IMG/VR virus record: IMGVR_UViG_3300044624_001054
Span: 1-64,000 of that record
Length of the DNA: 64,000 nucleotides
Source: a virus
Reading direction: 5' to 3' (one strand)
Shown here: positions 1 to 64,000 of the stretch, one piece after another
Numbering within the stretch: position 1 is the first letter of the stretch
Layout: every line of letters begins with the position of its first letter
Program-made: the position numbers and the translations under genes
Notes under the pieces: generated by a model
What the model saw: only the letters and a program-made list of their open reading frames with translations
The model's database searches: none
Told to the model about the DNA's origin: nothing

Positions 1-502
1 GGAGGCAAAATTCTAAACTAGATATTCTCGCATCTAATATATTTTCATTGAAGCCTCCAATTTTTTTATAAACATCTTTATTTAAAATAAATGCACCGCC
101 TGGAAAAAAATCATTACTTTGAGATTTTATTGGTTCCTCTAATATTTCATTGTTTATAATAATATTTAATATATTTTCATCTATTTTATCAAGTCTGAAA
201 ATTCTTAAAAATGGTTTAACCACTATATTTTTATTTTTAATAATATCCAATGAACTATTTATTGATTCATTGGGGAGAATGCAATCAGCATTTATTAAAA
301 TAACATCTTCTTCTTCATATTCTGTGAATGCTAAATTTCTTGATTTAGAAAGATTAAATTGATCATCCCCTGAATCTAATAATACAATTTCATAATTAAA
401 CTGTTTGTAATATTTTTCTACAGTATCTTTCATTGCAGATTTAGTATTAGTAGAATCTTCTCTAAAAGGAATAAAAATTTTTTTATTTGTAGATAATGTC
501 AA
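1..502 (-). CDS. Glycosyltransferase, GT-A fold, partial (C-terminus beyond window)
   Basis: The reverse strand stays open from about 502 to the window edge. The peptide begins near KKIFIPFRED, has an NADCILP segment that could be the metal-binding DxD-like site, and ends with FFPGGAFILNKDVYKKIGGFNE, typical of family 2-like glycosyltransferases and galactosyltransferase-type proteins. No ATG is available after the upstream in-frame stop. A TTG at 502-500 preceded by GGAAGG is the best start, giving a short overlap with the preceding gene. Sugar and acceptor are unknown. It is the most distal visible member of the glycosyltransferase/oxygenase cluster. Confidence 0.7.
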   Translation of the reverse strand, partial: MTLSTNKKIFIPFREDSTNTKSAMKDTVEKYYKQFNYEIVLLDSGDDQFNLSKSRNLAFTEYEEEDVILINADCILPNESINSSLDIIKNKNIVVKPFLRIFRLDKIDENILNIIINNEILEEPIKSQSNDFFPGGAFILNKDVYKKIGGFNENILDARISSLEFCL

Positions 503-1637
503 TTTCAGGGACCTTCCACCAGGGTAAACATTTTAATATATCCAAGTCTATACCAGAATATTTTTGAAACGAAATTGTGCTTCTTGGCAGGTAGCCAAAG
601 TATTCTTTTTTCAATATTAAATTTTTTATTATTTCATTTTCATGCAGGACAGCAGGGTTATTTATTTTTAAATTTTTTATATGTTTTATATAAAAAAGAT
701 GCTGGCTTTCCACTGATTCATATGATTCTATATTTTTACTTTCTCTTCCCTGTTCTCCTGAACTTAGATATTTATGGAAGAAAAAAACATTTTTTGTCCA
801 CACAAAATTATAGCCTCTTGCATAAGATAAAGAAGACTGATAAAATTCTTCTAACCAAAAATTTATTCTACCATCTAAATTAATATTAAATTTAGTTACC
901 CAAGGATCTGCTTCCGTAAAAAGAAAGTGAGCGGAAATTTTTTTTGCAGGAAGATATCTACCATCTATTAGGTGATTTAAAATATTATTTTCCACATTAT
1001 TTAAATTAACATCATTTGGTAGTGGAAATATATAGTTATCGTTACTATAATTTAATGCTCGGGGGCCGTTATAATCAAAGAACTGCCACAGTGAAATTTT
1101 ATTATTTTTATTAAAAACAATATCTTTATATTCAAAGATATCTAATTCTTCTACGTTAGAAGAATATGATTCCTTATTAGTTATAACATCTAAATCTTTT
1201 TTATGGTTATATGGCAGCAAGTATGTGGTTAAAATTATTCTTTTACCAAAATATTTTTTTGCATCTTCATATTCATTTATTAATTTTTCATCCCAATCCT
1301 TAACAAAAGAAGTATGAGAATCTAAAGATAAATAGTAGTCTTCATTTGAATAATGTTTTAACGGTTGAAGCCTTCCGTTGCCAACGCCAGGAGAATTTTC
1401 CCAATAAACAATATCAAATTTTATGCTCTTATTAAAATTATTTATTTTTTTTTCTAGACTATAAAAAAAGGGAGCGCCTTCAGAATTTAAATCTTTTTTT
1501 TTCCAAAAAATGGTGGTTCCAACAGTTATTCTTTCTGGATTTTTTGCGGACTCAAAAAGTCTTTCTACTGTTGGAAAATATTCCTTATCGTTCATAGTAG
1601 GTATAGATACAAAAATAGTTTTATTTTTATCAGTCAT
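483..1637 (-). CDS. GlcNAc-transferase-like (GT60/PF11397-type) glycosyltransferase
   Basis: This 384-residue protein has the layout of the GlcNAc domain family, which includes the Skp1 hydroxyproline GlcNAc-transferase. IFVSIPT lies at residues 8-14, followed by a segment of the type TVERLFESAKNPERITVG. The diagnostic YYLSLDSHTSF lies around residues 101-111, and its DSH is the expected metal-binding motif. The start overlaps the stop of the upstream paralogue-family gene by 8 nt, which indicates translational coupling in one long operon with a prolyl-hydroxylase-like gene and a collagen-like fibre gene. The family call is from motifs; the sugar and acceptor are inferred. Confidence 0.72.
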   Translation of the reverse strand: MTDKNKTIFVSIPTMNDKEYFPTVERLFESAKNPERITVGTTIFWKKKDLNSEGAPFFYSLEKKINNFNKSIKFDIVYWENSPGVGNGRLQPLKHYSNEDYYLSLDSHTSFVKDWDEKLINEYEDAKKYFGKRIILTTYLLPYNHKKDLDVITNKESYSSNVEELDIFEYKDIVFNKNNKISLWQFFDYNGPRALNYSNDNYIFPLPNDVNLNNVENNILNHLIDGRYLPAKKISAHFLFTEADPWVTKFNINLDGRINFWLEEFYQSSLSYARGYNFVWTKNVFFFHKYLSSGEQGRESKNIESYESVESQHLFYIKHIKNLKINNPAVLHENEIIKNLILKKEYFGYLPRSTISFQKYSGIDLDILKCLPWWKVPEIDIIYK

Positions 1638-2322
1638 AATTTTTTTTCACCCATATATTTTTCCTATAACCAGAATAAAAATAATCAAATACTTTATTGT
1701 TTGTTCCTCTATGAAGGATTTCGTCCCATTTTTTTATCTCTGATTTCCAATTTTCTCTTTTAAAGAAAATCATTTGATACATAGGAGTTCCTTTTGGAAT
1801 AATCCCCTCAAAATCTTTTTTAACAAAAAATTGTATCTTTCCACCTACGGGCCAACGATCTGTATCAATAATTCCACTTATTGTATAAAATGGCAGATTA
1901 TTTTGATTTAATGGATGTACATATAATGTTGACCATCCTGGTGGAGTTTTTGGCTCCCATTGCGTCCACCAAGCCATCATTTTATCGTGATATCCTTGTT
2001 CTGGAAATATAGGATTTTTTTCATGTCCGTCTACAACTAGTTGCGCTCCTACTGTAGGGTAATGATATTCAACCTTTGAACCAGTCACAGAAATGGCTAA
2101 ATCACACCATGTTTCTTGTATATATCCAGTAGTAAATGAGTCTAACATAGGCATACATTGCTTAATAGTGGTATTGGCTCTTTTTGAATTAATTCTAGGT
2201 TTAGATCCTGTTGAAAATGGAGGAGTTTTTTTATACCAATCAGGAACGTATAGTCGCGCTGGTTTTGGGGGATCTATAAAATGACTAGCATATTCATTTT
2301 GTGGAATCCATTCAACTTTCAT
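1630..2322 (-). CDS. Tandem paralogue 3 of an uncharacterised phage family (possibly DUF6065)
   Basis: A 230-residue protein starting at MKVEWIP. An in-frame TTG lies 24 nt upstream, but the ATG has an AAAGGA ribosome site and sits in a TAATG overlap with the preceding stop. Shared features with the next two genes are a VPDWYKK segment near residue 25, a C-x-P-x-x-D segment, a P-x-G-x-S segment, LPFYTISG followed by a DTD, and a C-terminal FEGIIPKGTP plus FKRENW. The length fits a family I recall as DUF6065, but this is not certain. Function is unknown. Confidence 0.8.
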   Translation of the reverse strand: MKVEWIPQNEYASHFIDPPKPARLYVPDWYKKTPPFSTGSKPRINSKRANTTIKQCMPMLDSFTTGYIQETWCDLAISVTGSKVEYHYPTVGAQLVVDGHEKNPIFPEQGYHDKMMAWWTQWEPKTPPGWSTLYVHPLNQNNLPFYTISGIIDTDRWPVGGKIQFFVKKDFEGIIPKGTPMYQMIFFKRENWKSEIKKWDEILHRGTNNKVFDYFYSGYRKNIWVKKNYD

Positions 2323-3062
2323 TATGAAAAATCCTTTCTCTCCCAAACTTCTTTTTTATATCCTGAAGAAGCGTGTCTTCTAACCTTACTGTTTAATATA
2401 TTATACTCCATTGGGTCCATAAATCTAGAATCTGATTCCCAGTTATCTCTTTTAAAAGGAATTATACTCATCATGGGGGTTCCCATTGGAATTAAACCCT
2501 CAAATCCTTTTTTTAAAAAGAATGGGTGATTTCCAGTTGCATACCATTTATCAGTATCCATAACTCCAGATATTGTATAAAATGGTAGGTCTGGCCTATT
2601 TATTGGATGAGTATAAAACGAACTATATCCATCTGGAGTTTGGGCCTCCCAATGAGTTAACCAAGTAAACTCAAGTTGGTAGTAGTCTTCTGGAATAGGC
2701 ATAGAATGTTTGTTTGGCCCCCCTCTATACCCTATTAAGTCAAACATGCCGTTACAATGTATTTTTATATCGTTGTCGTCAAAGCCCCTCTCAACAACGA
2801 GGTCGCACGGGGTTACAGCCACATAACCAAAAGTTAGACTGTCCAAAAATGGCATACAAAACTTAAAGGTTGAGTTATTGTTTCCATTATGTTCATCAAA
2901 CGTTGGCTTTTTAGTTTTATAATTAGACATATTTTTATACCATTCTGGAAATATTTTTTTAGATGGTACTGGGGCTGTTGTCGATTTAAATGTAAACTCA
3001 TCCTTAGCAACAAAGGTTATATTTTGATTACTAGAAGTTATCCTATTCTTTTTTTTAAACAT
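2322..3062 (-). CDS. Tandem paralogue 2 of an uncharacterised phage family (possibly DUF6065)
   Basis: A 246-residue protein with the same motif order as its neighbours: FPEWYKN, a CMPFLDSLTFGY-type segment, TPDGYSSFYTHPINR, LPFYTISGVMDTD, FEGLIPMGTP and FKRDNW. Both ends form TAATG junctions with the adjacent paralogues, so the three are almost certainly co-translated. No signal peptide or membrane segment is visible. Conserved Trp, Asp and Pro-Gly motifs suggest a folded enzyme or binding domain rather than a repeat protein. Function is unknown. Confidence 0.8.
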   Translation of the reverse strand: MFKKKNRITSSNQNITFVAKDEFTFKSTTAPVPSKKIFPEWYKNMSNYKTKKPTFDEHNGNNNSTFKFCMPFLDSLTFGYVAVTPCDLVVERGFDDNDIKIHCNGMFDLIGYRGGPNKHSMPIPEDYYQLEFTWLTHWEAQTPDGYSSFYTHPINRPDLPFYTISGVMDTDKWYATGNHPFFLKKGFEGLIPMGTPMMSIIPFKRDNWESDSRFMDPMEYNILNSKVRRHASSGYKKEVWERKDFS

Positions 3063-3766
3063 TATTTAAAAATCTTCCTATTCCACCATTTTTTCTTATA
3101 CCTATTGATAAAATAACTATCGTGAAAATTGTTTAATGCTAAATATTCTTTTTCATCATGTTCACCAATTTTTGTTTTCCAACTTTCTCTTTTGAATGGA
3201 ATTACCTGAGCGATGGGAGTCCCATGTGGAATTATACCTTCAAAGTCTTTTTTTATAAAAAATGGAAAATTAACTGTTAAAGGAAAAGTATCAGTGTCTA
3301 CTACTCCCTCCATGATTTCAAATGGGAGGTCTCTATGATTTGGAGTAGTAAATAGGACGCTGTATCCTTTAGGAGTTTTTATATGCCAAGGATTTATCCA
3401 TTTTAATATAGATTTATCATAACAATCTTTTATTGGATATAACGGTGCCTGCTCTAGTGCATGACCTTCTACCGCCCTTGGTACATCCCCCCTTTGTACA
3501 CTAAAATGATAACTAACAGAATTATTTTTACGTTCTACATATACATCTGTCCATAATTTTATTATATATCCCTGAGATATTGCATCTAGGACTGGTATAC
3601 ATTTTTTTAAAGTTAGATTCAAATTACCCCCTTCTGCCTCCACTTTCCCGCCAATAAAAGAATCTGTTTTTTTATACCATTCGGGCAAATTATTTATTGA
3701 AGGCGAGGGCATTTCTGCGACATGAGATAATGACGGCTCTGTTAAAGTAAAAGTTATTTCTTTCAT
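3062..3766 (-). CDS. Tandem paralogue 1 of an uncharacterised phage family (possibly DUF6065)
   Basis: A 234-residue protein with LPEWYKKTDSF, KKCIPVLDAISQGY, TPKGYSVLFTTPNHRDLPFEI, VVDTD, FEGIIPHGTPIAQVIPFKRESW. It is the first of the three tandem copies in transcription order. Its ATG overlaps the stop of the upstream glycosyltransferase-like gene by 4 nt (ATGA). The copies are similar in motif order but diverged in sequence, so the triplication is old or was assembled from different sources. Confidence 0.8.
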   Translation of the reverse strand: MKEITFTLTEPSLSHVAEMPSPSINNLPEWYKKTDSFIGGKVEAEGGNLNLTLKKCIPVLDAISQGYIIKLWTDVYVERKNNSVSYHFSVQRGDVPRAVEGHALEQAPLYPIKDCYDKSILKWINPWHIKTPKGYSVLFTTPNHRDLPFEIMEGVVDTDTFPLTVNFPFFIKKDFEGIIPHGTPIAQVIPFKRESWKTKIGEHDEKEYLALNNFHDSYFINRYKKKWWNRKIFK

Positions 3767-5001
3767 TTGTCTATCCTATTCCAATGTAGAGAGTTTTCAT
3801 TTAACGAGAAGTTGTACATAGATATACATAAGTTTATTAGACTATCAATACTATTTAAAATTTTAGTTTTTCTTACTTTAAATTTTTTATCTTCCCAGTC
3901 TACAGCAAGAATATAGTTAAAAAAATCTTTTTGCTTGGGTTCCATTAATAAATAAATTTTGTTTGTTTTCTCTATAATATTTTTTCTTAATTTTAACTGT
4001 TTTTCAAGCATGTCTTCGCTGCTATATATTTCAGATATTTTCTTTCTTTTAGGTGATAAAAATTTTTTATCACTATATAAATGATATATAGGTAAATATC
4101 TAAGAGAAAAAACTTGACATTCATTATTTAATAAATTAATAAATGTATGAAAGTCAAAATCTTCTTCATCTATTAGGTAGTCCTCAGTCACATTATTTTT
4201 AAAATATTCTTTGGCGAGACCGAATATAAAATAAGATGATAGTCCGAAAGATCTAGACGCAAACTCATCGTCCACAAACTTCCTTTTATGGAATTTAGGA
4301 AAGCCGTTTTGTAATAAAAATTTCTCGCACTCATCTATCTCTCTAATATCTGATCTTAAACTGTGACTGGTTTCTGAATCTGCGATAACTGATACTATTT
4401 CTTTTTCAGAAATAAAGTCATGGTACCCACAAAATGGAATATGTGCCGAGTCGTGGAGTTCTCTTTGCATGGACATATTTGTCATATGATTTGTAAAATA
4501 TACATAACCAGGGATTACCTCATCATGTGGCAGCCACCCTCTTGGGAATGCTGTGAAAATTAAATTATTTGGAATAATGTATGAAAAAGATTGATGCTGT
4601 TTAATTAAAATATCGTCCCAGAACGGGTCAAATTCCGATGCCGATGAAATAGAAAGGTAATAATCTTCTTTGTTGTAATAAAGATCTGAAGATTTTTTCA
4701 ATTTTCCATAGGTAATATCCTCAGAGTCATTACTGATATATGTAACATTAAGGCTGTTTTTCATATTTTTATGTAAATTTAATAATGTTTCAATCCAGCC
4801 CTCATTATTGTGAACAACTGTTACACCAATAAATATATTTTCTGGTCTCTTGGCATTTAACATCAAAGAGTTGATGGTCCTGATGACATTATCATCACCA
4901 TAGGAAACTATGGATACAAAGATAGATTTTTGTAAACGACTACTTTCATCTAAATCTAGATTAGTTCTTGAATAACTATCAAATCTTTTTTTCTTATTCA
5001 T
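3763..5001 (-). CDS. Second GlcNAc-transferase-like protein, catalytic motif altered
   Basis: A 412-residue protein starting at MNKKKRF in a TAATG junction with an AGGAT site; an 11-codon upstream extension is less likely. IFVSIVSYGDD near residue 27 and LMLNAKRPENIFIGV match the same family as the gene at 483-1637, as does EDYYLSISSASEFDPFWDD near residue 112. The acidic DSH motif of the family is replaced by SSA, so metal-dependent activity may be lost or changed. It lies directly downstream of the prolyl-hydroxylase-like gene. Confidence 0.65.
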   Translation of the reverse strand: MNKKKRFDSYSRTNLDLDESSRLQKSIFVSIVSYGDDNVIRTINSLMLNAKRPENIFIGVTVVHNNEGWIETLLNLHKNMKNSLNVTYISNDSEDITYGKLKKSSDLYYNKEDYYLSISSASEFDPFWDDILIKQHQSFSYIIPNNLIFTAFPRGWLPHDEVIPGYVYFTNHMTNMSMQRELHDSAHIPFCGYHDFISEKEIVSVIADSETSHSLRSDIREIDECEKFLLQNGFPKFHKRKFVDDEFASRSFGLSSYFIFGLAKEYFKNNVTEDYLIDEEDFDFHTFINLLNNECQVFSLRYLPIYHLYSDKKFLSPKRKKISEIYSSEDMLEKQLKLRKNIIEKTNKIYLLMEPKQKDFFNYILAVDWEDKKFKVRKTKILNSIDSLINLCISMYNFSLNENSLHWNRIDK

Positions 5002-5642
5002 TAAGATCCTATCGCCCAAGGTGGTCCCATCCATGTAACTATAGCATATTTTATCCCTTCTAGCACTGGACGAGCGCTATGAGTATAGGCGTAGTTCGAT
5101 GGGAAAAGAATTATTGATGGATTTTCTGGTTTAACTGTAACATTAAAATTAACAAAATGTGTCCCCCCAGAAACATATTCTTTAGGGTTTAATAGAATAA
5201 GGCCAGAGACTGTTCTCCAATCATGACCTGGGCCTTGGTCCGAATGGGCTTTATATTGATTTCCAGGTGAATATTTTAATACCTGGAAACCTTCGTCAAA
5301 ACCTATTTCAACCCCGTATTTCTTTTCATATATCTTCACACACGAATCATAGATTTTAATAATGTATTCGTAGGCTTCGTTAATTTTGCAATCTGGTGTC
5401 TTGCAATCATGTCTACTGAAATTCATTGTTTGATTTGATCGATACATTCCTCCATCTGAGGAATTAATACCAGCCCCAACTCTGGCATTACTGTACTTTG
5501 CAGGACAATTAACATTTTTGTCACAATCTTCAAAAATTTTTATTATTTTTTTTGATGCTTCTTCAGATATTACATTATCAAATATTTCAATGCATCCGGC
5601 CTCTGTATAGGAGTTAAAAATATCTTTATTCATTTTACTCAT
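5001..5642 (-). CDS. 2OG-Fe(II) oxygenase, prolyl 4-hydroxylase-like
   Basis: A 213-residue protein with the complete iron site of 2-oxoglutarate dioxygenases of the prolyl 4-hydroxylase type: HSD at residues 133-135, distal His at 188 (YTHSARPV) and a Lys at 198 that would bind the 2-oxoglutarate carboxylate. The preceding LKYSPGNQYKAHSDQ and the SGGTHF segments are typical of the double-stranded beta-helix core. It likely hydroxylates proline in a protein. It overlaps the degraded oxygenase gene upstream (ATGA) and the glycosyltransferase gene downstream (TAATG). The collagen-like fibre protein about 2 kb upstream is the obvious candidate substrate. Confidence 0.85.
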   Translation of the reverse strand: MSKMNKDIFNSYTEAGCIEIFDNVISEEASKKIIKIFEDCDKNVNCPAKYSNARVGAGINSSDGGMYRSNQTMNFSRHDCKTPDCKINEAYEYIIKIYDSCVKIYEKKYGVEIGFDEGFQVLKYSPGNQYKAHSDQGPGHDWRTVSGLILLNPKEYVSGGTHFVNFNVTVKPENPSIILFPSNYAYTHSARPVLEGIKYAIVTWMGPPWAIGS

Positions 5643-6274
5643 CTCAGGTAGGAGAACATGTAGGCACTTTCATTATCTTCTAATAAACTATCTTTTATTA
5701 AGAAATCTTTTCCACCATTAAAAAATGTTCTTAAAAATATTTTTCTACCGTCTATTATATTTGATGTAGAGTTTGAATACAAGAAACTTGCAGGATATAT
5801 TGTAATGCAATTATTTTCATTTTTTTTAGAGGCATCTTTAAAATATAACCATTTTTTATCGCCTCCAGTATAATTATTATTTAATTCAATTTCTGCAACA
5901 AGGCTCCTGCTAAACGGGATAGAATTATTTAAATTGTCTGATTTGCAAGGATTAAATAAATTTTCTTTTTCTCCTGGATTTAATACATTTAATACTATTC
6001 TTTCTTGCCATTGAAGAGTGTGTACAGATTCTTCATATAAATCTACATACTCTGCCAAACACACAAGCAATTCTTTTTGAATATTTTTAATAATATCTGT
6101 TTTATTTTTTTTGTATAAAATATTCCATAAAATATTTTTTACATTTAAAGATTTTAATGAATTATTATATTCTTCACTTTCAAATATTTCATAAAAAACA
6201 TTTATATCTTCATCTGATAAAAAAAATTTATTTTTAAACACTGCTACCCCTGGAGGTAAGTTGTTATCTATCAT
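5639..6274 (-). CDS. Degenerate 2OG-oxygenase-like protein, iron ligands not visible
   Basis: A 211-residue protein with the outline of the same fold: LQWQERIVLNVLNPGEKENL, then a broken metal site (NPCKSDN where H-x-D is expected), a YTGGDKKWLYF segment and an ITIYPASFLYSN segment lacking the distal His. It retains GRKIFLRTFF at the end. This suggests a pseudo-oxygenase that may serve as a partner or substrate-binding subunit for the intact enzyme encoded next. It is coupled to both neighbours by short overlaps. The family call is moderate. Confidence 0.55.
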   Translation of the reverse strand: MIDNNLPPGVAVFKNKFFLSDEDINVFYEIFESEEYNNSLKSLNVKNILWNILYKKNKTDIIKNIQKELLVCLAEYVDLYEESVHTLQWQERIVLNVLNPGEKENLFNPCKSDNLNNSIPFSRSLVAEIELNNNYTGGDKKWLYFKDASKKNENNCITIYPASFLYSNSTSNIIDGRKIFLRTFFNGGKDFLIKDSLLEDNESAYMFSYLR

Positions 6275-6746
6275 TTAATTCCCTAAAAATAATAATATTG
6301 TGATTAGATATATTTACTATATCTGTATTTTTAATTTCTGCCATTAAATTTATTTTGTATTCACCCATTTCTTTAAATTTAAATTTATAATAATAAGAAT
6401 ACTTTCCATCAGGACTAAACTCTACGGACTCTATTTTTACTTTTTTTTCAAAATTATTTAAATCTATTTTATAAACATCAGCGAATACTCTGACATACTC
6501 TTTTTTTTCCGCCCATTCATCCATAAAAATTATCGAAATTTCTGAATTTTCTGGACCGACCTCGTTTTCAATCCACGCTCCGTATGCTTCGGGAACATTT
6601 ATTGTACTAACTTCATTATGATTATATTCAACATCTTTTAATATATCAGATGGTCCGTGGATTATTTGGTCTATATTATTTTGTGCTGCCGTAATAAGAT
6701 GCTCTGAAGCATCTAAATCTTCTGGAATATATAAATAAAGTTTCAT
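6264..6746 (-). CDS. Hypothetical protein between fibre and oxygenase genes
   Basis: A 160-residue acidic protein beginning MKLYLYIPEDLDASEHLI. The C-terminal half has a strand-rich pattern (YYYKFKFKEMGEYKINLMAEIK) like an Ig-like or beta-sandwich domain. No recognised family. It starts 3 nt after the stop of the fibre gene at 6750-7433 and overlaps the pseudo-oxygenase gene, so it belongs to the appendage-modification operon. Confidence 0.7.
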   Translation of the reverse strand: MKLYLYIPEDLDASEHLITAAQNNIDQIIHGPSDILKDVEYNHNEVSTINVPEAYGAWIENEVGPENSEISIIFMDEWAEKKEYVRVFADVYKIDLNNFEKKVKIESVEFSPDGKYSYYYKFKFKEMGEYKINLMAEIKNTDIVNISNHNIIIFRELNDR

Positions 6747-6749
6747 TTT

Positions 6750-7433
6750 TTATACCACAAACTGTAGGGCTGATCCACTTGTATATCCTAACGTATTAAT
6801 ATTAATTGATGAAGGTTTTATTTTACTAGAACAATATATTGCTACTCCGCCACCCGTTAGATATGCCGTACCATTATTAAATCCATCTGCATAAATAGTT
6901 CCCCTTCCAGAGACTCTTCTTGCTGATACTACCACTACTCCTCCACCAGGATTAGTTGAATCCCCAGCGCCACCATTTAAAGGAAGGGGAGTTTGCTGTA
7001 TAGCATTTAAAATATACCCTTCTACGGCATATTCTGGTCGGTCAAAGTAGTCTGCCCCTCCGAAACTAGCAGATGGGCCAAATGCATTATAACTTGCGCT
7101 ATTTCCACCAAGGCTATTTGAGACTGAAGCCGTAAAACCTCTCCCTAAAGACCCTACAGCATTAGAACCATTTTTAAGCCCTAGACTAGTTGATGAATCT
7201 TGATCTGTAGATCCATTAAAAAGCAAAATATTTCTAACAAATACCCTATATCCAGCAGTATTCACATGGACACCAGAATTAATAGTTAAGTTATAATAAT
7301 ACATATCTCTAGCAAGAGAAAAGTTAACAGATGCAGTAAAATTTCCATCTTTTCCAGAACCATATATTGGGTCGGGAATTAAAGATACAGCATTTGTATT
7401 ATTTGCATCTCCACCTATATTTATAATTGGCAT
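6750..7433 (-). CDS. Glycine-rich tail appendage protein, short paralogue
   Basis: A 227-residue protein. Residues 25-70 (GSGKDGNFTASVNFSLARDMYYYNLTI and on to GYRVFVRN) are homologous to the N-terminus of the collagen-like protein encoded just upstream. It also shares the VVVSARRVSGRGTIYADG segment that precedes the collagen stretch in that protein, but has no Gly-X-Pro run. Its ATG is in a TAATG junction. It looks like a truncated or core-only version of the larger fibre. Confidence 0.75.
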   Translation of the reverse strand: MPIINIGGDANNTNAVSLIPDPIYGSGKDGNFTASVNFSLARDMYYYNLTINSGVHVNTAGYRVFVRNILLFNGSTDQDSSTSLGLKNGSNAVGSLGRGFTASVSNSLGGNSASYNAFGPSASFGGADYFDRPEYAVEGYILNAIQQTPLPLNGGAGDSTNPGGGVVVVSARRVSGRGTIYADGFNNGTAYLTGGGVAIYCSSKIKPSSININTLGYTSGSALQFVV

Positions 7434-9304
7434 TATTGGATTCCTTCATTTTTAATTATTATAACAGTTCCAGAACTTGCTCCGTTGCTGCCACCTGAAC
7501 CTGCTGCTGCACGAATATCAATGTTTATTGGAGGATCTTTTTCTGTGATGACTAAAACTACTCCTCCACCACCCGCGTATCCAGCAATCCCAGGGCTACC
7601 AGGGATTCCTCCCTCGGCAACGCCGCCAACCCCTCCTGCTCCTCCTGCTCCTCCTGCGCCTCCAGGCCAGAATTGCTCAGGTTGATTTGCATTTTGCTGG
7701 GCACTAAATTCTAATTGATTGTTAAAAGTTGATGGTTGAAATGCTGATGGATAAGTTTGCACCAAAGGGTACGCTACAAAAGTAAAAGTGCCGTAATTAG
7801 TATATGCTGGGGTGTAGGAGGAGGGTATAAAGGGGTTTACTCTAGTTTCAACGAATGGATTTAAACGGCCTTCAGCAGTTCTAACCTCGTTCTGAGCATT
7901 CTCACGAGCCTCAAGAGTTCTAATCTCATTTGATGTATTTAACCTGGCTTCAACTTGTCTAATCTCAGTAGGTGGACCTAGCCTAGCCTCACGCGTTCTA
8001 ATCTCAGTAGGTGGGCCTAGCCTAATCTCATTTTGGGCGTTGACCCTAATTTCGTTTCCACCAAACTGTCGGGCGGGGTTGCGTGCGAATGGATTAATTC
8101 GAATTTGATTAGCAGCATTCAATCTTGCTTCATTAAGATTTACTCTTCCTTCAACCAATCTTGCTTCATTAAGATTTACTCTTCCTTCGACCAATCTTAT
8201 TTGATTGGTAGCATTAACTCTTCCTTCGACTAATCTAACTTCATTTGCGGTATTCACTCTTGCTTCAACTAATCTTACTTCATTGGCGGACAGTCTTTGC
8301 TCAGTTCCTCCAGATGAAGGTGTAAATACTGCTGGAGAAAAAAATACATTGTAGTTAGTTGTTGGAGTTGCAGGATATGTTGGTACAACATTATAGAATG
8401 TATATCCTGGTGTGAACACTCCAACATAATAATTAAAAGCATATTCAGTTATATATGTGTATGCTGCTTGAAAAAGTCCTGGGGCGGGACTTCCAGGGTT
8501 TCCAGGACTTCCAGGATTTCCTGGAGTTCCAGGATTTCCGGGACTTCCAGGAGAGCCTGGAGAACCCCCTTTTCCGTCAGCGCGAATAATTCCATATCCA
8601 GTAATATTCCTAGCAGATATAATAACTACGCCGCCTCCTGCCCCACCAACACCGCCCAAACCAGCGGCTCCCTGGGTACCACCTATTCCAGCATTTCCTG
8701 GGGAACCAGTGTTTCCTGGATAACCCTTTCCTCCCGCTGCACCGACAATATCAGCGCTTGCTGTATACGATCCTGGGGAGCCTTCACTTCCAGGGCTTCC
8801 AGCGCTTCCTGAGTATTGAAATGAAGCGGTTGATGGTGCTGATCCAGATGGCCCTGTCAATCCTCCTGATCCCCCCATTAAAAATTTAATAGTAGAGTCT
8901 ACACTATTAATTTTATATCCGGCTATAGCCTGTGAAAAATTATAAAATTCTGCTTCTCCAAAAAAATTTTCACCAGGATTTAGTCCGCCGTCCCCACCTA
9001 GGGTATCGGAGGCTTTTATTCCTGGTAAAGCGCCGCCTAAAAGTGTTCCTGCCGATGTTGTATTTGACAATCTTCCTATTACAGATGTTGGATCGGCCAT
9101 ATGTAAGGTATCTTTTACAAAAATTCTATATCCGTTTGTGTCTATTTGAGCATTTGCTAAAATAGTTAAATTATTGTAATACATGTCTCTGGTTAAAGTT
9201 GTATTACTTACAACAGTAACATTGCCGTCTGTTCCAGGGCCATATACCGCAAGACCTCCCCTGGTAGCAATTCTACTAGGAGTAGGTATTTGTTCAAAAG
9301 ACAT
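7433..9304 (-). CDS. Collagen-like tail fibre/appendage protein with Arg-Glu repeats
   Basis: A 623-residue protein. The N-terminal module (residues 22-70) is shared with the neighbouring short protein. Gly-X-Y repeats run through about residues 168-226 and 246-275; the second block is made of GSP, GNP and GTP triplets, so nearly every Y position is proline. Residues 341-492 hold about a dozen short repeats of the type NEVRLVEGRVN. A second glycine-rich stretch (about 550-585, GGAGG and GIPGSPG) precedes the C-terminus. The collagen-like part should form a trimeric rod. The neighbouring prolyl-hydroxylase-like gene fits modification of the Y-position prolines. A structural role is inferred from location. 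Confidence 0.8.
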   Translation of the reverse strand: MSFEQIPTPSRIATRGGLAVYGPGTDGNVTVVSNTTLTRDMYYNNLTILANAQIDTNGYRIFVKDTLHMADPTSVIGRLSNTTSAGTLLGGALPGIKASDTLGGDGGLNPGENFFGEAEFYNFSQAIAGYKINSVDSTIKFLMGGSGGLTGPSGSAPSTASFQYSGSAGSPGSEGSPGSYTASADIVGAAGGKGYPGNTGSPGNAGIGGTQGAAGLGGVGGAGGGVVIISARNITGYGIIRADGKGGSPGSPGSPGNPGTPGNPGSPGNPGSPAPGLFQAAYTYITEYAFNYYVGVFTPGYTFYNVVPTYPATPTTNYNVFFSPAVFTPSSGGTEQRLSANEVRLVEARVNTANEVRLVEGRVNATNQIRLVEGRVNLNEARLVEGRVNLNEARLNAANQIRINPFARNPARQFGGNEIRVNAQNEIRLGPPTEIRTREARLGPPTEIRQVEARLNTSNEIRTLEARENAQNEVRTAEGRLNPFVETRVNPFIPSSYTPAYTNYGTFTFVAYPLVQTYPSAFQPSTFNNQLEFSAQQNANQPEQFWPGGAGGAGGAGGVGGVAEGGIPGSPGIAGYAGGGGVVLVITEKDPPINIDIRAAAGSGGSNGASSGTVIIIKNEGIQ

Positions 9305-9639
9305 TATGTTACCTCTACCCCAGAGATGTGTATGTTTATTGCAGAGGCTGTTCCAGAAAGGGCTTGAATTCTCACCCCGTTTGATATAACGCTGCTTAAA
9401 TCAACTACCTGGGTGGTATTTGCAGAAATTGTAATCTCACCAAAAATTTTATTAGTTGATGACAGACTTCCTCCGTCTGGAATAAAATGAATTGTAGCAG
9501 TTGCATCTGATGAAGTGATGTTTGCTAATAAAATTTGTTTAACAATTGATGTTGTTAATGACGGAACAGTATAATAAGTAGAAGCACTAGTACTTAATTG
9601 CCTAGAATCGCAAAATTGTTTTGGTGTATAAATGCTCAT
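9304..9639 (-). CDS. Small tail-associated structural protein
   Basis: A 111-residue protein from MSIYTPKQ; the upstream in-frame ATG is rejected because AGGATAAAA precedes this one. It is Ser/Thr-rich and beta-strand-rich (TIHFIPDGG, KIFGEITISANTTQVVDLSS), like small phage tail surface proteins. It is followed directly by the collagen-like gene in a TAATG junction. Confidence 0.75.
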   Translation of the reverse strand: MSIYTPKQFCDSRQLSTSASTYYTVPSLTTSIVKQILLANITSSDATATIHFIPDGGSLSSTNKIFGEITISANTTQVVDLSSVISNGVRIQALSGTASAINIHISGVEVT

Positions 9640-9641
9640 TT

Positions 9642-11186
9642 TTATCCTATCCCCATCCATTGTAGCACAAGAACATTGTCAAAATCTTGTTGAGTTGCAT
9701 ATGTTGCAGATGCATTTGCCTGTGTTAAGTATATAGAAGATGCTGTTCCTGCCGCCAAAAAGTAACTTGAATGATATCCATCTAACATGTCAGCATTGAA
9801 GTTAGTTACAGTAGCACTCGATGAAACTTCTAATGCTGCTATCTGTAAAACGCCAAACTCTACAGATGGATCTGTATAATCAATAACGTTATTGACCGCT
9901 AATGGTCCTTTTGAAAGAAGTTTCCATTTATTTTGTGAAGCATCTCTTGCAAAGGATGCGTGATAATGATTTGCAGAAGATGTTGTTTCGTCACCATAAG
10001 ATCCAACAAAACCAATATCTAATCCGTCTGAATTATACTGCTCATGCGCTAATTGAATTAATGAGTCTGTAACAGCAAGAATAGAAGATTCGATAGTTGT
10101 ATAACTTCCAGAAACAACTAATTGATTAACTGTAAGGATGCCATGGAAAGTAAAGTTTCCGTTCTTTTCTTGAACAGCAGAAGATGAGTTGAGGAAGAAA
10201 CTTGCATCATATCCATCTAATTTATCTGCATCGAATGTTCTATATGAAGCACTTATAGGAATATAAGATTGCTCTGCATTAGTAATGCTTAAGTATGTTG
10301 AAGATGCGGTATCTATTCTGAGGTATGTGGCACTTGCTCCAGCGGCATCTTGATAGTATGATCCATGTTGACCATCAAGTAAATCGGCATCTATTCCTGA
10401 TCCCGCTCCGTCAACCTCTGTAATGGCAGTTGCAAGATTTTGATTAAACCATAAACTAGCAGATTGATTGTATGAAATTATATCGTTGTCTGCAGCATTT
10501 ATTATTGAAACATTATGAAGTTCGTCTAACTCATAGCCATTCTGAATATTAACAAAAAGTTGACCGTTGCCAGCATTTGCTCTTTCTACAACACCAATAA
10601 AAACTGTATGATTTGGAGCAGAAGGTTTAACGCTAGTAAATTTACCAGCAGAAGCAGATAGCCATAAAGTATCTCCAGGTGAATATGCACTTAAGTTAAG
10701 TTTATCGACAACGCCAAATACAGTAACATAACCTTGGCCTCCTGTTGTTATTTCCTCTGCCACCACACCTAAAGTTTTAGCAGATGTGGGATCTGCTGTG
10801 TTAATTGCTTTTTTAACAGATGCTCTATCTCCTGACGCTCCAAATAAATAAACAACATCACCTTTAACAAGAGGGGAACCTTGAGCGTTTGTTACATAGG
10901 CATGAACATGCTGACCAATATGAGCGGTAACGTTGCCGCCAGTTAAACCAACTTCTGGAGTTCCAAAAGAAGAATTCCATTGGAATCTACCTACAGCAAG
11001 AGGTACTGTTCCAGAAAGATCAAGATCTACGCCCCCTACTGCAAATGTTCCAGAGGAACTTCTAGAGACTAAGGTATCAGGAATATTTAGAGGAGTTCCA
11101 GATGCTGAACCTCCTCCGCCATTAGATGCAATTCCTGTTATATCTTCCCAGGCAGATCCTGTCCATATTCTGGCTATTTTAGACAT
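9642..11186 (-). CDS. Tail fibre protein with LDGxxxSYY repeats
   Basis: A 514-residue protein beginning MSKIARIWTGSAWEDITG, a start common in phage fibre proteins. It contains several copies of the fibre motif DADLLDGQHGSYY, NADMLDGYHSSYF and DADKLDGYDASFF, together with SASSTYLxI segments. A central domain resembles phage-fibre lipoyl-like or beta domains (VKGDVVYLFGASGDRASVKKA). This is receptor-binding or side-fibre material. Its ATG overlaps the stop of the upstream fibre gene. Confidence 0.82.
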   Translation of the reverse strand: MSKIARIWTGSAWEDITGIASNGGGGSASGTPLNIPDTLVSRSSSGTFAVGGVDLDLSGTVPLAVGRFQWNSSFGTPEVGLTGGNVTAHIGQHVHAYVTNAQGSPLVKGDVVYLFGASGDRASVKKAINTADPTSAKTLGVVAEEITTGGQGYVTVFGVVDKLNLSAYSPGDTLWLSASAGKFTSVKPSAPNHTVFIGVVERANAGNGQLFVNIQNGYELDELHNVSIINAADNDIISYNQSASLWFNQNLATAITEVDGAGSGIDADLLDGQHGSYYQDAAGASATYLRIDTASSTYLSITNAEQSYIPISASYRTFDADKLDGYDASFFLNSSSAVQEKNGNFTFHGILTVNQLVVSGSYTTIESSILAVTDSLIQLAHEQYNSDGLDIGFVGSYGDETTSSANHYHASFARDASQNKWKLLSKGPLAVNNVIDYTDPSVEFGVLQIAALEVSSSATVTNFNADMLDGYHSSYFLAAGTASSIYLTQANASATYATQQDFDNVLVLQWMGIG

Positions 11187-11815
11187 TATGCGGCCTCATA
11201 ACTTCCTGAAATAGTTATATTATCTGCTGTACCCCAAATAAATGGTCCACCATTACCAACACTTGCCCAAGTAGTTACTGAAGGATTTGTTCCAGGAATA
11301 ATAACAGCAAATGATGTTGTAGAACCAGTATAATTTCCATTTCCAATTCCACCATACCAGGCAATTCCATCATCTAAAATGGTTGCTGAAAATGTAAAAT
11401 TTGAATCATAGGCAGTTACTGGTAGACTGAAGTTCCAATGCCCAGTTCCTGCACTAGTCGTTGATCCAAAGACAAACTTCAGTCTAAAAAATACTGTTTC
11501 TCCTAATTGCTTATATCTACCAGTAAGAGTTCCATTTCCTAAAGAAAAACCTCCTCCATCGGCAGTTATAGTTGGTGTATAACTTGCCCAAGCAGTACTA
11601 GAAAAATCTGTCTTGGTTGCATATGTTGATGATGCAGAACTTATAGTTAAATAACTATTTAAATCTACAGGAGAAACTGCAGAAGCGCTAGGGTCAACCC
11701 ATATCTGACCAATAAAGGGATTCGATGGGGATGAGGAGGCATAATTGACAAGGTTAGTAGAGTCGCCAACAATAAGGCCGTTCTTTACCTTAAAATCTTT
11801 ATCAATACTGGCCAA
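11186..11815 (-). CDS. Tail fibre protein
   Basis: A 209-residue protein. The N-terminus MASIDKDFKVKNGLIVGDS is shared in pattern with the next gene upstream and is probably a common attachment peptide. The middle has an SASSTYATKTDF linker, and the C-terminal 130 residues form a beta-rich domain with a WASYTPTITADGGGF start, as in phage head- or receptor-binding C-terminal domains. It ends in a TAATG junction with the gene at 9642-11186. Confidence 0.78.
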   Translation of the reverse strand: MASIDKDFKVKNGLIVGDSTNLVNYASSSPSNPFIGQIWVDPSASAVSPVDLNSYLTISSASSTYATKTDFSSTAWASYTPTITADGGGFSLGNGTLTGRYKQLGETVFFRLKFVFGSTTSAGTGHWNFSLPVTAYDSNFTFSATILDDGIAWYGGIGNGNYTGSTTSFAVIIPGTNPSVTTWASVGNGGPFIWGTADNITISGSYEAA

Positions 11816-11842
11816 GGTTCCCTGTCCCCCTAGTCTTTAAAT

Positions 11843-13531
11843 TTATGCTTCTAGGCTTGTTCTGATTGCCTTAATTATTACGTTAGTAGATGCAGCATCT
11901 GGAGATGAAGCGGTAACTGAAAGTGTACCACCAGATTCTGTTGCAGTAAACTCAACGTTGGCTGCACCAGCAGAACTATCTACTACAGCATATTCAGACA
12001 CATAAGCATTGGTTCCGTCCCACATAACAAGAATCTTTGTGGAGGTCATCTTAGTGCTTTGCTTGGCCTGAATAACATATTCAGCAGTTGTAAATGTTGA
12101 TACTGCAAATGAGTCTATGGTAGTAGCAGTATTGTTCGCTGTGACCGTAACACTTGAACTTGTTAACGCTGCATTTGCTAGCGCTACGCCAGCAAATGTT
12201 GGTGTTGAGGTAGTTGCAATATCCTGTGGAAGGCTTAAGGTAACAGATGCTGATTGACCGCTACCAGAAACAACAACTTGATTTGCCGTTCCGTAAATTC
12301 CTGCAACATAATCACCAGTTGTGTCTGTTCCGAGAGCAACAGAATCTGCAGCGATAGTAAGCGAAATGCTTGCGCTGCCAAGATTATTAACAGTTCCAGA
12401 TCCAGTAACATCACCTGTGAATGTGAGGGAGAAGTCTTTTTCTACTGTGACAGAAATTGATGCGGAACCAAGATCTGTAAGTGTACCAGAGCCTGAAACA
12501 TCACCAATTAATGTAACTGTGGGATCTGGTTTGCTAAGAACATCTGCCCACTCAATGTTGGCATCGACGGTAGCCTTAGTCCCAGTAAAGACTTCTGAAG
12601 AGTTTGTAGCATCTGTTAAGAATGCAAATTTTCCTGTGCTATCATCGTAACCAAAGAAGCCAAGTTTAGCAGATGTTCCATTGTGGTATCTAAATTCAAT
12701 ACCGCGATCCTTATTGTCATCTACGCTGGGAGCGGTGTCTCCGCCTAATGTAAAGATTGGGTCATCAATGGTGACGACGGTGCTATTAATGGTAACTACT
12801 GAACCTGTTACAACAAGATTTTCTCCTACTGTAAGTGACCCGCCGACGTTAACATTATTTGGAAGACCAATTTGAATTGCACCTGTTGATGCAGAAACTT
12901 CAATTTCGTTTGCTGTACCAATAACTGACTGAACTCCGCCGCCAGATAGAACTTGCGCTAAGGTGTAGCCACCTAGGTATTCAACATTCAGGTTGTTTAC
13001 TTGAACAGATGAAGATACTGTAAATGGTGCGCTAGCAGTAGTGGTAGAAGTAATAGTATTAAAAGATACGTTTGATGAGGTGCTAACATCTTGACCAATA
13101 GAAATTGTTGGACTTGTTGATTCACCAGCAGATGCACTTACGGTAACACCAGTTCCTGCAACAAGGTTGGCAACATAATCACCAGTAGTTTCTACCCCAA
13201 GAGTCACGCTGTCTGCATTAACTATCGTGTTAAAAAGAGTAATTGACGCACTTGATAGATTAGTTAAAGTTGCTACCCCAGAACCAGAAACTGATCCGTC
13301 TAAATAAATACCAATCGTGGGATCTGGAATATTCGTCGCATTAGTAAAATCAAGGTAGTGCGATCCGTGTTGACCGTCAAGAAGGTCAGCATTCAGGTTA
13401 GATACGTTTACTGATGATGTAACAGTTAATGGGGGTAAAGAAGAAGTAGTTGATACTAATTGAACACCCTGAACGTTATCGCCAGCAATAACGCCGTTCC
13501 TTACAACAAAGTCTTTATTTACAGTAGCCAT
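11843..13531 (-). CDS. Large tail fibre protein with repeated SGSG.xTNLGSASISL units
   Basis: A 562-residue protein starting MATVNKDFVVRNGVIAGD (GAGG ribosome site 5 nt before the ATG). It has the shared anchor N-terminus, an NADLLDGQHGSHYLD fibre motif near residue 50, then repeated beta units ending in LTNLSSASITLF, LTDLGSASISV and NNLGSASISL. The C-terminal 100 residues are similar in pattern to those of the gene at 13575-14051 (AEYVIQAKQSTKMTSTKILVMWDG versus AEYNVQLVQGTKYTTVKAVVVHNG), so the two share a C-terminal domain. Confidence 0.82.
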   Translation of the reverse strand: MATVNKDFVVRNGVIAGDNVQGVQLVSTTSSLPPLTVTSSVNVSNLNADLLDGQHGSHYLDFTNATNIPDPTIGIYLDGSVSGSGVATLTNLSSASITLFNTIVNADSVTLGVETTGDYVANLVAGTGVTVSASAGESTSPTISIGQDVSTSSNVSFNTITSTTTASAPFTVSSSVQVNNLNVEYLGGYTLAQVLSGGGVQSVIGTANEIEVSASTGAIQIGLPNNVNVGGSLTVGENLVVTGSVVTINSTVVTIDDPIFTLGGDTAPSVDDNKDRGIEFRYHNGTSAKLGFFGYDDSTGKFAFLTDATNSSEVFTGTKATVDANIEWADVLSKPDPTVTLIGDVSGSGTLTDLGSASISVTVEKDFSLTFTGDVTGSGTVNNLGSASISLTIAADSVALGTDTTGDYVAGIYGTANQVVVSGSGQSASVTLSLPQDIATTSTPTFAGVALANAALTSSSVTVTANNTATTIDSFAVSTFTTAEYVIQAKQSTKMTSTKILVMWDGTNAYVSEYAVVDSSAGAANVEFTATESGGTLSVTASSPDAASTNVIIKAIRTSLEA

Positions 13532-13574
13532 GGGCACCTCACGAAAAAATTTATATTTCTATTAGATTATATCA

Positions 13575-14051
13575 CTATATGTTTATCATAATTTTGTAAA
13601 TCTTGACGGTGAGAGGGCTAACATCTCCGTTTGGCACCACTATTCTAAGGACAGCATTTGAGTCAATAATATCGGCGGATAGGGTGTAATTTATACCTCC
13701 GCCTAAATCTATTTTTCCATACTCACATATACCTGCATCTGTACCATTATGTACGACTACAGCCTTTACAGTAGTATATTTTGTACCCTGCACAAGTTGT
13801 ACATTATATTCCGCGCTTCTATAAGAAGATACTGGGAATGAATCGATGGTGGTGATGAGGTTAGTGGTTATATTAATAGTGGATGATTTACTTTGGGCGT
13901 GAGCATAAAGGAGCGCCTGAAATGTGGGGGAACTGCTGGTAGTGACTGATTGATCCAAATAGCCATCGTGGGTATTTAAAGTATTTCTTAAATTATTATG
14001 ATCTTGTAAGTGACCGGAATCACCATGGGATCTAATTGGAGGGATAGTCAT
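13575..14051 (-). CDS. Short tail fibre protein sharing the C-terminal domain of its neighbour
   Basis: A 158-residue protein. The N-terminus contains GDSGHLQDHNNLRNTLNTHD, matching GDSGHTEDHN in the gene at 14567-15151. The C-terminal domain (SYRSAEYNVQLVQGTKYTT, then GICEYGKIDLGG) is homologous to that of the large fibre at 11843-13531. It is a combinatorial fibre product built from an N-terminal anchor and a shared tip domain. Confidence 0.78.
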   Translation of the reverse strand: MTIPPIRSHGDSGHLQDHNNLRNTLNTHDGYLDQSVTTSSSPTFQALLYAHAQSKSSTINITTNLITTIDSFPVSSYRSAEYNVQLVQGTKYTTVKAVVVHNGTDAGICEYGKIDLGGGINYTLSADIIDSNAVLRIVVPNGDVSPLTVKIYKIMINI

Positions 14052-14087
14052 ATATTAATTATACCTAAGATTTAAGATAATTAAATG

Positions 14088-14570
14088 CTATCGGCCACCC
14101 CCTATCATAGCATTAACGTCTATGATAAAGGTATCTATAAAAATTGTATTAAGAGTGCTTCCATCTGCAGGAGATTCTATGGAAAATGTATAGTCTCCGT
14201 CTATGGTGGCACTAAAAGTTGGAGTACTTGTAGACCAACTTGTATTTGCTGAATATGAAGAAATGGTAGAATTATTAACCTTTAATGTCCAGGTTTGAGA
14301 GTTATTGTTAGCAGTTTTAAATTTTATAAGCACCAGATAATTAGAGGCAAATAAAGGTATTGTAACAAATGCTTTCTTAGGGTCTCCACCAGAAGATTGT
14401 CCATTATTATTTATGACAAGCGCGTTACTATCTGAAAATTCTCCTGGGCTTAAAGATAGATATGTATTTGTCCCAGATGCTGTCCATGCACCGATTGAAT
14501 TATAAAAATATTCTGCATATGATCTGTAATATTTAATTTGACTGCTTGAAGTACCCACCCATAAACTCAT
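14088..14570 (-). CDS. Small tail-associated protein, beta-sandwich type
   Basis: A 160-residue protein from MSLWVGTSSSQIKYYRSY. This ATG overlaps the upstream stop (ATGA) and follows GGCGGAT, so the longer 169-codon reading is rejected. Pattern and length suggest a carbohydrate-binding-like or Ig-like beta domain (YLVLIKFKTANNNSQTWTLKVNNSTI, DGDYTFSIESPADG). No named family is assigned. Confidence 0.72.
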   Translation of the reverse strand: MSLWVGTSSSQIKYYRSYAEYFYNSIGAWTASGTNTYLSLSPGEFSDSNALVINNNGQSSGGDPKKAFVTIPLFASNYLVLIKFKTANNNSQTWTLKVNNSTISSYSANTSWSTSTPTFSATIDGDYTFSIESPADGSTLNTIFIDTFIIDVNAMIGGGR

Positions 14571-15151
14571 AGTTTTAATCCGCCGATTAATAACCATGTG
14601 TTAGTATCTCTTTTTATTAAAGATGCTGCCGCCCATTGTGCATTTATTTTACGTTTGTTAGTATCTGAATTAAGAGTAACTCCAGATACTGGAGCAATAC
14701 TTGTTTCACCAGCCCCAGTTTGTATGATATCAATTTTAGTTCCTATTGGAAATGCTACGGAGGCATTTACTGGAACCGATACTGTATTAGCAGAAGAATT
14801 ATTCATTTCAATTAATTTATTAGAGTCTGATAACACTAAGGTATATGAACTTGCTGTTTGAGCATTAGTTGATATTAATTTTGTCAAATAAGTTGCAGAA
14901 GCAGTATCAGTTCTTAGATAGTTAATAGATGCAGATACTGGAAGAAAATTAGATGATGCAGAGGTAGGGAGAAACTCAGAGGATGCACTTACTGGTAGAA
15001 AATTGCTACTTGATGACATTGGAAGATAGTTCGATGAGGCTGATGCTGGCAGATATGTATTTTTAATAATATTTATTTCATCTACAATAGCATTATGGTC
15101 TTCTGTATGACCTGAGTCACCAACTGCTTTATTATTTGATGGTAATGCCAT
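14567..15151 (-). CDS. Tail fibre protein with LPxSASSN repeats
   Basis: A 194-residue protein. It begins with the GDSGHTEDHN anchor. Residues 33-78 carry five or six copies of a repeat of the form (Y/F)LPxSASSN. The C-terminal domain (NKLIEMNNSSANTVSVPVNASVAFPIGTKI and TNTWLLIGGLKL) is a common phage tail-fibre C-terminal fold, also seen in the gene at 47801-48298. Confidence 0.78.
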   Translation of the reverse strand: MALPSNNKAVGDSGHTEDHNAIVDEINIIKNTYLPASASSNYLPMSSSSNFLPVSASSEFLPTSASSNFLPVSASINYLRTDTASATYLTKLISTNAQTASSYTLVLSDSNKLIEMNNSSANTVSVPVNASVAFPIGTKIDIIQTGAGETSIAPVSGVTLNSDTNKRKINAQWAAASLIKRDTNTWLLIGGLKL

Positions 15152-15207
15152 GATCCCCGTCCAAAGAATTTATTAAAATTATAGCATGATTAGGAGATAT
15201 TTTAGTC

Positions 15208-18200
15208 TTATGAATCATAATATTCACCATATTGTGATGTATATAAATCATCTAGGGGTGTTATAACTGAGATAGTGGGCAATAGGTTAAATGATTGGTC
15301 CAGCCAATTTTCTATAGTAGTCCTAGTCTGAGAGTCATGGTCATCTTCAAATAGGAGGATGGAGCATATGTCTCCCGATAAATATGATGCTACTTCTCCA
15401 GGAATAATACCTTTACCTATATTTAAATTAGTTAAATTATTAAATCCAACATACTGGCTATCTTCTGATTGTCCGTTCAGATAAAATCTTGCACTACCAG
15501 AATTAACAATTACGGAATAGATGTTAAATTCTTTATTTATTGCACTCATTTGAGCAGCGCTACCAGAGTTAAAGTAATAGGACCCATCCTTAGAATACAA
15601 TAATGCAGAAGAAGAATTTCCTAAAATTACTGATTTATTGAAAGTTCTTCCAACAACATATAATGTATAAGGTTGGCTTATAGAGGCAGATGACTGTAAA
15701 AATGTTTTATACCCGTCAAATTTTACAACTGGGTTATCTCTTAGGGTCAAAGGTTGGACCCATTGATACTGAGAACTTGATGCGGTTACTGGATATAAAC
15801 CTAAGTTATCCCAATAAACACTATCGCTTGCATCATAGGAGCCGTTATAAAACAATATTCTTGCAGATACTGTGGATGCGGTGGTAGTAAATACTGCTGA
15901 CAATGAATAAACGCTGGCAGAATTATTTGCAGCAATAGAAGATGCCGATAAAGTTTCAGTAACTCCGTCTGTTGTATATACGACTATTTTTCTTGCATTC
16001 TGATGTAGGGAAGATGCCGTTTGAGGCTTAAACATTTTTATGCTTCCGACCACAGAATATGATTGTGAGGGGAATACAGTAATAGAAGCAGTATTAAAAC
16101 TTACATCAATATACGAGTTTGTTGAACTGCCGTTTGGAATTACCTGCACTCCTCTAGTTCCAGAAATAGCACCCTCAATGTTTGTTGATATCGTTGAATT
16201 GGTTGGAATAATAAATGAGGTGTCATCGCCCTCCCCGCCATCCAACTGGTTCATTCTTAACAAATTCAATGATTGTGTTCTAAAAACTGGTGCTACTGAG
16301 GATGTTGTCTGAATAGCGTTATTATTGTTATTTGATAAATCTTTCCAAGAAGTTAATCTTGTGTCGTCATTAGGATTAATTTTATTCAATCCATTTACAA
16401 ATCTAGAGTCTAGCCATAATTTAAGGCCATTTATTGTCAAAGGGTTGAGTGGCTTTGGCAAAATATTTTCAGTAAAATCTGCGTAGGTTCTTGTTATTTT
16501 AATCCCAGAATCTTCTGTGATAAAAATGCTTGGGGTATATCTTATTTCTGGAAGATACACCGATGATGCTGAAGGATATAAAGTATAACTAGGCCCAGCG
16601 TCATCTTTTAAAACTACAGAGTTATTTGTAGTTTTAAATGTCTGCATCTTAAAGTATTTTACTCTTGGTGGGTAGTAAAGTGAATCGTCGGAATATATCT
16701 CAAAGTCTATCTTTAAATATTTGTCAGACAGGTCAACGTTATTAAGAAAGTTCAGGTAGTTGTTTTCAGACAACATAATTTGTGGATTAATGACGCTGCC
16801 GCTATATGATATTAGCGTAGCGTAAAAGTTTACGAATGATGAAGATTCTGTAAACGGATAACCTATTCCAATGTAGTTTGCACCAATTCTTTGATTGGTA
16901 TCACTTATGTATTCTGAAAAATTTATAGCATGTAAGTTAAAACTTCCATGACCATATGTTTTAACCTTAAATCTATTTAGACTGGAATCATAGTTAAACT
17001 CATACCTTGGTTTATCATAGTTTTCTATATAGGAGTAATTTGATGACGCTGAAAAGTCTGTTTGTGCAACTAAAAATCTTTGTACTGATCCTAAATACTG
17101 CTCTACCCCGTAAACATTGTTATTAAAACTAGTCTCATCATAATTTAAAGAACTACCAATTCTTAGTAATGTCTCATACGTCCAGGGTAGATATGGAAGA
17201 AGTGGGTCTAGGCCAGTTGAACTAGCAGAGGTATAGTTAAATGATGCTGTTTGTATAGCACTACCTGACTGAGCAAAGTATAAACTAGTGGCTCCGTCAA
17301 ACTTCATACCTACATAGAAACTCAAACTAGCGGATACGTTTGATATATTGAATGCTACAGATGATGAATTAATTGCCAATACTTTTACCTGATACGTTCC
17401 GTTATTATTGTATAGATCAAATTTTAGAACTTCTTCATTAGCAATGCGACCTATTGATATTAATCTTTGAGATAAATATTTTGCTGGAAGTTCTCCGTCT
17501 AATTTAAATTTAACAAAAAATGGATATTGCCCAGAATCTAATTTAGAAAATAGTTTATTGATTTCTATATAGGAAGCCTCAGTATTGGCAACACTTGAAC
17601 TAAACTTATATTTATTAGAAGATGTATCAATATTGTTATCAAATGAGTATGTATGCGGACCTGTAAATTTTACTGGACCTAATCCAAACTCATCATTATT
17701 TAAATCTACTAATTCTGTAATCTTCCACTCATCTGGGTAGTCCCAATTAATATCACTCAGTCTTTCTGTATATATTGTTGTAAAGTTGTAAAGACTGCCA
17801 CCGCGAGAATAAAAAGTTTTTTCTGGAACACTCTTTCCAAGGCCATAAACATAATGTCTCTTAGCAACATTAGTATTTAATATGTTTGGGTAGAATGTAG
17901 GAGCATCTATATTCCATGAACCATTTGGTGGTCCATAAAAATCTATATAGTTGTTGTTTGCATGAGATGCGTCCTTCTCTAGCCTTATACTTTCACCGTC
18001 TTTGCTAGAGTATGAAACTCCGTCTAGAACCATTACTAGCCCAGATCTATTTCTAGATAGTACTATGTGATGAGGTTCTTTAACATTTACAAAGTCTACG
18101 GACAATTCATTATAACTAGCACTTGTCCCGTATCTAAATATTAAATAATTATTTTTAATGAATAGACCAATATTTTCATACCCACGTTTTTTAAAAATAG

Positions 18201-18522
18201 TATATTCTTCTGTAGGTAATGAATTAGTTTGAAACCATAAAGATATAGTAGAGTCTCTGTTGTCATAATACTCAGAGAACCTATCCATGGCAGGAATAGA
18301 TAAGCCTACTGCGGAACTAGTAAACTCTAGTAAGGTCCCACCACCAAAAACCATAGGGTTCTTTACTAGATTAGTAGCGGCTATATTAATTGATGCGCTG
18401 TATGCATTCTCATCATTTGTGAAAAAATTGATTGGCTTTGATACAGAAGATGATTCGGTTATATCATCCAGGGGCCATACAATTTCGGCTGAGTCGCGCA
18501 AAATAAGTTGGCTATAGGACAC
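15208..18522 (-). CDS. Giant LamG-like tail protein
   Basis: A 1,104-residue protein with a GTG start preceded by GGAGGAT. It contains at least two or three concanavalin/LamG-type modules, seen as STISLWFQTNSL, HHIVLSRNRSGLVMVLDG, LKLWLDSRFVNGLNK and FNIYSVIVNSGSARFYLNGQ. Tyr/Ser/Asn-rich linkers run throughout. LamG domains bind glycans, so a role in host surface recognition is likely. It begins 10 nt after the nrdJ stop, placing a metabolic gene at the head of the fibre operon. Confidence 0.8.
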   Translation of the reverse strand: MSYSQLILRDSAEIVWPLDDITESSSVSKPINFFTNDENAYSASINIAATNLVKNPMVFGGGTLLEFTSSAVGLSIPAMDRFSEYYDNRDSTISLWFQTNSLPTEEYTIFKKRGYENIGLFIKNNYLIFRYGTSASYNELSVDFVNVKEPHHIVLSRNRSGLVMVLDGVSYSSKDGESIRLEKDASHANNNYIDFYGPPNGSWNIDAPTFYPNILNTNVAKRHYVYGLGKSVPEKTFYSRGGSLYNFTTIYTERLSDINWDYPDEWKITELVDLNNDEFGLGPVKFTGPHTYSFDNNIDTSSNKYKFSSSVANTEASYIEINKLFSKLDSGQYPFFVKFKLDGELPAKYLSQRLISIGRIANEEVLKFDLYNNNGTYQVKVLAINSSSVAFNISNVSASLSFYVGMKFDGATSLYFAQSGSAIQTASFNYTSASSTGLDPLLPYLPWTYETLLRIGSSLNYDETSFNNNVYGVEQYLGSVQRFLVAQTDFSASSNYSYIENYDKPRYEFNYDSSLNRFKVKTYGHGSFNLHAINFSEYISDTNQRIGANYIGIGYPFTESSSFVNFYATLISYSGSVINPQIMLSENNYLNFLNNVDLSDKYLKIDFEIYSDDSLYYPPRVKYFKMQTFKTTNNSVVLKDDAGPSYTLYPSASSVYLPEIRYTPSIFITEDSGIKITRTYADFTENILPKPLNPLTINGLKLWLDSRFVNGLNKINPNDDTRLTSWKDLSNNNNNAIQTTSSVAPVFRTQSLNLLRMNQLDGGEGDDTSFIIPTNSTISTNIEGAISGTRGVQVIPNGSSTNSYIDVSFNTASITVFPSQSYSVVGSIKMFKPQTASSLHQNARKIVVYTTDGVTETLSASSIAANNSASVYSLSAVFTTTASTVSARILFYNGSYDASDSVYWDNLGLYPVTASSSQYQWVQPLTLRDNPVVKFDGYKTFLQSSASISQPYTLYVVGRTFNKSVILGNSSSALLYSKDGSYYFNSGSAAQMSAINKEFNIYSVIVNSGSARFYLNGQSEDSQYVGFNNLTNLNIGKGIIPGEVASYLSGDICSILLFEDDHDSQTRTTIENWLDQSFNLLPTISVITPLDDLYTSQYGEYYDS

Positions 18523-18532
18523 CTATCCTCCA

Positions 18533-20467
18533 TTATGCCGAAGTGATATCAACCGTTTCGCAGTAACCTGCTGCACATGCGAGATCCTGGCTGCCCGTTG
18601 TACCATCTGAAGATTCATAGTAGGTAAGCCAGGTCCAATCGATATCTTTCGGAGTTTTTTCTAATAATTCATTATACTCCGATTCGGTTATGTCCTGATA
18701 GGGGGCTTGTTGATATGTGTGGTCGGAATGAGGCAAGAATGACACTCCAGATAATTCATCCATATGATCATACACCCAAGCACCTACTGCCATCCATTCA
18801 TGTTCCTTTACAGAGACAGTAATAGAAGGCTTATGCTCAGACCAATGACGCTGATATATTAACCATAACTCAAGATGTTCAATTGCGGACAGATCTGTTC
18901 TAGTTAGGGCACCTTTAGGTGCTTTAATAGGAAATGTAAAAACAGTTGTATCTGATGGCTTCATTACGTCTGGTTCTGCTAATATTCCAAAGTCTTTAAG
19001 CATTGTAGTGATAGGATCTTTGTTATCACCACGAATGGTACGGGCATAGAATTCATTGTGCCAGGGATGCATTCCAGATGATACGCCGACTAACTGAGAT
19101 ACTGTTCCAGAAGGCTTTACACAGGTGATAGCAGCAGCAGGATTAATGCCAAGGTCGGCGGCATATACAGCATTTATTTCTACTGCCTTTTCCCTCATAG
19201 CGTCTAGCCACTCAATTAGTTTGTCGTGTCCTTTACTTCCACTAAGAACTTTATGGCCTAATTGTCCAGTTAGTGAAACTCCTAGAAGTCTTTCATCCTC
19301 ACAATTTTTTTGCCATTGCTTACGAAGATACTTGAATCTAGTAAATGTTGACTGGAATGTTCCAAGAATAGTGGCAACCTCAACCTTTTCTAAAAGATCT
19401 TCTAAGGTATCGCTTTCTCTAACAACAATTTCAGTAAGGTTGCAGAACTCAAACGGCTTCAGGATGATCTCTGAGCATGGATTAGTGCCAAACTCTGCTG
19501 TTGCATCTCTCCGCCCATTCTTTGATGCCACCTTGCGAGCGGCATCTCTAGAAAAGATACCTCTTTCACCACTCTTAGAATCATACAGAGACTTCCACTC
19601 AGCCATGAATACTTCCATGCTTGGCTTTGTCTCATAGACGGCTGAATTATTTGCAAGGGCTCTTTGTCCGTTATATTCCCACCAAGATCCTGATTTTGCT
19701 GCCGCCATATTTCTATCCTCAAGATCTGATAGAGAAATCATTGCAGATCTACGAACCCCTCCTACTACAACAACTTCAGCGATTTTGCACATAATGTCGT
19801 GGGCCTCTAATGGAGTAAGTTTTCTACCAGAGGCAGTTTTGATAGTTTCTACAGTAAATTTAAACAATCTATCTAATGGCTCTGGACCCGATGCCCTGCC
19901 ACCAAATGTTTTTAGTCTTGCTCCTGCAGGTCTAACATTTGACATATCCCATGAAGGAACTTGGCCCTGATATAAAAGAGCGATAAGTTCTCTTAGAGCC
20001 TTTGCCCAACCAGCCTTAGAATCATCTACAACAATAACAGTTGATGAATCTTCAAAATGCTCATTGACTACTGGAAGTTGATTTACATACTTTGACTCTA
20101 CTGAATATCCAACACCTGTGCCACACATAAGGATATACATGGCCTCATCAAATGACCTTAGGGAATCTACGGGAAGATAGGAGCAGTTATATAGACAGGT
20201 ATTGTCTCTTTCTAGCGCTGGGCCTGCAGTCATTAGGCCGCGCATAGATGGCATAACCTTAGTCTCTAGAATAAAGTTTTGTATTCTATCTTTAAGTTCT
20301 TTGCTAACCTTGTAGTTGTTGTGTTTATCTAGTGACTCGCATACATATTCTACAAATCTGCTAACAGTTTCGTGCCAATCCTCTCTACGGTTTTCTTCTT
20401 CTATCCATCTTGCATAACGTGTCTTATGGATAACTTGCTGGTAGGCGGTTGGTAGTGAAACTGTCAT
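18533..20467 (-). CDS. nrdJ: Adenosylcobalamin-dependent ribonucleotide reductase, class II
   Basis: 644 residues starting MTVSLPTAYQQVIHKTRYARW. An upstream TTG/GTG extension is rejected because AGGAG sits just before this ATG. Recognisable elements are GTGVGYSVESKYV, the NPCSEI catalytic loop, EFCNLTE, the PSGTVSQLVGVSSGMHPWH segment and a C-terminal DLACAAGYCE that likely carries the redox cysteines. The size and single subunit fit the monomeric B12-dependent enzyme type. It makes deoxynucleotides for phage replication without oxygen dependence and needs host or environmental cobalamin. It sits apart from other replication genes. Confidence 0.93.
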   Translation of the reverse strand: MTVSLPTAYQQVIHKTRYARWIEEENRREDWHETVSRFVEYVCESLDKHNNYKVSKELKDRIQNFILETKVMPSMRGLMTAGPALERDNTCLYNCSYLPVDSLRSFDEAMYILMCGTGVGYSVESKYVNQLPVVNEHFEDSSTVIVVDDSKAGWAKALRELIALLYQGQVPSWDMSNVRPAGARLKTFGGRASGPEPLDRLFKFTVETIKTASGRKLTPLEAHDIMCKIAEVVVVGGVRRSAMISLSDLEDRNMAAAKSGSWWEYNGQRALANNSAVYETKPSMEVFMAEWKSLYDSKSGERGIFSRDAARKVASKNGRRDATAEFGTNPCSEIILKPFEFCNLTEIVVRESDTLEDLLEKVEVATILGTFQSTFTRFKYLRKQWQKNCEDERLLGVSLTGQLGHKVLSGSKGHDKLIEWLDAMREKAVEINAVYAADLGINPAAAITCVKPSGTVSQLVGVSSGMHPWHNEFYARTIRGDNKDPITTMLKDFGILAEPDVMKPSDTTVFTFPIKAPKGALTRTDLSAIEHLELWLIYQRHWSEHKPSITVSVKEHEWMAVGAWVYDHMDELSGVSFLPHSDHTYQQAPYQDITESEYNELLEKTPKDIDWTWLTYYESSDGTTGSQDLACAAGYCETVDITSA

Positions 20468-20582
20468 TTTTACTCCTATTAAAATATAAAATATAGCCAC
20501 CATACATAGTATGGCGACCTTTACAATTCTACTACTTATGGAGTTTAAAGTATAAGATTTTTTGATGTGATATCATATCGGA

Positions 20583-20795
20583 ATGATCACAATTAAAGAA
20601 CTTCATGCGTATAAAAAATTATCTGAAATGGGTCTTGTACCATCTTTAGTTTGCCCAATAGATGTTTTACACAATGAAATTTTTCCATGGACTGATGAAG
20701 AAGATAAAGTATGTTTATGGTGTATTTATTGTAATTCTAAAGTTTATCTAGGATCTGAAAGAGAAGATTATATTAGGTCGTTACTTGGTCAGTAA
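20583..20795 (+). CDS. Small cysteine-containing protein on the opposite strand
   Basis: A 70-residue protein with a CLWCIYCNSK motif that could bind zinc. It is the only plus-strand gene in the 1-23 kb block and overlaps the end of the convergent structural gene by 23 nt. A TTGATG and TATCATAT stretch lies just upstream of the ATG and could be a promoter with a very short leader. Function is unknown. Confidence 0.62.
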   Translation: MITIKELHAYKKLSEMGLVPSLVCPIDVLHNEIFPWTDEEDKVCLWCIYCNSKVYLGSEREDYIRSLLGQ

Positions 20796-21114
20796 CGAAA
20801 ATATTACCTGCCATTAAAGTAGTTACTACACCAGTTACCGTTTGAAACTGAACATCATAAACCCAGTTTTTCTTTGCATCAAGTAGTGAAGATTCAGATG
20901 ACGGTAGTGTAAAAAGAACTCTTCCCGCAGAGGCAGATGTAATGCTAGCACTAAAGTCGGCTGTTGTTATAGCCGCACCTTTTTCTTTTATGGCTCCTGT
21001 AAAAATAGATTCTGAAGGTATTGCGTAAGCGCTACCTGAGGCATTAAGAGTTAAACTAAACTGTAAAGTGTCACCCTTATATAACTGAAAAGAATTGTAT
21101 GCAGGCATTGTCAT
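20773..21114 (-). CDS. Small structural protein (BppU/Ig-like N-terminal type)
   Basis: A 113-residue protein from MTMPAYNSFQLYKGDTLQFSLTLN. The KGDT-F-x-L start and beta-rich pattern (IFTGAIKEKG, KKNWVYDVQFQTVTG) resemble the beta domains of phage baseplate/upper fibre proteins. The gene at 50350-50742 has a similar plan. Its start overlaps the upstream structural gene by 4 nt. Confidence 0.72.
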   Translation of the reverse strand: MTMPAYNSFQLYKGDTLQFSLTLNASGSAYAIPSESIFTGAIKEKGAAITTADFSASITSASAGRVLFTLPSSESSLLDAKKNWVYDVQFQTVTGVVTTLMAGNIFVTDQVTT

Positions 21115-21488
21115 CTTTGTGCTACCACCTTATATCCAGTAAGATTTATTAGAGCCTTAATATTAACATAGTTTGTACTTTCGTTTACAACATCTGCGAT
21201 GACAAGGCTATTCTGTTGATCAAAAACATTAACAATTACATTTTGATAATTTAAGTTATGATAAAAGAAATGATTGAAGTAATTATTTGATGAGGTAGTA
21301 AGAGTTAATGTTCCAGAGGCGGTAAGAGTAACAGCATCCGTCAATGCGTTTACTGACGTTACGGCTGCGCCAGTCACTATCGCAGAACTTAAATTAAGTT
21401 GAATGGTATCTACCGTTGATTGGTAGTCAATATTAATATTGTCTACTGCATCGGAGTACGTTATAGAAATGTTATCAATATCAGGCAT
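21111..21488 (-). CDS. Small tail structural protein
   Basis: A 125-residue protein, rich in Asn, Thr and Val, beginning MPDIDNISITYSDAVDNINIDY with two short similar repeats, followed by ALTDAVTLTASGTLTLTTSSN. The C-terminal part (NVIVNVFDQQNSLVIADVV) has a pattern seen in phage tail-tip proteins. It shares one base with the stop of the upstream membrane protein gene. Confidence 0.7.
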   Translation of the reverse strand: MPDIDNISITYSDAVDNINIDYQSTVDTIQLNLSSAIVTGAAVTSVNALTDAVTLTASGTLTLTTSSNNYFNHFFYHNLNYQNVIVNVFDQQNSLVIADVVNESTNYVNIKALINLTGYKVVAQR

Positions 21489-21844
21489 TAGTTACTCCTA
21501 GATTCAAGTTTTTCTACCCTTTTTTCAATCCTGTTAATTGCATCTCTGAGAGAAGTTCCAGAGTTTGGCTTAAGTTCTTTATCTATATTATCTAAATTAA
21601 ACTCTACTGTTTTAAACTTAGAGTCTACTTTTTCTAGACAAGATTCTATTCTACCTAGACGTTCTGAAAATCCTGGCCTAGCAGGGAATCCTGGTCTCTC
21701 TTCTTCACCAAAATAATCATCAAAGAAGTGGACTATTCTTTTTATAAACTTACTACTTTTAACTGTAGCAACAATGATTATAGTTGCGGCGGTGATAAGT
21801 GCAGCAATTGCTATTATGTTTTCTGTTATTAGCCAGTTTGTCAT
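21488..21844 (-). CDS. Membrane protein with C-terminal coiled coil, lysis-cassette associated
   Basis: A 118-residue protein. One hydrophobic segment (about residues 8-27, IIAIAALITAATIIIVATV) is followed by a charged linker and a coiled coil (about residues 60-115, with LGRIESCLEKVDSKFKTVEF and INRIEKRVEKLE). Similar single-TM coiled-coil proteins sit next to actinophage endolysins. It may be a second holin-like or spanin-like lysis protein; this is inferred from context. Confidence 0.72.
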   Translation of the reverse strand: MTNWLITENIIAIAALITAATIIIVATVKSSKFIKRIVHFFDDYFGEEERPGFPARPGFSERLGRIESCLEKVDSKFKTVEFNLDNIDKELKPNSGTSLRDAINRIEKRVEKLESRSN

Positions 21845-21868
21845 ATTCAGTTGTCACCTACTATTAAA

Positions 21869-22753
21869 TTATGGTTTATCCTTTCCAAATAACTTAATCC
21901 AGGTGGTCTTGTTAGGAAGACCGTCACGACGATCTTCTTTGATTCCGATTGACTCTTGGTATAACTTAAGAGCGGCTGTTGGGAATGATTGCTTTCCTAC
22001 AGCGAGCGGCTTTTGCTTACGGAATCCAAGATCATATAGGCGGCAGGCTACTCGCCATGAAGCCTTATTCTTTAGTTTTTCTGTAGCAGCCTTTGTTGCA
22101 ATAGAGCGGGAAGGAATAGTGCCGTCCCAAGTGGAAGCCTTTAGTCTATACTTTCTTGCCTCGTTACGCCAGAATTCCTGGTCATACCATTGGCGCAAAG
22201 TATCATTCTTGCGATAACGATATGGGCCATAGTTCTTTTCACCAAGGTATGGACCTGAGTCAGTCCAGTCTCCGTGTGTGATAATACGAGATCCATCTTC
22301 AGGCCACTCACAAAGATCCCAAAGAGCAGCAAGAGTTCTACCGACTTGCTCTACCTGATAAGCGTTAATAGTATTTGATTGACCTGGGTCATCTATTTCA
22401 ATGCCCCATGCACGCCAATGTAGAACATTTCCTGTACCTACACCTACTGCGCTCCAAGGTCCACCGTCGCCGCTGTGGTATGTCCCTCCAGCGCTAAGAT
22501 ACCAGTTACTACCTCTATCTTTTCCGACTAGTTGGTTCGCAACCATCATGGGGGCAAAAGCATTTACAGCCCAGTAAAGTGATGGCGCACCGTTTCCGTT
22601 TACAGCAGATTGAGTTGAAGTGTGATGGACTACACAGGCTTGCAAGCCATTACTCCATGATTGCCCTTTCTTATCCCAATCTTTATAGAATTGAGCATCA
22701 ACACCGTGATCGATGAGGGCTTGACGAATTTGGGTGGGAGTAGGATTAACCAT
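21869..22753 (-). CDS. Endolysin, N-acetylmuramoyl-L-alanine amidase
   Basis: 294 residues starting MVNPTPTQIRQAL. This ATG has TGAGGA upstream and overlaps the stop of the 43-residue gene before it. An amidase_2-type domain occupies about residues 35-190: VVHHTST gives the first zinc His, HSGDG and GIEIDD follow, and ITHGDWT gives another zinc ligand. A linker and a C-terminal segment (KLYQESIGIKEDRRDGLPNKTTW) look like a peptidoglycan-binding repeat. It cleaves the stem peptide from murein at lysis. The holin gene is immediately upstream. Confidence 0.88.
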   Translation of the reverse strand: MVNPTPTQIRQALIDHGVDAQFYKDWDKKGQSWSNGLQACVVHHTSTQSAVNGNGAPSLYWAVNAFAPMMVANQLVGKDRGSNWYLSAGGTYHSGDGGPWSAVGVGTGNVLHWRAWGIEIDDPGQSNTINAYQVEQVGRTLAALWDLCEWPEDGSRIITHGDWTDSGPYLGEKNYGPYRYRKNDTLRQWYDQEFWRNEARKYRLKASTWDGTIPSRSIATKAATEKLKNKASWRVACRLYDLGFRKQKPLAVGKQSFPTAALKLYQESIGIKEDRRDGLPNKTTWIKLFGKDKP

Positions 22754-22877
22754 TGGGGTCCTCATTCTTATCAGACGCTGGGAAGGGGAGTTCATCTTGT
22801 TCTGGAGCCCATCCAGCAGGAACTGGCTGGTTTGTATCAATATCGGCTAGATCAAGATCACCGTTAACTTCAGGCAT
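22746..22877 (-). CDS. 43-residue acidic protein between holin and endolysin
   Basis: A short ORF starting MPEVNGDLDLADID, rich in Asp, Glu and Pro and lacking hydrophobic segments. It begins inside the holin gene's end (8-nt overlap) and its stop overlaps the endolysin start by 8 nt, the hallmark of a translated coupling gene. GGAG lies 9 nt before its ATG. Function is unknown; it may be a lysis regulator. Confidence 0.65.
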   Translation of the reverse strand: MPEVNGDLDLADIDTNQPVPAGWAPEQDELPFPASDKNEDPNG

Positions 22878-23094
22878 CCTTCTTTGCTCCTATTCCATAG
22901 CGTGTATCTCTTGGATTAAGGTAATTGAAAGCAGCAACGGCAACGGCAGCAATAGCAGCACCAGCAATACCCTTCCAGCCTTCTAGGGTAACATCAAAGA
23001 CGTTCACTCCAAGACCGATAAATGCGGCTAAGGCTGAAGAAATGAAAATAGTTAATAACGTTTTGGTAACTTGTAATGCTTCCTCTTTACTCAT
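22870..23094 (-). CDS. Holin
   Basis: A 74-residue protein with two predicted membrane segments: about residues 12-32 (LLTIFISSALAAFIGLGVNV) and 41-58 (GIAGAAIAAVAVAAFNYL), then a short charged tail ending AKKDA. This matches the two-TM actinophage/r1t-type holin plan. It is the first gene of the lysis cassette on the minus strand, next to the divergent promoter region. Confidence 0.85.
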   Translation of the reverse strand: MSKEEALQVTKTLLTIFISSALAAFIGLGVNVFDVTLEGWKGIAGAAIAAVAVAAFNYLNPRDTRYGIGAKKDA

Positions 23095-23262
23095 TCTGCT
23101 ACAATCCTTTCATATATAAAGATGTTAAAGATATTGAATATGTTAAATTTCTAACATTTAAATATAAGTATACTTTCTTCTATATTATTAAAAACACACA
23201 GCACGAATCAGAACCGGAACAAAAACAATACTACAATATAACTACAACTCCTAAGGAGAAAA
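23095..23262. promoter_or_regulatory. Divergent intergenic region between the lysis operon and rightward genes
   Basis: AT-rich, with a palindromic AAGTATACTT near 23166-23177 that can act as a -10 in either direction, and a TGTTA/TAACA inverted repeat just before it (about 23139-23157). An AAGGAG ribosome site precedes the plus-strand gene at 23263. It separates the leftward late genes from the rightward block, so it probably carries promoters for both. Confidence 0.5.
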
Positions 23263-23505
23263 ATGAATACCATGACACAAGAATCAGCATCTGCAACAGT
23301 GGACCAAAATGTCTTAACAAGGCAAGATCGCTGTGACACAGGTAACTGTCCTGCACAAGCATGGGTATTGGTAAAATTTCTTTCGGGAGAATTGTTGTTT
23401 TGTTCCCACCACTTTGATAAATTTGAAGCCGCACTAATTAAGGATGCCTATGAAGTCATTGACGAAAGGCATCGAATAAATGCAAAGTCTGAATCTTCTG
23501 CATAA
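23263..23505 (+). CDS. DUF7455-like small cysteine/histidine protein
   Basis: An 80-residue protein with DRCDTGNCPAQAWV, then GELLFCSHHFDKFEAAL. This is the pattern of a small actinobacterial family I recall as DUF7455: two cysteines, then C-x-H-H. It probably binds a metal ion. AAGGAG is 5 nt before the ATG; a second in-frame ATG 9 nt later is also possible. It heads the tRNA/thyX block. Confidence 0.78.
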   Translation: MNTMTQESASATVDQNVLTRQDRCDTGNCPAQAWVLVKFLSGELLFCSHHFDKFEAALIKDAYEVIDERHRINAKSESSA

Positions 23506-23517
23506 TTAAATAGTCTC

Positions 23518-23591
23518 GCGGCGGTGGCCAAGTTGGTTAAGGCGTCACTCTTATAAGGTGAAGATCGTGGGTTCAAGTCCCACCCGCCGTA
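23518..23591 (+). tRNA. tRNA-Ile(TAT)
   Basis: Full cloverleaf: acceptor GCGGCGG with CCGCCGT, anticodon arm TCACT-CTTATAA-GGTGA and T arm GTGGG-TTCAAGT-CCCAC. The anticodon TAT reads AUA, which is frequent in the AT-rich phage genes and rare in GC-rich actinobacteria. No encoded CCA. Confidence 0.88.
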
Positions 23592-23596
23592 CTCAA

Positions 23597-23669
23597 GTGC
23601 CTGTGGCGCAACGGATAGCGCAAATGGTTTCTACCCATTAGGTTGGGGGTTCGAATCCCTCCAGGCACA
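23597..23669 (+). tRNA. tRNA-Arg(TCT)
   Basis: Acceptor GTGCCTG with CAGGCAC, anticodon arm AATGG-TTTCTAC-CCATT, T arm GGGGG-TTCGAAT-CCCTC. Reads AGA, another codon typical of the AT-rich genes. It lies 5 nt after tRNA-Ile. Confidence 0.9.
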
Positions 23670-23673
23670 CTTA

Positions 23674-23760
23674 GGAAGTATGGCAGAGTGGTTATTGCAA
23701 CGGTTTGCTAAACCGTGATCGGGTAATACTGATCCATAGGTTCGAATCCTATTACTTCCG
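23674..23760 (+). tRNA. tRNA-Ser(GCT)
   Basis: Acceptor GGAAGTA with TACTTCC, anticodon arm ACGGT-TTGCTAA-ACCGT, long variable arm and a standard T arm. Reads AGC/AGU. Third member of the tRNA cluster. Confidence 0.92.
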
Positions 23761-23832
23761 CTCTATGCACAAAGTCGAAATCGAAAGCCGAAATGAGAAT
23801 GCACTATACTGTCCCTGACGATTGGATCTTCT

Positions 23833-24522
23833 TTGAATATCGATGTTCTAGATAAAGGTTATGTTAGATTAATTAATACTCTTGGTACTGATGTAGATGT
23901 TGTAAATTCTGCAAGAGTCTCTTTTGATAAATCTGTTTCTTCACTCTCTCGCCTTGACTTTAATCTTATTGACTATTTGATTAAGAATAAGCATGATTCT
24001 GTTTTGAGACATTGTGCTATGACCTTTGAAGTTTATGCCCCACTTTTCGTCGCACGGCAATGGTGGAAGCACCATGTATCTGCGACAAGTGTGGATGACC
24101 AAAACGGCTGGAACGAATCCTCTCGTCGTTACGTTACCGAAGAACCAGAGTTCTACATTCCTGGCTCCTGGAGGGCCACAGCGGAGAATAAAAAACAAGG
24201 CAGCAGCGGAGAGGTAGACCCACTTATTTCGGCTAAGTACAATAAACTTTTAGGTTATTTTGCAGAGACAGGAATCCATGCATATGATTCTGCTATGAAG
24301 GATGGAGTGGCGGTAGAACAAGCAAGACTATTTCTTCCTGCTTATGCTATGTATGTAAGATGGAGATGGACGGCTTCTCTCAATGCACTCCTCCATTTTG
24401 TATCTTTACGCCTTGATAGTCACGCACAATGGGAAATGCAACAATACGCTACCGCTATCGCGGCAGCGGTGAAGGAGAAGTTTCCATCAACGTATGCTAG
24501 TTGGGAAAAACATCGTGTCTGA
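23833..24522 (+). CDS. thyX: Flavin-dependent thymidylate synthase
   Basis: 229 residues. ThyX features are VNSARVSF near the N-terminus, RHCAMTFEV, ARQWWKHH followed by NESSRRY, and LLPAYAM-type plus LRLDSHAQWEMQ at the C-terminus. The flavin motif is a variant: KHHVSATS, then about eight extra residues before NESSRRY, instead of a compact RHR-x7-S. It makes dTMP from dUMP using FAD and methylene-THF. The start is a TTG at 23833; no nearby ATG is in frame, and the ribosome site is weak. Confidence 0.9.
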   Translation: MNIDVLDKGYVRLINTLGTDVDVVNSARVSFDKSVSSLSRLDFNLIDYLIKNKHDSVLRHCAMTFEVYAPLFVARQWWKHHVSATSVDDQNGWNESSRRYVTEEPEFYIPGSWRATAENKKQGSSGEVDPLISAKYNKLLGYFAETGIHAYDSAMKDGVAVEQARLFLPAYAMYVRWRWTASLNALLHFVSLRLDSHAQWEMQQYATAIAAAVKEKFPSTYASWEKHRV

Positions 24523-24736
24523 CGAGCAGGGTCGTGATCAAATGAACGATATCAATGATAATTTCGGAGCAGTAACGTATATTATGCTTGGACGTATATA
24601 CGATATGCTAGTATTGATAGCAGATGCAGTAGGCAAGGGAGAGGATGCCTTGCAATTGATCAATTTGCATTCGCAAGGTCAACTAATGGCTCCCCCGCCG
24701 TCTTTAATGTTAGAAGATGAGAATGACAAGGAATGA
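24515..24736 (+). CDS. Hypothetical protein following thyX
   Basis: 73 residues from a GTG that overlaps the thyX stop; an ATG at 24542 (MNDINDNFGAV) is an alternative. The middle is hydrophobic and helical (VTYIMLGRIYDMLVLIADAVGKGEDA) with a short acidic tail. Small proteins with this pattern are common in actinophages. Function unknown. Confidence 0.65.
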   Translation: MSDEQGRDQMNDINDNFGAVTYIMLGRIYDMLVLIADAVGKGEDALQLINLHSQGQLMAPPPSLMLEDENDKE

Positions 24737-25079
24737 AAAACGTAATATTCAAAGAGCAGCCAAATGGCGTCGCTCTGGACGAATAAAGGTATCAAGAGGA
24801 TGTGAGAGTGGCAGTTGTCCACTTCCGTCCGATTTTTTATTTGAACCTGTAGATTTAGACTTTGATCATATTGATGCTAATTTAAAGAAAGCCAATGTGT
24901 CCGATTTAATCCGTTCCGACTATGCATGGCCTACCATTCAATATGAAATTGACAAATGTCGTGTTATTTGCAAATTATGTCATGCACGACATTCCCGTGA
25001 TACCCGCGCTTCTTATAATCAGCATAGGACCCCCGTTTATGATGAGCCTACTAGCATTTTACATTTCCTAGGCATATAG
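24717..25079 (+). CDS. HNH-type endonuclease-like protein
   Basis: 120 residues. LDFDHIDANLKKANVSDLI followed by IQYEIDKCRVICKLCHARHSR is the beta-beta-alpha metal core of HNH nucleases: DH, then C-x2-C-H. A basic N-terminus (RRSGRIKVSRGCESGSC) carries two more cysteines. It may be a homing-type or packaging nuclease. The stop codon lies at the edge of a hairpin. A second ATG 6 nt later is an alternative start. Confidence 0.75.
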   Translation: MRMTRNEKRNIQRAAKWRRSGRIKVSRGCESGSCPLPSDFLFEPVDLDFDHIDANLKKANVSDLIRSDYAWPTIQYEIDKCRVICKLCHARHSRDTRASYNQHRTPVYDEPTSILHFLGI

Positions 25080-25166
25080 GCACGATCTTGCCTATTACTG
25101 CATTATAGTGCAGTATATTCTTATTTTTAATGCATTCTAGTGCAGTATAGGAATGATCGTTCCTAT
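25077..25166. terminator. Three consecutive hairpins between convergent genes
   Basis: Three perfect inverted repeats in 90 nt: TAGGCA...TGCCTA (25077-25094, covering the HNH stop), TACTGCA...TGCAGTA (25096-25115) and ATAGGAA...TTCCTAT (25147-25166). A TATTTTTAA run follows the second. GCATTNTAGTGCAGTATA occurs twice (about 25099 and 25132). The genes on both sides converge here, so a bidirectional terminator is likely. Confidence 0.55.
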
Positions 25167-25273
25167 TAGACCATTTGCCGAACTTCTACCATACCGTTCG
25201 TCGTTATCAAATTGTTACCTTTTAATTTCATGAAAATGTTAATAAAATTTTATTATGTATAATGCACGAATTT

Positions 25274-25297
25274 AAGTGACTCCTTTCAGAGTCACTA
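25274..25297 (-). terminator. Hairpin downstream of the 50-residue minus-strand gene
   Basis: AGTGACTC and GAGTCACT separated by six bases, 12 nt past the stop of the gene at 25309-25461, followed on the minus strand by TTAAATT. A weak intrinsic terminator is likely. Confidence 0.5.
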
Positions 25298-25308
25298 GTG
25301 CGCCCATA

Positions 25309-25461
25309 CTAGACGCAGTAGTCACAGAAGACGGCGATATTGGTCGCCCACTCCAGCGTGTCGTCCATCGTGCAGACGAAACGGTCACACTCGCAAGTGC
25401 CTGCGAGAGTCAAGATCTCGTCATCCTTGCGAATGCCGATCATGTCAAGTACCTGGGTCAT
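25309..25461 (-). CDS. 50-residue zinc-knuckle-like protein on the opposite strand
   Basis: Starts MTQVLDMIGIRKDDEIL with a perfect AAGGAGGTG ribosome site. It has a CEC pair near residue 24 and CDYC at the C-terminus, consistent with a four-cysteine zinc site. A copy of the early promoter motif lies upstream in the same orientation. Plus-strand reading frames over the same DNA lack a ribosome site. It is the only minus-strand gene seen in the 23.2-37.3 kb block. Confidence 0.75.
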   Translation of the reverse strand: MTQVLDMIGIRKDDEILTLAGTCECDRFVCTMDDTLEWATNIAVFCDYCV

Positions 25462-25488
25462 GTTCACCTCCTTAATGCTCATAGGTAG

Positions 25489-25510
25489 AACCTACCATGA
25501 CCGTCCGACA
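25489..25510 (-). promoter_or_regulatory. Early promoter motif, minus orientation
   Basis: Reads TGTCGGACGG then TCATGG-TAGGTT, two changes from the plus-strand consensus. About 28 nt separate the -10 hexamer from the ATG at 25461, with a strong ribosome site. The inverted orientation together with an inverted gene shows that the motif is directional. Confidence 0.7.
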
Positions 25511-25517
25511 TTCTGGG

Positions 25518-25605
25518 GCATAATGCGATATTCTTTGGTAACGATTAGGTTACAGCATAATGCGATTCTCTAGGCGCAAGATTCTGCTAGCATAATGCGG
25601 ATTCT
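25518..25605 (+). repeat. Three iterons GCATAATGCGRTTCT
   Basis: Direct repeats at 25518-25534 (with a 2-nt insertion), 25555-25569 and 25590-25605, spaced 35-37 nt. They lie in the roughly 400-nt gene-free stretch at 25462-25859 between two divergent promoter motifs. They may be binding sites for a regulator or replication protein. No gene is seen in this stretch. Confidence 0.55.
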
Positions 25606-25630
25606 AGACTTGACTTTCCTCCAGAAGGCG

Positions 25631-25679
25631 TGCCGGGCCGCGAATCGGACATATCGGATGATAACATTTACGTTACGAT
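25631..25679 (+). repeat. Intergenic module copy A
   Basis: GCCGGGCCGCG, an AT-rich stretch with GGACATATC, then TTTACGTTACGAT. First visible copy of the composite repeat found at most operon ends in this region. CTCACGGCG follows shortly after. Confidence 0.6.
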
Positions 25680-25804
25680 CTAAAAAACTCACGGCGTGTC
25701 GCTTGACATACAATTCGGACATAACGATCACTAAAACTTTTTTTAAATTGTTTTTAACCATGTCCGTTTTACCCTAGTTTGTATACCCCCTAGGGTAGGG
25801 TGAA

Positions 25805-25826
25805 TGTCAGACCCCTATGATTGAAT
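25805..25826 (+). promoter_or_regulatory. Early promoter motif
   Basis: TGTCAGACCC followed by a TGATTGAAT instead of the usual TGATAGGNT; a weaker copy. It precedes the gene at 25860 with a 33-nt leader. Confidence 0.55.
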
Positions 25827-25859
25827 AGTTCCATGAGCAAGCGAGAGGAGGTGACAGGG

Positions 25860-26003
25860 ATGAGGTTCACTAAGGCTACCGTTCGCACTATCGTCAAGAA
25901 TGCGCGTTGCAATGATTGTGGTGAGAAGCACTACGATTCTATGGCTATCGTCAATGACGAGATCATGTGCGCTAATTGCCATAACGCTAAGGCGTTCGCC
26001 TAA
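25860..26003 (+). CDS. 47-residue zinc-ribbon-like protein
   Basis: Starts MRFTKATVRTIVKNARC after GGAGG 8 nt upstream; earlier in-frame ATGs lack a ribosome site. CNDCGEKHYDS and CANCHNAK give two C-x2-C pairs about 20 residues apart, a compact zinc ribbon. Function unknown. Confidence 0.75.
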   Translation: MRFTKATVRTIVKNARCNDCGEKHYDSMAIVNDEIMCANCHNAKAFA

Positions 26004-26060
26004 CAACTAAATATTCCTAGGCAAATAAACCGCTTCGGGCGGGTGAGCCCTAGGCCAGAC

Positions 26061-26082
26061 TGTCAGACCCCCCTGCTAGGGT
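26061..26082 (+). promoter_or_regulatory. Early promoter motif
   Basis: TGTCAGACCC, then CTGC-TAGGGT. Extended -10 type. Leader of about 26 nt with AAAGGGG-type site before the ATG at 26109. Confidence 0.7.
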
Positions 26083-26108
26083 AGGGGGTAGAAAGAAAGG
26101 GGTAGCAC

Positions 26109-26291
26109 ATGGCTACTAATGGATACCGCGCCGTGCGGATCGACGGCTTCGGATACGCTCCGATTGCATACACCCGTTGGACTACCCGCGAGGAGGCTAT
26201 GGCATACGCTCGCTATGCACAGCGTACTCGCGTGGGCGAGTGGGCCATACAGTCCAAGCGCAAGGTCATCCATAGGGTGGTGGGAGCATGA
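26109..26291 (+). CDS. 60-residue hypothetical protein
   Basis: MATNGYRAVRIDGFGYAPIAY, basic C-terminus (QSKRKVIHRVVGA). Predicted alpha/beta with a Trp-Thr-Thr-Arg-Glu-Glu-Ala turn, TREEAMAYARYAQ. The stop overlaps the next start (ATGA). No family recognised. Confidence 0.7.
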   Translation: MATNGYRAVRIDGFGYAPIAYTRWTTREEAMAYARYAQRTRVGEWAIQSKRKVIHRVVGA

Positions 26292-26413
26292 TCGGCTTCG
26301 CACGCATTGACTACGCCGCTGCAGCACAGCAGCGTGAAGATTGGAAGGCGTGGCTGCAGGCTAAGGCTGCAGAGCGTAGACTGTCAGACCCTAGTGCTAA
26401 GGTGGAAGCATGA
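26288..26413 (+). CDS. 41-residue protein whose 3' end contains a promoter
   Basis: MIGFARIDYAAAAQQRED, an amphipathic helix rich in Ala, Gln and Arg, preceded by GGGAG. The last 11 residues, RLSDPSAKVEA, are encoded by the promoter motif that drives the next gene. Both ends are ATGA overlaps. Confidence 0.65.
   Translation: MIGFARIDYAAAAQQREDWKAWLQAKAAERRLSDPSAKVEA
26382..26403 (+). promoter_or_regulatory. Early promoter motif, leaderless type
   Basis: TGTCAGACCC, then GTGC-TAAGGT, inside the upstream gene. Six nt separate the hexamer from the ATG at 26410, so transcription should start at the ATG itself. Confidence 0.7.
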
Positions 26414-26505
26414 GAACATTCGCGCAGCACGCGCTATCATTCGTCATCATCGGCGGTATCCTTATCGCCATGGCAATCGCTGGTGGAATAGAGGGAGCAT
26501 TCTAA
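26410..26505 (+). CDS. 31-residue single-pass membrane peptide
   Basis: MRTFAQHALSFVIIGGILIAM and on to GGIEGAF. One hydrophobic segment of about 18 residues. No ribosome site, but it sits 6 nt after a -10 hexamer, fitting leaderless translation. Its stop overlaps the next ATG (TAATG). Confidence 0.6.
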   Translation: MRTFAQHALSFVIIGGILIAMAIAGGIEGAF

Positions 26506-26780
26506 TGATTACCCGTGTAGAGTCCTACGGAACTAGCAACCTCATCAATGCTAAGGCTGCCCTCGCGCATCCCATGGCAGATGAGGTGTCTATCGCTCTA
26601 GGTGATGGAGCATACGCACGTTTTCCGCATACCGTCGAACTTGCATTCTTCAAGAATGGCGAGTGGGTTACTGAGCCTCTGCCAGAGTTGGCAGACTACT
26701 ACTCGCATGAAGTGTACCCCTACGTTTCCCTCATCGACTTCGCAATGTTCATGGAGAACTTCGGAACGGGGGAGGAGTGA
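26505..26780 (+). CDS. 91-residue hypothetical protein
   Basis: Starts MITRVESYGTSNLINAKAALAH in a TAATG junction with GGGAG upstream; a much longer open frame upstream is spurious. It carries EVSIALGDGAYARFPHTVELAFF and an acidic C-terminus. Small proteins with this pattern are frequent in actinophage early regions. Function unknown. Confidence 0.75.
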   Translation: MITRVESYGTSNLINAKAALAHPMADEVSIALGDGAYARFPHTVELAFFKNGEWVTEPLPELADYYSHEVYPYVSLIDFAMFMENFGTGEE

Positions 26781-26848
26781 TCATCATCATGGGAATCGTG
26801 TCTGCATTCCTTCTACTTGGAGTAGCCATAGGTCTAAAAAACCCTTGA
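26777..26848 (+). CDS. 23-residue membrane peptide
   Basis: GTG start in an overlap with the preceding stop, GGGGGAGGA just before. Sequence IIIMGIVSAFLLLGVAIGLKNP is a single transmembrane helix. The stop lies within the stem of a terminator. One of three similar-sized hydrophobic peptides in the region. Confidence 0.55.
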   Translation: MIIIMGIVSAFLLLGVAIGLKNP

Positions 26849-26864
26849 AAATAAAGGGTTTTTT
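26836..26864 (+). terminator. Rho-independent terminator
   Basis: AAAACCCTT, GAAAAT loop, AAGGGTTTT followed by further T residues. Stem of about 9 bp with a U tract; it closes the small operon. Confidence 0.75.
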
Positions 26865-26887
26865 CGCACTTGACAAATTGCCAAGTG

Positions 26888-26960
26888 CGGGCCGGGTCCG
26901 CAATTTGGACATATCACCTAGGTTACGATTACGTTACGATGATCACGAATCACGGCATGT
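26888..26960 (+). repeat. Intergenic module copy B
   Basis: GCGGGCCGGGTCCGC, GGACATATCACC, GGTTACGATTACGTTACGA, then ATCACGGCA. It is preceded by CTTGACAAATTGCCAAG. No gene between 26849 and 27090. Confidence 0.6.
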
Positions 26961-27045
26961 CGATTTGACAGACATATTGGACATATCACCGTTACCAACC
27001 TGTTATGAAAGTTGTCCGATTTGTATAGGTTTTGGATTAGGTAAA

Positions 27046-27067
27046 TGTCAGTCCCCCATGATAGGTT
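27046..27067 (+). promoter_or_regulatory. Early promoter motif
   Basis: TGTCAGTCCC, then ATGA-TAGGTT. Leader of 23 nt with AAAGGAA before the ATG at 27091. Confidence 0.72.
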
Positions 27068-27090
27068 GTACCTAGATAGAAAGGAACGAA

Positions 27091-27279
27091 ATGAACAACA
27101 CTCTCCATTCCCACCTCGTCTGTTGCTTCTGCGACAACGAGATCGGCTTCGATACCCGCGTGTGCGGAACGTGTCATGACTATAAGGGCATCATGACCGT
27201 GGAAGCCTTTGAGGACTACCTCAAGGTCGCCTATGATTGCGATTGCTTGTCAGACCTAGATGATAAGGTGTCAGCATGA
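27091..27279 (+). CDS. 62-residue zinc-ribbon protein whose 3' end contains a promoter
   Basis: CCFCDNEI near residue 11 and CGTCHDYKG near residue 26 make a C-x2-C/C-x2-C zinc site. The C-terminal residues CLSDLDDKVSA are encoded over the promoter of the next gene. Ribosome site AAAGGAACG. Function unknown. Confidence 0.75.
   Translation: MNNTLHSHLVCCFCDNEIGFDTRVCGTCHDYKGIMTVEAFEDYLKVAYDCDCLSDLDDKVSA
27248..27269 (+). promoter_or_regulatory. Early promoter motif, leaderless type
   Basis: TGTCAGACCT, then ATGA-TAAGGT inside the upstream coding sequence; 6 nt to the ATG at 27276. Confidence 0.7.
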
Positions 27280-27554
27280 TTGATTCAGTAGCACGCATCG
27301 TTAGCACTCCCCTTCGTGAGTGCCCCCCGCTCTTTGAGTACGTTCTCAATGAGGGACCTGTCATGCAACTCGCTTGGCTTTCAGTAGAGCCAGAGGATGA
27401 TGATTGGTTTACCGTCACGTTTGTCGCCAATGGCGCGACGATCAAGTCACGCGGTGACGCGGAAACTCTTTGGCTTAGGCCAGAGGATAAGGATGATCCT
27501 GTGATTCAGGCGGAACTGATTACAGGTCTGGCTTCGATGGGGTTGGAGTTCTAA
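27276..27554 (+). CDS. 92-residue hypothetical protein
   Basis: MIDSVARIVSTPLRECPPLFE. Acidic and beta-rich (DDDWFTVTFVANGATIKSRGDAETLWL), with a C-terminal helix. No ribosome site; predicted leaderless. It ends in a TAATG junction with the next gene. Confidence 0.7.
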   Translation: MIDSVARIVSTPLRECPPLFEYVLNEGPVMQLAWLSVEPEDDDWFTVTFVANGATIKSRGDAETLWLRPEDKDDPVIQAELITGLASMGLEF

Positions 27555-27757
27555 TGCCTAACGTAAAAGTCATTGACCGCCGTCCATTCGATATCAATAT
27601 GACCATGCAATGGAATGACATTCAGGAATTGCTCACACGCGCAGATCGTATGTGGGCATGTGCAGATAATCCAGCAGACTTTCAGGTGCTGGAACACATA
27701 GAGCAAACGCTGCAAGGTCTCGCAGATTCTATTCGAAAAAGACTTGACAAATCCTGA
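27554..27757 (+). CDS. 67-residue helical hypothetical protein
   Basis: MPNVKVIDRRPFDINM, then a long helix (DIQELLTRADRMWACADNPADFQVLEHIEQTLQGL) and a basic end. Coupled to the previous gene. Function unknown. Confidence 0.68.
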   Translation: MPNVKVIDRRPFDINMTMQWNDIQELLTRADRMWACADNPADFQVLEHIEQTLQGLADSIRKRLDKS

Positions 27758-27761
27758 AAGA

Positions 27762-27831
27762 CGGGCCGGGCCGCGTTGTAAAAATGTTATATAAATAATT
27801 ACGTTACGACTTGACAAGTCACGGGAATTTT
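27762..27831 (+). repeat. Intergenic module copy C
   Basis: ACGGGCCGGGCCGCG, AT-rich stretch, ATTACGTTACGA, then GTCACGGGAATTTT. The latter part overlaps a good sigma-70-like promoter. Confidence 0.62.
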
Positions 27832-27839
27832 GATAGGTT
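27811..27839 (+). promoter_or_regulatory. Sigma-70-like promoter (TTGACA, 17 nt, TAGGTT)
   Basis: Perfect -35 and TAGGTT -10 at 17-nt spacing, the spacer containing TCACGGGAATTTT and lacking TGTCAGACC. It identifies TAGGNT as the -10 hexamer of the whole family. GAAAGGAGG follows before the ATG at 27862. Confidence 0.75.
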
Positions 27840-27861
27840 CGACCTGTCGAAAGGAGGCAGC

Positions 27862-27987
27862 ATGGGTTCTGTCATTATTCCCGTCGCGTGCGACTGGCAC
27901 GCAGTCTACTCCATCCATGAGGATGGCGTATGGTATGGCCTCTACTGCGAGGAGTGTGATGAAACCTACCCGCCTGTGGCGGAGTAG
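27862..27987 (+). CDS. 41-residue protein with C-x2-C
   Basis: MGSVIIPVACDWHAVYSIHED. C-D-W-H at residues 10-13 and YCEECDETY near 30 could form a zinc site with one His. Strong GGAGG site. Function unknown. Confidence 0.72.
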   Translation: MGSVIIPVACDWHAVYSIHEDGVWYGLYCEECDETYPPVAE

Positions 27988-27998
27988 GCCCGGCTCGC

Positions 27999-28020
27999 TG
28001 TCAGACCCCCGTGATAGGCT
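27999..28020 (+). promoter_or_regulatory. Early promoter motif
   Basis: TGTCAGACCC, then GTGA-TAGGCT; 27-nt leader with AAAGGAT before the ATG at 28048. Confidence 0.72.
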
Positions 28021-28047
28021 TACGATACGTTCTACGAAAGGATCGAA

Positions 28048-28179
28048 ATGGCTCGCTGTGAAGACTACCCGTGCTGTGGCCACACCGATGGCCTTGGCTG
28101 CAACTATGTCCCCGATATGGACTTCTACTATGAGCAGGCCCGTCGCCGTCTTGATGACGACTACTATGACTACTACTGA
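28048..28179 (+). CDS. 43-residue Cys/Tyr-rich protein
   Basis: MARCEDYPCCGHTDGLGC has four cysteines and one His in 18 residues; the rest is acidic and ends in DDDYYDYY. I recall similar short MARCEDYPCCGH proteins in actinophages, of unknown role. Confidence 0.75.
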   Translation: MARCEDYPCCGHTDGLGCNYVPDMDFYYEQARRRLDDDYYDYY

Positions 28180-28196
28180 AAGGCCCCGGCCCAGAC

Positions 28197-28218
28197 TGTC
28201 AGACCCCTATGCTAGTCT
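28197..28218 (+). promoter_or_regulatory. Early promoter motif
   Basis: TGTCAGACCC, then ATGC-TAGTCT. Leader of 28 nt with AAAGGAC before the ATG at 28247; the leader closely resembles that of the preceding gene. Confidence 0.7.
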
Positions 28219-28246
28219 TACGACACACCTACGAAAGGACACGAAA

Positions 28247-28369
28247 ATGGGCGAGGATATCATGTGCGATCTGTGGTTTGAGTCGCAGTACGAGGTTCCT
28301 GAGTTTGATCCGTGGGAGGCGGAGGCAGAGGTCATCATGGCCCAATGGGATGAGCCTGACTTCTTCTGA
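28247..28369 (+). CDS. 40-residue acidic protein
   Basis: MGEDIMCDLWFESQYEVPEF, strongly acidic with four Trp/Tyr-rich segments, ending WDEPDFF. Possible protein-binding or DNA-mimic character; this is speculation. Good ribosome site. Confidence 0.68.
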   Translation: MGEDIMCDLWFESQYEVPEFDPWEAEAEVIMAQWDEPDFF

Positions 28370-28374
28370 AGTCA

Positions 28375-28450
28375 GCCCCGGCCCGAAAATTCTCACATTG
28401 TCAAGTCTTACGATGTGACTTAAGACACACACGAAAACGGTCACGGGAAT
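28375..28450 (+). repeat. Intergenic module copy D
   Basis: CCCCGGCCCG, TTGTCAAG, CTTACGATGTG, then GGTCACGGGAAT, directly preceding a promoter motif. Confidence 0.58.
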
Positions 28451-28457
28451 GCCTGAC

Positions 28458-28479
28458 TGTCAGACCCCTATGGTAAGGT
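28458..28479 (+). promoter_or_regulatory. Early promoter motif, leaderless type
   Basis: TGTCAGACCC, then ATGG-TAAGGT, 6 nt before the ATG at 28486. Confidence 0.72.
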
Positions 28480-28485
28480 GAAGTC

Positions 28486-28590
28486 ATGAACCTAGAAGAA
28501 CTATACGAGAACTTCCTCCGTTTGGAGGCCACCCTAGACCTTGACCCCAACCCTTGGGTGTCAGACCCCCATGATAAGGTAGGTGCATGA
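28486..28590 (+). CDS. 34-residue protein whose 3' end contains a promoter
   Basis: MNLEELYENFLRLEATLDLD, an acidic helix, ending WVSDPHDKVGA which is encoded over the next promoter motif. Predicted leaderless. ATGA overlap with the next gene. Confidence 0.62.
   Translation: MNLEELYENFLRLEATLDLDPNPWVSDPHDKVGA
28559..28580 (+). promoter_or_regulatory. Early promoter motif, leaderless type
   Basis: TGTCAGACCC, then ATGA-TAAGGT inside the upstream gene; 6 nt to the ATG at 28587. Confidence 0.72.
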
Positions 28591-28733
28591 TGACAACGGT
28601 TGAGTTTGAGAAGGCATGGCTTGACGTTTACTACATGTTGGAGGACAACGCCTTCGACTATGCGCGGTGCATGTATCTGGACGACGGCACTCTGATTGTT
28701 GATGGGGTGCGCTATGAGGAGGTGCCTTTCTAA
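28587..28733 (+). CDS. 48-residue acidic hypothetical protein
   Basis: MMTTVEFEKAWLDVYYMLED, then a short beta hairpin (MYLDDGTLIVDGVRYEEV). No ribosome site; predicted leaderless. TAATG junction with the next gene. Confidence 0.65.
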   Translation: MMTTVEFEKAWLDVYYMLEDNAFDYARCMYLDDGTLIVDGVRYEEVPF

Positions 28734-28885
28734 TGCAGAATATCTACAAGGTGTACTACCTTGGGCAGTACATGTGTTCATTCTTTGAGCGTGATGCTGC
28801 GCTCAACTGGATTGTCGATCTCGTTGCTGAAGGCGAGGGGGATTTCGGTGACTACGAGATTCTAGATGGGAGTGACTTCCTATGA
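28733..28885 (+). CDS. 50-residue hypothetical protein
   Basis: MQNIYKVYYLGQYMCSFFER, strand-helix-strand pattern with DAALNWIVDLVAEGEGDF and an acidic end. Coupled to both neighbours (TAATG, ATGA). The fold pattern recurs in other small proteins of this block. Confidence 0.65.
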   Translation: MQNIYKVYYLGQYMCSFFERDAALNWIVDLVAEGEGDFGDYEILDGSDFL

Positions 28886-29013
28886 GTTACCACCCCATCA
28901 CTCACGATGAATTCGATCAGATATTGCGCGAGTCGGAGATTCGTTGTCGGACCCTCATGATAGGATCTTTCCATGTTGAGAAGCAGGAAGCAGGCAGGAA
29001 AGCACAAGACTAA
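28882..29013 (+). CDS. 43-residue hypothetical protein overlapping the next gene
   Basis: MSYHPITHDEFDQILRESEI, then CRTLMIG encoded across a promoter motif, then a basic tail. It overlaps the following gene by 41 nt in another frame, so the distal part may simply be read-through of that gene's promoter region. Confidence 0.55.
   Translation: MSYHPITHDEFDQILRESEIRCRTLMIGSFHVEKQEAGRKAQD
28945..28966 (+). promoter_or_regulatory. Early promoter motif, leaderless type
   Basis: TGTCGGACCC, then ATGA-TAGGAT; 6 nt to the ATG at 28973. Confidence 0.7.
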
Positions 29014-29119
29014 TTGCTACTTTGGCTGCTGCCGTAGCATGACCAAGAAGCAGGAACGTCGCTACATCAAGCGGCGGGAAACTAACGAGTGGAAGAAGGA
29101 TCAGAATGTGGCAGGATAA
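28973..29119 (+). CDS. 48-residue very basic protein with cysteines
   Basis: MLRSRKQAGKHKTNCYFGCC, then MTKKQERRYIKRRETNEWKK. Rich in Lys/Arg, with three cysteines at residues 15, 19 and 20; likely nucleic-acid binding. Predicted leaderless. It overlaps the start of the WhiB-like gene. Confidence 0.65.
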   Translation: MLRSRKQAGKHKTNCYFGCCRSMTKKQERRYIKRRETNEWKKDQNVAG

Positions 29120-29321
29120 GGCAGCGTGCGCTGGAATGGATTCTAGCGTGTTCCTTTCGGGAGTGACCTCCCGCGTAAACATTGCTAAGGCGGTATGTGC
29201 ATCATGCCCCGTCATCCAAGAGTGCCTAGCGTTTGCACTTGCTAACGAGGACTATGAGCCCCATGTCTATGGTGGCATGACAGGTGAAGAGCGTAAGCGC
29301 ATTGCATTGGCGGTGGCATGA
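29106..29321 (+). CDS. WhiB-like iron-sulfur regulator
   Basis: 71 residues. Four cysteines in the WhiB arrangement: CAG near residue 8, then C31-x2-C34-x5-C40 in VCASCPVIQEC. The VYGGMTGEERKRI turn and basic helix follow. Such proteins bind a 4Fe-4S cluster and the principal sigma factor of actinobacteria. It may direct host RNA polymerase to phage promoters or away from host ones. GAAGGA ribosome site. Confidence 0.9.
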   Translation: MWQDKAACAGMDSSVFLSGVTSRVNIAKAVCASCPVIQECLAFALANEDYEPHVYGGMTGEERKRIALAVA

Positions 29322-29455
29322 TGGTAAAGGTAGAGATGACACGCGGTGACTGGGATGCAGTCCTAACATGCCTGCGAGAATTGATGGATCAGGGTTGGAT
29401 CGTGAAGGGTCTCTATAATGAGATCATTGACCAAGTAGATGAACAGGAGTACTGA
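29318..29455 (+). CDS. 45-residue hypothetical protein
   Basis: MMVKVEMTRGDWDAVLTCLR followed by an acidic helix (NEIIDQVDEQEY). It overlaps the WhiB-like stop (ATGA) and ends 1 nt before the next ATG. Function unknown. Confidence 0.65.
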   Translation: MMVKVEMTRGDWDAVLTCLRELMDQGWIVKGLYNEIIDQVDEQEY

Positions 29456-29456
29456 T

Positions 29457-29585
29457 ATGAGTTACCTTGATTACCTTCCCGCCGATGGCGATTTCACAGA
29501 GGATGAACTGTGGGAGGCTATCGCAGAAGATTTGGGAATCGATCCATCAGAGATCATGGATGGGGATTTGGTGGATTTTATCTAA
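29457..29585 (+). CDS. 42-residue acidic protein
   Basis: MSYLDYLPADGDFTEDELWE and IDPSEIMDGDLVDFI; highly acidic and helical. Last gene before a hairpin with a GAAA loop. Function unknown. Confidence 0.65.
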   Translation: MSYLDYLPADGDFTEDELWEAIAEDLGIDPSEIMDGDLVDFI

Positions 29586-29592
29586 TACCACC

Positions 29593-29604
29593 CCGCGAAA
29601 GCGG
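29593..29604 (+). terminator. GC hairpin with GAAA loop
   Basis: CCGC-GAAA-GCGG immediately after the gene at 29457-29585, followed by CCCCGGCCCG and TTTT. Likely terminator. Confidence 0.55.
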
Positions 29605-29670
29605 CCCCGGCCCGTTTTCCAAGAATACTCATAGGTTTACGACCTCTTACGATTTGACACGGGGGTCACG
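29604..29670 (+). repeat. Intergenic module copy E
   Basis: CCCCGGCCCG, TTTACGACCTCTTACGA, then GGTCACGG, overlapping the promoter at 29654-29683. Confidence 0.58.
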
Positions 29671-29683
29671 GTCATGGTAGGAT
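29654..29683 (+). promoter_or_regulatory. Sigma-70-like promoter, leaderless type
   Basis: TTGACA, 18 nt containing GGTCACGG, TAGGAT; 6 nt to the ATG at 29690. Confidence 0.72.
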
Positions 29684-29689
29684 CACTCT

Positions 29690-29836
29690 ATGAGTAATCG
29701 TGTGAGCCCCCGCCGTAGTGCGGAGCATAATCGTATCGTTGTTGAGCGTCGTCGCTCTAATGCCGCGCAGCCTCATAAGAATAAGGCTAAGTATTCGCGC
29801 AAGGCCAAGCATCGTAACCGTTTCGTTACCGACTGA
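29690..29836 (+). CDS. 48-residue highly basic protein
   Basis: MSNRVSPRRSAEHNRIVVER, then KNKAKYSRKAKHRNRF. About a third of the residues are Arg/Lys. Likely RNA- or DNA-binding. Predicted leaderless. Confidence 0.65.
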   Translation: MSNRVSPRRSAEHNRIVVERRRSNAAQPHKNKAKYSRKAKHRNRFVTD

Positions 29837-29857
29837 TCCCCATATTCCCCCTTTCAT

Positions 29858-29879
29858 TGTCAGACCCTAGTGCTAGGAT
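29858..29879 (+). promoter_or_regulatory. Early promoter motif, leaderless type
   Basis: TGTCAGACCC, then GTGC-TAGGAT; 6 nt to the ATG at 29886. Confidence 0.72.
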
Positions 29880-29885
29880 CATTCC

Positions 29886-30443
29886 ATGATTACAGTTACC
29901 GCCCCTGAGGGCACACTCGCATACGCTACCTACGCCGCTCGCTTTGAGAGCCTTATCATGACCGCTACCCTCTCGCAGACTGAGGCTGCTAGCGTCTGGT
30001 ACCATGACGCCGCTGCCGTTGCCTCTGAGGTTGCTCGCAACCTTGGCACCTCACTTGAGGTTGGCGCGTCTATCGTTGCAGCATTCTCCCCGCGTGAGCG
30101 CTGGTCCACTAACGTCGCTAAGGCTATCGCGTACTCGCTTGGCTCGCGTCCCGCTGGCCTTGGCAATAACCTTCGCATGGCAGACGCCGCAGTCGCGGCA
30201 GGCTTTGACGCTCTCAAGGGTGCAAAGACTAACGCATTCGCTCGCGCTATCGCAGGCGACACTAACGCAGTTGTCATTGACGTTTGGATGATGCGTGCGG
30301 CAGGCATGGAAACCGACTCACCTAACAAGTCTCAATATGCGCTACTGTCTGAGGCTGTCGTGGGAGTCGCGCAGCAGTTTGGCATCACGCCGCGCACCGC
30401 GCAGGCTCTCATCTGGATCATCGTGCGAGGGGGTGCAGCATGA
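29886..30443 (+). CDS. Conserved actinophage protein (possibly DUF7178)
   Basis: 185 residues, Ala-rich and helical. Recognisable segments are ASVWYHDAAAVASEVARNLG, GASIVAAFSPRERWSTNV, LKGAKTNAFARAIAGD, AVVIDVWMMRAAG and ITPRTAQALIWIIVRG. The helical pattern with an SPR-x-x-W-x-x-N motif resembles helix-hairpin-helix DNA glycosylase relatives that I recall as DUF7178 in actinophages. Function unverified. Codon use is GC-rich. Predicted leaderless. Confidence 0.72.
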   Translation: MITVTAPEGTLAYATYAARFESLIMTATLSQTEAASVWYHDAAAVASEVARNLGTSLEVGASIVAAFSPRERWSTNVAKAIAYSLGSRPAGLGNNLRMADAAVAAGFDALKGAKTNAFARAIAGDTNAVVIDVWMMRAAGMETDSPNKSQYALLSEAVVGVAQQFGITPRTAQALIWIIVRGGAA

Positions 30444-30610
30444 ATAAGCCTAAGCCATATGTTCGTCTAGTTACTGACTCAGGTAGTGGGGAGTCGCAAC
30501 TGACTAGAATGTTCGACAACGCAGAGGAAGCCCTGTCGTATCTTAGCGGATACATCGGAACGTATCCCATCACTATCCTAGAGTTTGACCTAGATTGGAG
30601 TTGGAAGTGA
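30440..30610 (+). CDS. 56-residue hypothetical protein
   Basis: MNKPKPYVRLVTDSGSGESQ, then NAEEALSYLSGYIGTYPITI and an acidic/Trp end (DLDWSWK). ATGA overlap with the preceding gene. The strand-helix-strand pattern matches other proteins in this block. Confidence 0.65.
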   Translation: MNKPKPYVRLVTDSGSGESQLTRMFDNAEEALSYLSGYIGTYPITILEFDLDWSWK

Positions 30611-30666
30611 ACGACATAACGCTAGATAATTTTCGGGAGATGCTGCGCGATTTTGTGGGAGTGTGA
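30607..30666 (+). CDS. 19-residue peptide
   Basis: GTG start overlapping the preceding stop (GTGA); NDITLDNFREMLRDFVGV. Very short; kept because of the tight coupling and because the next ORF follows after one base. Confidence 0.4.
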   Translation: MNDITLDNFREMLRDFVGV

Positions 30667-30667
30667 T

Positions 30668-30739
30668 ATGGAGATTTTTCTCGTCGCTATCGGATTCTTC
30701 CTCGCCCTAGGAGTAATAATCGGACTCATGGACAAATAG
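30668..30739 (+). CDS. 23-residue membrane peptide
   Basis: MEIFLVAIGFFLALGVIIGL then MDK. Single transmembrane helix. It resembles the peptide at 37200-37271 (MEILLCIIIGLLWLG) in start and length. Followed by a terminator. Confidence 0.6.
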   Translation: MEIFLVAIGFFLALGVIIGLMDK

Positions 30740-30747
30740 GCTTGACA

Positions 30748-30765
30748 GCCCCGCTTCGGCGGGGC
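30748..30765 (+). terminator. GC hairpin with TTCG tetraloop
   Basis: GCCCCGC-TTCG-GCGGGGC, seven base pairs with an extra-stable loop, followed by CGGGCCGC and TTT. It ends the operon starting at 29886. Confidence 0.75.
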
Positions 30766-30830
30766 CGGGCCGCTTTGTACACATATGTCCATATATTTAC
30801 GATTACGATTAAGAAATCACAGGAATATTT
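30761..30830 (+). repeat. Intergenic module copy F
   Basis: GGGGCCGGGCCGC, GTCCATATA, TTTACGATTACGATTA, then AATCACAGGAATATTT. Confidence 0.62.
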
Positions 30831-30855
30831 CACAGTAATTTTTAAGAATGTCCCC

Positions 30856-30884
30856 TTGACCATCACGGCAATATCGTGTACTTT
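30856..30884 (+). promoter_or_regulatory. Sigma-70-like promoter (TTGACC, 17 nt, TACTTT)
   Basis: The spacer begins ATCACGGCA, as in the other TTGACA-type copies. A 30-nt leader with GGGGAGGAA precedes the ATG at 30915. Confidence 0.65.
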
Positions 30885-30914
30885 AGAGTCATAACTGAAG
30901 AGGGGAGGAAATAG

Positions 30915-31124
30915 ATGGGTGAATACCTAGTTGCTGATAAGTTATATGGGTTCTCTATAGAGCCTAATGATATTCTCCGCACCGCCGACGGAAATGAGAT
31001 AGTCGTTTCCTTTGTAGATTCGGTGGAAGGAGGGTATGATATTCACTATAAAGACCTTGACGGAGAGGAAGATATCTACCACCTCCCCGAAGATGACATG
31101 ATCGACCTACTCATTCTAGAATAA
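30915..31124 (+). CDS. 69-residue acidic hypothetical protein
   Basis: MGEYLVADKLYGFSIEPNDI; beta-rich SH3-like pattern (DILRTADGNEIVVSFVDSVEGGYDIHYKD) then an acidic tail. Strong ribosome site. First of a two-gene operon. Confidence 0.72.
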   Translation: MGEYLVADKLYGFSIEPNDILRTADGNEIVVSFVDSVEGGYDIHYKDLDGEEDIYHLPEDDMIDLLILE

Positions 31125-31134
31125 GGAGAAACAA

Positions 31135-31290
31135 ATGGCTAAGAAGAAGGCAAACAAGTTCTCATATCTTGAGACTTGGAACACTCGCTACGGGGTTCAG
31201 ACTCGTATTGTTACCCGTGTTGATGGCAAGTTCGTTGATTCAACCCCCGCACTTGAGACACTCCGCAAGGGCGTCCCTGCTGGTCGCTGA
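31135..31290 (+). CDS. 51-residue basic protein
   Basis: MAKKKANKFSYLETWNTRYG, then TRIVTRVDGKFVDSTPALETLRKG. Basic N-terminus and a beta hairpin. AAGGAG 6 nt before the ATG. Function unknown. Confidence 0.7.
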   Translation: MAKKKANKFSYLETWNTRYGVQTRIVTRVDGKFVDSTPALETLRKGVPAGR

Positions 31291-31413
31291 CCAGTTGGGC
31301 GAACCTGGACATGTTCGCTAAAACTGTCCAACATTCATGGTTGAGATCCTAGTAAATTATGGGATAGGTTATGTAGAGGATCTGCGCTGACACTCCCCAT
31401 ATACCATGGATAA

Positions 31414-31494
31414 GCCCGAGTGGTGGAATTGGCAGACACGCACGACTCAAAATCGTGTTCCATTGGAGTGTGGGTTCAAGTCCCACCTTGGGCA
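31414..31494 (+). tRNA. tRNA-Leu(CAA)
   Basis: Acceptor GCCCGAG with CTTGGGC, anticodon arm CACGA-CTCAAAA-TCGTG, long variable arm, T arm GTGGG-TTCAAGT-CCCAC. Reads UUG. Confidence 0.9.
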
Positions 31495-31497
31495 CTA

Positions 31498-31586
31498 GGT
31501 GGGGGCATGTGACCCGCTATCACACCTTGTTTGGCGAACGGAAGGTGGGATTCCTTCCTAAGATAGCATCGACTCGCTCCCCCACC
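31498..31586 (+). ncRNA. Structured RNA candidate downstream of tRNA-Leu
   Basis: An 89-nt unit closed by GGTGGGGG and CCCCCACC (8 bp). Inside, GCTATC pairs with GATAGC and CACCTT with AAGGTG, giving a branched fold with a GTT/AAC extension. It starts 3 nt after the tRNA, so it is probably on the same transcript. It lacks a T arm, so it is not an ordinary tRNA. No function assigned. Confidence 0.55.
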
Positions 31587-31601
31587 AACCTTCTAAAAGT
31601 C

Positions 31602-31631
31602 TTGACTACTGTCAGACCCACATGATAGAGT
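31602..31631 (+). promoter_or_regulatory. Early promoter motif with a -35 box
   Basis: TTGACT, 18-nt spacer that contains TGTCAGACCC, then TAGAGT. It shows that the conserved motif lies in the -35/-10 spacer. Drives the gene at 31661. Confidence 0.75.
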
Positions 31632-31660
31632 TCTACTACCTACTAGAGAAAGAGACTGTT

Positions 31661-32050
31661 ATGGGAGACCGCGCTAACTTTGGAATCCGTCAGAATGACG
31701 GCAACATCATCTTCATCTACGGACATTGGGCAGGAGCAGGGATGCTTGCTAAGTTTGCTAATGCTCTTGACCATGTTCAGAATGTTGGTCGTATTGACGA
31801 CCAGGCTTATGCAAATCGCATCATCATCTCGCAGTTGGTTGGCGAGTCTTGGTCTGGCGATCTTGGCTGGGGTGTTACTGTGAACTACCTTGCAGACAAC
31901 GAGCATAAGGTTCCTGTCTATGACTTTGCACTCCGCGAGGTAACTCTCTATGACTATGATTGGAAGTCAGGCGTGCTGACTGATATGATTGTCACGTTCT
32001 CGCTGAACGAGTTCATCCGTAAGTACGCTAAGACCTTGGTGGAGGTGTAA
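31661..32050 (+). CDS. 129-residue conserved phage protein
   Basis: Starts MGDRANFGIRQNDGNIIFIYGHWAGAG; the 13 extra codons upstream overlap the promoter and are rejected. Segments LIISQLVGESW-type and GWGVTVNYLADNEHKVPVYDF follow. MGDRANF proteins with a GHW motif recur in phage genomes and I recall no assigned function. Followed 1 nt later by the next gene. Confidence 0.78.
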   Translation: MGDRANFGIRQNDGNIIFIYGHWAGAGMLAKFANALDHVQNVGRIDDQAYANRIIISQLVGESWSGDLGWGVTVNYLADNEHKVPVYDFALREVTLYDYDWKSGVLTDMIVTFSLNEFIRKYAKTLVEV

Positions 32051-32051
32051 C

Positions 32052-32495
32052 ATGATTGACCCTAGCATGACTGACATTCATCCTTACCCGCCAACTATGC
32101 AGGAGTTGGAGTTGCGGGTCATCGAACTGAATACAGAGATCAACCGTCTGACTTCAGAGGTAGAGGCTATACAGAGTGACCGTGACTACTGGAGGGGCCA
32201 GACGAACTATCGTCAGGCCCAGATTGACGGTCTTGAGTCATATCTCAAGGAGAACTTTGACTACATTGATGAGAATGTGACGCAGGAACTTGTTGATATC
32301 TTCTCTCTTACTATCACCAGGGACTATGATGTGACAATCACCGTCACATTCTCTGGTGTTGTTACTGCTCCTCTCAATTTCGATATGGATAGCCTTGAGG
32401 ATTCTCTGAATGCTAGTCTTGAGGCATCCTACTACGGAGATGTAGAGGCAGACTTCTCAGAGGATCATATGGAGATTGACTGGACAGAGAGTTAG
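32052..32495 (+). CDS. 147-residue protein with coiled coil and beta domain
   Basis: Residues about 17-80 are a coiled coil (ELELRVIELNTEINRLTSEVEAIQSD). The C-terminal half is an acidic beta domain (ITRDYDVTITVTFSGVVTAP). Similar coiled-coil proteins occur in actinophage early regions. Function unknown. Confidence 0.75.
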   Translation: MIDPSMTDIHPYPPTMQELELRVIELNTEINRLTSEVEAIQSDRDYWRGQTNYRQAQIDGLESYLKENFDYIDENVTQELVDIFSLTITRDYDVTITVTFSGVVTAPLNFDMDSLEDSLNASLEASYYGDVEADFSEDHMEIDWTES

Positions 32496-32566
32496 GCAGC
32501 GGTGGTATCCTAACTACGCCTCCGCCCTGCAGACCTGAGCATGTCTTGCATAATAAACTGCTCACG

Positions 32567-32639
32567 GCTCCCATCGTCTAGAGGCCAAGGACGCCGCCCT
32601 TTCAAGGCGGTAGCACGGGTTCGAATCCCGTTGGGAGTA
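32567..32639 (+). tRNA. tRNA-Glu(TTC)
   Basis: Acceptor GCTCCCA with TGGGAGT, anticodon arm CCGCC-CTTTCAA-GGCGG, T arm ACGGG-TTCGAAT-CCCGT. Reads GAA/GAG. Confidence 0.9.
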
Positions 32640-32642
32640 CAA

Positions 32643-32704
32643 CCCCTGGAGAGAATGTGCGGAATCCGCCACCAACCCCACCATTCCGCTTCCCTCTCCA
32701 GGGG
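32643..32704 (+). ncRNA. Long hairpin RNA downstream of tRNA-Glu
   Basis: CCCCTGGAGAG pairs with CTCTCCAGGGG (11 bp) and inside it CGGAAT pairs with ATTCCG. It begins 3 nt after the tRNA and is followed by a terminator, so it should be transcribed with the tRNA. Unknown role; perhaps a processing or stability element. Confidence 0.5.
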
Positions 32705-32711
32705 CCTAGTC

Positions 32712-32755
32712 GGGCGGGGGGAAGTTGACGGTCTCCTTCCCCCTGCCTTGTTTTA
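32712..32755 (+). terminator. Rho-independent terminator
   Basis: GGGGGAAG and CTTCCCCC around a TTGACGGTCTC loop, flanked by GGGC and TGCC, then TTGTTTTAT. It ends the tRNA-Glu transcript. Confidence 0.7.
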
Positions 32756-32757
32756 TC

Positions 32758-32822
32758 GGCCCGGCCCGAAAAATTTAATCTGTCAAGCATTTACGATCTC
32801 TCTTTTACGATCACGGGAATTT
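32758..32822 (+). repeat. Intergenic module copy G
   Basis: CGGCCCGGCCCG, TCTGTCAAG, TTTACGATCTCTCTTTTACGATCACGGGAATTT region (given by parts: two TTTACGAT, then CACGGGAAT). Confidence 0.62.
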
Positions 32823-32860
32823 GTTACCAGAAATTTATCTAAATAATCTGCTAGATATTC

Positions 32861-32889
32861 TTGAGACTGTCAGACCTAGGGTGTATAGT
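32861..32889 (+). promoter_or_regulatory. Promoter with -35 TTGAGA and conserved spacer
   Basis: TTGAGA, 17-nt spacer beginning CTGTCAGACC, then TATAGT. This is the closest to consensus of the whole family and drives the DUF932-like gene, which also has an AAGGAG site. Confidence 0.78.
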
Positions 32890-32923
32890 TCTTCTATAAG
32901 TTCAATCAACTAAGGAGATACAT

Positions 32924-33919
32924 ATGGCACACGCAGTAGAGGTTGGCGCTAACGGAGAGCAGGCTTTTGCTTCCTTCCGCGAACCCGCTTGGCATGGTCT
33001 TGGTACCGTGTTCTTTGAGGAGAAGTCCACCCGCGAGATGCTGGATGCGGCTTACCTTTCTAACTGGGACGTTCGCCTTGAGGCCGTTCCTTACCCTTCC
33101 GACTACAATGTGATCACGCCTTCCTACATGGTACTGCGTGATAACCCCTTTGACCAGGGAACTGACGTTCTCGCTACCGTTGGCGAGCGTTACCACGTTC
33201 TTCAGAACGAGGATCTTTTCGACTTTGGTGATGCGCTGCTTGACGGTGGTCGCTGGGAGACCGCTGGCTCTATTCGCCAGGGTCGCGTTGTGTTCGGCTC
33301 GCTTGCGCTTGAGCGTGAGACTGTCCTTGATCCCAACGGCGTTTCGGATGTTGTGAAGTCCTACCTTCTCGTCCACACCTCGCATGACGGTTCTACCGCT
33401 GTGCAGGCTTCCATCACTCCCGTCCGCGTTGTGTGCCAGAACACTCTGAACATGGCTCTTCAGGGTGTGAAGCAGTCCTTCAAGATTCGTCACACGCAGA
33501 CTGTCGGTGGCAAGGTTATGGCTGCACGCGAGGCTCTTGCTCTCGCAAACACCTACCTGGATGAGTTCGACAAGGAGGCCAAGGCTCTCATCGCCAAGGA
33601 TATCACCAAGGCCAAGTTCGATGCCATCGTGCAGGCTGTCTACCCTCGCCCTGAGGCTGATGCCAAGGGTGCTGTCAAGAAGTGGGAGAACAAGGTCGAT
33701 CTCATTGAGGAGATTTGGACCTCTGACACCAACAACATGATCGCTACCACCGCGTGGGGTGCGTTCAATGCAATGACGGAGCGCCTTGACTGGTTCCGCA
33801 AGGGTCGTGGCGAGCGGGGTGCTGAGAATGTTCTCGCTGCTGCTAGTGGTTTCGATCCTGTCACCAATGCGGAGAAGGGTCGCATCCTGAAGGCTGTCAA
33901 GGAGATCGCTTTCGCGTAA
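32924..33919 (+). CDS. DUF932-like phage/plasmid protein
   Basis: 331 residues. Typical features are the N-terminal PAWHGLGTVF, a ND/GERYHVLQNED segment, GRVVFGSLALE, LLVHTSHDGSTAVQASITPVRVVCQNTLNMAL and the C-terminal RILKAVKEIAFA. I recall this family (DUF932) in plasmids and phages, where it is abundant but unassigned. Codon use is the most GC-rich and regular of the window. With the strong promoter and ribosome site, this predicts high early expression. Confidence 0.88.
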   Translation: MAHAVEVGANGEQAFASFREPAWHGLGTVFFEEKSTREMLDAAYLSNWDVRLEAVPYPSDYNVITPSYMVLRDNPFDQGTDVLATVGERYHVLQNEDLFDFGDALLDGGRWETAGSIRQGRVVFGSLALERETVLDPNGVSDVVKSYLLVHTSHDGSTAVQASITPVRVVCQNTLNMALQGVKQSFKIRHTQTVGGKVMAAREALALANTYLDEFDKEAKALIAKDITKAKFDAIVQAVYPRPEADAKGAVKKWENKVDLIEEIWTSDTNNMIATTAWGAFNAMTERLDWFRKGRGERGAENVLAAASGFDPVTNAEKGRILKAVKEIAFA

Positions 33920-33928
33920 TCAAACATC

Positions 33929-33950
33929 CTGGGCATGATGTAAAACTGCC
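33929..33950 (+). promoter_or_regulatory. Conserved leader hairpin before a tRNA-like gene
   Basis: CCTGGGCATGATGTAAAACTGCC-type stretch (GGGCA pairing with TGCC), nearly identical to the stretch at 36948-36970 before tRNA-Tyr. Both lie 5-25 nt upstream of a tRNA and after a gene stop, so a common processing or insertion element is likely. Confidence 0.5.
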
Positions 33951-33955
33951 TGCAC

Positions 33956-34023
33956 GCCACCCGCGCTGGGCGCAGACGAGATTCCAACCCTTGTCGTGCA
34001 GAGTTCGATTCTTTGGGGTGGTG
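33956..34023 (+). tRNA. tRNA-like gene, possibly tRNA-Trp(CCA) with reduced D arm
   Basis: Acceptor GCCACCC with GGGTGGT (7 bp), T arm CAGAG-TTCGATT-CTTTG and discriminator G, as for Trp. The anticodon arm CGAGA-TTCCAAC-CCTTG has one mismatch. Only 14 nt lie between acceptor and anticodon stem, so the D arm is shortened. It may be a degraded or unusual tRNA. Confidence 0.45.
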
Positions 34024-34027
34024 CTTG

Positions 34028-34100
34028 GCACTTGTAGAGTAGCGGTTATCTCGCCACCCTGTCACGGTGGAGATCGTGGGTTCGAATCCCATCAGGTGCG
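34028..34100 (+). tRNA. tRNA-Asp(GTC)
   Basis: Acceptor GCACTTG with CAGGTGC, anticodon arm CCACC-CTGTCAC-GGTGG, T arm GTGGG-TTCGAAT-CCCAT. Discriminator G as expected for Asp. Confidence 0.9.
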
Positions 34101-34120
34101 CTTGACAAATCTAAGAATTT

Positions 34121-34188
34121 GGGGCCGGGCCGTCCAAGAATATTCTAAGACTCTTTTACGATCTTCTTACGAAAGTCACAGGAATTTT
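34121..34188 (+). repeat. Intergenic module copy H
   Basis: CTTGACAAAT just upstream, GGGGCCGGGCCG, TTTACGATCTTCTTACGA, then AGTCACAGGAATTTT. Confidence 0.62.
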
Positions 34189-34198
34189 CGCTGGAATA

Positions 34199-34220
34199 TG
34201 TCAGACCCACATGCTACGCT
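34199..34220 (+). promoter_or_regulatory. Early promoter motif
   Basis: TGTCAGACCC, then ATGC-TACGCT; 25-nt leader with AGAAGGAG before the ATG at 34246. Confidence 0.7.
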
Positions 34221-34245
34221 TTATGTATTCGACAGAAGGAGCATT

Positions 34246-34458
34246 ATGAACATCTACGGCATAACAGAAGAAGATATGGCCTCTCCGACCTTTCCCAACG
34301 AGAATGATATTCTTGCATCTATCGTCAAGAACATGAAGGATATTCTAGATGGTGAGTGTGAGCGACCTGATATTGCTGCCCTTGCCGTGTCGATAGACTT
34401 CTTTGTCTTAGATCACTACATGCGTAATGGACGCATCCCTACTGCTTGGAGGAACTAA
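34246..34458 (+). CDS. 70-residue hypothetical protein
   Basis: MNIYGITEEDMASPTFPNEN, helical (DILASIVKNMKDILDGECE), ends GRIPTAWRN. Strong ribosome site; a longer upstream frame is rejected. Shares one base with the next start. Confidence 0.7.
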   Translation: MNIYGITEEDMASPTFPNENDILASIVKNMKDILDGECERPDIAALAVSIDFFVLDHYMRNGRIPTAWRN

Positions 34459-34682
34459 TGGCAACCATCACATTCTCAGTAGAACTTATCTACGAGGGAA
34501 CTGGTCACTTCATGGATTTTGAATATGACTATGAGACTTGGGATGATATGGCCACCGAGGAAGCGGAAGCATTGGCTGACGATCTTGCTAGTGGTCGTAA
34601 CCCTGAGTTGTTCAATGAGATCATGGCTAACATTTCTATTGTCCCCACCGTTGAGAATGTGGTGGCTGATGAATCTGAATGA
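34458..34682 (+). CDS. 74-residue acidic protein
   Basis: MATITFSVELIYEGTGHFMD, then DMATEEAEALADDLASGRNP. Beta start and acidic helix. GGAGGA upstream. Function unknown. Confidence 0.7.
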   Translation: MATITFSVELIYEGTGHFMDFEYDYETWDDMATEEAEALADDLASGRNPELFNEIMANISIVPTVENVVADESE

Positions 34683-34989
34683 TGTTGAGACTGGTTGCTA
34701 CATTGACGGTAGTCATCGTGATTCCATCGAATTCTCTTTGCTAGTTATCGAAATGGCTCATGACTATGGATTTGAGTTGGATTGGGACCAGTTTGTCAAG
34801 GATGCCGCCAACATGCGCGATCCTGGTTACATGATGGAAGAGGACGAACTGAACGAGGTTCTAGATGCTATTGAATGGACGTATGAGGATGCGCTAGACT
34901 ATCTCAACATCAACACCCGCGAGCCTTTGATGTGGGTGGTAAGAGACCAGAGTTTGTTTCTTATGACATATGATGAGGCTGATGACTAA
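34669..34989 (+). CDS. 106-residue acidic protein
   Basis: Start MNLNDVETGCYIDGSHRDS overlapping the preceding gene by 14 nt. SIEFSLLVIEMAHDYGFELDW and YEDALDYLNINTREPLMWVV. Acidic, alpha/beta. Function unknown. Confidence 0.7.
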   Translation: MNLNDVETGCYIDGSHRDSIEFSLLVIEMAHDYGFELDWDQFVKDAANMRDPGYMMEEDELNEVLDAIEWTYEDALDYLNINTREPLMWVVRDQSLFLMTYDEADD

Positions 34990-35054
34990 ACACCATAGTT
35001 ATATACTTTAGCAGGTATATCTATGCTAATTCACACAACTATGTATCTGGAGGA

Positions 35055-35264
35055 ATGATGCTAGCCAGTAATATGCTTACCAAAGATCAGATGCTAGAGC
35101 AGTATGAGGTTCTAGGATTTGCTTATGGCATGTGTGTAGTCAAGCGCATGTCTGATGGTGTGAAGGGGACATTGGATTTTGGAGATCATCCTATCCTCCG
35201 TCCCGAGGATTCTTCCAACCCGCTTGGCTATACTCGTTACTACTACAACTTTGTGGAGGCGTGA
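35055..35264 (+). CDS. 69-residue hypothetical protein
   Basis: MMLASNMLTKDQMLEQYEVL, then FAYGMCVVKRMSDGVKGTLDFGDHPILR. GGAGGA directly before the ATG pair. The beta-rich middle suggests a small globular domain. Function unknown. Confidence 0.68.
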   Translation: MMLASNMLTKDQMLEQYEVLGFAYGMCVVKRMSDGVKGTLDFGDHPILRPEDSSNPLGYTRYYYNFVEA

Positions 35265-35395
35265 TGAGTAACATTGTATGTTACTTCAATCCAGAATTCG
35301 CTGGTAAGTTTATTGCCAACTGGCTTGACCCCGCCATGTTTGACGACTATACTCTAGATATTGTTGATGATTGCCTAGTGCTTAGGGAGAAGTGA
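35264..35395 (+). CDS. 43-residue hypothetical protein
   Basis: MSNIVCYFNPEFAGKFIANW, then DDYTLDIVDDCLVLREK. Shares one base with the upstream stop. Function unknown. Confidence 0.62.
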   Translation: MSNIVCYFNPEFAGKFIANWLDPAMFDDYTLDIVDDCLVLREK

Positions 35396-35526
35396 TGGAT
35401 GTTTCGGTAGAGGTTCAGAATGTTAGTTTCATTATTGACGCAGAGGATGAGAGCGAGGCTATCGCTAGGGTAGAGGAGTTTCTCCAGGAGTACGCCTGGG
35501 ACTGGACCCAGCCCTACGCGGGATAA
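35395..35526 (+). CDS. 43-residue acidic ferredoxin-fold-like protein
   Basis: MDVSVEVQNVSFIIDAEDES, then EAIARVEEFLQEYAWDW. Strand-turn-helix plan, acidic. Similar plan in the next gene (FIVTVECEEAADAL), suggesting related small proteins. Confidence 0.62.
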   Translation: MDVSVEVQNVSFIIDAEDESEAIARVEEFLQEYAWDWTQPYAG

Positions 35527-35529
35527 CTG

Positions 35530-35658
35530 ATGAAACACACATTCATTGTAACGGTAGAGTGCGAAGAAGCAGCAGACGCTTTGCTTGTAATGGGCGAGCG
35601 TTTGGACTATGATGAGGACTATGGATTCCCCTACTCAGTAGATTGGAAGTGGAAGTGA
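35530..35658 (+). CDS. 42-residue hypothetical protein
   Basis: MKHTFIVTVECEEAADALLV, then RLDYDEDYGFPYSVDWKWK. The C-terminus resembles FDLDWSWK of the gene at 30440-30610, so these may be paralogues. Confidence 0.62.
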   Translation: MKHTFIVTVECEEAADALLVMGERLDYDEDYGFPYSVDWKWK

Positions 35659-35828
35659 AACAATATCGTATTGTCCTGCCCCTGGAAGTATGGGGAGAGT
35701 TTGAGGATGACGAGGATCATGAGTTTATCAAGGAAGTCCTAGGAGATAAGTTGGACGGACTCTTGATTTCTACCGACTACCTGTGGGATTATTGGAAAGA
35801 CGCCAAAGTCGAACCTATGGAGGGCTAA
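35655..35828 (+). CDS. 57-residue hypothetical protein
   Basis: GTG start in a GTGA overlap; KQYRIVLPLEVWGEFEDDED, then FIKEVLGDKLDGLLISTDYL. Acidic beta-alpha-beta pattern. Function unknown. Confidence 0.62.
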   Translation: MKQYRIVLPLEVWGEFEDDEDHEFIKEVLGDKLDGLLISTDYLWDYWKDAKVEPMEG

Positions 35829-36181
35829 TGACTAATATCACCATGCACCTTACTGCTAACTTTTACCCGCCCATTCCCGCTGACATTCAGATGCGCGTGC
35901 AGGAGATTTTCGATGAGTTGCAGCGCGACTCCGATCCATATATTCTAGGCTGGGCAGACGTTCCCGAGAATTGGGACTATGACGTATCTGATGAGTCTGT
36001 GTTTGATCGCACCTATGAGTTGCCGAATGGCGCGGTAGTGACAGGACGTAGCCTACTTGATGATCTGCGCCTGTGGGATGCCCTGTGGTGGGACTGTGAT
36101 GAGCCTATGGACACTCTCGCAGACTACGAGCGTGAGCAGAAAGAATATGCAGGCCAACTATCATTTTGGACGGTGGAGTAA
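35828..36181 (+). CDS. 117-residue acidic hypothetical protein
   Basis: MTNITMHLTANFYPPIPADI, then a helix QMRVQEIFDELQRDSD and a Trp/Asp-rich C-terminal half (LWDALWWDCDEPMD). TAATG junction. Function unknown. Confidence 0.68.
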   Translation: MTNITMHLTANFYPPIPADIQMRVQEIFDELQRDSDPYILGWADVPENWDYDVSDESVFDRTYELPNGAVVTGRSLLDDLRLWDALWWDCDEPMDTLADYEREQKEYAGQLSFWTVE

Positions 36182-36411
36182 TGAAGGTTAGATTTCTAGA
36201 GATTGACTGTGGACCAGGCGGTACAGTATGGGAGTTGCACGCTAACACCCATGAGCATCTTAGGACATATGACAGCGAGGCGGCTATGCTGAATGATGCT
36301 GCCCTACTTAGAATGGTCAATGTAGATTATAGATTCTACACTCAGGCTGAATATAACCTAGAGGTACAAGTAGAGATCATGACAGAGAATGGGGCATGGA
36401 ATGAACGATAG
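36181..36411 (+). CDS. 76-residue hypothetical protein
   Basis: MKVRFLEIDCGPGGTVWELH, then YDSEAAMLNDAALLRMV and a beta end. TAATG junction. Function unknown. Confidence 0.68.
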   Translation: MKVRFLEIDCGPGGTVWELHANTHEHLRTYDSEAAMLNDAALLRMVNVDYRFYTQAEYNLEVQVEIMTENGAWNER

Positions 36412-36655
36412 AGAGTATCTAAGAAGTTTGGGATTTGAGGTAGGTGATCGTGGTCGGTACTCTAAGGAGATGAAGGCTGCCCTTGCTACCCGCGACGGAG
36501 TAGATCCTGATGCCCCCGCTTCTGAGTATGGTGCTAATGATAGGTTCGCGGACGGTCGGTATCGTGTAGAGCGATCCAATGGTCTTCCAAGGACACCAGA
36601 CGTTCCAGGTATTGACTTTGGCCCTGGACTTGCGGTATCATCGACACGGAGGTAA
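36401..36655 (+). CDS. Lsr2-like mini DNA-binding protein
   Basis: 84 residues starting MNDREYLRSLGF. The first 30 residues (EYLRSLGFEVGDRGRYSKEM) match the C-terminal domain of Lsr2, where an RGR motif inserts in the AT-rich minor groove. The rest is Pro/Gly/Arg-rich. It lacks the Lsr2 oligomerisation domain, so it could compete with host Lsr2 for xenogeneic silencing sites. Based on motif resemblance only. Confidence 0.6.
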   Translation: MNDREYLRSLGFEVGDRGRYSKEMKAALATRDGVDPDAPASEYGANDRFADGRYRVERSNGLPRTPDVPGIDFGPGLAVSSTRR

Positions 36656-36658
36656 AAC

Positions 36659-36937
36659 ATGGAGGATAAGGTATCCAAACAGATATTGTCAGGCTTTGCA
36701 GATAGTAGGCTCAATCCCTCACATCTTGCATGGCTTGTCAAGTTGCATACAACGCCACAGATCGACAATATGCTAAAGGAGTTCTTCTATTATTACACCG
36801 TGTTCCGCAATCAGGATACAGAAGAAAACGATGCACGATGGATGGGAGAGAAGTTGATGAATGACCTACGAAATCCAGACTATGATGGTCTAAGCAATCC
36901 TCCTCCCCCTGGTACACGCATAGTGTTTGCAGATTAG
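36659..36937 (+). CDS. 92-residue helical hypothetical protein
   Basis: MEDKVSKQILSGFADSRLNP, then HLAWLVKLHTTPQIDNMLKE and a DARWMGEKLMNDLRNP segment. GGAGG precedes the ATG. Followed by the leader of tRNA-Tyr. Confidence 0.7.
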   Translation: MEDKVSKQILSGFADSRLNPSHLAWLVKLHTTPQIDNMLKEFFYYYTVFRNQDTEENDARWMGEKLMNDLRNPDYDGLSNPPPPGTRIVFAD

Positions 36938-36972
36938 ACATACTTCCTGGGCATGAAGTTAAACTGCCCCTA

Positions 36973-37052
36973 GCCTCGCAGCCCCCAAGGTGGGGGAGCG
37001 GTCTGTAAAACCGTCGCCATTGGCACGCTTGGTTCGATTCCAAGGCGGGGCA
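36973..37052 (+). tRNA. tRNA-Tyr(GTA)
   Basis: Acceptor GCCTCGC with GCGGGGC, anticodon arm GCGGT-CTGTAAA-ACCGT, variable arm, T arm CTTGG-TTCGATT-CCAAG. Reads UAC/UAU. The D arm CCCC...GGGG is compact. A conserved leader hairpin precedes it. Confidence 0.85.
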
Positions 37053-37072
37053 CTTGACAAATCGATTCGGGC

Positions 37073-37152
37073 GTGCCGGGCTATCCACAAGTTATCCACA
37101 ATACCTTTACGAACCTATTACGAACGATCACGGAAAAATCACAGGAATTTTT
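37073..37152 (+). repeat. Intergenic module copy I with DnaA boxes
   Basis: GTGCCGGGCTATCCACA, TTATCCACA, TTTACGAACCTATTACGA, then two TCAC-x-GAA(A/T) segments including TCACAGGAATTTTT. This copy uniquely contains two DnaA-box-like 9-mers. Confidence 0.62.
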
Positions 37153-37172
37153 AAGACATTAAATTTTATTAA

Positions 37173-37194
37173 TGTCACACACATATGATAGGAT
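37173..37194 (+). promoter_or_regulatory. Early promoter motif, diverged
   Basis: TGTCACACAC, then ATGA-TAGGAT; 5 nt to the ATG at 37200. Last plus-strand copy. Confidence 0.6.
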
Positions 37195-37199
37195 GGCAC

Positions 37200-37271
37200 A
37201 TGGAAATTTTATTATGTATTATCATAGGGCTATTATGGCTAGGATTATTCACTCCACCGCCCCGCGATTAG
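37200..37271 (+). CDS. 23-residue membrane peptide
   Basis: MEILLCIIIGLLWLGLFTP then PPRD; one transmembrane segment. It resembles the peptide at 30668-30739. No ribosome site; nearly leaderless from the upstream promoter. Last plus-strand gene of the block. Confidence 0.55.
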   Translation: MEILLCIIIGLLWLGLFTPPPRD

Positions 37272-37285
37272 CGGCGGCGGTGTGT
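37253..37285 (+). terminator. GC hairpin at the end of the plus-strand block
   Basis: CACCGCC with GGCGGTG around CCGCGATTAGC, overlapping the stop of the membrane peptide and followed by TCATTT. Confidence 0.55.
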
Positions 37286-37817
37286 CATTTATATCCCCTA
37301 TATAACTATGTAAACAATAGGGTAAATACCTATCATTTCTGATAATATATCTTCAACTTTTGATAACTTTTATGTCAAAAGTATTACGATCCGACCATAA
37401 AAAATCACTGGAATTTTTGGCATATTCGCCTATATTTATCTAATTAGACATTACGAACGCGCCTAAAAAATCACTGGAATATTTACCTTAAAATATTCTC
37501 ATATACACGAAGTTATCCACAGGTTATCCACCATTACGATCCCGCCTGTGGATATCTCTCCATATAACAGTAAGATAACATTCAATTCTATAAATGCGTA
37601 CGTTTTACATAACATCAATGTCTTTTGGTAGAAAGTGGATCAAGGTGGGACCTTGTGGGGACCACCTTTGACGCTATATCAGGCATGTAGGGGAATGTTT
37701 TTTATAGGTAAATATACGGGATAGCCCATATGTTTATTCCTATGTCTTATTACTAGTGTTGTTATTATATAGGTAAGGGGGAAGACTCCCACTACTACCG
37801 CCGCCAAAATTATTGGC

Positions 37818-37943
37818 TCATGCCTTCCCATATTTAGTCTTGCAAGGATCGCACCATTTGGTGGATACGAACTTCTTGTCTACACTCCATTTAATCATGC
37901 AGGAATACTCAGCATGTTTGGTAGCAGTACAGGTACTAGTCAT
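37818..37943 (-). CDS. 41-residue zinc-ribbon-like protein
   Basis: MTSTCTATKHAEYSCMIKWS, then KKFVSTKWCDPCKTKYGKA. C-x-n-C and CDPC could bind zinc; similar to the short zinc-ribbon proteins of the plus block. AAGGA 6 nt before the ATG. Last minus-strand gene toward the origin. Confidence 0.68.
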   Translation of the reverse strand: MTSTCTATKHAEYSCMIKWSVDKKFVSTKWCDPCKTKYGKA

Positions 37944-37952
37944 GCAAAATCC

Positions 37953-38003
37953 TTAGTCTAAGATATTATCCATGTCTTCACAGATTTGTTCGAAATCATT
38001 CAT
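37953..38003 (-). CDS. Possible 16-residue peptide
   Basis: MNDFEQICEDMDNILD preceded by GGAAG. Acidic. Very short, so it may be only a leader ORF between the two neighbouring genes. Confidence 0.35.
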   Translation of the reverse strand: MNDFEQICEDMDNILD

Positions 38004-38018
38004 GATGCTTCCAATCGT

Positions 38019-38144
38019 TCATGCTACTTCATTCTTAGTAGTTTCATCAAATGGTTCGTCATCGAACTCTATGTCAAAGTCTATGAGAGCATCAGCAATA
38101 TAATCAAGAAACTCTTCTACTCTATTTCTCAGATAGTCCATCAT
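38019..38144 (-). CDS. 41-residue acidic protein
   Basis: MMDYLRNRVEEFLDYIADAL, then DFDIEFDDEPFDE. A longer upstream reading is rejected because AGGAAG precedes this ATG. Strongly acidic; possible DNA mimic. Function unknown. Confidence 0.65.
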   Translation of the reverse strand: MMDYLRNRVEEFLDYIADALIDFDIEFDDEPFDETTKNEVA

Positions 38145-38223
38145 TGTTCTTCCTCCCAAGACAAATATAGCATATTTCCCCATCCCAAGGAGGGCCATCC
38201 TCAAAGCAGTTATGTTCTTCCAT
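38122..38223 (-). CDS. 33-residue zinc-knuckle-like peptide
   Basis: MEEHNCFEDGPPWDGEICYI, then CLGRKNNDG. C-x-n-C-x2-C arrangement. It starts in a TAATG-type junction with the upstream gene and overlaps the next start by 23 nt. Confidence 0.58.
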   Translation of the reverse strand: MEEHNCFEDGPPWDGEICYICLGRKNNDGLSEK

Positions 38224-38429
38224 TACATTACAATATCATGGCGATGTGCTTCTAGCCACCGCTCCACTTTCCTATTCAGTCCCCACCACGACAGGGCATA
38301 GATTCGCTTCATGGGGTGTCCGCAGACCCAATCCCAATCGGGATAAATTTCTGCGTATTTCACTCCCATAAAGATCGAATGATTTACCCTGTTATATATT
38401 ACCTTGTACATATCTTCCCTGTTCATCAT
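38223..38429 (-). CDS. 68-residue hypothetical protein
   Basis: MMNREDMYKVIYNRVNHSIF, then YPDWDWVCGHPMKRIYALSW and RKVERWLEAHRHD. Trp/His-rich and basic. GGGGGT before the ATG pair. Function unknown. Confidence 0.68.
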   Translation of the reverse strand: MMNREDMYKVIYNRVNHSIFMGVKYAEIYPDWDWVCGHPMKRIYALSWWGLNRKVERWLEAHRHDIVM

Positions 38430-38479
38430 TACCCCCAATAACATATTGTGCGGGTGTTTCTACTTTCGGCTTTCGATTT

Positions 38480-38650
38480 TTACTTTCCGCGATACTTGCT
38501 GCGAAGTGGTGGCTTTAGTCCAGCCTTTACACATTGTGCGTAGGCTTGCCCATACTTCTTCTCAGAGCCCTCGCCAGCCTTGCCGCCCGTCTGCTTCTTT
38601 ACGTCTTTGCTTGCAATCTCTAGATCCCTTAGAAGATCCTCGTTGTTCAT
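38480..38650 (-). CDS. 56-residue basic protein
   Basis: MNNEDLLRDLEIASKDVKKQ, then a Gly/Lys-rich turn and KYGQAYAQCVKAGLKPPLRS. The AGLKPPLRSKYRGK ending recurs in actinophage small proteins. TAATG junction with the upstream gene. Confidence 0.7.
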   Translation of the reverse strand: MNNEDLLRDLEIASKDVKKQTGGKAGEGSEKKYGQAYAQCVKAGLKPPLRSKYRGK

Positions 38651-38826
38651 TAGTTTACCTTTCTAGATAAGTGGTCATATTTCTCTGCCGCCGCTATTGC
38701 AACCCTTGCCAGATCATACCAAGTTTTAGCATTTGTTTTATATGCATTCATCAATACACTTGCTATGTATTCTACCTTGTCTATAGGCTCCTGTAAAGAA
38801 ATGTCAGCCTCTTCATGGATGCTCAT
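38650..38826 (-). CDS. 58-residue helical protein
   Basis: MSIHEEADISLQEPIDKVEY, then a helix (KTWYDLARVAIAAAEKYDHL). Overlaps both neighbours by a few bases. Function unknown. Confidence 0.68.
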   Translation of the reverse strand: MSIHEEADISLQEPIDKVEYIASVLMNAYKTNAKTWYDLARVAIAAAEKYDHLSRKVN

Positions 38827-39023
38827 AACAACTTCTCCTTCAATTCTGCTATGAGTCCTTGTATGGTGTCACATGACTCATGCCGCCACCAAAGATCGCA
38901 ATAATCATTATGTGTAGTTTGACACATAAGGCTACGCAAATCTATGATTAATCTATTATACACCTCACGTTCAACAGATGAAGTGTCTAATTCCTCGGAG
39001 CATTGCCAGCATCTAACGCTCAT
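38823..39023 (-). CDS. 66-residue cysteine-containing protein
   Basis: MSVRCWQCSEELDTSSVERE: C-W-Q-C near the N-terminus plus later C and H residues (MCQTTHNDYCDLWWRHESC) could coordinate zinc. ATGA overlap downstream. Function unknown. Confidence 0.7.
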   Translation of the reverse strand: MSVRCWQCSEELDTSSVEREVYNRLIIDLRSLMCQTTHNDYCDLWWRHESCDTIQGLIAELKEKLL

Positions 39024-39192
39024 ATTTTTTATTTAAGTATTCATTGTAAGCGTTGATTGCTATTCCTGCATCAAGCATGGCGATCTCAGCCCAGTTCTTA
39101 CCATCGTCTGAGTTAATCCAGTCTGAATCATTATATCTTTTGGGGAACCATGACTTCATCAAGGCCTCCGCCACATGAGTTAAACCTGGCAT
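39013..39192 (-). CDS. 59-residue hypothetical protein
   Basis: MPGLTHVAEALMKSWFPKRY, then DSDWINSDDGKNWAEIAMLD and a helical basic end. One-base overlap with the upstream stop. Function unknown. Confidence 0.68.
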   Translation of the reverse strand: MPGLTHVAEALMKSWFPKRYNDSDWINSDDGKNWAEIAMLDAGIAINAYNEYLNKKYER

Positions 39193-39767
39193 TAGATTTC
39201 CTTTAGTCCCTTTAAAGGTTTGCCTGCCTTAATATTAGCCATGTTAGAAAGAGTATTGGTAACAACTTCTAGCGTGGTAAGAACATTAATGTACATATCT
39301 TCTGGGTGCCAAGGGGTATCTGTGCCGCCGCCATAAGTATCGTCAAACGCTACACGAAGAATCTCAAAGAATTCTTCTGCAGTAACATAGTATGCCGTCC
39401 AGGGATAATTACTAAAAGAAACGCTGGACTCAGCCGTCTTGTTATTTTTCTGAATCTGAATATTATAATCATCAAACTTGTTTGTTGTAGTAGTTGATGA
39501 AGTAGTGTAGGTAACAGTAGGGTTCATGTCCATATCCTTTCGTAATGAATTCCAAATTAATGTAAGATCATCCGCCGAACACCAAAGTTCTTTAGACCCA
39601 CCGCTCCAAAGCGGCGTATTAAATTTTACTAGATAATCTCTGGAAGTACTTTTATTATCTCTTCCAGGAACAAATTTGATAACTGTCCCCCTATGATTTG
39701 TTTCAAGGGAGGGATTTTTAAAGTTTACAATATCTCCAGGCTTTGGGATATATTTATATTCAGTCAC
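39192..39767 (-). CDS. 191-residue protein with SH3-like N-terminus
   Basis: Residues 8-70 form a beta barrel-like pattern: KPGDIVNFKNPSLETNHRGTV and YLVKFNTPLWSGGSKELW. A Thr/Asn-rich linker follows (TYTTSSTTTTNK), then a helical C-terminal domain with EEFFEILRVAFDDTYGGGTD and TLEVVTNTLSNMANI. Unknown function. Confidence 0.72.
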   Translation of the reverse strand: MTEYKYIPKPGDIVNFKNPSLETNHRGTVIKFVPGRDNKSTSRDYLVKFNTPLWSGGSKELWCSADDLTLIWNSLRKDMDMNPTVTYTTSSTTTTNKFDDYNIQIQKNNKTAESSVSFSNYPWTAYYVTAEEFFEILRVAFDDTYGGGTDTPWHPEDMYINVLTTLEVVTNTLSNMANIKAGKPLKGLKEI

Positions 39768-40246
39768 TTAAACTCCTTGTGTGTAGGCCAGTAGTAAGTG
39801 CATTTTCCTGGACAGCATACATACTCCTGGTAGATTTCATATTCTGCGCGATACTGTGGGTATAGGTCTGGGGCTTTTTCATATAGCCGACCTCGGTGGG
39901 TAGTAAGGACATGATGAAATGTATTGTTATCAAGCATCCATGAAGGTGCGCTAGTATCCGACCATACATTGCCATCGGCCATCCTTTGAATTTCATACCA
40001 GTTTTTTTCCCACTTATAATCTCGCCGCTGCATCTCCCTACGGATAGCATTTAGATAATAGTACAGAGTAATAGAGTGATTGTCAAACATTCTGACTGCT
40101 GGATGATTGCGCCAAGCGTTAGACTTAGACTCGCCAACTAAGATAGTCATAATCTGACGGCCTTCAAGGAGTTGTTTGACTAGACGTTTGGTATCTAGTT
40201 GTTGGGCAGTATAATCAAAGTCTGATTCTGGTAGAAATACCTGCAT
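39764..40246 (-). CDS. Pyrimidine-dimer glycosylase-like (MSMEG_6728/Pyr_excise-type) protein
   Basis: 160 residues from MQVFLPESDFDYTAQQLDTK; an upstream TTG extension overlaps another small gene and is less likely. LDTKRLVKQLLEGRQIMTIL, NHPAVRMFDNHSITLYYYLNAI and REMQRRDYKW match the conserved pattern of a small actinobacterial family related to T4 endonuclease V. DNA repair is the likely role. The C-terminus carries CCPGKC. Confidence 0.6.
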   Translation of the reverse strand: MQVFLPESDFDYTAQQLDTKRLVKQLLEGRQIMTILVGESKSNAWRNHPAVRMFDNHSITLYYYLNAIRREMQRRDYKWEKNWYEIQRMADGNVWSDTSAPSWMLDNNTFHHVLTTHRGRLYEKAPDLYPQYRAEYEIYQEYVCCPGKCTYYWPTHKEFK

Positions 40247-40247
40247 A

Positions 40248-40370
40248 TCATGAATTACTTTCTCTAGTTGCTGCTGCAAGGGCTAATGTAGCAAACACCT
40301 GTGCGGCTGCATACATTCCAATTTCGGCAAAGTGCATAGCCTTCTTCTCGTACTCAGTACTGCGAGTCAT
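40248..40370 (-). CDS. 40-residue helical protein
   Basis: MTRSTEYEKKAMHFAEIGMY, then AAAQVFATLALAAATRE. Ala-rich helix. It ends 1 nt before the next start; overlaps the 21-residue ORF upstream. Function unknown. Confidence 0.6.
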   Translation of the reverse strand: MTRSTEYEKKAMHFAEIGMYAAAQVFATLALAAATRESNS

Positions 40371-40419
40371 TATACTTATCCTGAAACTTCATCTCAAAGT
40401 AGTCATCGATTCCGTCCAT
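40354..40419 (-). CDS. 21-residue acidic peptide
   Basis: MDGIDDYFEMKFQDKYNDSQ then Y; GGGAG before the ATG. Overlaps the next gene by 17 nt. Very short but well placed for translation. Confidence 0.45.
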   Translation of the reverse strand: MDGIDDYFEMKFQDKYNDSQY

Positions 40420-40421
40420 TA

Positions 40422-40877
40422 TTACTCCCATCCTGGAACTACTGTGGTTGGAATATTATTTTCTTGCCATAGTTTGATAATGCTGGGGTTGTCATCCCAC
40501 GCATGAATTATATCGTAGGCGTTACGGAGCGTGTCAAGCATATCTTTCTTGACCTCATAGTCTTTGCGATTGTCCTCGTCCCCGCGCATCATTAGCATAT
40601 CGCTAGGAACCTCATGCATTGCCAGCCACCAAGCAGTATGATTCCGCCACATATGCTTACGGGCTGTAACAACTAGTACCTCATGTCCTAGCATATGTGC
40701 CATCTGAGCAGCATTTACCACATGATCATGTGCAGGAACGTTTACAGACTCAGCATGGAACTTATTAAAGTGTTTGATGACTCTACGTTTTGTATTATCG
40801 TATTTAGTTAGATGATGACGAATGGATGACACATCTGCTAGGGTGCCATCCATATCAAATATGACTGCCGTTCTCAC
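40422..40877 (-). CDS. HAD phosphatase, polynucleotide 3'-phosphatase-like
   Basis: 151 residues. VIFDMDGTLAD near the N-terminus is HAD motif I with both aspartates; LVVTARKHMWRNH is motif II; KKDMLDTL and HAWDDNP cover motifs III-IV. PSDMLMMRGDEDNRKDYEVK is diagnostic of the phosphatase domain of T4 Pnkp-type proteins, which remove 3'-phosphates at nicks. The kinase half is absent here. A role in DNA or tRNA repair is inferred. Confidence 0.82.
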   Translation of the reverse strand: MRTAVIFDMDGTLADVSSIRHHLTKYDNTKRRVIKHFNKFHAESVNVPAHDHVVNAAQMAHMLGHEVLVVTARKHMWRNHTAWWLAMHEVPSDMLMMRGDEDNRKDYEVKKDMLDTLRNAYDIIHAWDDNPSIIKLWQENNIPTTVVPGWE

Positions 40878-41065
40878 AGCATCTCCTCATAGTCTGGGTG
40901 GTCTAGCGGTGTTGGGGCAGTAACGAGAGTACCACATTGGGCACATTCTGCGCTAGTTAGATAGCCACAAATATTATAATCTTCATCAAACGTAACACAT
41001 ACTTTTAGCAGCCAACTTCCACAATTAGGGCATTCTGGACTAGGCAAACCTCGTGCATCAAGCAT
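40874..41065 (-). CDS. 63-residue zinc-ribbon protein
   Basis: CPNCGSWLLK near residue 12 and CAQCGTLV near residue 41 give a classical C-x2-C/C-x2-C zinc ribbon. ATGA overlap with the HAD gene downstream. Confidence 0.78.
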   Translation of the reverse strand: MLDARGLPSPECPNCGSWLLKVCVTFDEDYNICGYLTSAECAQCGTLVTAPTPLDHPDYEEML

Positions 41066-41068
41066 CGA

Positions 41069-41197
41069 TCACTTCTTTCGTATAGAAATTATACGGCGGA
41101 CATTACTAGGAGATTTATCCTCATCATCCCACAGCCATTCCCATGGGTTGATTTCATCACCATTATTCCAATCGAACATGGGGAGATAGGACTTCAT
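41069..41197 (-). CDS. 42-residue Trp-rich acidic protein
   Basis: MKSYLPMFDWNNGDEINPWE, then WLWDDEDKSPSNVRRI. Perfect GGAGGT ribosome site. Function unknown. Confidence 0.65.
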   Translation of the reverse strand: MKSYLPMFDWNNGDEINPWEWLWDDEDKSPSNVRRIISIRKK

Positions 41198-41209
41198 AGA
41201 TACCTCCAA

Positions 41210-41311
41210 TTAGCGAGATCTTTTATTATTTACTTGCCTTTTTTGTTTCATTAGACGTTCAATTTCTTCGTCTAGATCTTCTTCTTCATCGTAATCGTAA
41301 GTTGTGTTCAT
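41210..41311 (-). CDS. 33-residue charged peptide
   Basis: MNTTYDYDEEEDLDEEIERL, then MKQKRQVNNKRSR: acidic first half, basic second half. Overlaps the epimerase stop (ATGA). Function unknown. Confidence 0.58.
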   Translation of the reverse strand: MNTTYDYDEEEDLDEEIERLMKQKRQVNNKRSR

Positions 41312-42318
41312 AATTGTAGCCACTCTGGATTATCCAGAGTCCATTTTACCGTTCTCTCTAAAGATTCTTCAAGTGATAGGGGTGCCTTCCACCCTGTACC
41401 AGCAATTTTAGCACCGTCCAAAGCATAACGCAAGTCATGTCCTGGACGAGATGAGTGGAAATCTACTAGTTCATAGTTTAATTCATTTCCAACAAAACTA
41501 GCAACCATTTGAGCCATCTCTAAATTATCCATCTCTCTCTCGCCAACAACATGGAATTTTTGAGGGGCCTGAGACTCTCCATAGACTGGCGTAGGCTGGT
41601 TCAGGGCATGGAGTAGGGCATCTGCCTGGTTCCTAGCATGAAGATAATATCTACTGCCAATCTGTCCAGTTGGAGAAGCATGGATAGCCATTTTATCTCC
41701 AGCCAAAACCTTCTTAATGGTCATAGGGATGAACTTCTCTGGGTCCTGCATCTCACCAATGATGTTCATGGTGTTGGTGATAATTAGAGGTACACCATAT
41801 GTCCTCCAATATGAATAGGCAATTGACTCTTGGGCAGCCTTAGATGCAGAGTATGGATTGCTTGGGAAGTACTGATCCATCCATTCACGGTGGGCATGGC
41901 CTACAGGAGCAGGGCCATAGACTTCATCAGTAGACACATGCAAAAACTTCTCAATGTCTGAGAATCTTGCCCACTCTAGCATATTACAAACTAGAGATAC
42001 ATTATTCTCAATGAAAGGGACTGGCTCTGTAATAGACCTATCAACATGCGAGTCGCTAGCAACGTTAAGAACATAGTCAATCTTGCCAATCTCATGAGAT
42101 AGGACAGGAGAGATAGGGGCAGTAAGGTCATGCTTAAGAACCTTTACCCTCTTAAAGTCATCATCGTATCCTGCCACCGCCAGACGAATTCTGTCTGTTA
42201 TTCCACGGTGTCGAAAAGATACCAAACAAACTACATTCCAGTCTGTGTTGGCAAGAATGTGACGCAATACATGGCTGCCAACAAATCCGCTAGCACCAGT
42301 TAGAAGTACAGTAGTCAT
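41308..42318 (-). CDS. NAD-dependent sugar-nucleotide dehydratase (dTDP-glucose 4,6-dehydratase-like)
   Basis: 336 residues, extended short-chain dehydrogenase. GASGFVGSHVLRHIL is the Rossmann nucleotide site, STDEVYGPAPVGH and NPYSASKAAQESIAYSYWRTYG hold the Thr/Asp/Glu and the YxxxK catalytic residues typical of RmlB-type dehydratases. It likely makes a 4-keto-6-deoxy sugar nucleotide. It ends a gene cluster with another epimerase, three glycosyltransferases and an FkbM methyltransferase. Confidence 0.87.
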   Translation of the reverse strand: MTTVLLTGASGFVGSHVLRHILANTDWNVVCLVSFRHRGITDRIRLAVAGYDDDFKRVKVLKHDLTAPISPVLSHEIGKIDYVLNVASDSHVDRSITEPVPFIENNVSLVCNMLEWARFSDIEKFLHVSTDEVYGPAPVGHAHREWMDQYFPSNPYSASKAAQESIAYSYWRTYGVPLIITNTMNIIGEMQDPEKFIPMTIKKVLAGDKMAIHASPTGQIGSRYYLHARNQADALLHALNQPTPVYGESQAPQKFHVVGEREMDNLEMAQMVASFVGNELNYELVDFHSSRPGHDLRYALDGAKIAGTGWKAPLSLEESLERTVKWTLDNPEWLQL

Positions 42319-42372
42319 TAATTTCCAATCGTTTTCATTATTATGACATTATTCATAGCCATATGTCAATAC

Positions 42373-43239
42373 TTATATCCAGCCTTTAATGGCTCTTTTA
42401 ATTCCGTCTTCAAGGGAGATCTGAGGAGTATATACCTTAAGCATATTTGTGTTATCTGAAACTCTATACATAACTCCTACTGGTTCTGCTGGTAAGTGGC
42501 GAAAGGTTGGCTCATAGCCGACTATTTTTGCTACTAGTTCAGCAAATTCATTAAATGAAACTGCCTCAGAGTTGCCAAGATTTAGGGGCTGTAAGTAATC
42601 TTGAGTGATAGCGGCATCTACAGCCTTTACGATATCTATGATATGAATGAAATCACGAACTTGTGTTCCATCTCCCCAGATATCAAATGGATCTGCTCTG
42701 TCCACACCTCGCTTGATATAGGATGGAAAGGGGTAGGAAAGATCTTGATCTGTGCCGTATCCAGAGAAAGGTCTAAATACATGAACCTTAATCCCTTCTG
42801 CTTGAGCAAACTGAGCAAGATATTCTCCCGTTAATTTTGCCCAACCATAAGTAAGGTCTGGGTTAGATACGTTTGTTAGATCTATATCTGATTCTTTTAG
42901 TTTAATATTAGACCCAGAAGTCTGCAATTTAATTGGATAGGCAGCGGAACTAGAGAAGTATACAACTCTTCCTGGGCGAGTAAGAAGCACCCATTGGAAG
43001 AAATCACTATCTATTGCTAGATCTGTTGCAACACTAAGAGGATTGCCTTCAATAGTTTTCCTGCCGCCTACTATCGCGGCTAAATGAATTACAAGATCAT
43101 AATACTCTCTGTTTACTTTAAAGAAATCTCTACAGTCATTACCACTTTTGATATCAATAATTGTTAGATCATGATCTTTATAGTGCATCTGGAAATATTT
43201 TCCAACAAACCCCTCACCACCAGTAATTAGTATCTTCAC
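42373..43239 (-). CDS. NAD-dependent epimerase/reductase (GDP-fucose synthase-like)
   Basis: 288 residues. TGGEGFVGKYFQMHY is the NAD(P) site; VVYFSSSAAYPIK and LTYGWAKLTGEYLAQ give the catalytic Ser and YxxxK. VKAVDAAI and FNEFAELVAKIVGYEP match sugar epimerase C-terminal domains. It probably acts after a 4,6-dehydratase. It overlaps the downstream end of the glycosyltransferase by 4 nt. Confidence 0.83.
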   Translation of the reverse strand: MKILITGGEGFVGKYFQMHYKDHDLTIIDIKSGNDCRDFFKVNREYYDLVIHLAAIVGGRKTIEGNPLSVATDLAIDSDFFQWVLLTRPGRVVYFSSSAAYPIKLQTSGSNIKLKESDIDLTNVSNPDLTYGWAKLTGEYLAQFAQAEGIKVHVFRPFSGYGTDQDLSYPFPSYIKRGVDRADPFDIWGDGTQVRDFIHIIDIVKAVDAAITQDYLQPLNLGNSEAVSFNEFAELVAKIVGYEPTFRHLPAEPVGVMYRVSDNTNMLKVYTPQISLEDGIKRAIKGWI

Positions 43240-43895
43240 ATATCTACCTTAAACTTATTTAATTCATCTGCAATGTTGTACATAAGATACTGCTCCCAAG
43301 CAATTTTGTCATTATCATTCATGGCAGCGCTGTTAACTTCTTTATAAAGTTCATCTGCATTAGATTTACCTACAGAATAATGCATATGTTCTATGGTTAC
43401 GTCTGAGTAATACTGTAGTGTATTAAGTCTACGACCTAACTCCATCCAGAAATTATCTAAATAAAGATGTTTCATCTTTGGCGGAGCCATGTAGCCTAGA
43501 GTTCTAATAATATTAGAGTCCAGCATAGCGGCTGTAGCAAGACGCTCTCCCTGAATTAAATCATTTCCATAAGAAACAGTATTCTTCTTAGCATGACGCA
43601 TGAAGATTTTGTCCCAGCCTGAAGTTCTAATTCTATGATCATCGCCCATGAATGTAATGTAGTCGTACTGATCGGAGTACTTATTGGCAACCAAATTTAG
43701 CGTTCCATTCATTCCTTTTCTATCATTTACTTCCCAGATTACATCGTCATACCGCTCTGAATAATTTTGTGCATCATCAGAATCGATGGCAAAACATAGG
43801 GTGGTTTGATCTGAAGTATTCTGGACAAAGGAATCATAGAATTCCGCTGCATTATGTGGTCGCGATCTTGTTGGAACTATTAACAGGTTTTTCAT
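43236..43895 (-). CDS. GT-A glycosyltransferase
   Basis: 219 residues. LLIVPTRSRPHNAAEFYDSF, then AIDSDDAQNY and a FMGDDHRIRTSGWD with a DD(H) likely binding the metal and nucleotide sugar. YITFMGDDH is typical of the family 2 fold. It lies in the sugar cluster with TAATG-type coupling. Acceptor unknown. Confidence 0.78.
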   Translation of the reverse strand: MKNLLIVPTRSRPHNAAEFYDSFVQNTSDQTTLCFAIDSDDAQNYSERYDDVIWEVNDRKGMNGTLNLVANKYSDQYDYITFMGDDHRIRTSGWDKIFMRHAKKNTVSYGNDLIQGERLATAAMLDSNIIRTLGYMAPPKMKHLYLDNFWMELGRRLNTLQYYSDVTIEHMHYSVGKSNADELYKEVNSAAMNDNDKIAWEQYLMYNIADELNKFKVDM

Positions 43896-44680
43896 TAATA
43901 TCCTAACTTCTTCTTTTCATTTTCAGTAGACGACCAAGTATGAGTATTCTTATAGAAATCATACTCTTCTTCCGTCATCGGTTGCTTTTCCCACCAACCC
44001 ATGTGGCGACAGGTAAATCTCCCAGCAATTCTAATTGCACTTGTATTACATGTCATTCTACCAGGGACATGATCTATTTCTTCAAGGAATTTATCTCTAT
44101 TATAGAGAGAAAATGTCGTATCAATCGGGGCGGCGTACAAATCGTCTACCTCTGGTAACTGATCAACCTTTCTAGACCAGTAACTTCTTTCCCATAGATC
44201 CACTTGATTGGGATTAAAAAATCTTTCTCTTTCTTCTGGTGTGTCAATGTCTATTGCGAGGCCAACCTTTGACACGCCGTACATATCAACGATCCTTCTC
44301 ATTTTATCAATTGCATTATGAGGCATTTGCTCGTTGAATAATAAATCTGGATCTGTCACGATGAAATACTTGGGCATCCGTGAACAGATATCTTTATTTT
44401 CTGTGTAGTATCTTGGGCCATGGTTTTCTGACCAACGAACTACATGATATTTTTGTGATAGTTTTTCTAATAAATCTATCATTGGCGGGTAAGATGAATT
44501 ATTATCGCATATGATAATATTCGTCCACCCACGACTCTCTAGTTGATCAATCATAGACTTAAGATACGTTGGTGCATTGAACGTTGGGATAATAATAGGT
44601 ACATCATCTGGAATAAGTGTTGATGAATCATTATCTTTCTGGTATTCCAGCGCAACCCTAATATCTTCATACATCGGCAT
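43895..44680 (-). CDS. Family 2 glycosyltransferase
   Basis: 261 residues. VPIIIPTFNAPTYLKSMIDQL, IIICDNNSSYPPMID and YFIVTDPDLLF hold the GT2 nucleotide-binding strand and a DPD motif. AAPIDTTFSLYNRDK and RHMGWWEKQP are acceptor-side motifs often seen in phage GTs. Coupled to both neighbouring genes. Confidence 0.85.
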   Translation of the reverse strand: MPMYEDIRVALEYQKDNDSSTLIPDDVPIIIPTFNAPTYLKSMIDQLESRGWTNIIICDNNSSYPPMIDLLEKLSQKYHVVRWSENHGPRYYTENKDICSRMPKYFIVTDPDLLFNEQMPHNAIDKMRRIVDMYGVSKVGLAIDIDTPEERERFFNPNQVDLWERSYWSRKVDQLPEVDDLYAAPIDTTFSLYNRDKFLEEIDHVPGRMTCNTSAIRIAGRFTCRHMGWWEKQPMTEEEYDFYKNTHTWSSTENEKKKLGY

Positions 44681-45291
44681 TATCTATTTTCTCCTAAAAC
44701 CTCTGGTATGTGGACGTATCCGTACTTTGAAATTATTTCTTCAAATAGAAAGCCGTCAGCAGAATGATCATACCTGTGCCAGCCGCCAATAGACTCCCAC
44801 GCTTTTTTACTAACAACACATTGTAAAAGATCAATCTTACCCATAACGGGAGGTATACCAGAAAAGTAATTTATGCCAAACTTCTCATGCTTACACGCAA
44901 AAACTACAACGTCTGCCTTTGTTTTATCTATTTTGTCGGATATCTTCTGCAACGCTTCTGGATATAATATATTATCTATATTAAAGTGTAGGATATATTC
45001 TCCAGCAGCCTGCTTGATTCCAAGATCTCTGGAGTGATGGCCCCATCCATATCCAGCATAAAACTGGTCTAAGCCATAGATTCCATAATGCTTTTCTGTG
45101 TTTATAAATCCAGTATTTTCTGGTACATCATCTAACTCATTATCATACGAGCCTTCTCTAGGTCCGTCATGAATAATTAATAGTTCAAAGTCTTTAAAAG
45201 TCTGATTGTTTAATGACTCTATGCCTTCACGCATTCTATCTCTTGGCACATGATTCTCAGCGTCAGTCGCAACTATTGTAAATCTTGTCAT
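44680..45291 (-). CDS. Family 2 glycosyltransferase
   Basis: 203 residues from MTRFTIVATDAENHVPRDRM; this ATG has TTAAGGAATAAG upstream and lies 1 nt after the methyltransferase stop. LLIIHDGPREGS and ILHFNIDNILYPEAL (NID as DxD-like) are GT2 elements, and GGWHRYDHSADGFLFEEII follows. Acceptor unknown. Confidence 0.82.
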   Translation of the reverse strand: MTRFTIVATDAENHVPRDRMREGIESLNNQTFKDFELLIIHDGPREGSYDNELDDVPENTGFINTEKHYGIYGLDQFYAGYGWGHHSRDLGIKQAAGEYILHFNIDNILYPEALQKISDKIDKTKADVVVFACKHEKFGINYFSGIPPVMGKIDLLQCVVSKKAWESIGGWHRYDHSADGFLFEEIISKYGYVHIPEVLGENR

Positions 45292-45292
45292 C

Positions 45293-45937
45293 TTATTCCT
45301 TAAAGTACCAGTCGTCCCATGCAGATAGTTCTTCAAGTATTCTAGTATACCCTTTAGATACCATCAGATCATATATTTTTTCTCTGCTGTCTGTGTAATT
45401 ATGCTCTATTGTGAATAGTTTAATGTCTTTATTGAATGAGAATGCTGAGAGGATATCAAATTCTGACCCCTCTGTATCTATAGATACATATTCTATAGTG
45501 CTAGGAGCATTGTGAAATTCTAATAAATCATCAAGGGACACCGTTTCTACCTCAAACTGTGTGCCCCGTTTTCTATTACTAGCCCACCTATCTGATTCCG
45601 TATAATCGGTAATGGTTGATAGTTCAGACATTTCATCAACAGATGTAAATGAAATAAGTTCTCCAGTTTTGGTATACACACAGCGATGATCTACTATGCA
45701 TTCTCTACTCTTTAGTGACTCATGAAAGATAGGATTTGGTTCTACTAAAATGCCCTTCCATCCATGATCTTTTTCTAAAAGATATGTATTAGAAATGTTT
45801 TCTGCGTCGGCGGCACCAAACTCAACAAAGAATCCGTTGTCTCCAAAAATACTGGCGACAAGAACATCCTGACCTAGTTGAGACTTGCGTTCTTTAGATT
45901 TTAGTTGATCTGAGATAAACTCTAGATTGATATTCAA
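45293..45937 (-). CDS. FkbM-family methyltransferase
   Basis: 214 residues. GDNGFFVEFGAADAENISNT is the SAM-binding loop, GILVEPNPIFHESL the acidic second motif and EYVSIDTEGSEFDIL the signature of FkbM proteins. It probably O-methylates a sugar made or transferred by its neighbours. First gene of the glycosylation cluster in transcription order after small genes. Confidence 0.88.
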   Translation of the reverse strand: MNINLEFISDQLKSKERKSQLGQDVLVASIFGDNGFFVEFGAADAENISNTYLLEKDHGWKGILVEPNPIFHESLKSRECIVDHRCVYTKTGELISFTSVDEMSELSTITDYTESDRWASNRKRGTQFEVETVSLDDLLEFHNAPSTIEYVSIDTEGSEFDILSAFSFNKDIKLFTIEHNYTDSREKIYDLMVSKGYTRILEELSAWDDWYFKE

Positions 45938-46146
45938 CTTCCTACCTTATCATTAATTATGCAATCCATGCAGTAGAATCCTGCATAATCATTATATGCT
46001 ATATCTGTAAGAAGATGAGATAATTCATTAAATTGGGCTACTTCATTGACACAATTTATATTAGAGCAGTAGTATTCTTGAGGTTGCTTTATATCTTCAA
46101 TACGCTTTTTCTTAAAAGATAAAGGAAAAGACTTAATCAGATTCAT
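45934..46146 (-). CDS. 70-residue zinc-site protein
   Basis: MNLIKSFPLSFKKKRIEDIK, then YYCSNINCVNEV and FYCMDCIIND: C-x4-C and C-x2-C. Probably binds zinc. 14-nt overlap with the upstream gene and a 4-nt overlap with the methyltransferase. Confidence 0.72.
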   Translation of the reverse strand: MNLIKSFPLSFKKKRIEDIKQPQEYYCSNINCVNEVAQFNELSHLLTDIAYNDYAGFYCMDCIINDKVGS

Positions 46147-46303
46147 AGTCTATCCCCATCTCTCTAACATCGGTGAGATCATCATTCTCAATGATCTCCT
46201 CATAGTTTATCCCGTCCTTATAGTACTTAACAAGACAGAAATTTGCATAGTATTTAATGACCTTGCCCCAACATTTTTCAGACTCTATCCATACCAGACT
46301 CAT
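46133..46303 (-). CDS. 56-residue SH3-like protein
   Basis: MSLVWIESEKCWGKVIKYYA, beta-rich, with an acidic end. A longer frame is rejected because AAGGACGG precedes this ATG. Its N-terminal part resembles the SH3-like barrel of the gene at 39192-39767. Function unknown. Confidence 0.68.
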   Translation of the reverse strand: MSLVWIESEKCWGKVIKYYANFCLVKYYKDGINYEEIIENDDLTDVREMGIDYESD

Positions 46304-46551
46304 CTTACCGTCCTTGGCGGATCTCCTGGCACTCCTTGAAAATCGCAAGCATATCCAAATTTCTCTACCAATCCCTTTAGTTTATAAAGATATTCCATAA
46401 CAGTCATTTGTTTTTCTTTAGATAAAGACATTACCTCATTTTCATAAACCCTGAGCGCAATAAATTTTGGCATCTCAACAAGGTCCACGACTATATTATA
46501 CGGAGGCTTATGCTCTTTCAATATCTTATAAACTAATGGATCATAGATCAA
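46300..46551 (-). CDS. 83-residue helical hypothetical protein
   Basis: MIYDPLVYKILKEHKPPYNI, then beta VDLVEMPKFIALRVYENEV and helix KQMTVMEYLYKLKGLVEKFG. Overlaps the WhiB-like gene end by 11 nt. Function unknown. Confidence 0.68.
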   Translation of the reverse strand: MIYDPLVYKILKEHKPPYNIVVDLVEMPKFIALRVYENEVMSLSKEKQMTVMEYLYKLKGLVEKFGYACDFQGVPGDPPRTVR

Positions 46552-46849
46552 TGTCTTCTCCTTCAGAGACTAGTTCTAGAACTCTAGCCCAGATTTCCTG
46601 GGTTTTATGAGAATTTCTTACATTGTCTAGTTTACCATCATTTAGAAAAACGCCACCCCATACACCAAAAGATTCTGTTTTCACGCCATAATCAAAACAT
46701 TCTTTAATTACTGGGCACGACAGGCATTGTCTATCTATATCTCTTGCGATATCCTGATCTAATTCATATTTGTCAAAATAGAGTTCTGTGTCAGTTCCAG
46801 CGCATAGCGCTTCACTTAGCCACATATTTAGAGGGAACTTTCCATCCAT
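46541..46849 (-). CDS. WhiB-like iron-sulfur regulator, second copy
   Basis: 102 residues. ALCAGTD near residue 15 and RQCLSCPVIKECF near 41-52 give the four cysteines, then SFGVWGGVFLND is the GVWGG turn of the family, followed by a C-terminal helix. It is longer and more acidic than the first copy at 29106-29321. Probably modulates host sigma factor at a different stage. Confidence 0.9.
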   Translation of the reverse strand: MDGKFPLNMWLSEALCAGTDTELYFDKYELDQDIARDIDRQCLSCPVIKECFDYGVKTESFGVWGGVFLNDGKLDNVRNSHKTQEIWARVLELVSEGEDIDL

Positions 46850-47030
46850 TACTGCCTGGGTAATACTTGTTTGTTACCCCCCACTTTCCATACCGAAACA
46901 TACCGTTCTTCTTGTAGAATCCATCCTTAAGAGGCTTCCAATCTACAATAGTCCAACCATCCCAAAATAGATTAGTATTAGAATCTACAATAGCATGGGC
47001 AGCGTTGTAATCGATAAATACCTGGCTCAT
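46812..47030 (-). CDS. 72-residue hypothetical protein
   Basis: MSQVFIDYNAAHAIVDSNTN, then LFWDGWTIVDWKPLKDGFYK and a basic, aromatic end. Overlaps both the deaminase stop and the WhiB-like start. Function unknown. Confidence 0.68.
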   Translation of the reverse strand: MSQVFIDYNAAHAIVDSNTNLFWDGWTIVDWKPLKDGFYKKNGMFRYGKWGVTNKYYPGSNGWKVPSKYVAK

Positions 47031-47414
47031 TATTCCTCACTTGTTGTATAGACGATTTTCTTTATTCCATTTTTTCTTATTGCTTCATAACATCTCTTGC
47101 AGGGTCGGCTATCTCTAGCCTCTCCTCGCCTATTTACTCTAGCAACATAAATAGTTGCCCCGCTTACATCCTTAGCCTTCTTTATTGCATCCACTTCTGC
47201 ATGTACTGAGCAATGATCTTTGATATGCTCACTAGATACAATTCGTGGATGACTTCTATCCTTATTCATTCCTGTGGAAATAACTCTTCCACCCTTTACA
47301 ATTACAGATCCGTGCTTCATGCGACAGTCTGACTGGGATGCCAGGTAGGACGCAACTGAAAGATATGCTTGGTCGCGCTTAGATACGGCGACCTGCTCCT
47401 TTGATAATTCTCAT
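47030..47414 (-). CDS. Deoxycytidylate deaminase-like protein, apparently frameshifted or non-AUG initiated
   Basis: The open frame from the ATG at 47320 (MKHGSVIVKGGRVISTG) holds HAEVDAIKKA and RPCKRCYEAI, the zinc and catalytic motifs of the dCMP/cytidine deaminase family. The same frame stays open upstream to about 47410 and encodes VSKRDQAYLSVASYLASQSDC, the expected N-terminal helix, but has no ATG, GTG or TTG. An ATG at 47414 with a perfect AGGAG site opens an 11-codon frame (MRIIKGAGRRI) ending TAA at 47381-47379; a +1 shift at ATC-T-AAG would join it to the deaminase. Product makes dUMP for ThyX. Confidence 0.72.
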
Positions 47415-47422
47415 GGTATCTC

Positions 47423-47791
47423 CTATACCTTGTATATGCTTACGGGAATATTTTTATTCTCTGCTTCAGAGATGACAACATCAAAAATCTCTGACCTATC
47501 ATTCTTCGTTGATAGATATACTACACTATTAAGGTCGTAGTTGTCAAAGTTTTCTGCAACATCATTTTTAAGTACACGATAGAATCGTGACTTAATTCCC
47601 TTCTGCCGGAAAAATCCTTCAGTTTTGTTTACAAATTCGGCAGCGAACTGATTAATTTTGTACGGTCCTGCAGTATAAATATCAATTCTATTGTCATCAC
47701 TAGAGACATTGTTGTCAATAGCCACGACAACTGCACGGGTAAAAGTATCGTAGTCTGAGAACTTATTGTTCCCATAAACAAGAATTTTCAT
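47423..47791 (-). CDS. 122-residue SLOG/DUF2493-like protein
   Basis: MKILVYGNNKFSDYDTFTRA, then IYTAGPYKINQFAAEFVNKT and YDLNSVVYLSTKNDR. The order (Rossmann start, GPxx loop, later strand) is like the nucleotide-binding SLOG/DprA-type proteins. The match is weak. It ends 9 nt before the deaminase leader ATG. Confidence 0.6.
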   Translation of the reverse strand: MKILVYGNNKFSDYDTFTRAVVVAIDNNVSSDDNRIDIYTAGPYKINQFAAEFVNKTEGFFRQKGIKSRFYRVLKNDVAENFDNYDLNSVVYLSTKNDRSEIFDVVISEAENKNIPVSIYKV

Positions 47792-47800
47792 TATTATTCC

Positions 47801-48298
47801 TTAGTATAGGTCTCTAAATTCGCCTTGTATAAGCCAAGTGTTTGTAAAAATTTTATTTAAAATTATTGCGTCCCACCTAGATGTTAAGTATACATCAGAG
47901 GGTGTCTCAATTTCAATATTTTCAGAGCCTGCCACGATATTAACATCTCCTTCTCCTCCACGAACAATGGTAATCCTAGACCCATTGTGTATATTTGGAT
48001 CAGAAGAGTTATCTGGGATGATGACGTTGCAATATGATGCGGAAAAAATATAAAGTATGTTTTCTGAATACCCTTGGTTTAATGTAAAGTTTAACGATGC
48101 TGTTGAAGGACTTCCTATTACAAATGTTTCTGGGGCTATAAGTATTTTTAAGTTATCATAGTTTACTACATCTGTCCAAGATCCATCAACCACCATTCTA
48201 TAGGTTAGATTTATATCATTATAATATAATGCACCATCTTCTGCCTCTACTGGATCTTCAGATAGGGTTACTGGTTTTATTAATGAATAAAAGTCCAT
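47801..48298 (-). CDS. Structural protein with tail-fibre C-terminal domain
   Basis: 165 residues. N-terminal ALYYNDINLTYRMVVDGSWTDV resembles fibre head-type segments. The C-terminal LTSRWDAIILNKIFTNTWLIQGEF matches the end of the fibre at 14567-15151. It suggests a short fibre gene outside the main tail block. TAATG junction with the upstream gene. Confidence 0.72.
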   Translation of the reverse strand: MDFYSLIKPVTLSEDPVEAEDGALYYNDINLTYRMVVDGSWTDVVNYDNLKILIAPETFVIGSPSTASLNFTLNQGYSENILYIFSASYCNVIIPDNSSDPNIHNGSRITIVRGGEGDVNIVAGSENIEIETPSDVYLTSRWDAIILNKIFTNTWLIQGEFRDLY

Positions 48299-48804
48299 TA
48301 CAATTTACCTTCATTAACATTAACAAATCTACCGCCCCAGATACTCTTATTTACATTAACGTATCCAGGGGGAATTGCTGCTAAACGACATTTGCCCATC
48401 TCTTGTATTTCATAAGAAAGAATCTTACACCCCAAGCCACCGTCTTCTTTCTCAAAATGTAAAGAACAGTTGCCACACATTACACCAATAGATGCTTCTT
48501 CATTTTGAGCAGCAGTTTCATAGCCGATCCAAATGCCTGTTTCTTCTGCATTTAGGGGGCCGTAGTTATATGCTATAGATACTAGGGAGTCGTGGAATTG
48601 TTTCTCTGCGTCGGACAATTGTTCGTACAAATTATGCTCTGCCTTAGAAATATCTTTCTTAGATCTTGCTTCAGCGGCATAGAGGGCACGCTGTTGCTCT
48701 ATAGCCTCACGACGGGTTCCATGAGTTCCACGAACGGTTCCATCTGGACTTATTACGGAATACCCAGATTTTCCACGATAGTTTTGTCTAATATCATACG
48801 GCAT
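48298..48804 (-). CDS. 168-residue conserved phage protein with Cys cluster
   Basis: Basic N-terminus MPYDIRQNYRGKSGYSVISP with GTHGTRREAIEQQRAL, helical middle, then CGNCSLHFEKEDGGLGC and KCRLAAIPPGYV, a four-cysteine motif I recall next to phage head proteins. It may bind a metal or FeS centre. Function unknown. Confidence 0.75.
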   Translation of the reverse strand: MPYDIRQNYRGKSGYSVISPDGTVRGTHGTRREAIEQQRALYAAEARSKKDISKAEHNLYEQLSDAEKQFHDSLVSIAYNYGPLNAEETGIWIGYETAAQNEEASIGVMCGNCSLHFEKEDGGLGCKILSYEIQEMGKCRLAAIPPGYVNVNKSIWGGRFVNVNEGKL

Positions 48805-48835
48805 AGTTCAGCCTCCCAAGCATTTTATAAATCTA

Positions 48836-49993
48836 TTATACCTTAAGCAAAGGAATTTTTTCTTTCTTGGATTCCTTAGCCTTTATGTCAATGAGTTCGA
48901 TAGCCTCTGACCATTTATATTTAACTGTAAATATATTATATTTCTCTGCTACAGTTTTATAATTTTTCTCCCGCTCAAATTCCCTGACTTCTGGGTCTAG
49001 CAATTGTTTAAGATTCTTTAGCCACTCTTTATTATTTTTAGCGACTCTTCCTGCCCCAGCATCTGCCAGGTCACGATATTCCTGTGTGTTGGAGGCTACA
49101 AATGGCACCCCCGAAAGGGCATACTCAAGCCCCTTGAGATTACTCTTAGCCTCATTAAATGGGCTAGGTTGTAGAGGAACAATTCCAATATCCATAGGCA
49201 TAAATAGATTGCCATAGTACTCTGGCCTAGCACCAGTATAGCCAGTAATTTTATCTGGATCTATATTTAATGCTTCTGCCGCCCACTTTGGTCTATCTAA
49301 CATGATTCCAGAATGATGAAATCTTAAATCATTCTGCTCAATAACAGTTTTTAGTGGAGCAGAGACTTCAACAAGGTCATTTACTCGCCACATCATTATG
49401 CCTACCCAGCCAACAGTAGGTTTATTTCCAGATAAATCAATGCGGTACATAAACGATCTTGGGTCTAATGAATTAGGAACAATATAAACATTATCGTTAT
49501 ACTGAAGCATTCTTTTTTCTAAGAATTTGGTGCTTGCAATAATTCCATCAGCGGCGGAGTAGGTAGCAATTAGATGCGCCCTATTATTATCTGGAAACTT
49601 CTCTGGATCTGTAGTGATAAAGGCTAGGTTATCTTCTGGAAGTTGCTCAAAATGATCATCAGTATCGACAATTACTGTTTGCCCTAATTTTCTGGCTTCT
49701 CTAATATACTTTGGCGCATCCTTGTGCATAAAAAGTTTGAGAATAACTACGTCTAACTTATCAAAGCACCAGTCATAATTTTTAATTACACCAATTCTTC
49801 CAGCCTTTAATCTTTCATAGGGCTTAACTGCAACAAAACCTTCCCCATCCTTCCACCCAATTTCACCAACCATAGTTTCATGACCGATTTGATTAAGATT
49901 ATGTGCGGGAAGCATCATGCGTATGTTAGTACAGCCACCAGGCTGACCTTCTATATGGTCCCCCCAGTCGGTGGACAAAAAACCTATTCTCAT
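48836..49993 (-). CDS. GT-B (family 1/4) glycosyltransferase
   Basis: 385 residues. N-terminal Rossmann half: MRIGFLSTDWGDHIEGQPGG, then TVIVDTDDHFEQLPE and a YIVPNSLDPRSFM linker. C-terminal half: PTVGWVGIMMWRVND, DIGIVPLQPSPFNEAKSNLK and GLEYALSGVPFVASNTQEY, the conserved nucleotide-sugar site (E-A-x-x, E-A-L-S-G). It uses a nucleotide sugar; acceptor unknown. Separate from the cluster at 41-46 kb. Confidence 0.88.
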   Translation of the reverse strand: MRIGFLSTDWGDHIEGQPGGCTNIRMMLPAHNLNQIGHETMVGEIGWKDGEGFVAVKPYERLKAGRIGVIKNYDWCFDKLDVVILKLFMHKDAPKYIREARKLGQTVIVDTDDHFEQLPEDNLAFITTDPEKFPDNNRAHLIATYSAADGIIASTKFLEKRMLQYNDNVYIVPNSLDPRSFMYRIDLSGNKPTVGWVGIMMWRVNDLVEVSAPLKTVIEQNDLRFHHSGIMLDRPKWAAEALNIDPDKITGYTGARPEYYGNLFMPMDIGIVPLQPSPFNEAKSNLKGLEYALSGVPFVASNTQEYRDLADAGAGRVAKNNKEWLKNLKQLLDPEVREFEREKNYKTVAEKYNIFTVKYKWSEAIELIDIKAKESKKEKIPLLKV

Positions 49994-50001
49994 TGATTTC
50001 C

Positions 50002-50343
50002 TTAAGATCTGTCTTGAACGACTATAAAAGAAAGAGAGATGGATGATCCATTAGTAATGCTTGAGGTCACATCTCTAAAATATATTGTAGCAGTTTGGCA
50101 GTTGGCTGCAACAGAATAACTATAAGAAAGTTTTGCTCTGGATGATTCGGCAGAATCCAACTGGCCTATAGTAATATAAGTTTTTGCAGCAGCGCCACTA
50201 TGCATAGTAGAAGGTAGGTTGATGGTAGCACTACCTAAATAACTTGTTATATTAGTAGAAGTAACAGAACCAAAATGTAACTCTCTTGGTGATAACGAGG
50301 CCACATTATTTGATAAATTAATTGTTACGCTTGCACTATACAT
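50002..50343 (-). CDS. Small beta-rich structural protein
   Basis: 113 residues, Ser/Thr/Asn-rich, with the repeat-like MYSASVTINLSNNVASLSPR and YLGSATINLPSTMHSGAAAK. Phage tail-surface style. 6 nt after the upstream structural gene. Function unknown. Confidence 0.7.
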   Translation of the reverse strand: MYSASVTINLSNNVASLSPRELHFGSVTSTNITSYLGSATINLPSTMHSGAAAKTYITIGQLDSAESSRAKLSYSYSVAANCQTATIYFRDVTSSITNGSSISLSFIVVQDRS

Positions 50344-50349
50344 ATTTTT

Positions 50350-50742
50350 TTAATCAGAGAGTTTCGACTCTACCGATATATCTCCTTTTGCAAAAGTGAA
50401 TCGATCATTCCTACCATTATGAACTAATGAAAATTCATACACGGCGCTCGCGGTAGAAAGTAATTCTGTGCTTAGTAAATTACTAATGGTTACTTCTGTA
50501 ATTCCATTGGCTGTTTGTGCTGGGCTAACTACTGTTTCGTTAGTTGTCGGTGAAATAGATATTCCTGTAGGAGTAACATCTACAAGAGATGAGTTCTGTT
50601 TATTATAAATTTTAAATTGCCAACTTCCAGTAGTAGAATACACAGCATTATCTGGATTTAGTATTTTGAATGATATCTTAGATGTGTCCCCAGCATACAG
50701 CAATAAATCAATTACTTCTGGTCCAAACTCTATGTTTCCCAT
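50350..50742 (-). CDS. Small structural protein (BppU/Ig-like type)
   Basis: 130 residues. LLLYAGDTSKISFKILNPDN and GSWQFKIYNKQNSSLVDVTP match the KGDT-F plan of the gene at 20773-21114. Possibly a fibre-assembly or connector domain. No ribosome oddity seen. Confidence 0.72.
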   Translation of the reverse strand: MGNIEFGPEVIDLLLYAGDTSKISFKILNPDNAVYSTTGSWQFKIYNKQNSSLVDVTPTGISISPTTNETVVSPAQTANGITEVTISNLLSTELLSTASAVYEFSLVHNGRNDRFTFAKGDISVESKLSD

Positions 50743-50776
50743 ATAAAAATTATATCATCATTAATCTATTTAATAT

Positions 50777-50827
50777 GGTATGGCGGGGGAGTTGCCGCAC
50801 ATTTTATTGTGTTTCCCCCGCCATACC
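50777..50827 (-). terminator. Strong hairpin terminator
   Basis: GGTATGGCGGGGG pairs with CCCCCGCCATACC (13 bp) around a 25-nt loop. It lies 10 nt past the stop of the transglycosylase gene and is followed on that strand by ATATTAAAT. Confidence 0.75.
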
Positions 50828-50836
50828 GTGATAAAA

Positions 50837-51460
50837 CTATATTTTTTCAGGTGTGCATTTCTTAGGGAATAGTGACCATCCAGTATTGAACGGTGCAATC
50901 ACCCATGAATATGTCAATGAAGATCCCCAGAGGGAATAATACATTCCTGCATCAACATACCATGAGTCCTTCTTATGAGAATATCCATACCCCCAGTTAT
51001 GCATTAAGCCATGATCAAAGAAGTGTTTCTTTACAATTACGGCTTGTTGATATCTATCTAACATTGCAGACCTGGACCACCAAGATTTTCCAGACCAAGC
51101 GCTGGTCTGTATCTGGGCCCACCCTAGGGCACCTGAATACCAAGGTGAACTTTCATCTAGGCTCTGATGCTTAGACTCACGGTAGGTAATAGCCCACATT
51201 CCTCTAAGCATTCCAGGCTTTGTAAATCCTGCCTTAAAAAGAATTTTTGATGGCTTGTCATTACACTTTTCTGGTAACGTCCAAACCTTTTCTTTTTGCG
51301 CTGTTCTTTCTAGTGTATCAGCGGTGGCAGGATTACCTGCACTTTCCGCCAAGGGCGCAGACTTAGCATACGCCATGCTTGGTGCAGCAATAAAAGTAAT
51401 TGCCAAAACTGCGGCGGCAATCCAATCTACTGCCAAACCAATTTGGTTTTTTGTCGTCAT
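50837..51460 (-). CDS. Exported lysozyme-like/lytic transglycosylase
   Basis: 207 residues from MTTKNQIGLAVDWIAAAVLA with AAGGAGGTC upstream. A signal peptide or membrane anchor ends near SMAYA. The catalytic-type MWAITYRESKHQ then SPWYSGALGWAQIQ follows, the pattern of resuscitation-promoting/transglycosylase lysozyme domains with catalytic Glu in YRES. It cleaves murein glycan, perhaps at infection or as an outer lysin. It ends with a strong terminator. Confidence 0.8.
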   Translation of the reverse strand: MTTKNQIGLAVDWIAAAVLAITFIAAPSMAYAKSAPLAESAGNPATADTLERTAQKEKVWTLPEKCNDKPSKILFKAGFTKPGMLRGMWAITYRESKHQSLDESSPWYSGALGWAQIQTSAWSGKSWWSRSAMLDRYQQAVIVKKHFFDHGLMHNWGYGYSHKKDSWYVDAGMYYSLWGSSLTYSWVIAPFNTGWSLFPKKCTPEKI

Positions 51461-51519
51461 GTTGACCTCCTTGGGCGGCAACAGTATTCTACTCTACAGT
51501 AGAAATTTATATAAGTCAA

Positions 51520-51843
51520 TTAATTATAGTAATCTGCATGACCACTATCAATCATTAATTTGTTTATACTAGATATTTGATCGGCAATAAATATTTCTCC
51601 CAGAACCCGACCATATTTATCGTCTTTATCTAATTGTGTTTTTATGGTTACAGTAGATCCTGCTGGCAGAGTTTTTGTTAAAAATTCTGCCGATCTTTTA
51701 CCTGGCTCAGTATATTTTTCTGGAGCATCAATAAGGGAAAGTCTCACCCTTTTAGTAATTTTTATATGAAATCCCAGGTCGATTATTAAATCGACTGTAT
51801 CGCCATCCACAACCCTGGAAACTTCTGCACTATATGTATACAT
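51520..51843 (-). CDS. Staphylococcal-nuclease-like (thermonuclease) protein
   Basis: 107 residues from MYTYSAEVSRVVDGDTVDLI; the longer frame is rejected in favour of GGGATAAAA. RVRLSLIDAPE gives the catalytic Arg and Glu, and DKYGRVLGEIF the second Arg; DGDTV provides the calcium Asp. A 5'-phosphodiesterase cleaving DNA/RNA. No signal peptide, so probably acts on intracellular host DNA. Confidence 0.88.
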   Translation of the reverse strand: MYTYSAEVSRVVDGDTVDLIIDLGFHIKITKRVRLSLIDAPEKYTEPGKRSAEFLTKTLPAGSTVTIKTQLDKDDKYGRVLGEIFIADQISSINKLMIDSGHADYYN

Positions 51844-51951
51844 TTTTATCCCATTTAACAATTTCAATCATATTATTGTAGATATTAATATGAGGTTTCA
51901 TCGTATATTTATTATCTGATTTAATCAAACAATAAAATGTAAAGTATGACA

Positions 51952-52350
51952 TTAAAACGTTGGGCCACACAGATAGTTTTTAGCACCAACAATTAGGGCT
52001 GCGCCAAACTTAGCACCATTATCGTTACCCATATTGTTATTTACTAATGCCTCTGCAAGAATATATGTAATTTCATCTTCAGACAGCCCTTCTGAAAGTC
52101 CAGCGCAGATGGTATTTCCAAGAGAAATAATGTCTGACTCATTGGCAATCTGTCCATACGTCCCGCCGTTTTCTTTAACAAATTGCACAAACTTTTGTGT
52201 GCTTGTTGTGACACCATCATCAACACTTGGTGCTGGAAGGGGCGCTGGCACTTGCTCAGTAATAGTAACGGTTGGTACTGGCTCTGTCTGTGATGTACAT
52301 CCAACTAGTGCCACCGCAGAAATAGCGGCTGCAACAAAAATCTTCTTCAT
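51952..52350 (-). CDS. DUF732-like lipoprotein
   Basis: 132 residues. Signal peptide MKKIFVAAAISAVALVGCTS with lipobox LVGC, so the mature Cys is lipidated. The mature domain ends with LGNTICAGLSEGLSEDEITY and ALIVGAKNYLCGPTF, two cysteines at DUF732-like positions known from mycobacteria. A surface protein of the infected cell, perhaps for superinfection exclusion. Confidence 0.8.
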   Translation of the reverse strand: MKKIFVAAAISAVALVGCTSQTEPVPTVTITEQVPAPLPAPSVDDGVTTSTQKFVQFVKENGGTYGQIANESDIISLGNTICAGLSEGLSEDEITYILAEALVNNNMGNDNGAKFGAALIVGAKNYLCGPTF

Positions 52351-52375
52351 ATTAATCCTTTTCTATAAATGACTT

Positions 52376-52408
52376 GCCCACGATACTAAGCATATAGTAA
52401 TCGTGGGC
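52376..52408 (-). terminator. Hairpin terminator
   Basis: GCCCACGATACTA and TAGTAATCGTGGGC (12-13 bp with one bulge) just downstream of the 52-residue gene. Confidence 0.68.
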
Positions 52409-52421
52409 GGTGTGTCAATAA

Positions 52422-52580
52422 TTATGACTGGCGAGAAAAGATAGCATCAATTTCTGCTACATGGGACGGGCCAAATCGTGCAGCCTCATGCCTTGCTCTT
52501 TCCCATTCACTCTGAAGTTTATAGTTGCTTGTGGCATCTGTCTTAAACATTCCAGAGAAAAGTATTCCAAGTGCTTTCAT
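52422..52580 (-). CDS. 52-residue hypothetical protein
   Basis: MKALGILFSGMFKTDATSNY, then WERARHEAARFGPSHVAEID. Helical. AAGGAGGATATA before the ATG. Ends before a strong hairpin. Function unknown. Confidence 0.7.
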   Translation of the reverse strand: MKALGILFSGMFKTDATSNYKLQSEWERARHEAARFGPSHVAEIDAIFSRQS

Positions 52581-52663
52581 TATATCCTCCTTGTGGGTTG
52601 ATACTTTAATCTTATCAGGGTAACTCTAAGGGGTCAAGTTTAGAAGGCTTTTTGTGACCAGCC

Positions 52664-52837
52664 TCACTCATCATGGTCCCACCGAATAATCATCATTGCA
52701 TATTTCAGCCCCTGTCTAAACCATTCTGATTGTTGAGAATATTCTTCCATGTATGGGGCTTCAATACATTCTTCTATCTGTTCTGAAAATCTGTCCCGCC
52801 AATATTTTTGGCATTCATTATCACTATGCATTTCCAT
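52664..52837 (-). CDS. 57-residue acidic protein starting right after a tRNA
   Basis: MEMHSDNECQKYWRDRFSEQ, then IEAPYMEEYSQQSEWFRQGL. The ATG is 1 nt after the 3' end of tRNA-Asn, so it has no room for a ribosome site; an ATG 6 nt later is also possible. RNase processing would leave a leaderless message. Function unknown. Confidence 0.6.
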   Translation of the reverse strand: MEMHSDNECQKYWRDRFSEQIEECIEAPYMEEYSQQSEWFRQGLKYAMMIIRWDHDE

Positions 52838-52838
52838 G

Positions 52839-52910
52839 CTGGCCTGGTAGGATTCGAACCTACAACCCATCGGTTAACAGCCGATTGCGCTGCCATTGCG
52901 CCACAGACCA
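52839..52910 (-). tRNA. tRNA-Asn(GTT)
   Basis: Acceptor TGGTCTG with CAGGCCA, anticodon arm ATCGG-CTGTTAA-CCGAT, T arm GTAGG-TTCGAAT-CCTAC. Discriminator G. Confidence 0.9.
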
Positions 52911-52922
52911 CTACTTAAAACG

Positions 52923-52993
52923 CTGGAGAATCAGGGGTCGAACCTAAACTAAATGTTCCAAAGACATTTGTGCTGCCATTACACCATTCTCCA
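52923..52993 (-). tRNA. tRNA-Gln(TTG)
   Basis: Acceptor TGGAGAA with TTCTCCA, anticodon arm AATGT-CTTTGGA-ACATT, T arm TTAGG-TTCGACC-CCTGA. Reads CAA. Confidence 0.88.
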
Positions 52994-52996
52994 TAA

Positions 52997-53098
52997 CCGA
53001 TGTGCCAGCGGGTAACTACACCATCCCAAGGTTTTCTGCACGTTTGACTAACTTCATGCTGGTATCAACCGCGTAACTCGGCATTGCTGGCACATCGG
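52997..53098 (-). ncRNA. Structured RNA candidate upstream of tRNA-Gln
   Basis: A 13-bp perfect closing stem, CCGATGTGCCAGC with GCTGGCACATCGG, encloses about 76 nt, 4 nt from the tRNA gene. A 22-codon frame (MPSYAVDTSMKLVKRAENLG...) lies inside on the same strand without a ribosome site. It may be an RNA or a mini-gene flanked by an inverted repeat. Confidence 0.5.
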
Positions 53099-53101
53099 GG
53101 C

Positions 53102-53476
53102 CTATTCTGTTATATCGAAAGCGGAGCCTTTCCACATTTTATTGGATGACTCTCTTCTCCTCATAATAGCATTCCTCTTCGATTCTGCCCAGGATCTTCC
53201 TGAGTCTCCTCCCCAAAGAAGCCATGCGATAAGACCATTAGATGGATACCCCTCCTCACCTTGACTCCACCCCTTGCCTTTTTTATCAACGGCGTGGCGG
53301 CTAAAGAATGAATGCATCCTTAATACTGTAGACTCACTTAGATTCTTTTTATTAGCAATGTCTCTTGCGCGTGCAATTCCTACTGAGGTTCCCCCACGAT
53401 TAAATTCGTCGCGCAAGGCTAGGCCACGACGGGCATTAGATGCCATGGAATCTGTTGGAACATATGATTCAGCCAT
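53102..53476 (-). CDS. Conserved phage protein, 124 residues
   Basis: NARRGLALRDEFNRGGTSVG, LSESTVLRMHSFFSRHAVDK, GEEGYPSNGLIAWLLWGGDS and GRSWAESKR are a highly conserved phage pattern that I have seen near terminase or head genes, with no assigned function. Basic and Trp-rich. Confidence 0.8.
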   Translation of the reverse strand: MAESYVPTDSMASNARRGLALRDEFNRGGTSVGIARARDIANKKNLSESTVLRMHSFFSRHAVDKKGKGWSQGEEGYPSNGLIAWLLWGGDSGRSWAESKRNAIMRRRESSNKMWKGSAFDITE

Positions 53477-53600
53477 CGTATTTCTCCCATCTCCAAAAAC
53501 TTATATAGTATGCATGAAAATGTGTATCACAAGCATGAGTCTTGGTTTCATTTCTTTCTCCAACCCATGCCGCTGGTTGTTCACAAAATCTGCATTCCAT
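53469..53600 (-). CDS. 43-residue CxxC/HxxxH protein
   Basis: MECRFCEQPAAWVGERNETK, then THACDTHFHAYYISFW. C-x2-C and C-x2-H-x-H would form one zinc site, like the family of the gene at 23263-23505 in plan. Its stop overlaps the next gene's ATG region. Confidence 0.7.
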   Translation of the reverse strand: MECRFCEQPAAWVGERNETKTHACDTHFHAYYISFWRWEKYDG

Positions 53601-53604
53601 AATA

Positions 53605-54165
53605 TTATAGCATTCCAAGTTTGGTCGCATAATCATACATCATAATTCCGCTAGCGACACTAACGTTAAGACTCCTGACGCTACCAAGTTGTGGAATCAT
53701 TACAATATCATCAGCCATGCCAAGCCCCATTGGACTTACCCCTCGCGCCTCTTCACCAAAAATCATAAATGTATTGGGACTCCATTCATATTGAGTGACA
53801 GGAATAGCACCAGGAACATTATCTACTGCTACCCACCGCATATCCCTAATATGAGGCTCATTAAGATAAATATGGTCTAGTGACGGTGCATATTTGAGAT
53901 GAATATAATTTTGTGTTCCTACCGCGCCACGGCGGTCCCATCTTTTGTTACCAATGATCCAGGATTCTTTTGCTAGAAACGCATTAGAGTTTCTAATTCC
54001 AGACGCTTTATTAAAGTCTCCAGAAATATTCTCAAACCCTACAACGAATGGAAGACGCTTAGTATCAAGGTCCGCCTTTATCTGATCATTCTCCCACTCT
54101 TTATAATAGTCAATCACGTTCCTTGTATCCTGGGTCAGGGAATCCACCGTTCCACTCTCCTCCAT
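53605..54165 (-). CDS. TrmH/SpoU-family RNA 2'-O-methyltransferase
   Basis: 186 residues. The SPOUT knot is visible: NISGDFNKASGIRNSNAFLA, MIFGEEARGVSPMGLGMADD and VMIPQLGSVRSLNVSVASGI, with SAM-binding and the Asn-Val-Ser-Val motif. It methylates ribose in tRNA or rRNA. The N-terminal region overlaps the upstream gene by 56 nt, so a start within DTRNVIDYY may be the true one. Confidence 0.88.
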   Translation of the reverse strand: MEESGTVDSLTQDTRNVIDYYKEWENDQIKADLDTKRLPFVVGFENISGDFNKASGIRNSNAFLAKESWIIGNKRWDRRGAVGTQNYIHLKYAPSLDHIYLNEPHIRDMRWVAVDNVPGAIPVTQYEWSPNTFMIFGEEARGVSPMGLGMADDIVMIPQLGSVRSLNVSVASGIMMYDYATKLGML

Positions 54166-54490
54166 TGTACGCTCCTGTGCTATAGATTAAATACATCATT
54201 GATTTTTCATCTTCATTAAGTTCATCTGCCTGCACCCAGTCTTCAGATTTATTAGTAAGATAGATGAAGGCATTGCCGTCCTCGTCCATTTTTAAATCTA
54301 TGAATCCTTTGAACCATAGGGAGTTCAATATGTCTGAATCCATCTGTCGCATCCACTCTACAAGTTCTTGTTGTTCTTTGTAAAATAGTTCAGTAACTTT
54401 ATATACTGGATCTCCAACAGGATTATATCCTACCACCTCAATGTACCCTCGTTCAAGCATTATCTCTATTAACTCTTCATTCATATCCAT
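54110..54490 (-). CDS. 126-residue hypothetical protein
   Basis: MDMNEELIEIMLERGYIEVV; winged-helix-like N-terminal pattern (ELFYKEQQELVEWMRQMDSD), then acidic and Gly/Trp-rich end. Preceding gene is the terminase; the second ATG (MNEELI) is an alternative. Function unknown. Confidence 0.68.
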   Translation of the reverse strand: MDMNEELIEIMLERGYIEVVGYNPVGDPVYKVTELFYKEQQELVEWMRQMDSDILNSLWFKGFIDLKMDEDGNAFIYLTNKSEDWVQADELNEDEKSMMYLIYSTGAYNGGEWNGGFPDPGYKERD

Positions 54491-54491
54491 G

Positions 54492-56270
54492 TTAAACCAT
54501 CCCTATAGATTGGATATAGTCATCTATATTGTTTTGTCCGCCTGATGGAGGCTGAATGATATTTCTTTTTGCCTCTTGCTCTCTCTGATCTCTGATAAAT
54601 TGTTTATATGTGTGGACTTCTATCTCAACCTCGCCAGATTCTTTTCTGGTGTTAGATATAGAATTATAAATAGATCCACATACAGCATCAGATAGGTCTT
54701 TACTTCCCTTTCTAGGATGGTCAACTTTATCACGAATGATTCTTAACTGCAATAGTTCGTCAGTAAGAAGTTTAATGCTTGGGCCAATGATTCTTTCTTC
54801 TCCCACCAACATAGCCATATCATCATAGTGTTTTTTTGCTACAGATAATGTCTCTGTCTCTATACCAATCATTCTAAGTTCTGTCATAATATCGTGAGAG
54901 TTCCATCTATCAAAGGTTACCTTTTTAATATTAAAGCCGCGAGACCTAAGATCAATGATGAATTGCTTTACTTCAGAGAAGTCTACAGATTTATCTGATG
55001 TGGGTGTCCACCATCTAACACAATCTACAACAACTATTGGGCTTACAACATTATGATTCATAAAACTTTTAAGATGAACCCATCTATCAACGTGGGCCAT
55101 AGCGACGGCGCAATGATCGTGTTTCTGGGCTAGGTCAACATGTATGTAGTATTCTTTTTCATCCTGTGGAATGAACCAATCCTTAAACCTACCGTCATCG
55201 TCTACGCCATTCATTGGCTGATTAAAGCAGGCGAGAATCTTCTCTTTTGATTTAAAGAATGCATCGACTGCATCGGGAGGCATACACGCAAATCTTCCAA
55301 GTGCATCTGTTGGGTTATTGTAAAAAGCAATCTTAAAGTCATTGATTGATCTAGTTGGATTTACTTCCCAGGTTGGTCGCTTTAAGGCAAATACTTTAGG
55401 GTATTTATAAGCATTTATTTGATCTTCTTCCCACTCAATCGTGAACTCATTTTCTTTTACACCATCTAGTTCATCATCTAATTTGAAAGTATGAGATCTA
55501 ATAACTACATCTTTATCGGCAATAACAGCGTTGTATCTTTGCTGAATAAAATCATCACGATACCTAGGGAATGAAAGAAGAACAACCTTCCCAACATCTG
55601 GGAATCGTGAATCTACGGAGGCTCTATACATATCATAGATCGCCTGACCAGTCTTTGCCTGCTCGTTACCACTTGTTGAGACTGTGCTAAAACCAGAGAT
55701 CTCGTCCAGGATCACGCAGATAACATTGTAGCCCTCCCAGGACTCTCGCTCCGAATGTCCTGAGTGACATGTAATAGATTTATCAAATGATACACTCTGA
55801 GCGGTAATGTTGTACTTTCCAACAAACCAAGGAGAGTCTTCAATCCTTTTACGGAAACCTTTGAAGAATACGTTCTTTGCCTGTTCAGAGTTAATAGCGA
55901 TATTAATAATATCAATCGAGTCACCAGGGGGCTTACCAAAATATTTAGCAGGGTCTTTTAAGCACAGCAATAAATATACAAGGTAGGTCACAGAGATAGT
56001 GGAAATATAATCTTTTCCACTTCCCTTTCCAAGTTGAAGAATAACTTCATTACAGGTTTGACGGCTTCTTTTTACGCCCTCCTCTTCCCCATATAGTTTT
56101 ACCAATGTATCTTTTTTATACACTTGAGTCATGGCTTTGATTGCTTGATATTGAAATGCTGAAAGCGGGGGGAGGTGGAGGTAGTCTTCATTTGTAACAA
56201 ACTCTTCAATGTTTACTGGATGCTCATCAAATTCATCCTCTTCTAGAGCAGAGATAAAATCATCAAACAC
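54492..56270 (-). CDS. terL: Terminase large subunit
   Basis: 592 residues. LGKGSGKDYISTI (about residues 76-88) is the Walker A of the ATPase; VICVILDEISG is Walker B with the catalytic Glu. The C-terminal nuclease has YYIHVDLAQKHDHCAVAMAHV, the first RNase H-like Asp, with later LRSRGFNIKKVTFD and DLSDAVCGSIYN. It cuts and packages DNA concatemers. Upstream is the putative small subunit; no ATG junction oddity is seen. Confidence 0.93.
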   Translation of the reverse strand: MFDDFISALEEDEFDEHPVNIEEFVTNEDYLHLPPLSAFQYQAIKAMTQVYKKDTLVKLYGEEEGVKRSRQTCNEVILQLGKGSGKDYISTISVTYLVYLLLCLKDPAKYFGKPPGDSIDIINIAINSEQAKNVFFKGFRKRIEDSPWFVGKYNITAQSVSFDKSITCHSGHSERESWEGYNVICVILDEISGFSTVSTSGNEQAKTGQAIYDMYRASVDSRFPDVGKVVLLSFPRYRDDFIQQRYNAVIADKDVVIRSHTFKLDDELDGVKENEFTIEWEEDQINAYKYPKVFALKRPTWEVNPTRSINDFKIAFYNNPTDALGRFACMPPDAVDAFFKSKEKILACFNQPMNGVDDDGRFKDWFIPQDEKEYYIHVDLAQKHDHCAVAMAHVDRWVHLKSFMNHNVVSPIVVVDCVRWWTPTSDKSVDFSEVKQFIIDLRSRGFNIKKVTFDRWNSHDIMTELRMIGIETETLSVAKKHYDDMAMLVGEERIIGPSIKLLTDELLQLRIIRDKVDHPRKGSKDLSDAVCGSIYNSISNTRKESGEVEIEVHTYKQFIRDQREQEAKRNIIQPPSGGQNNIDDYIQSIGMV

Positions 56271-56788
56271 TAGAAGCCCTCTGCCTTACCTGTAACTTCT
56301 TCTAGTCTTTTAAAGACTTCTCTCTTACAATGCTCACAGTCTGCAACGACTTCCTTTAAAATCCTAACTAAGATCTCTTGCTTCCGCTCGGTCTCAATGA
56401 TCTGTTGAGCAATTTCGCTGTCCTCAATAAGGCCAGCCTTCTGAAGCATATCTATTTGTTTTTGCTGGATATCTGCAACAATTTTAATGCCAGCAGTTTT
56501 TTTACCAAGATCCCCGATTGTCCCCGCCTGACTAATAACATCCCAGCCCTCTTCAATAAGCATGGAGTAATGTCTATCTGCGCCAGATAATGCCTCTCTT
56601 GCACGCATCTGAATCTGTCTATCGCTTTGAATAACAGAACGCCACTCGTCAAGATACTCTTGAACCTCTGCTCTTTTAAAGCCAGTAAGTTTAGCGATAG
56701 ATGCTGGATTAGTAGTTCCTTTTAAGAATACATCTACAACCTTATTTATTTTTTCCCACCGTTCGGCAAGAACTATATCAGTTGACAT
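56270..56788 (-). CDS. Terminase small subunit-like protein
   Basis: 172 residues. A helix-turn-helix near residues 25-50 (GTTNPASIAKLTGFKRAEVQ) is followed by helices including QAGTIGDLGKKTAGIKIVADIQQKQIDML. Two cysteines sit near the C-terminus (CEHC). Position directly upstream of terL supports the DNA-recognition role. Confidence 0.78.
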   Translation of the reverse strand: MSTDIVLAERWEKINKVVDVFLKGTTNPASIAKLTGFKRAEVQEYLDEWRSVIQSDRQIQMRAREALSGADRHYSMLIEEGWDVISQAGTIGDLGKKTAGIKIVADIQQKQIDMLQKAGLIEDSEIAQQIIETERKQEILVRILKEVVADCEHCKREVFKRLEEVTGKAEGF

Positions 56789-57080
56789 TCATCTTCTTCC
56801 TAATACTCTTCTTTGCGTGGACCACTCCTTTAAGTTTTTCCACATAGAATGATCTATATTCCCCAGTAGTAGGAGAATAGCAATCTATCCAAGTAACATC
56901 TTTTTTAACATTGTGAGCGAGTCTAATAAATCTAAAAGATCCACGAACATCCTTAAATTTTAAGGAATCACCAGGCTTAATAACTGTTTTACCAAATTTA
57001 AGTTCATAGAACACAGATATGTCTGGATTTACTTTATATGTTGGCAACTCTTCTGAATCACCGACTCTTTTTTTAGACAT
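56778..57080 (-). CDS. 100-residue basic hypothetical protein
   Basis: From MSKKRVGDSEELPTYKVNPD with AAGGAGAG upstream; the longer frame is rejected. FGKTVIKPGDSLKFKDVRGS and YSPTTGEYRSFYVEKLKGV suggest a small beta barrel. Basic tail. It overlaps the terminase small subunit by 11 nt. Confidence 0.72.
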   Translation of the reverse strand: MSKKRVGDSEELPTYKVNPDISVFYELKFGKTVIKPGDSLKFKDVRGSFRFIRLAHNVKKDVTWIDCYSPTTGEYRSFYVEKLKGVVHAKKSIRKKMNVN

Positions 57081-57091
57081 GACTCTCCTTG

Positions 57092-57268
57092 TTAGGTGGC
57101 GAATCCACTTCCGCCACGGGTGGGAGCCCAAACCATTCCTGGGGAATCAATGTTTCTGACTAGCCTCAGTCCGCAGTCGGGGCATATAGCATTGTCTCTT
57201 TCTTCCATCTTCATTAACATCTCATGTGACTTATCACAATCAATGCATGTAAATGTGTAAAGCGGCAT
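57092..57268 (-). CDS. FmdB-like zinc-ribbon protein
   Basis: 58 residues from MPLYTFTCIDCDKSHEMLMK; ICPDCGLRLVRNI completes two C-x2-C knuckles. FmdB-type N-terminus (MPLYxFxC). TAATG junction with the preceding gene. Confidence 0.82.
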   Translation of the reverse strand: MPLYTFTCIDCDKSHEMLMKMEERDNAICPDCGLRLVRNIDSPGMVWAPTRGGSGFAT

Positions 57269-57612
57269 TACTTCCATGTCTCCTTAAGTGCAATACTCAA
57301 TAATACCAGATAACCCATCAGGTCGTCAAGGTCGTTCTCCTTAAAGGTATCATCCCCATTCATAAATCTAGATAGTTTATCATCTATACGAACCTTTATC
57401 TGTTCAGTTGTGTCTGATCGTGAAAATATTCTTACTGGGTTAAGCGCTGAGTTACCGTACGATCTATTCTTTTCTATAAGTAAAGAGGTTACTCTAGTAC
57501 ATTCATCTTGAATTGCCATCTCAACGGTGTTACGAGGAATTAATTGCACACCTTCTTTTATATCATCCATAATTTTCTCAGCATACATGCGCTGTAGGTC
57601 TTGTTCAATCAT
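57268..57612 (-). CDS. DUF1599-like nucleotide-metabolism protein
   Basis: 114 residues. LLIEKNRSYGNSALNPVRIF, then VRIDDKLSRFMNGDDTF and LDDLMGYLVLL match the phage family I recall as DUF1599 (nucleotide modification-associated, MazG-like helical). Probable dNTP metabolism. Confidence 0.75.
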   Translation of the reverse strand: MIEQDLQRMYAEKIMDDIKEGVQLIPRNTVEMAIQDECTRVTSLLIEKNRSYGNSALNPVRIFSRSDTTEQIKVRIDDKLSRFMNGDDTFKENDLDDLMGYLVLLSIALKETWK

Positions 57613-57776
57613 TTTTTACCAAACTTTCTTAGGTCACGGATGAGATTATATTTTACTAAGTATCGATAGATAGTCTGATGACTTACCCCGCATTCTTTAG
57701 CAATCTCTTCTAAAGATTTTTTATCTACAAGATATCTTTTTGTAAGGAATGCTTTGTTTTCATATAATTTAGCCAT
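57609..57776 (-). CDS. 55-residue helix-turn-helix protein
   Basis: MAKLYENKAFLTKRYLVDKK, then SLEEIAKECGVSHQTIYRYL, a resolvase/homeodomain-like HTH with a SxQTIYRYL recognition helix. Likely a transcriptional or transposase-derived regulator. Starts inside the end of the RuvC-like gene. Confidence 0.78.
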   Translation of the reverse strand: MAKLYENKAFLTKRYLVDKKSLEEIAKECGVSHQTIYRYLVKYNLIRDLRKFGKK

Positions 57777-58335
57777 AATTTACCAGATTCTTGTGAGCAT
57801 AATAGGCTAGTCCAAAGGCATCTCCAACATCATTATCTTCTAGATTTATGTTAAACATATTATTGAAATGATCTAAAGTTTTTTGTTTTCTTGTAGTCCT
57901 TGCATAATTTCTATACCAATTGTCTGATTTGCCTGGATTGTCTAGTCTTATCTGAGCCTTCTGAGCCTTTGTTAAATTATTATTGTTAATGTATGACTGC
58001 CATTGTATTGGAGGGACAGTAATAATTCTTTTAGAATCTAGTGCCAGTTCTGAAATCAGAACTCCCACTATCATAGCCATGTGTATCGCTACTGCTTGAG
58101 ACTTTACCATAATGGCTGATTCTATACAAATATAATCGGGCTTTATCTCTTCTTTGATAAACGGCATCTTATCCCTACAGTCAATTACCTTATCGTAGAT
58201 ATTGTTGCCATGAAAATCTATCTTACCCCATTTAATTGGCTTTCCATCAAACAGGCAGAAGGCAAAGGAGTTTGTTGATGAATCTACTCCAAGTACTGTG
58301 CTAGCGTTTTGTTTTATAAGTTTTTTTAGCGACAT
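57769..58335 (-). CDS. RuvC-like Holliday junction resolvase
   Basis: 188 residues. STVLGVDSSTNSFAFCLFDG has the first catalytic Asp, YICIESAIMV the Glu, and the C-terminal LEDNDVGDAFGLAYYAH the D-x2-D pair. It resolves four-way junctions before packaging. Overlaps the zinc-finger gene upstream by 35 nt, so an inner start is possible. Confidence 0.85.
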   Translation of the reverse strand: MSLKKLIKQNASTVLGVDSSTNSFAFCLFDGKPIKWGKIDFHGNNIYDKVIDCRDKMPFIKEEIKPDYICIESAIMVKSQAVAIHMAMIVGVLISELALDSKRIITVPPIQWQSYINNNNLTKAQKAQIRLDNPGKSDNWYRNYARTTRKQKTLDHFNNMFNINLEDNDVGDAFGLAYYAHKNLVNYG

Positions 58336-58597
58336 TGTTTATTACCTCTAATATATTTCCACGGCTGTTTTTATTATCCTGATCTACGCAAATAAAGCAT
58401 TTATTATTTTCATTGTATCTGCTTAGTAATTGACCGCAGCCACAGTATCTTTTTTCTCCATTGAGTCTTTTTTTATTTTCATAATACTTACTCATTATCT
58501 TTTTATTTGTTGCTAGTCTACAACAAGCAGGATTACAATACTTTTGGTTCTTTTTATTTGACTCAAAGGGTGTACCGCAGTTAGCACAATTTTTCAC
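58301..58597 (-). CDS. 98-residue double zinc-finger protein
   Basis: CANCGTPFESNKKNQKYCNP and CCRL, then YCGCGQLLSRYNENNKCFIC: two zinc clusters, basic, like nucleic-acid-binding zinc fingers of phage nucleases. Overlaps RuvC-like start. Confidence 0.72.
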   Translation of the reverse strand: MKNCANCGTPFESNKKNQKYCNPACCRLATNKKIMSKYYENKKRLNGEKRYCGCGQLLSRYNENNKCFICVDQDNKNSRGNILEVINNVAKKTYKTKR

Positions 58598-59370
58598 TCT
58601 ACCCCAACCTTAAGGTTAGTTATTTTTAATGTACCTGCATCTTTTTCTAAACAAGTTTCCGATACTGGGCAGCCTTTACATGTCCAGGTAGATTTAGTGT
58701 AACCCCTTTTAGGAATTACATCATCTTTATATGATCGGTATACTTCCTGCATCCAGCCAAAAACATAGTCTATATAGTCTTTATTCTTTTCATTCATTTT
58801 GATGGGAATCGCAAGTAACTCATTGTCATTTTTATTTTCATAAAGAATGAAACCTTCTTCCGCCCCCTCAATCTTCATATAAATTAGTAATTGAAGAAAA
58901 TGACTTGAAGAAGGTACTCCCTCGCCCTTTCTTTGAATGAAATATTGGTCTTTAATTGTTTTGATTTCTCCAATGATTTCTTCATCATTTATCTCCAATA
59001 CTACGTCAGCAAATCCTCTGACGGGAGGGTCTTCACTTTTAATCTCCCGCTCTTTTTGTTTTAATAAACCCGTGCTTTCTATAAGTTTTTCAATTCTTTC
59101 ATGAGCATCTGTACCAGATCTCATAGATGCAATGTTGGCGGCGGGGATATTCTCAGTAAATTCTGCACCGTTAAAGGCTATATACCAATATCTTGCACAA
59201 GTTCCATGACCATATCCAATAGTGCTAGGAGCAAAAGTTTTCTTTTGTTTAAACTCTTTTACCGTATTGGTCTTTTGATATGCAGAGTTTAGCATTTTAA
59301 CAAATTTTTTAGCATCCAGCCTAGTTTCTTTTGGCTGGCTAAGTAATGAAGATATTAGATTTTTAGCCAT
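58594..59370 (-). CDS. PD-(D/E)XK exonuclease (Cas4/RecB-type)
   Basis: 258 residues. GHGTCARYWYIAF, RSGTDAHERIEKLI, VRGFADVVLEINDEEIIGEIKTI with D-x-n-E-x-K catalytic residues, FLQLLIYMKIEGAEEG (QxxxY motif), and CKGCPVSETC at the C-terminus. With the early Cys this makes the four-Cys iron-sulfur site of Cas4/AddB-type nucleases. Likely recombination exonuclease. Confidence 0.83.
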   Translation of the reverse strand: MAKNLISSLLSQPKETRLDAKKFVKMLNSAYQKTNTVKEFKQKKTFAPSTIGYGHGTCARYWYIAFNGAEFTENIPAANIASMRSGTDAHERIEKLIESTGLLKQKEREIKSEDPPVRGFADVVLEINDEEIIGEIKTIKDQYFIQRKGEGVPSSSHFLQLLIYMKIEGAEEGFILYENKNDNELLAIPIKMNEKNKDYIDYVFGWMQEVYRSYKDDVIPKRGYTKSTWTCKGCPVSETCLEKDAGTLKITNLKVGVE

Positions 59371-59372
59371 AA

Positions 59373-59705
59373 TTAACCTAGATTATACCTTACTGTATAT
59401 TTGAGCGAGTCTACTAATTTATCTAGAGCCTCTTTAGTTGAATAATATATATTCTTTTTAATATTGTTTGGAGAACCTGTAGGACCCTTTGCTGCCGTTG
59501 AATACCATGCTGCTAGAATTCCAAACTTAGCAGACAAAGCCTGCAGTTTTGCGATTAAAGTAAGTGCCTGAACAGGAGGAATATCTGGCTTTGAAATAAT
59601 TTTTACAATGGCAGCCATCGCCTCATCTAGTCCGTCATCGCCTACAAAATCATGAATGTCAGCGAACTCTGATACCTGATTGATTAAATCAATTGTGTTT
59701 TCCAT
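59373..59705 (-). CDS. 110-residue hypothetical protein
   Basis: MENTIDLINQVSEFADIHDF; helical, with PPVQALTLIAKLQALSAKFG and AWYSTAAKGPTGSPNNIKKN. Similar short proteins accompany actinophage recombination genes. Function unknown. Confidence 0.7.
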   Translation of the reverse strand: MENTIDLINQVSEFADIHDFVGDDGLDEAMAAIVKIISKPDIPPVQALTLIAKLQALSAKFGILAAWYSTAAKGPTGSPNNIKKNIYYSTKEALDKLVDSLKYTVRYNLG

Positions 59706-59997
59706 CTAATTCCTCCAATAACTCTTCAAGTACTTCCCACTCAATAACGGCAAGTCTAGTTTTTCTACCGCCACTTCCTATTACAGCCATAAGTAAAGGA
59801 TTTTTTTTATTATCTGTTCTCAGGCAATCTGTAACTATCTTTGCCCACATATCTTCACTTAAAGATAGAGACTTCCCATATTCTTTTACATCTACTACAA
59901 ATCTAGGCAGATTTCCATCGGCCTTTTGATATTGCCCCCGACCGCTATTTTTATGAGACTTAGCACCCATTCTTCTAAGTTCTGATCGCTCACTCAT
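59689..59997 (-). CDS. PD-(D/E)XK resolvase-like protein
   Basis: 102 residues. GAKSHKNSGRGQYQKADGNL, then FVVDVKEYGKSLSLSEDMWA and MAVIGSGGRKTRLAVIEW. The SGRG...D...VDVKEY arrangement fits small Holliday junction/VRR-type nucleases. Basic N-terminus. Call is tentative. Confidence 0.58.
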   Translation of the reverse strand: MSERSELRRMGAKSHKNSGRGQYQKADGNLPRFVVDVKEYGKSLSLSEDMWAKIVTDCLRTDNKKNPLLMAVIGSGGRKTRLAVIEWEVLEELLEELDGKHN

Positions 59998-60187
59998 AAA
60001 CTAATCTAGCGCTTCCATCATGACCATTGGGGCAGGTCCAATAAACTTTCTTATTTGATGAATCATACATACCTGTGGTCGCCACTTCAAAGCAGCCTTG
60101 CTCTGGGCAAGAGAATGACCCACCTATTTCTTTAAACTTTGCATTAGATTTACTTGGAGCAGTAATAAAAGCCTTAGGGTCAATCAT
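59990..60187 (-). CDS. 65-residue zinc-binding protein
   Basis: FSCPEQGCFEVATTGMYDS and WTCPNGHDG: C-x4-C and C-x3-H, a zinc ribbon. Between recA and the resolvase-like gene; both junctions are short overlaps. Confidence 0.75.
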   Translation of the reverse strand: MIDPKAFITAPSKSNAKFKEIGGSFSCPEQGCFEVATTGMYDSSNKKVYWTCPNGHDGSARLVYE

Positions 60188-61191
60188 ATTTTTTCATAAA
60201 CCAATCTAGTTAATTCTTCCTGCATGTCAAGATCCTCTCTGGCTCTTGCAATAACATTAGCACGGCCTTGGATTCTTTCACCTAAAACAGTATACCAGGC
60301 ACCACCGCGCTCAATAATTCCAAGCATTTCAGCGGTGTCTACTAGGTCAGCGACACTGTCTACACCTACATGATTCCCTTGGAAGTAAAAATCATACGAT
60401 CCTGTAATAAACTGTGGGCCAGTCTTGTTATAGTCAATGGTCCAATTAACTGGTCTTCCAACCTTCTGCTCAATTAACTTATCACCGACAGAAATTTTAT
60501 CCTTGATTGATGAGGCTTCTGCTTCACTAGACCACAATTTAATGATAGTACTAGAGAAAAACTTTACAGCCATTCCTCCAGTAGGAATATGGCTAGCGTG
60601 CATTGATCCAAATTGATTTCTTTGCTGAGAGATAAGTATCAGCAGGGTCTTATCGTTTACATAATTTAACATCTTTACAGCATGGGTCATATCTTTTGCT
60701 TCCGCACCAATTTGTTTAGTATCTTGCAGTTGTTTAAGTTCTGACCCATCTTTTTCAAAGTAGATCGCTGGTAGTAGTGCAGAAATAGAATCTACAACTA
60801 GAAGATCTACTCCTGACTGAATAAGTTGAGTGCCAATATCAACCATTTCATTAATTGTTTTAGCGGGGGAGTAGATCAAGGATCGTGAGTCTACACCTAA
60901 CTTTTCTGCCCATTCTGGAGAGTAGGACTGCTCTGAGTCTATCCAAGCACATAGTTTACCCTCTTTCTGTGCTTGTGCAATAATTTGTAGGCAAAATGAT
61001 GACTTACCAGCCGACTTATTGCCCCAGATAAGTACCTGTCTGCCATAAGCAAGGCCTCCTTTTAACGCTGTGTTCAAGGATAGGCTTGGTGTTTTCTGCT
61101 TATGTATTTCTACGTCAGCGGCGCTTCCTACCATCTTTCTTATTTTTGGGTCTAGCCTGGATAGAACTTCCTCCATCATCATGTCGCTCAT
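60184..61191 (-). CDS. recA: RecA-like recombinase
   Basis: 335 residues. GGLAYGRQVLIWGNKSAGKSSFC has Walker A (GNKSAGKS), LLVVDSISALLP is Walker B, LILISQQRNQFGSMHASHIP the L1/ISxQ motif and TGGMAVKFFSS the L2 loop. Shorter in the N-terminal than cellular RecA, as in phage versions. Promotes strand exchange in replication and repair. Confidence 0.92.
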   Translation of the reverse strand: MSDMMMEEVLSRLDPKIRKMVGSAADVEIHKQKTPSLSLNTALKGGLAYGRQVLIWGNKSAGKSSFCLQIIAQAQKEGKLCAWIDSEQSYSPEWAEKLGVDSRSLIYSPAKTINEMVDIGTQLIQSGVDLLVVDSISALLPAIYFEKDGSELKQLQDTKQIGAEAKDMTHAVKMLNYVNDKTLLILISQQRNQFGSMHASHIPTGGMAVKFFSSTIIKLWSSEAEASSIKDKISVGDKLIEQKVGRPVNWTIDYNKTGPQFITGSYDFYFQGNHVGVDSVADLVDTAEMLGIIERGGAWYTVLGERIQGRANVIARAREDLDMQEELTRLVYEKI

Positions 61192-61366
61192 TAAAATGAT
61201 TCTCCAATACTTCCGCTAATTCTTTTACGCTCTCATGTCTGGAACGTTTTAATGTGTCTATAATTTGTATTATTGCATCTTCATCATGCCCACGAATTAC
61301 CATAAGTTTTTCTCCGTCTGAGCCATGAAGAAAGTAAGCCTTCATTATATCATCCACGAACGCCAT
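61115..61366 (-). CDS. 83-residue hypothetical protein before recA
   Basis: From MAFVDDIMKAYFLHGSDGEK: short beta start, GHDEDAIIQIIDTLKRSRHES helix, basic tail (KNKKDGRKRR). It overlaps recA by 77 nt; a start at 61345 (MKAYF) is possible. Function unknown. Confidence 0.65.
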   Translation of the reverse strand: MAFVDDIMKAYFLHGSDGEKLMVIRGHDEDAIIQIIDTLKRSRHESVKELAEVLENHFNERHDDGGSSIQARPKNKKDGRKRR

Positions 61367-61688
61367 GCAGCCTTGGGCGATCTTGATTAACAATGGATTT
61401 TTTCATAAGAACTTCATCTAGAGATGGCAGTTCCCCCGAATAAAGTTTAATACCTTTATATAAATCTAAGGTTCTAATAATAAGATCTGCAATTTCTTCC
61501 ACCACCGCTTGATCACCCTTGTCTTTCCTCAGGGCTTCTAGGATTTCTGTAGCCTCTGAATGGATCATAGCGATCTGCTTTGAGTAAAAGATAAAAAAGT
61601 CTTGCTCTTGCATTCTAGATAGTGGTTCCCAGAATCCTTTTTGCTCTGCGGTATGGTGAAGTCTATCTGCCAATGTATCTAAATTCAT
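61350..61688 (-). CDS. MazG-like nucleotide pyrophosphohydrolase
   Basis: 112 residues from MNLDTLADRLHHTAEQKGFW; overlaps the dnaE stop, AAAAGG upstream. IHSEATEILEALRKDKGD and VEEIADLIIRTLDLY give the E-x3-E/E-x2-D metal sites of MazG proteins. Probably cleans up non-canonical dNTPs. Confidence 0.85.
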   Translation of the reverse strand: MNLDTLADRLHHTAEQKGFWEPLSRMQEQDFFIFYSKQIAMIHSEATEILEALRKDKGDQAVVEEIADLIIRTLDLYKGIKLYSGELPSLDEVLMKKSIVNQDRPRLHGVRG

Positions 61689-64000
61689 CTTATAAAACCT
61701 TTTAATGTAGTAGCGCCAGCGGCAGTTTCTCCAAATATTGGGCGGCAATTAGTTCCTGGCTTCATCTTTGCAATTGCCTCTGCATACATAGTGGGAAAAA
61801 TTACTATGGATATGAGATCTTTATCTTCGTTGGCGAGAACAGCATTAGCCATCTTGTCGCCCTTCTTAGTCTTTCTAGGTTCCATATCTACAACAAAATA
61901 TTCTTCTGGACCTAGAACCATAGTCTTTGCCTTTAGAAATTGTACAAAAGAATTGTTAGAAGAGTCAAGAGAATCTGGGGTAAGGTAAGAAAGAATCCTG
62001 TTATCAGATATTAGAAAGATGTACATCTTACCAGGCTCAATTACTGTGTCCTGATTATGGAAAACTCCAACGCTTCCCGTCTTATCTACAATTTCTACCC
62101 TGCTCCAGCCATCGCCTCGCTTAATAGATTTCACCATACCCATAACAATAAAGGCTCCGCTTTCATCATATTCTTCTAAAGGTCTAAAGTATGACTCTAC
62201 CCAGCGAGGAATATTAGTAACAAACTCTGGAATATTAAGGTACTCGTACAGATATTCTCGCTCGTTACCCGACCTGGGATTGTCATCAAATGCCGCAGCA
62301 CCGATTCTATTAAGCCCTTCAATCGCCCTGCTATTTACGCCAGATCCCTTTTTACTTGTGAATTCTGTGAATTCTTTATAGGAACTGAATGGCCTTTTAG
62401 CAATAATCTTCTTAGAGATTCCCTCAGACAGGTACTTAATGTTGCCTAGGCCAAATCGAATGGCGTCACCCTCTAGAGTGAAGTCTTCTCCAGACTCATT
62501 GATGTGAGGTAGACGAATCTTAATATTCATTCTCTTAGCCTCAATTAGATAGTCTGTCCTTTTGTCTTTATCTAATTCATTCTTTAGTAGCGAGAACATG
62601 AACTCAGTTGGATAGTACCTCTTTAGCCAAGCCGTCCAATAAGATAGCGTAGAATAGGCAACAGCGTGACTCTTATTAAAGGAGTATCCAGCATGGGCCT
62701 CAAACATATGCCAGAGTTTTTCCGCTGACTCCTTAGAGATGTGCTTAGAAGCGCCAGAAATAAACTTATCCTTGAACTGGTCGAATTCTTTTGCATCCTT
62801 CTTCTTTCCAATGATCTTACGAACTTTATCTGCTTCTGTCATTGTCATTCCACCAAGATAGACGCAGGCCTGCATAACTTGCTCTTGGTACAGAATACAT
62901 CCATAGGTATCCTCAGTAAACTCTTTAAGAATAGGATGTAGATAGGACACCGCCTGACGCCCCTTCTTTCTCTTAATATAATCAGCACCAATAGTATTCA
63001 TAGCACCAGGACGAACCAGCGCATTAGAAGCGGCTAGTTCATTTAGATTACTAACACCCATTTTAATTATAAGGTTTGTGTATGGAGTTGCTTCTGCTTG
63101 GAACACACCCTTAGTAAACCCTGCGCTTAAGTCAGCGTATACCTCTGGATCATCCATAGGAATCTTATTAAGATCAATTTCTATCCCCTTGCGATCCTTG
63201 ATACTATTAATGGTATCTTTTACTACCGTCAAGGTTTTAAGTCCTAGAGCATCGATCTTGATTAGACCAATTTCAGCAGCCTGATCCATATCCACGGCGA
63301 CCACAGGAATTCTATTATCGCTATGGGCATCTTTTCTAGTTTCAATAGGGGCATACGATGAGATATCTGTCTTAGATGTAACGATTCCAGCAGCGTGCAA
63401 ACCAGTACCACGAATTCTGCCACGGAGTTTGTCGGCATACTTTACTACCTCTGGGTACCTCTCTCTGAAATCTTTGGCCCCTGGCGTACGGATAAATTCT
63501 TCCCATGTCTCAATACCCTTCAATGCTTTATTTACCTCTGAGAGTGGGATGTTAAAGGCTCTAGCAACGTCCCTAACAACACCCTTATCTCTAAAAGTAT
63601 TAAACGTTGCGATAGAAGCAACATGCTTATACTCTTCAATTAGATACTCTTTTACTTCTCCACGACGGCGATCTTCATAGTCTGTATCGATATCGGGGAA
63701 ATCATTTCTGTCTGGGTTAATGAATCGGAAGAACAATAGATTATGTTCAATAGGGTCCACCTCTGTAATACCTAAAGCATAACAAATTAAACTTCCTGCT
63801 GCCGACCCACGCCCAGGACCAACCAAAATACCTTGTGTCTTAGCCCAATTAATCATGTTTGCAACGACTATAAAGTAAGAGGCAAAGTTCTTCTGCTTAA
63901 TAATCTCTAACTCTTCTTTGGCACGATCTAAGTATTCTAATTCAATAAGTTCACGACTTCTAAGACCATCCATAACACGCTGCCTTAATTCTGCGTCGGG
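61685..64000 (-). CDS. dnaE: DNA polymerase III alpha subunit, partial (N-terminus beyond window)
   Basis: Open to the right edge (771+ residues visible). PGRGSAAGSLICYALGITEV and FPDIDTDYEDRRRGEVKEYL carry the two catalytic aspartates of the C-family palm; GIVTSKTDISSYAPIE, GAMNTIGADYIKRKKGRQAV, YGCILYQEQVMQA and FEAHAGYSFNKSHAVAYSTL are fingers motifs, and an OB-fold segment (AFIVMGMVKSIKRGDGW) is near the C-terminus. The PHP domain is outside the window. An in-window ATG at 63973 is not the true start. Confidence 0.94.
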   Translation of the reverse strand, partial: PDAELRQRVMDGLRSRELIELEYLDRAKEELEIIKQKNFASYFIVVANMINWAKTQGILVGPGRGSAAGSLICYALGITEVDPIEHNLLFFRFINPDRNDFPDIDTDYEDRRRGEVKEYLIEEYKHVASIATFNTFRDKGVVRDVARAFNIPLSEVNKALKGIETWEEFIRTPGAKDFRERYPEVVKYADKLRGRIRGTGLHAAGIVTSKTDISSYAPIETRKDAHSDNRIPVVAVDMDQAAEIGLIKIDALGLKTLTVVKDTINSIKDRKGIEIDLNKIPMDDPEVYADLSAGFTKGVFQAEATPYTNLIIKMGVSNLNELAASNALVRPGAMNTIGADYIKRKKGRQAVSYLHPILKEFTEDTYGCILYQEQVMQACVYLGGMTMTEADKVRKIIGKKKDAKEFDQFKDKFISGASKHISKESAEKLWHMFEAHAGYSFNKSHAVAYSTLSYWTAWLKRYYPTEFMFSLLKNELDKDKRTDYLIEAKRMNIKIRLPHINESGEDFTLEGDAIRFGLGNIKYLSEGISKKIIAKRPFSSYKEFTEFTSKKGSGVNSRAIEGLNRIGAAAFDDNPRSGNEREYLYEYLNIPEFVTNIPRWVESYFRPLEEYDESGAFIVMGMVKSIKRGDGWSRVEIVDKTGSVGVFHNQDTVIEPGKMYIFLISDNRILSYLTPDSLDSSNNSFVQFLKAKTMVLGPEEYFVVDMEPRKTKKGDKMANAVLANEDKDLISIVIFPTMYAEAIAKMKPGTNCRPIFGETAAGATTLKGFIR

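Follow-up and report, generated by a model that had tools for sequence, protein, structure and literature searches.

A putative prolyl 4-hydroxylase and a GT60-type glycosyltransferase encoded behind the gene for a collagen-like, presumed fibre protein of an uncultured tailed phage

The window analysed here, a 64,000-nucleotide stretch of an uncultured viral genome, opens with an operon (2–9304) that encodes a fibre, an oxygenase of the P4H family, a dead P4H paralogue, two PF11397/GT60-type proteins of which one is intact and one dead, a GT2-type glycosyltransferase and three DUF6065-like proteins. All genes of this cassette lie on the minus strand at the positions given in the first-pass annotation, and gaps between neighbours range from -34 to +3 nt, which bears out the tightly overlapped operon described there. 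That annotation had not included the three DUF6065-like genes, fib2 (6750–7433), a small gene at 6264–6746 or the roughly 270 residues of low-complexity repeats within fib1. Genes resembling nucleotide-sugar epimerases are present elsewhere in the window.

The first gene of the operon, fib1 (7433–9304), encodes a Gly-rich collagen-like protein of 623 aa with two conserved halves and a hypervariable low-complexity middle (residues about 276–545), which we infer to be a virion fibre. It contains five Gly-X-Y runs with 39 triplets in total; 15 prolines occupy the Y position and none the X position, in agreement with the earlier description of proline almost only in Y. The main Gly-X-Pro run GKGGSPGSPGSPGNPGTPGNPGSPGNPGSP (8486–8575) contributes 9 Y-prolines and no X-proline, and two Y-prolines each are found in a run of 13 triplets (8627–8743), in a run of 5 triplets (8765–8809) and in the two C-terminal runs taken together (7556–7663). 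The runs are short and broken up by beta segments. With no run exceeding 13 triplets, fib1 scores 16.7 bits and does not reach the Pfam Collagen cut-off of 27.2 bits; its AlphaFold model is of low confidence (mean pLDDT 49) and gave no PDB match. Phage fibre tips of the S16 gp38 type resemble fib1 in that hypervariable segments, which in the tips contact the receptor, are set in a conserved Gly-rich frame. We found no sequence or fold match between these tips and fib1, and to our knowledge gp38 is not hydroxylated. Directly behind fib1 follows its conserved partner fib2, a smaller paralogue without the Gly-X-Y insert, and then the small gene, which is kept in the window clade and whose product shows a weak, non-significant Ig-like match.

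The product of the P4H-type 2OG-Fe(II) oxygenase gene (5001–5642) matches PF13640 (E 3.7e-11, 44.3 bits against a cut-off of 27). The intact HSD/H/K site noted before is confirmed by H133, D135, H188 and K198, which are invariant across 20 relatives, and H-D-H-K is present in every canonical P4H member examined. Oxygenases of the L157 type form a separate lineage on the tree and were left out of the canonical P4H counts. Among solved structures the P4H profile is nearest to the P4Hs of Bacillus anthracis (1e-13), PBCV-1 (4e-10) and Chlamydomonas (1e-7), and it ranks solved P4Hs ahead of PiuC; a single-sequence search gave an E value of only 0.0015. Going by similarity only, the gene product is a putative collagen-type prolyl 4-hydroxylase, the nearest relatives of which act on Pro/Gly-rich peptides. 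A single-sequence search against isolated phages returned only distant cyanophage oxygenases, with a non-fibre context in the two regions read. The neighbouring gene (5639–6274) had been described as a degenerate relative, and this proved correct: the protein has no oxygenase match in a Pfam profile search, its homologues are oxygenases, and the Fe-binding H-x-D is gone in 7/7 members of its clade (F/P/N/K in the window copy) and kept in 18 homologues elsewhere.

Two genes had been assigned to the PF11397/GT60 type. Both GT60a (483–1637; E 1.3e-24, 87.8 bits) and GT60b (3763–5034; E 8.5e-14, 52.2 bits) match PF11397 above its cut-off of 21, and GT60a retains the metal-binding DSH motif at residue 106 (1314–1322). 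In GT60b the motif reads SSA and is gone in all six sequences (GT60b and five orthologues), so that half of the assignment concerns a conserved, probably inactive paralogue. The further glycosyltransferase reported is present as a GT2-type fragment (2–502) cut by the contig start, with a phrog_1721 match of 1.2e-14 and a PF10111 match (E 7.9e-6) slightly below the Pfam cut-off. GT60a and fib2 found no match in single-sequence searches against isolated phages. Between the two GT60-type genes lie D1 (1630–2346), D2 (2322–3062) and D3 (3062–3766). D1 and D3 are called DUF6065-like because they score 15.9 and 19.2 bits and do not reach the PF19541 (DUF6065) cut-off of 26.6. The predicted model of D2, also DUF6065-like, has a pLDDT of 87.5 and a beta-clip fold of the dUTPase/dCTP deaminase type (Foldseek match to 3ecy, E 7.2e-4, target TM 0.68, query TM 0.36), a partial fold match that does not imply enzyme activity.

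We determined the conservation of this gene order in IMG/VR loci, using the best 80 matches per scan with a fib2 profile. The matches listed include 68 complete, non-redundant loci, of which 60 have an orthologous canonical P4H behind fib1 and fib2. The refuting outcome named in the first-pass annotation, a fibre gene without the enzymes in most close relatives, was not obtained. GT60 occurs in a minority of the relatives listed; some carry a tryptophan halogenase or an FkbM methyltransferase in its place, pointing to an exchangeable fibre-tailoring cassette. It is found in this tailed phage and in dozens of its uncultured relatives. Matches in cellular genomes were either weak or fell on virus-like contigs that had been binned into MAGs, and the halogenase genes of HTVC008M and P-SSM2 have no annotated fibre of the fib1/fib2 kind alongside. 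At least 17 relatives have P4H without any Gly-X-Y run, and a strict collagen reading is therefore too narrow. Y-proline was also considered as the explanation for P4H presence everywhere and was rejected, because the FkbM clade has P4H and no Gly-X-Y runs at all. An invariant Ala-Pro preceding the variable region of fib1 was considered as a universal hydroxylation site and likewise dropped, since P4H-less loci keep it.

The proline pattern of fib1 covaries with P4H. Y- and X-prolines number 88 and 3 in 304 triplets of the window clade, 183 and 37 in 1618 triplets of halogenase-clade loci with P4H, and 10 and 11 in 537 triplets of halogenase-clade loci without a canonical P4H (with versus without in this clade, Fisher p 5e-4, in tests designed post hoc on data already seen). 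Considered per locus, Y-prolines exceed X-prolines in 48 P4H-bearing loci and fall below them in 7. The opposite bias is seen in Gly-X-Y proteins other than fib1 from P4H-bearing loci (34 Y versus 770 X prolines), and fib1 ranks above them in 20/20 untied within-locus pairs. Median proline content of halogenase-clade fibres is 5.7% with P4H versus 3.5% without, although one P4H-less locus (L269) still reaches 5.7%. Pro-Gly is also enriched outside Gly-X-Y in the window clade (69 observed versus 25 expected) and the FkbM clade (128 versus 59), where tandem repeats inflate the z-scores; loci without canonical P4H show 19 observed and 19 expected. The halogenase tree holds only two changes of canonical P4H state, both losses, and after phylogenetic correction the effect on proline content has a p of 0.017 at lambda 0.9 and is gone at lambda 1, while the Y-excess effect is not significant.

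Hydroxylation of the phage's own fibre, as proposed in the first-pass annotation, is supported by the linkage of P4H to the fibre together with this covariation, which suggests that P4H acts on the adjacent fib1; Gly-X-Y triplets as its universal substrate did not hold up. The proposed transfer of GlcNAc to hydroxyproline stays hypothetical, because GT60 is restricted to a minority of relatives, GT60b has lost its motif and the family includes Thr/Ser transferases. With moderate confidence we favor a fibre-tailoring cassette in which the collagen-type P4H would hydroxylate prolines of fib1, chiefly those preceding Gly; in the window clade these would be prolines at Y in Gly-X-Y triplets and those of Pro-Gly sites in the variable repeats. 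GT60a would then probably transfer a sugar onto fib1, with hydroxyproline or Ser/Thr as acceptor and the dead paralogues perhaps serving as its substrate-binding partners; the result might be a stiffer fibre or one with a chemically more varied tip.

That GT60a glycosylates Thr or Ser of the fibre independently of hydroxylation, rather than hydroxyproline, has close to an even chance and is compatible with the action of P4H. Besides the Skp1 hydroxyproline enzyme Gnt1, the GT60 family has a polypeptide alpha-GlcNAc transferase of T. cruzi among its members (PMC6939170; PMC8724618). In Gly-X-Pro triplets, Ser, Asn and Thr make up most of the X residues, and the middle of fib1 is richest in Thr (18.5%) in the GT60-only clade, where Y-prolines are few (8/121 triplets). 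Against this acceptor stands the clade with the GT60 pair, in which Y-proline content is by far the highest (29%).

The remaining alternatives would separate the oxygenase from fib1 prolines. The Y bias might be structural, fib1 forming an intrachain sandwich of the polyglycine-II type that favors Pro before Gly, while the oxygenase acts on non-Pro residues of the variable repeats, another virion protein or a glycan. The short, interrupted runs, the Collagen score below cut-off, the lack of any Gly-X-Y insert in the paralogue fib2 and the retention of P4H in the FkbM clade would fit. We nevertheless regard this as unlikely, given that loci without canonical P4H retain long Gly-X-Y runs (the 537 triplets above) from which the Y bias is absent, and that fibre proline is also lower in most of them. 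Quite improbable, in our judgement, is that the operon enzymes build or alter a glycan or a small molecule not carried by fib1, for capsid decoration or a change of the host surface, with the fibre a mere neighbor. The cyanophage relatives of the oxygenase are located away from fibres, DUF6065-like genes also occur in haloviruses close to ribonucleotide reductase and baseplate genes, and epimerase-like genes are at hand in the window; yet in highly divergent loci fib1 and fib2 occur together with P4H plus tailoring enzymes that differ (GT60, FkbM, halogenase), and the proline pattern of the fibre tracks P4H.

For PBCV-1, a eukaryotic algal (Chlorella) virus whose own P4H is a profile relative of the phage enzyme (PDB 5c5t, E 4e-10), we are aware of no operon that is linked to a fibre and contains dead paralogues, GT60 or DUF6065-like genes. 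Proposed substrates of the PBCV-1 enzyme are the virus's own proline-rich proteins (Eriksson 1999, as cited in PMC9301287). The Bacillus anthracis P4H, closest solved relative of the phage profile, is a cellular enzyme without a fibre operon. Mimivirus L230 hydroxylates and then glycosylates the virus's own collagen (PMC9614988), but it is a single bifunctional enzyme of a giant virus, not a tailed phage, and acts on lysine instead of proline. Closest in two-step logic is the Skp1 pathway, in which the P4H PhyA precedes the GT60 enzyme Gnt1 (PMC6939170); it modifies a single site in a cytoplasmic ubiquitin-ligase subunit of protists, whereas the putative phage acceptor is a repetitive fibre. 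Collagen-like fibres of E. coli prophages (EPclPs) are Gly-X-Y phage fibres too, but have proline mostly in X and lack P4H, and viral collagens published so far show no Y-proline preference (PMC3368898).

If fib1 is indeed hydroxylated, this would be, within the literature searched, the first hydroxyproline reported from a phage protein, and a new instance of a fibre that is chemically modified by the phage encoding it. It would also explain a role of phage-encoded P4H-type oxygenases, the viral use of which has been called cryptic (PMC9301287), and the pairing of P4H as enzyme with fib1 as substrate lends itself to testing. Taken as a whole, the cassette suggests that fibre proteins possibly contacting hosts may be varied by phages in chemistry as well as in sequence. 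More tentatively, and at somewhat less than even probability, the loci may represent a large uncultured tailed-phage family in which a hypervariable repeat-bearing Gly-rich fibre would be diversified chemically by a cassette dedicated to it, with a near-constant P4H and an exchangeable second enzyme (GT60-type glycosyltransferase, FkbM methyltransferase or tryptophan-halogenase-type flavoenzyme). Repeats and enzyme set would covary in such a family, with repeat composition (Pro-Gly, Tyr/Asn or His-rich) shifting with the enzymes much as in peptide natural products and their tailoring enzymes.

Since the window matches a terminase, a UvsX-like recombinase, a DNA polymerase and a ribonucleotide reductase, and tail-fibre matches adjoin the operon, we assign the IMG/VR virus record (106,615 bases, of which bases 1–64000 form the window) to a tailed phage. 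The operon occupies 2–9304 of the minus strand, its neighbouring genes being spaced by -34 to +3 nt. In order of transcription it contains the Gly-rich fibre gene fib1 (9304–7433), its smaller paralogue fib2 (7433–6750), a small gene (6746–6264), a degenerate prolyl-4-hydroxylase (P4H) paralogue that has lost H-x-D (6274–5639), P4H itself (5642–5001; PF13640, 3.7e-11), GT60b (5034–3763; PF11397, 8.5e-14), the DUF6065-like genes D3, D2 and D1 (3766–1630), GT60a (1637–483; PF11397, 1.3e-24) and a GT2 fragment (502–2), this last gene being cut off by the contig start. The genes, motifs and Gly-X-Y proline pattern described in the first-pass annotation were correct on all main points.

We infer that fib1 is a fibre from its make-up and from the tail-fibre genes upstream. 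It falls below the Pfam Collagen cut-off, AlphaFold yields a low-quality model (mean pLDDT 49), and a Foldseek search with this model gave no match. Conserved Gly-rich halves flank a variable central part (residues 276–545, about 270 in all), composed in the window of NEVRLVEGRVN-like repeats. Middles of different relatives consist of low-complexity repeats unrelated to one another, which looks as if the repeats are replaced rapidly while the halves on either side are conserved.

When IMG/VR was scanned with profiles for fib1, fib2 and related proteins, the matches listed comprised about 300 loci, in which individual contigs often recurred. Where the sequence extends far enough, almost every locus has the fib1/fib2 pair together with a P4H and between one and three DUF6065-like genes, and the added enzyme distinguishes four module types: a GT60 pair with the dead P4H (window type), one GT60 (single-GT60 type), an FkbM methyltransferase plus an intact second oxygenase (FkbM type), or a tryptophan-halogenase-type flavoenzyme (halogenase type; PF04820, E 3.7e-103 for L028). 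A locus was considered complete when a DUF6065-like gene was present, so the universality of this gene carries no independent evidential weight. Among the matches listed, 64 of 68 complete non-redundant loci have a P4H-like gene and 60 a canonical P4H, because the oxygenases of four loci (L157, L159, L161 and L163) form a separate lineage with H-D-H-R instead. The broader finding, wider than the original claim, is that one fibre is combined with a hydroxylase that is nearly constant and with tailoring enzymes that are exchanged.

For 93 non-redundant fibres among the matches listed, a set biased slightly toward P4H-bearing loci by the completeness rule, prolines in X and Y were counted in every run of five or more Gly-X-Y triplets. 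In the window's fib1, Y is proline in 15 of 39 triplets and X in none. Totals for Y and X were 88 and 3 in window-clade fib1 (304 triplets) and 8 and 2 in the single-GT60 clade (121 triplets), while FkbM-clade fibres contained no such runs. Halogenase-clade fibres showed 183 and 37 with canonical P4H (1618 triplets) vs 10 and 11 without (537 triplets). Per locus, Y exceeded X in 48 P4H-bearing fibres and fell below it in 7; for P4H-less fibres the numbers were 4 and 5. The most powerful single result came from other Gly-X-Y proteins of the P4H-bearing loci, which show the opposite pattern (Y 34, X 770; 2858 triplets) in agreement with published viral collagens, where Y-proline is low (PMC3368898): fib1 was more Y-biased in 20/20 untied paired loci, a contrast that alone does not name the enzyme responsible.

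The iron triad and 2-oxoglutarate lysine of P4H are invariant across 20 relatives. Compared with solved structures, its profile matched best 3itq, 5c5t and 2jig, the P4Hs of Bacillus anthracis, chlorella virus PBCV-1 and Chlamydomonas, with PiuC behind them; this sequence similarity is compatible with a predicted peptidyl-proline hydroxylase. The minimal site of collagen-P4H is X-Pro-Gly. Compared with local shuffles, Pro-Gly outside Gly-X-Y runs was enriched in the window clade (69 observed vs 25), as was Pro-Gly in the FkbM clade (128 vs 59); the excess was slight for P4H-bearing fibres of the halogenase clade (252 vs 218), hardly visible in the single-GT60 clade (23 vs 19) and absent without canonical P4H (19 vs 19). 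Median fibre proline in the halogenase clade was 5.7% with and 3.5% without canonical P4H, L269 being an exception (P4H-less, yet proline-rich). Canonical P4H changes state only twice on the halogenase tree, thus these loci are not independent. Phylogenetic regression of proline content on P4H gave b 1.7 and p 0.017 when lambda was 0.9, which fitted best among the values tried, and no effect at lambda 1; the Y-excess effect did not survive such regression. These tests of the proline pattern were designed once the pattern had been seen. The first-pass annotation had proposed that the phage hydroxylates its own fibre and then glycosylates the hydroxyproline. Its first half gains comparative support from the proline pattern in relatives, and P4H and fib1 are likely an enzyme–substrate pair.

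The second half, glycosylation of hydroxyproline, stands as a proposal, with GlcNAc as an assumed donor sugar. GT60 includes the hydroxyproline-specific Skp1 enzyme and the T. cruzi enzyme that acts on polypeptides in mucin-type glycosylation (PMC6939170, PMC8724618), and the phage GT60 protein was placed no nearer to the former than to the latter. Y-proline is highest in the GT60-pair clade and Thr in the single-GT60 clade, making both hydroxyproline and Thr/Ser candidate acceptors. The P4H paralogue lacks H-x-D in 7/7 window-clade members, homologues in other clades retaining it in 18 cases, and both Asp and His of DSH are gone in 6/6 GT60b orthologues; each enzyme therefore has a conserved, probably inactive copy, which may serve in substrate binding. 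Hydroxylation and glycosylation of viral collagen are already known in giant and algal viruses (PMC9301287, PMC9614988).

DUF6065-like genes (1630–3766) are retained in every module type and contain conserved G-[IV]-V-D-T-D and GTPxxQ, which recall the motifs of dUTPases. The confident D2 model (2322–3062; pLDDT 87.5) partly matches dUTPase/dCTP deaminase folds (3ecy, E 7.2e-4, target TM 0.68, query TM 0.36), and D1, D2 and D3, as tandem paralogues, may assemble into a mixed trimer. Homologues of about 32% identity occur in KC292020.1 at 26–28 kb (L071) and in further haloviruses, tailed viruses of haloarchaea that belong to the HF2/HRTV group; the one region examined showed no annotated P4H beside the gene.

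Elsewhere in the window, 26001–34000 has a GC content of 0.50–0.53 vs 0.27–0.46 in the remainder and carries plus-strand tRNAs (Leu, Glu), possibly marking a foreign segment. The halogenase-type gene lies behind the fibre pair in L028 (9173–10642), L043 (14703–16223), L050 (12712–14208) and many of L127–L305. Fibre middles of this clade are His-rich (up to 36% His), and halogenation of the fibre is conceivable. FkbM-type methyltransferases occur in L010–L020 and L089–L125 (e.g. L020 15098–15805), where the fibre repeats, free of Gly-X-Y runs, are Tyr/Asn-rich (NPTNYGSN, YSYGYSYPGNN) with additional HxHxH segments. L305 and L211 carry parts of the fibre-plus-enzymes module twice on the same contig. 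Downstream of its module, which already has two other 2OG oxygenases, L043 encodes a TauD-family dioxygenase (18321–19289; PF02668, E 1.1e-51).

Follow-up and report, generated by a model that had tools for sequence, protein, structure and literature searches.

In an uncultured virus of actinobacteria, seven small genes lie at a fixed distance behind their −10 hexamers, and their mRNAs most likely begin exactly at the start codon. The window, i.e. the whole stretch of DNA analysed, comprised 64,000 nt (positions 1-64,000 of record IMGVR_UViG_3300044624_001054). On the comparative sequence evidence it is likely that these genes are transcribed from SigA-type extended −10 promoters as leaderless mRNAs, that six of the seven promoters belong to one TGTC[AG]GACC family with host PafBC as the most likely activator, and that the genes are probably translatable in two ways.

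Seven start codons at a constant distance from the −10 hexamer

The hexamer TAAGGT or TAGGAT is followed by six nucleotides and an ATG at 26410, 27276, 28486, 28587, 28973, 29690 and 29886 (7/7), and TGN directly precedes each hexamer to give an extended −10 (TGN-TANNNT). When distances from TGNTANNNT to ATG were counted on the plus strand of 25501-30500, an ATG being accepted only if it opened an ORF of at least 25 codons, seven cases fell at gap 6 and at most one at any other gap; in dinucleotide shuffles of the same stretch the mean at gap 6 was 0.03 and the maximum 1. The constant 6-nt distance claimed in the preliminary description thus holds for all seven genes. Every TAAGGT or TAGGAT in this stretch and strand (7/7) has N6-ATG on its 3' side, and the TANNNT −10 characteristic of TA-led leaderless genes is present at all seven starts, approximately 12 nt ahead of the ATG. 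A terminator scan of the region gave matches no commoner than in shuffles.

The preliminary description missed the element that defines this promoter family, TGTC[AG]GACC, which occupies −28 to −20 in place of a −35 box. It stands upstream of the −10 in six of the seven promoters and is absent at 29690, the only one of the seven in which a TTGACA-like hexamer precedes the −10 by 16-18 nt (TTGACA-N18-TGGTAGGAT).

All seven promoters and genes are on the plus strand. The promoter of 26410 (26382..26412; TGTCAGACC at −28..−20, TGC TAAGGT, N6, ATG) lies within ORF 26288-26413, at its 3' end, and the stop codon of this ORF and the start codon overlap (ATGA); the predicted leaderless gene (26410..26505, 31 aa) has its start and −10 spacing conserved in 3/3 homologues. 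The promoter of 27276 (27248..27278; TGTCAGACC, TGA TAAGGT, N6, ATG) is likewise within the 3' end of an ORF, 27091-27279, with an ATGA overlap, and the predicted leaderless gene (27276..27554, 92 aa) shows codon-position differences of 12/12/44. An intergenic promoter (28458..28488; TGTCAGACC, TGG TAAGGT, N6, ATG) precedes the predicted leaderless gene 28486..28590 (34 aa; start conserved in 5/5 homologues, codon-position differences 6/7/23), the 3' end of which contains the next promoter (28559..28589; TGTCAGACC, TGA TAAGGT, N6, ATG), followed through an ATGA overlap by the predicted leaderless gene 28587..28733 (48 aa). Inside ORF 28882-29013 a promoter with a variant element (28945..28975; TGTCGGACC, TGA TAGGAT, N6, ATG) leads to a predicted leaderless gene for a basic protein of 48 aa (28973..29119; codon-position differences 4/0/18). 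The promoter of 29690 (29654..29692) is of the classical kind, TTGACA-N18-TGG TAGGAT, N6, ATG without the −26 element, and its predicted leaderless gene (29690..29836) also encodes a basic protein of 48 aa. The last promoter (29858..29888; TGTCAGACC, TGC TAGGAT, N6, ATG) is intergenic and precedes a predicted leaderless gene for a 185-aa protein of phrog_3842 (29886..30443), the mycobacteriophage homologues of which are labelled glycosylase. The short leaderless proteins gave no match in PHROGs except a weak one for 29690, and the 185-aa protein gave none in cellular genomes, so no host could be assigned from it.

Leadered and minus-strand members of the family

At least seven leadered neighbours carry the TGTC[AG]GACC-type element and a −10, as do six of the leaderless starts. 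On the plus strand these are 26061..26111 (TGTCAGACC-N7-TAGGGT, 26 nt to ATG, AAAGGGG), 27046..27093 (TGTCAGTCC-N7-TAGGTT, 23 nt, AAAGGA), 27999..28050 (TGTCAGACC-N7-TAGGCT, 27 nt, AAAGGA), 28197..28249 (TGTCAGACC-N7-TAGTCT, 28 nt, AAAGGA), 31610..31663 (TGTCAGACC-N7-TAGAGT, TTGACT at 18 nt, 29 nt to ATG), 32868..32926 (TGTCAGACC-N7-TATAGT, TTGAGA at 17 nt, 34 nt to ATG, AAGGAG) and 34199..34248 (TGTCAGACC-N7-TACGCT, 25 nt, AAGGAG). A further case of the 6-nt gap, on the minus strand (25309..25510), reads TGTCGGACG-N7-TAGGTT-CTACCT-ATG (25482); the ATG of this promoter (25510..25482) shares its frame with a second ATG 21 nt downstream (25461), which is Shine-Dalgarno-led.

The leadered genes had been described as having 23-33-nt leaders with AAGGA sites. 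The value of 23-34 nt is the distance from −10 to ATG; with +1 at the seventh base the leaders themselves would measure approximately 17-28 nt. Most do have AAAGG or AAGGAG, the site at 31610 being weak. The single promoter family proposed earlier stands for six of the starts and the leadered genes, which share TGTC[AG]GACC, but not for 29690. The coexistence of both translation classes within one promoter family had also been called unusual, a view that is not supported: leaderless genes make up 26% of those with a primary start site in M. tuberculosis and have the same TANNNT −10 as leadered ones (PMC3898074), and gene 29886 changes class among its orthologues.

Evidence for a probable transcription start on the A of the ATG

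The promoters driving the seven genes would be of the SigA (housekeeping sigma) type with +1 located 7 nt after the −10, i.e. on the A of the ATG, and the mRNAs would therefore be leaderless. Related viral contigs supplied 408 non-redundant promoters of this family for an examination of the start; their counts are not fully independent because of the shared ancestry of the phages. In the 297 promoters that have no start codon at the seventh base after the −10, that base is A in 241 (81%). An ATG at +1 opens a frame of at least 25 codons in 54/54 and 56/57 cases (110/111 in total), in comparison to 18/47 and 25/78 (43/125 in total) for ATA, ATC or ATT at the same position. Of 172 promoters, 53 have ATG at gap 6, with 0-6 cases at neighbouring gaps; a separate leadered mode has approximately 21-40 nt to the ATG, with Shine-Dalgarno-like sites in 85/103. 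Homologues keep the start and the spacing, the codon changes being mostly third-position, and TANNNT-N6-ATG is kept in about 20 of 32 orthologues of gene 29886.

The earlier proposal of a +1 on the A of the ATG is thus supported comparatively by the +1 A column, the open-frame test and the conserved start and spacing, and the check suggested at the time, comparison of spacing in related phages, gave the gap-6 peak. Leaderless initiation had also been called common in actinobacteria; leaderless genes as such are indeed ordinary there, and an actinobacterial host fits.

Likeness of the −26 element to PafBC-dependent promoters

TGTC[AG]GACC-N7-TANNNT, present in 6/7 promoters, matches in geometry the RecA-independent DNA-damage promoter used by PafBC, for which the published consensus is tTGTCRgtg-8nt-TannnT (PMC5656591). 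The core TGTC[AG]G lies 10 nt before TANNNT at six of the seven starts (not at 29690) and at the seven leadered sites. In the window and its relatives this spacing, TGTC[AG]G-N10-TANNNT, accounted for 273 sites versus 3-52 at other spacings, and, when the search pattern was left out, for 268 versus 3-75 in additional contigs. A reading of TGTCAG as a −35 hexamer was rejected because the spacer would be only about 10-11 nt. The match to the consensus is partial: the window has GAC instead of GTG after TGTC[AG], and the base preceding TGTC is often not T. Among the relatives three (L028, L037 and L039) carry the literal TGTCGGTGG and the TGG form occurs, the ACC form making up 63% of 172 phage promoters.

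The same arrangement was found in chromosomes. In actinobacterial genomes TTGTCAGACC-N7-TANNNT gave 10 matches and TTGTCRGTG-N8-TANNNT gave 92, with none for either reversed control; the latter pattern was seen by inspection upstream of recA-, uvrA- and uvrB-like genes. The ACC form with a leaderless ATG stands before chromosomal genes of the MST (mycothiol-transferase)/DinB, RadA-like, DUF2779, DUF222 and DprA types. Of two 64%-identical Streptomyces proteins one is encoded behind the ACC form and the other behind the TGG form, and a tandem WYL pair was present in 6/6 tested cellular genomes with the ACC form.

Host PafBC, sensing single-stranded DNA, would adapt SigA to promoters with the −26 element, and the PafBC-like spacing makes it the most likely activator. 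The activator is nevertheless unproven, since a WYL gene was found in 0/17 related phage records and WhiB-like genes in 16/17. No gene for sigma-70 region 4 scored over the cut-off in the 17 records, some of which may be fragments, so that neither a phage WYL protein nor a phage sigma factor was found there as a reader of the element. A phage-encoded activator is possible, the likeliest candidate being a WhiB-like protein that would read TGTCAGACC when bound to region 4 of SigA, in which case the promoters and leaderless starts would be real but would serve the temporal control of the phage and not a host damage response. The WhiB-like genes at 29106-29321, inside the array, and at 46649-46822 (minus strand) agree with this, as do the dominance of the ACC form in phages and the missing WYL genes. 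We nonetheless regard it as rather unlikely: Wakanda, which like these phages has a WhiB-like gene, gave one background-level promoter match in the 92 kb examined, the same element and spacing precede repair-type genes in chromosomes with tandem WYL pairs, and some relatives carry the literal PafBC consensus.

The −10 hexamer as a putative ribosome site

The seven genes had been described as having no ribosome site. This is correct for an mRNA starting at the ATG, but all seven −10 hexamers read UAAGG or AGGA 7 nt before the AUG, a distance within the Shine-Dalgarno range of the leadered genes. On read-through mRNA from an upstream promoter the hexamer would sit at the Shine-Dalgarno position and may act as a ribosome site; because TAAGGT/TAGGAT at 6 nt occupies that position, the seven genes are probably translatable in two ways. 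AAGG or AGGA is found in the −10 of 44/110 leaderless versus 15/297 leadered genes, a bias that persists within loci (CMH chi2 56) and was replicated in two sets. The duplex energy with the anti-Shine-Dalgarno sequence is −4.5 for leaderless −10 hexamers versus −2.3, true Shine-Dalgarno sites giving −5.6. The expectation that leaderless genes of the AAGG type lie closer behind upstream genes reached p = 0.05 only and was not upheld.

The same AAGG/AGGA at Shine-Dalgarno distance could mean that the genes are not leaderless but internal operon genes translated from read-through mRNA only, with ATGA coupling to the upstream ORF at three of the seven (26410, 27276 and 28587). This seems improbable, as transcripts of a working promoter would begin at or beside the ATG, 66/110 leaderless-type genes lack AAGG/AGGA, the frame behind the +1 ATG is open in 110/111, the +1 A is conserved at the same distance in leadered promoters, and 28486, 29690 and 29886 follow intergenic gaps. 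Still less probable is a role of TGTCAGACC as a repressor operator, like the stoperators of cluster A mycobacteriophages, with the extended −10 alone driving transcription; extended −10 promoters can function in the absence of a −35 box, and the copies are many and in a single orientation, but the fixed distance from element to −10 fits an activator adjoining RNA polymerase, and the arrangement recurs before chromosomal repair-type genes. Chance or composition, for which only the small size of the ORFs speaks, is statistically refuted by the shuffles (mean 0.03 versus 7 observed) and by conservation in relatives, and its probability is negligible.

We tentatively propose, as a real possibility short of an even chance, that actinobacterial phages run the small-gene array from host PafBC promoters responding to single-stranded-DNA damage, the hexamer of the leaderless members being both −10 and read-through Shine-Dalgarno site, with leaderless and leadered modes for each gene. 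If true, the phages use the single-stranded-DNA alarm of the infected cell to drive their own genes, which would tie damage sensing directly to phage timing. No description of such a link was found in the literature searched, a set covering few subscription journals: titles and abstracts of papers that name PafBC or RecA-NDp and also phage report no such phage promoters, and searches on prophages and on actinophage promoters contributed nothing further. A dual hexamer would account for the fixed 6-nt gap both transcriptionally and translationally. The avoidance of out-of-frame ATG at +1 offers a sequence-only test of leaderless translation in uncultured phages, and gene callers that insist on a ribosome site will overlook or misplace short genes of this kind.

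Comparison with known systems

The Stanwilliamsviridae Streptomyces phages Wakanda and NootNoot (genomes of approximately 127-131 kb) have DnaE 57-60% identical; no TGTC[AG]G-N10-TANNNT peak was found in the examined stretches of these two and of two mycobacterial phages. The RecA-NDp/PafBC promoters, with their −26 element and sigma adaptation, have the same distance from TGTC[AG]G to TANNNT (N8 after a 9-base element) and usually no −35 box, whereas the phage promoters are densely arrayed ahead of small genes of unknown function, have ACC for TGG in 63% of sites and commonly carry the TG of the extended −10.

TA-led leaderless genes of Actinobacteria, e.g. of M. tuberculosis, likewise have TANNNT approximately 12 nt before the start codon and +1 at the start codon (PMC3898074, PMC3160421, PMC4633059); the phage genes differ in using ATG only, in the exact gap of 6 and in the enrichment of the −10 for AAGG/AGGA. 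The recX promoter of M. tuberculosis, located in recA, resembles those of the phage in its position within the 3' end of the preceding gene, in the overlap of the genes and in a transcription start on the A of the ATG, but it is a single constitutive promoter, whereas the phage has repeated promoters with the −26 element (PMC3062782).

Spacing at the start codons

The constant 6-nt distance between the −10 hexamer and the ATG, claimed in the preliminary description, was borne out: TGN-TAAGGT or TGN-TAGGAT, exactly six bases and then ATG were found at 7/7 plus-strand starts (26410, 27276, 28486, 28587, 28973, 29690 and 29886). In the 25501–30500 region a gap of six was seen 7 times and every other gap at most once (shuffled sequences, 0.03), and all copies of TAAGGT and TAGGAT continued as N6-ATG. 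At six of the seven starts TGTC[AG]GACC (the −26 element) lies exactly 7 bases upstream of the −10; at 29690 it is replaced by TTGACA-N18. An element of the same type precedes the leadered genes 26061, 27046, 27999, 28197, 31610, 32868 and 34199, with 23–34 nt from −10 to ATG.

A degenerate copy, TGTCAGACC-N7-TTGAAT-N6-ATG (25805–25862, plus strand), has its ATG at +1 (the seventh base past the −10 hexamer), and this ATG shares its frame with a Shine-Dalgarno-led ATG at 25860. A minus-strand member of the promoter family (25510–25461) has its +1 ATG in frame with such an ATG 21 nt downstream, and two N-termini are possible there. Leaderless starts may occur elsewhere in the phage, since TANNNT-N6-ATG also precedes minus-strand genes beyond the array at record positions 74052 and 66899 (outside the window) and 50742 and 14051 (inside), encoding proteins of 725, 100, 130 and 158 aa, respectively.

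Comparative evidence for leaderless starts

The 185-aa product of gene 29886 (29886–30443, plus strand) was used to gather 31 related viral loci with 172 promoters (first set). The second set comprised 65 further viral contig stretches found with the leaderless pattern, already-sampled contigs being removed; it was picked for the presence of ATG irrespective of frame and is therefore a fair replicate of the open-frame test. Removal of near-duplicates gave 408 TGTC[AG]G-N10-TANNNT promoters in total, a count still inflated by shared ancestry.

Of the promoters in the first set, 53 had an open-frame ATG at gap 6, and adjacent gaps accounted for 0–6 each; a second, broad ATG mode lay at about 21–40 nt, with Shine-Dalgarno-like sites in 85/103. 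Among 297 promoters without ATG at +1, the seventh base past the −10 was A in 241, and this conserved A would mark +1 independently of the start codon. Where ATG occupied +1 to +3, the frame was open for at least 25 codons in 54/54 (first set) and 56/57 (second set) cases, in comparison to only 18/47 and 25/78 for ATA, ATC or ATT. Out-of-frame 5′ ATGs are thus nearly absent, as would be expected if a 5′-terminal ATG were always used; in mycobacteria such an ATG is necessary and sufficient (PMC4633059). At about position 313 (minus strand) of one comparison sequence, L127, an out-of-frame +1 ATG opens a 7-codon leaderless peptide, possibly a leader peptide, whose stop overlaps (ATGA) a Shine-Dalgarno-led start.

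Start and spacing were kept in every aligned homologue of six of the seven genes, with mostly third-position changes; no homologue of gene 28587 was found for alignment. Orthologues of gene 29886 showed TANNNT-N6-ATG in approximately 20 of 32 cases and were leadered in about ten. The four comparative results point the same way, to the predicted leaderless reading. Leaderless starts by themselves are ordinary biology: they are typical of Actinobacteria (PMC3160421), and in M. tuberculosis 26 % of the genes that have a primary start site are of this kind, their −10 element being the same (PMC3898074).

The −10 hexamer as a candidate ribosome site

Only TAAGGT and TAGGAT had been noted at the leaderless genes, and the underlying AAGG/AGGA bias proved general across both sets: 25/54 leaderless vs 7/118 leadered promoters in the first (p = 1.6e-9) and 19/56 vs 8/179 in the second (p = 5e-8), with an odds ratio of 15 after stratification by locus. 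In TAAGGT-N6-ATG and TAGGAT-N6-ATG, 7 nt separate the end of AAGG/AGGA from the ATG, within the Shine-Dalgarno range of the leadered genes. The anti-Shine-Dalgarno pairing energy was −4.5 for leaderless −10 sequences, −2.3 for the corresponding position of leadered promoters and −5.6 for real sites. The −10 is absent from a leaderless message, so selection could favour AAGG at this position only through transcripts reading in from upstream. Starts 26410, 27276 and 28587 overlap (ATGA) the stop of an upstream ORF; AAGG-type leaderless genes were expected to be in excess at short distances after an upstream gene, and the difference was only marginal (24/44 vs 23/65, p = 0.05). Some genes may yield two N-termini, since 14/20 +1 ATGs followed by a Shine-Dalgarno-led ATG were in frame with it.

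The virus and its likely host

The full record has 106,615 bases, of which the window is a part. The host is very likely an actinobacterium, because the DnaE-like polymerase shares 57–60 % identity with its counterparts in Stanwilliamsviridae phages of Streptomyces and two WhiB-like genes are present, one inside the leaderless array (29106–29321, plus strand) and one at 46649–46822 (minus strand). Among 14 control genomes, the WhiB-like family matched in the actinobacterium only.

Candidate readers of the −26 element

TGTC[AG]G and TANNNT occurred at a single distance (273 sites vs 3–52 at other distances), and the second set agreed once matches to the search pattern were left out (268 vs 3–75). 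TGTC[AG]G was followed by ACC in about 63 % of phage sites and by GG-type bases in about 33 %; TGTCGGTGG is found literally in some relatives. Mycobacterium phage DroogsArmy (L046) has two −26-type matches (L046 positions 376 and 5758), possibly by chance, one of them about 100 bp upstream of an annotated transcriptional repressor gene.

Whether the ACC form, too, is a damage promoter was addressed by scanning cellular genomes (one per species) for its exact leaderless version, which gave 20 matches. The genes behind them included mycothiol-S-transferase/DinB, DUF2779, DUF222-HNH and DprA (Pfam), and a 449-aa protein RadA-like by inspection, without a family search; in four MAG contigs labelled non-actinobacterial the downstream genes were other or unidentified. 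In six genomes, TTGTCAGACC-N7-TANNNT matched 10 times and TTGTCRGTG-N8-TANNNT 92 times (reversed controls, 0), the latter preceding recA-, uvrA- and uvrB-like genes, identified by inspection without a family search. Two Streptomyces proteins with 64 % mutual identity have one promoter form each. A MAG labelled Deltaproteobacteria shows the leaderless −26 pattern upstream of Phd/YefM-type antitoxin genes, and a tandem WYL pair in its genome too.

The main rival as reader is a WhiB-like phage protein, its gene being found in 16/17 phage records. A WYL gene was found in 0/17, an absence that is suggestive only, as many contigs may be fragments. Host PafBC would be the likeliest reader, because of the damage-promoter geometry, the ACC form before repair-type genes, the tandem WYL genes in the genomes and the lack of a phage WYL gene. 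PafBC, activated by single-stranded DNA, inserts between SigA region 4 and a −26 element (PMC11804915). The phage TGTC[AG]G/TANNNT spacing has the same geometry as the RecA-independent damage promoter, tTGTCRgtg-N8-TannnT (PMC5656591), which PafBC recognises. In 6/6 genomes tested a pair of WYL genes lay at a distance of about 1 kb, the spacing that pafB-pafC would show.
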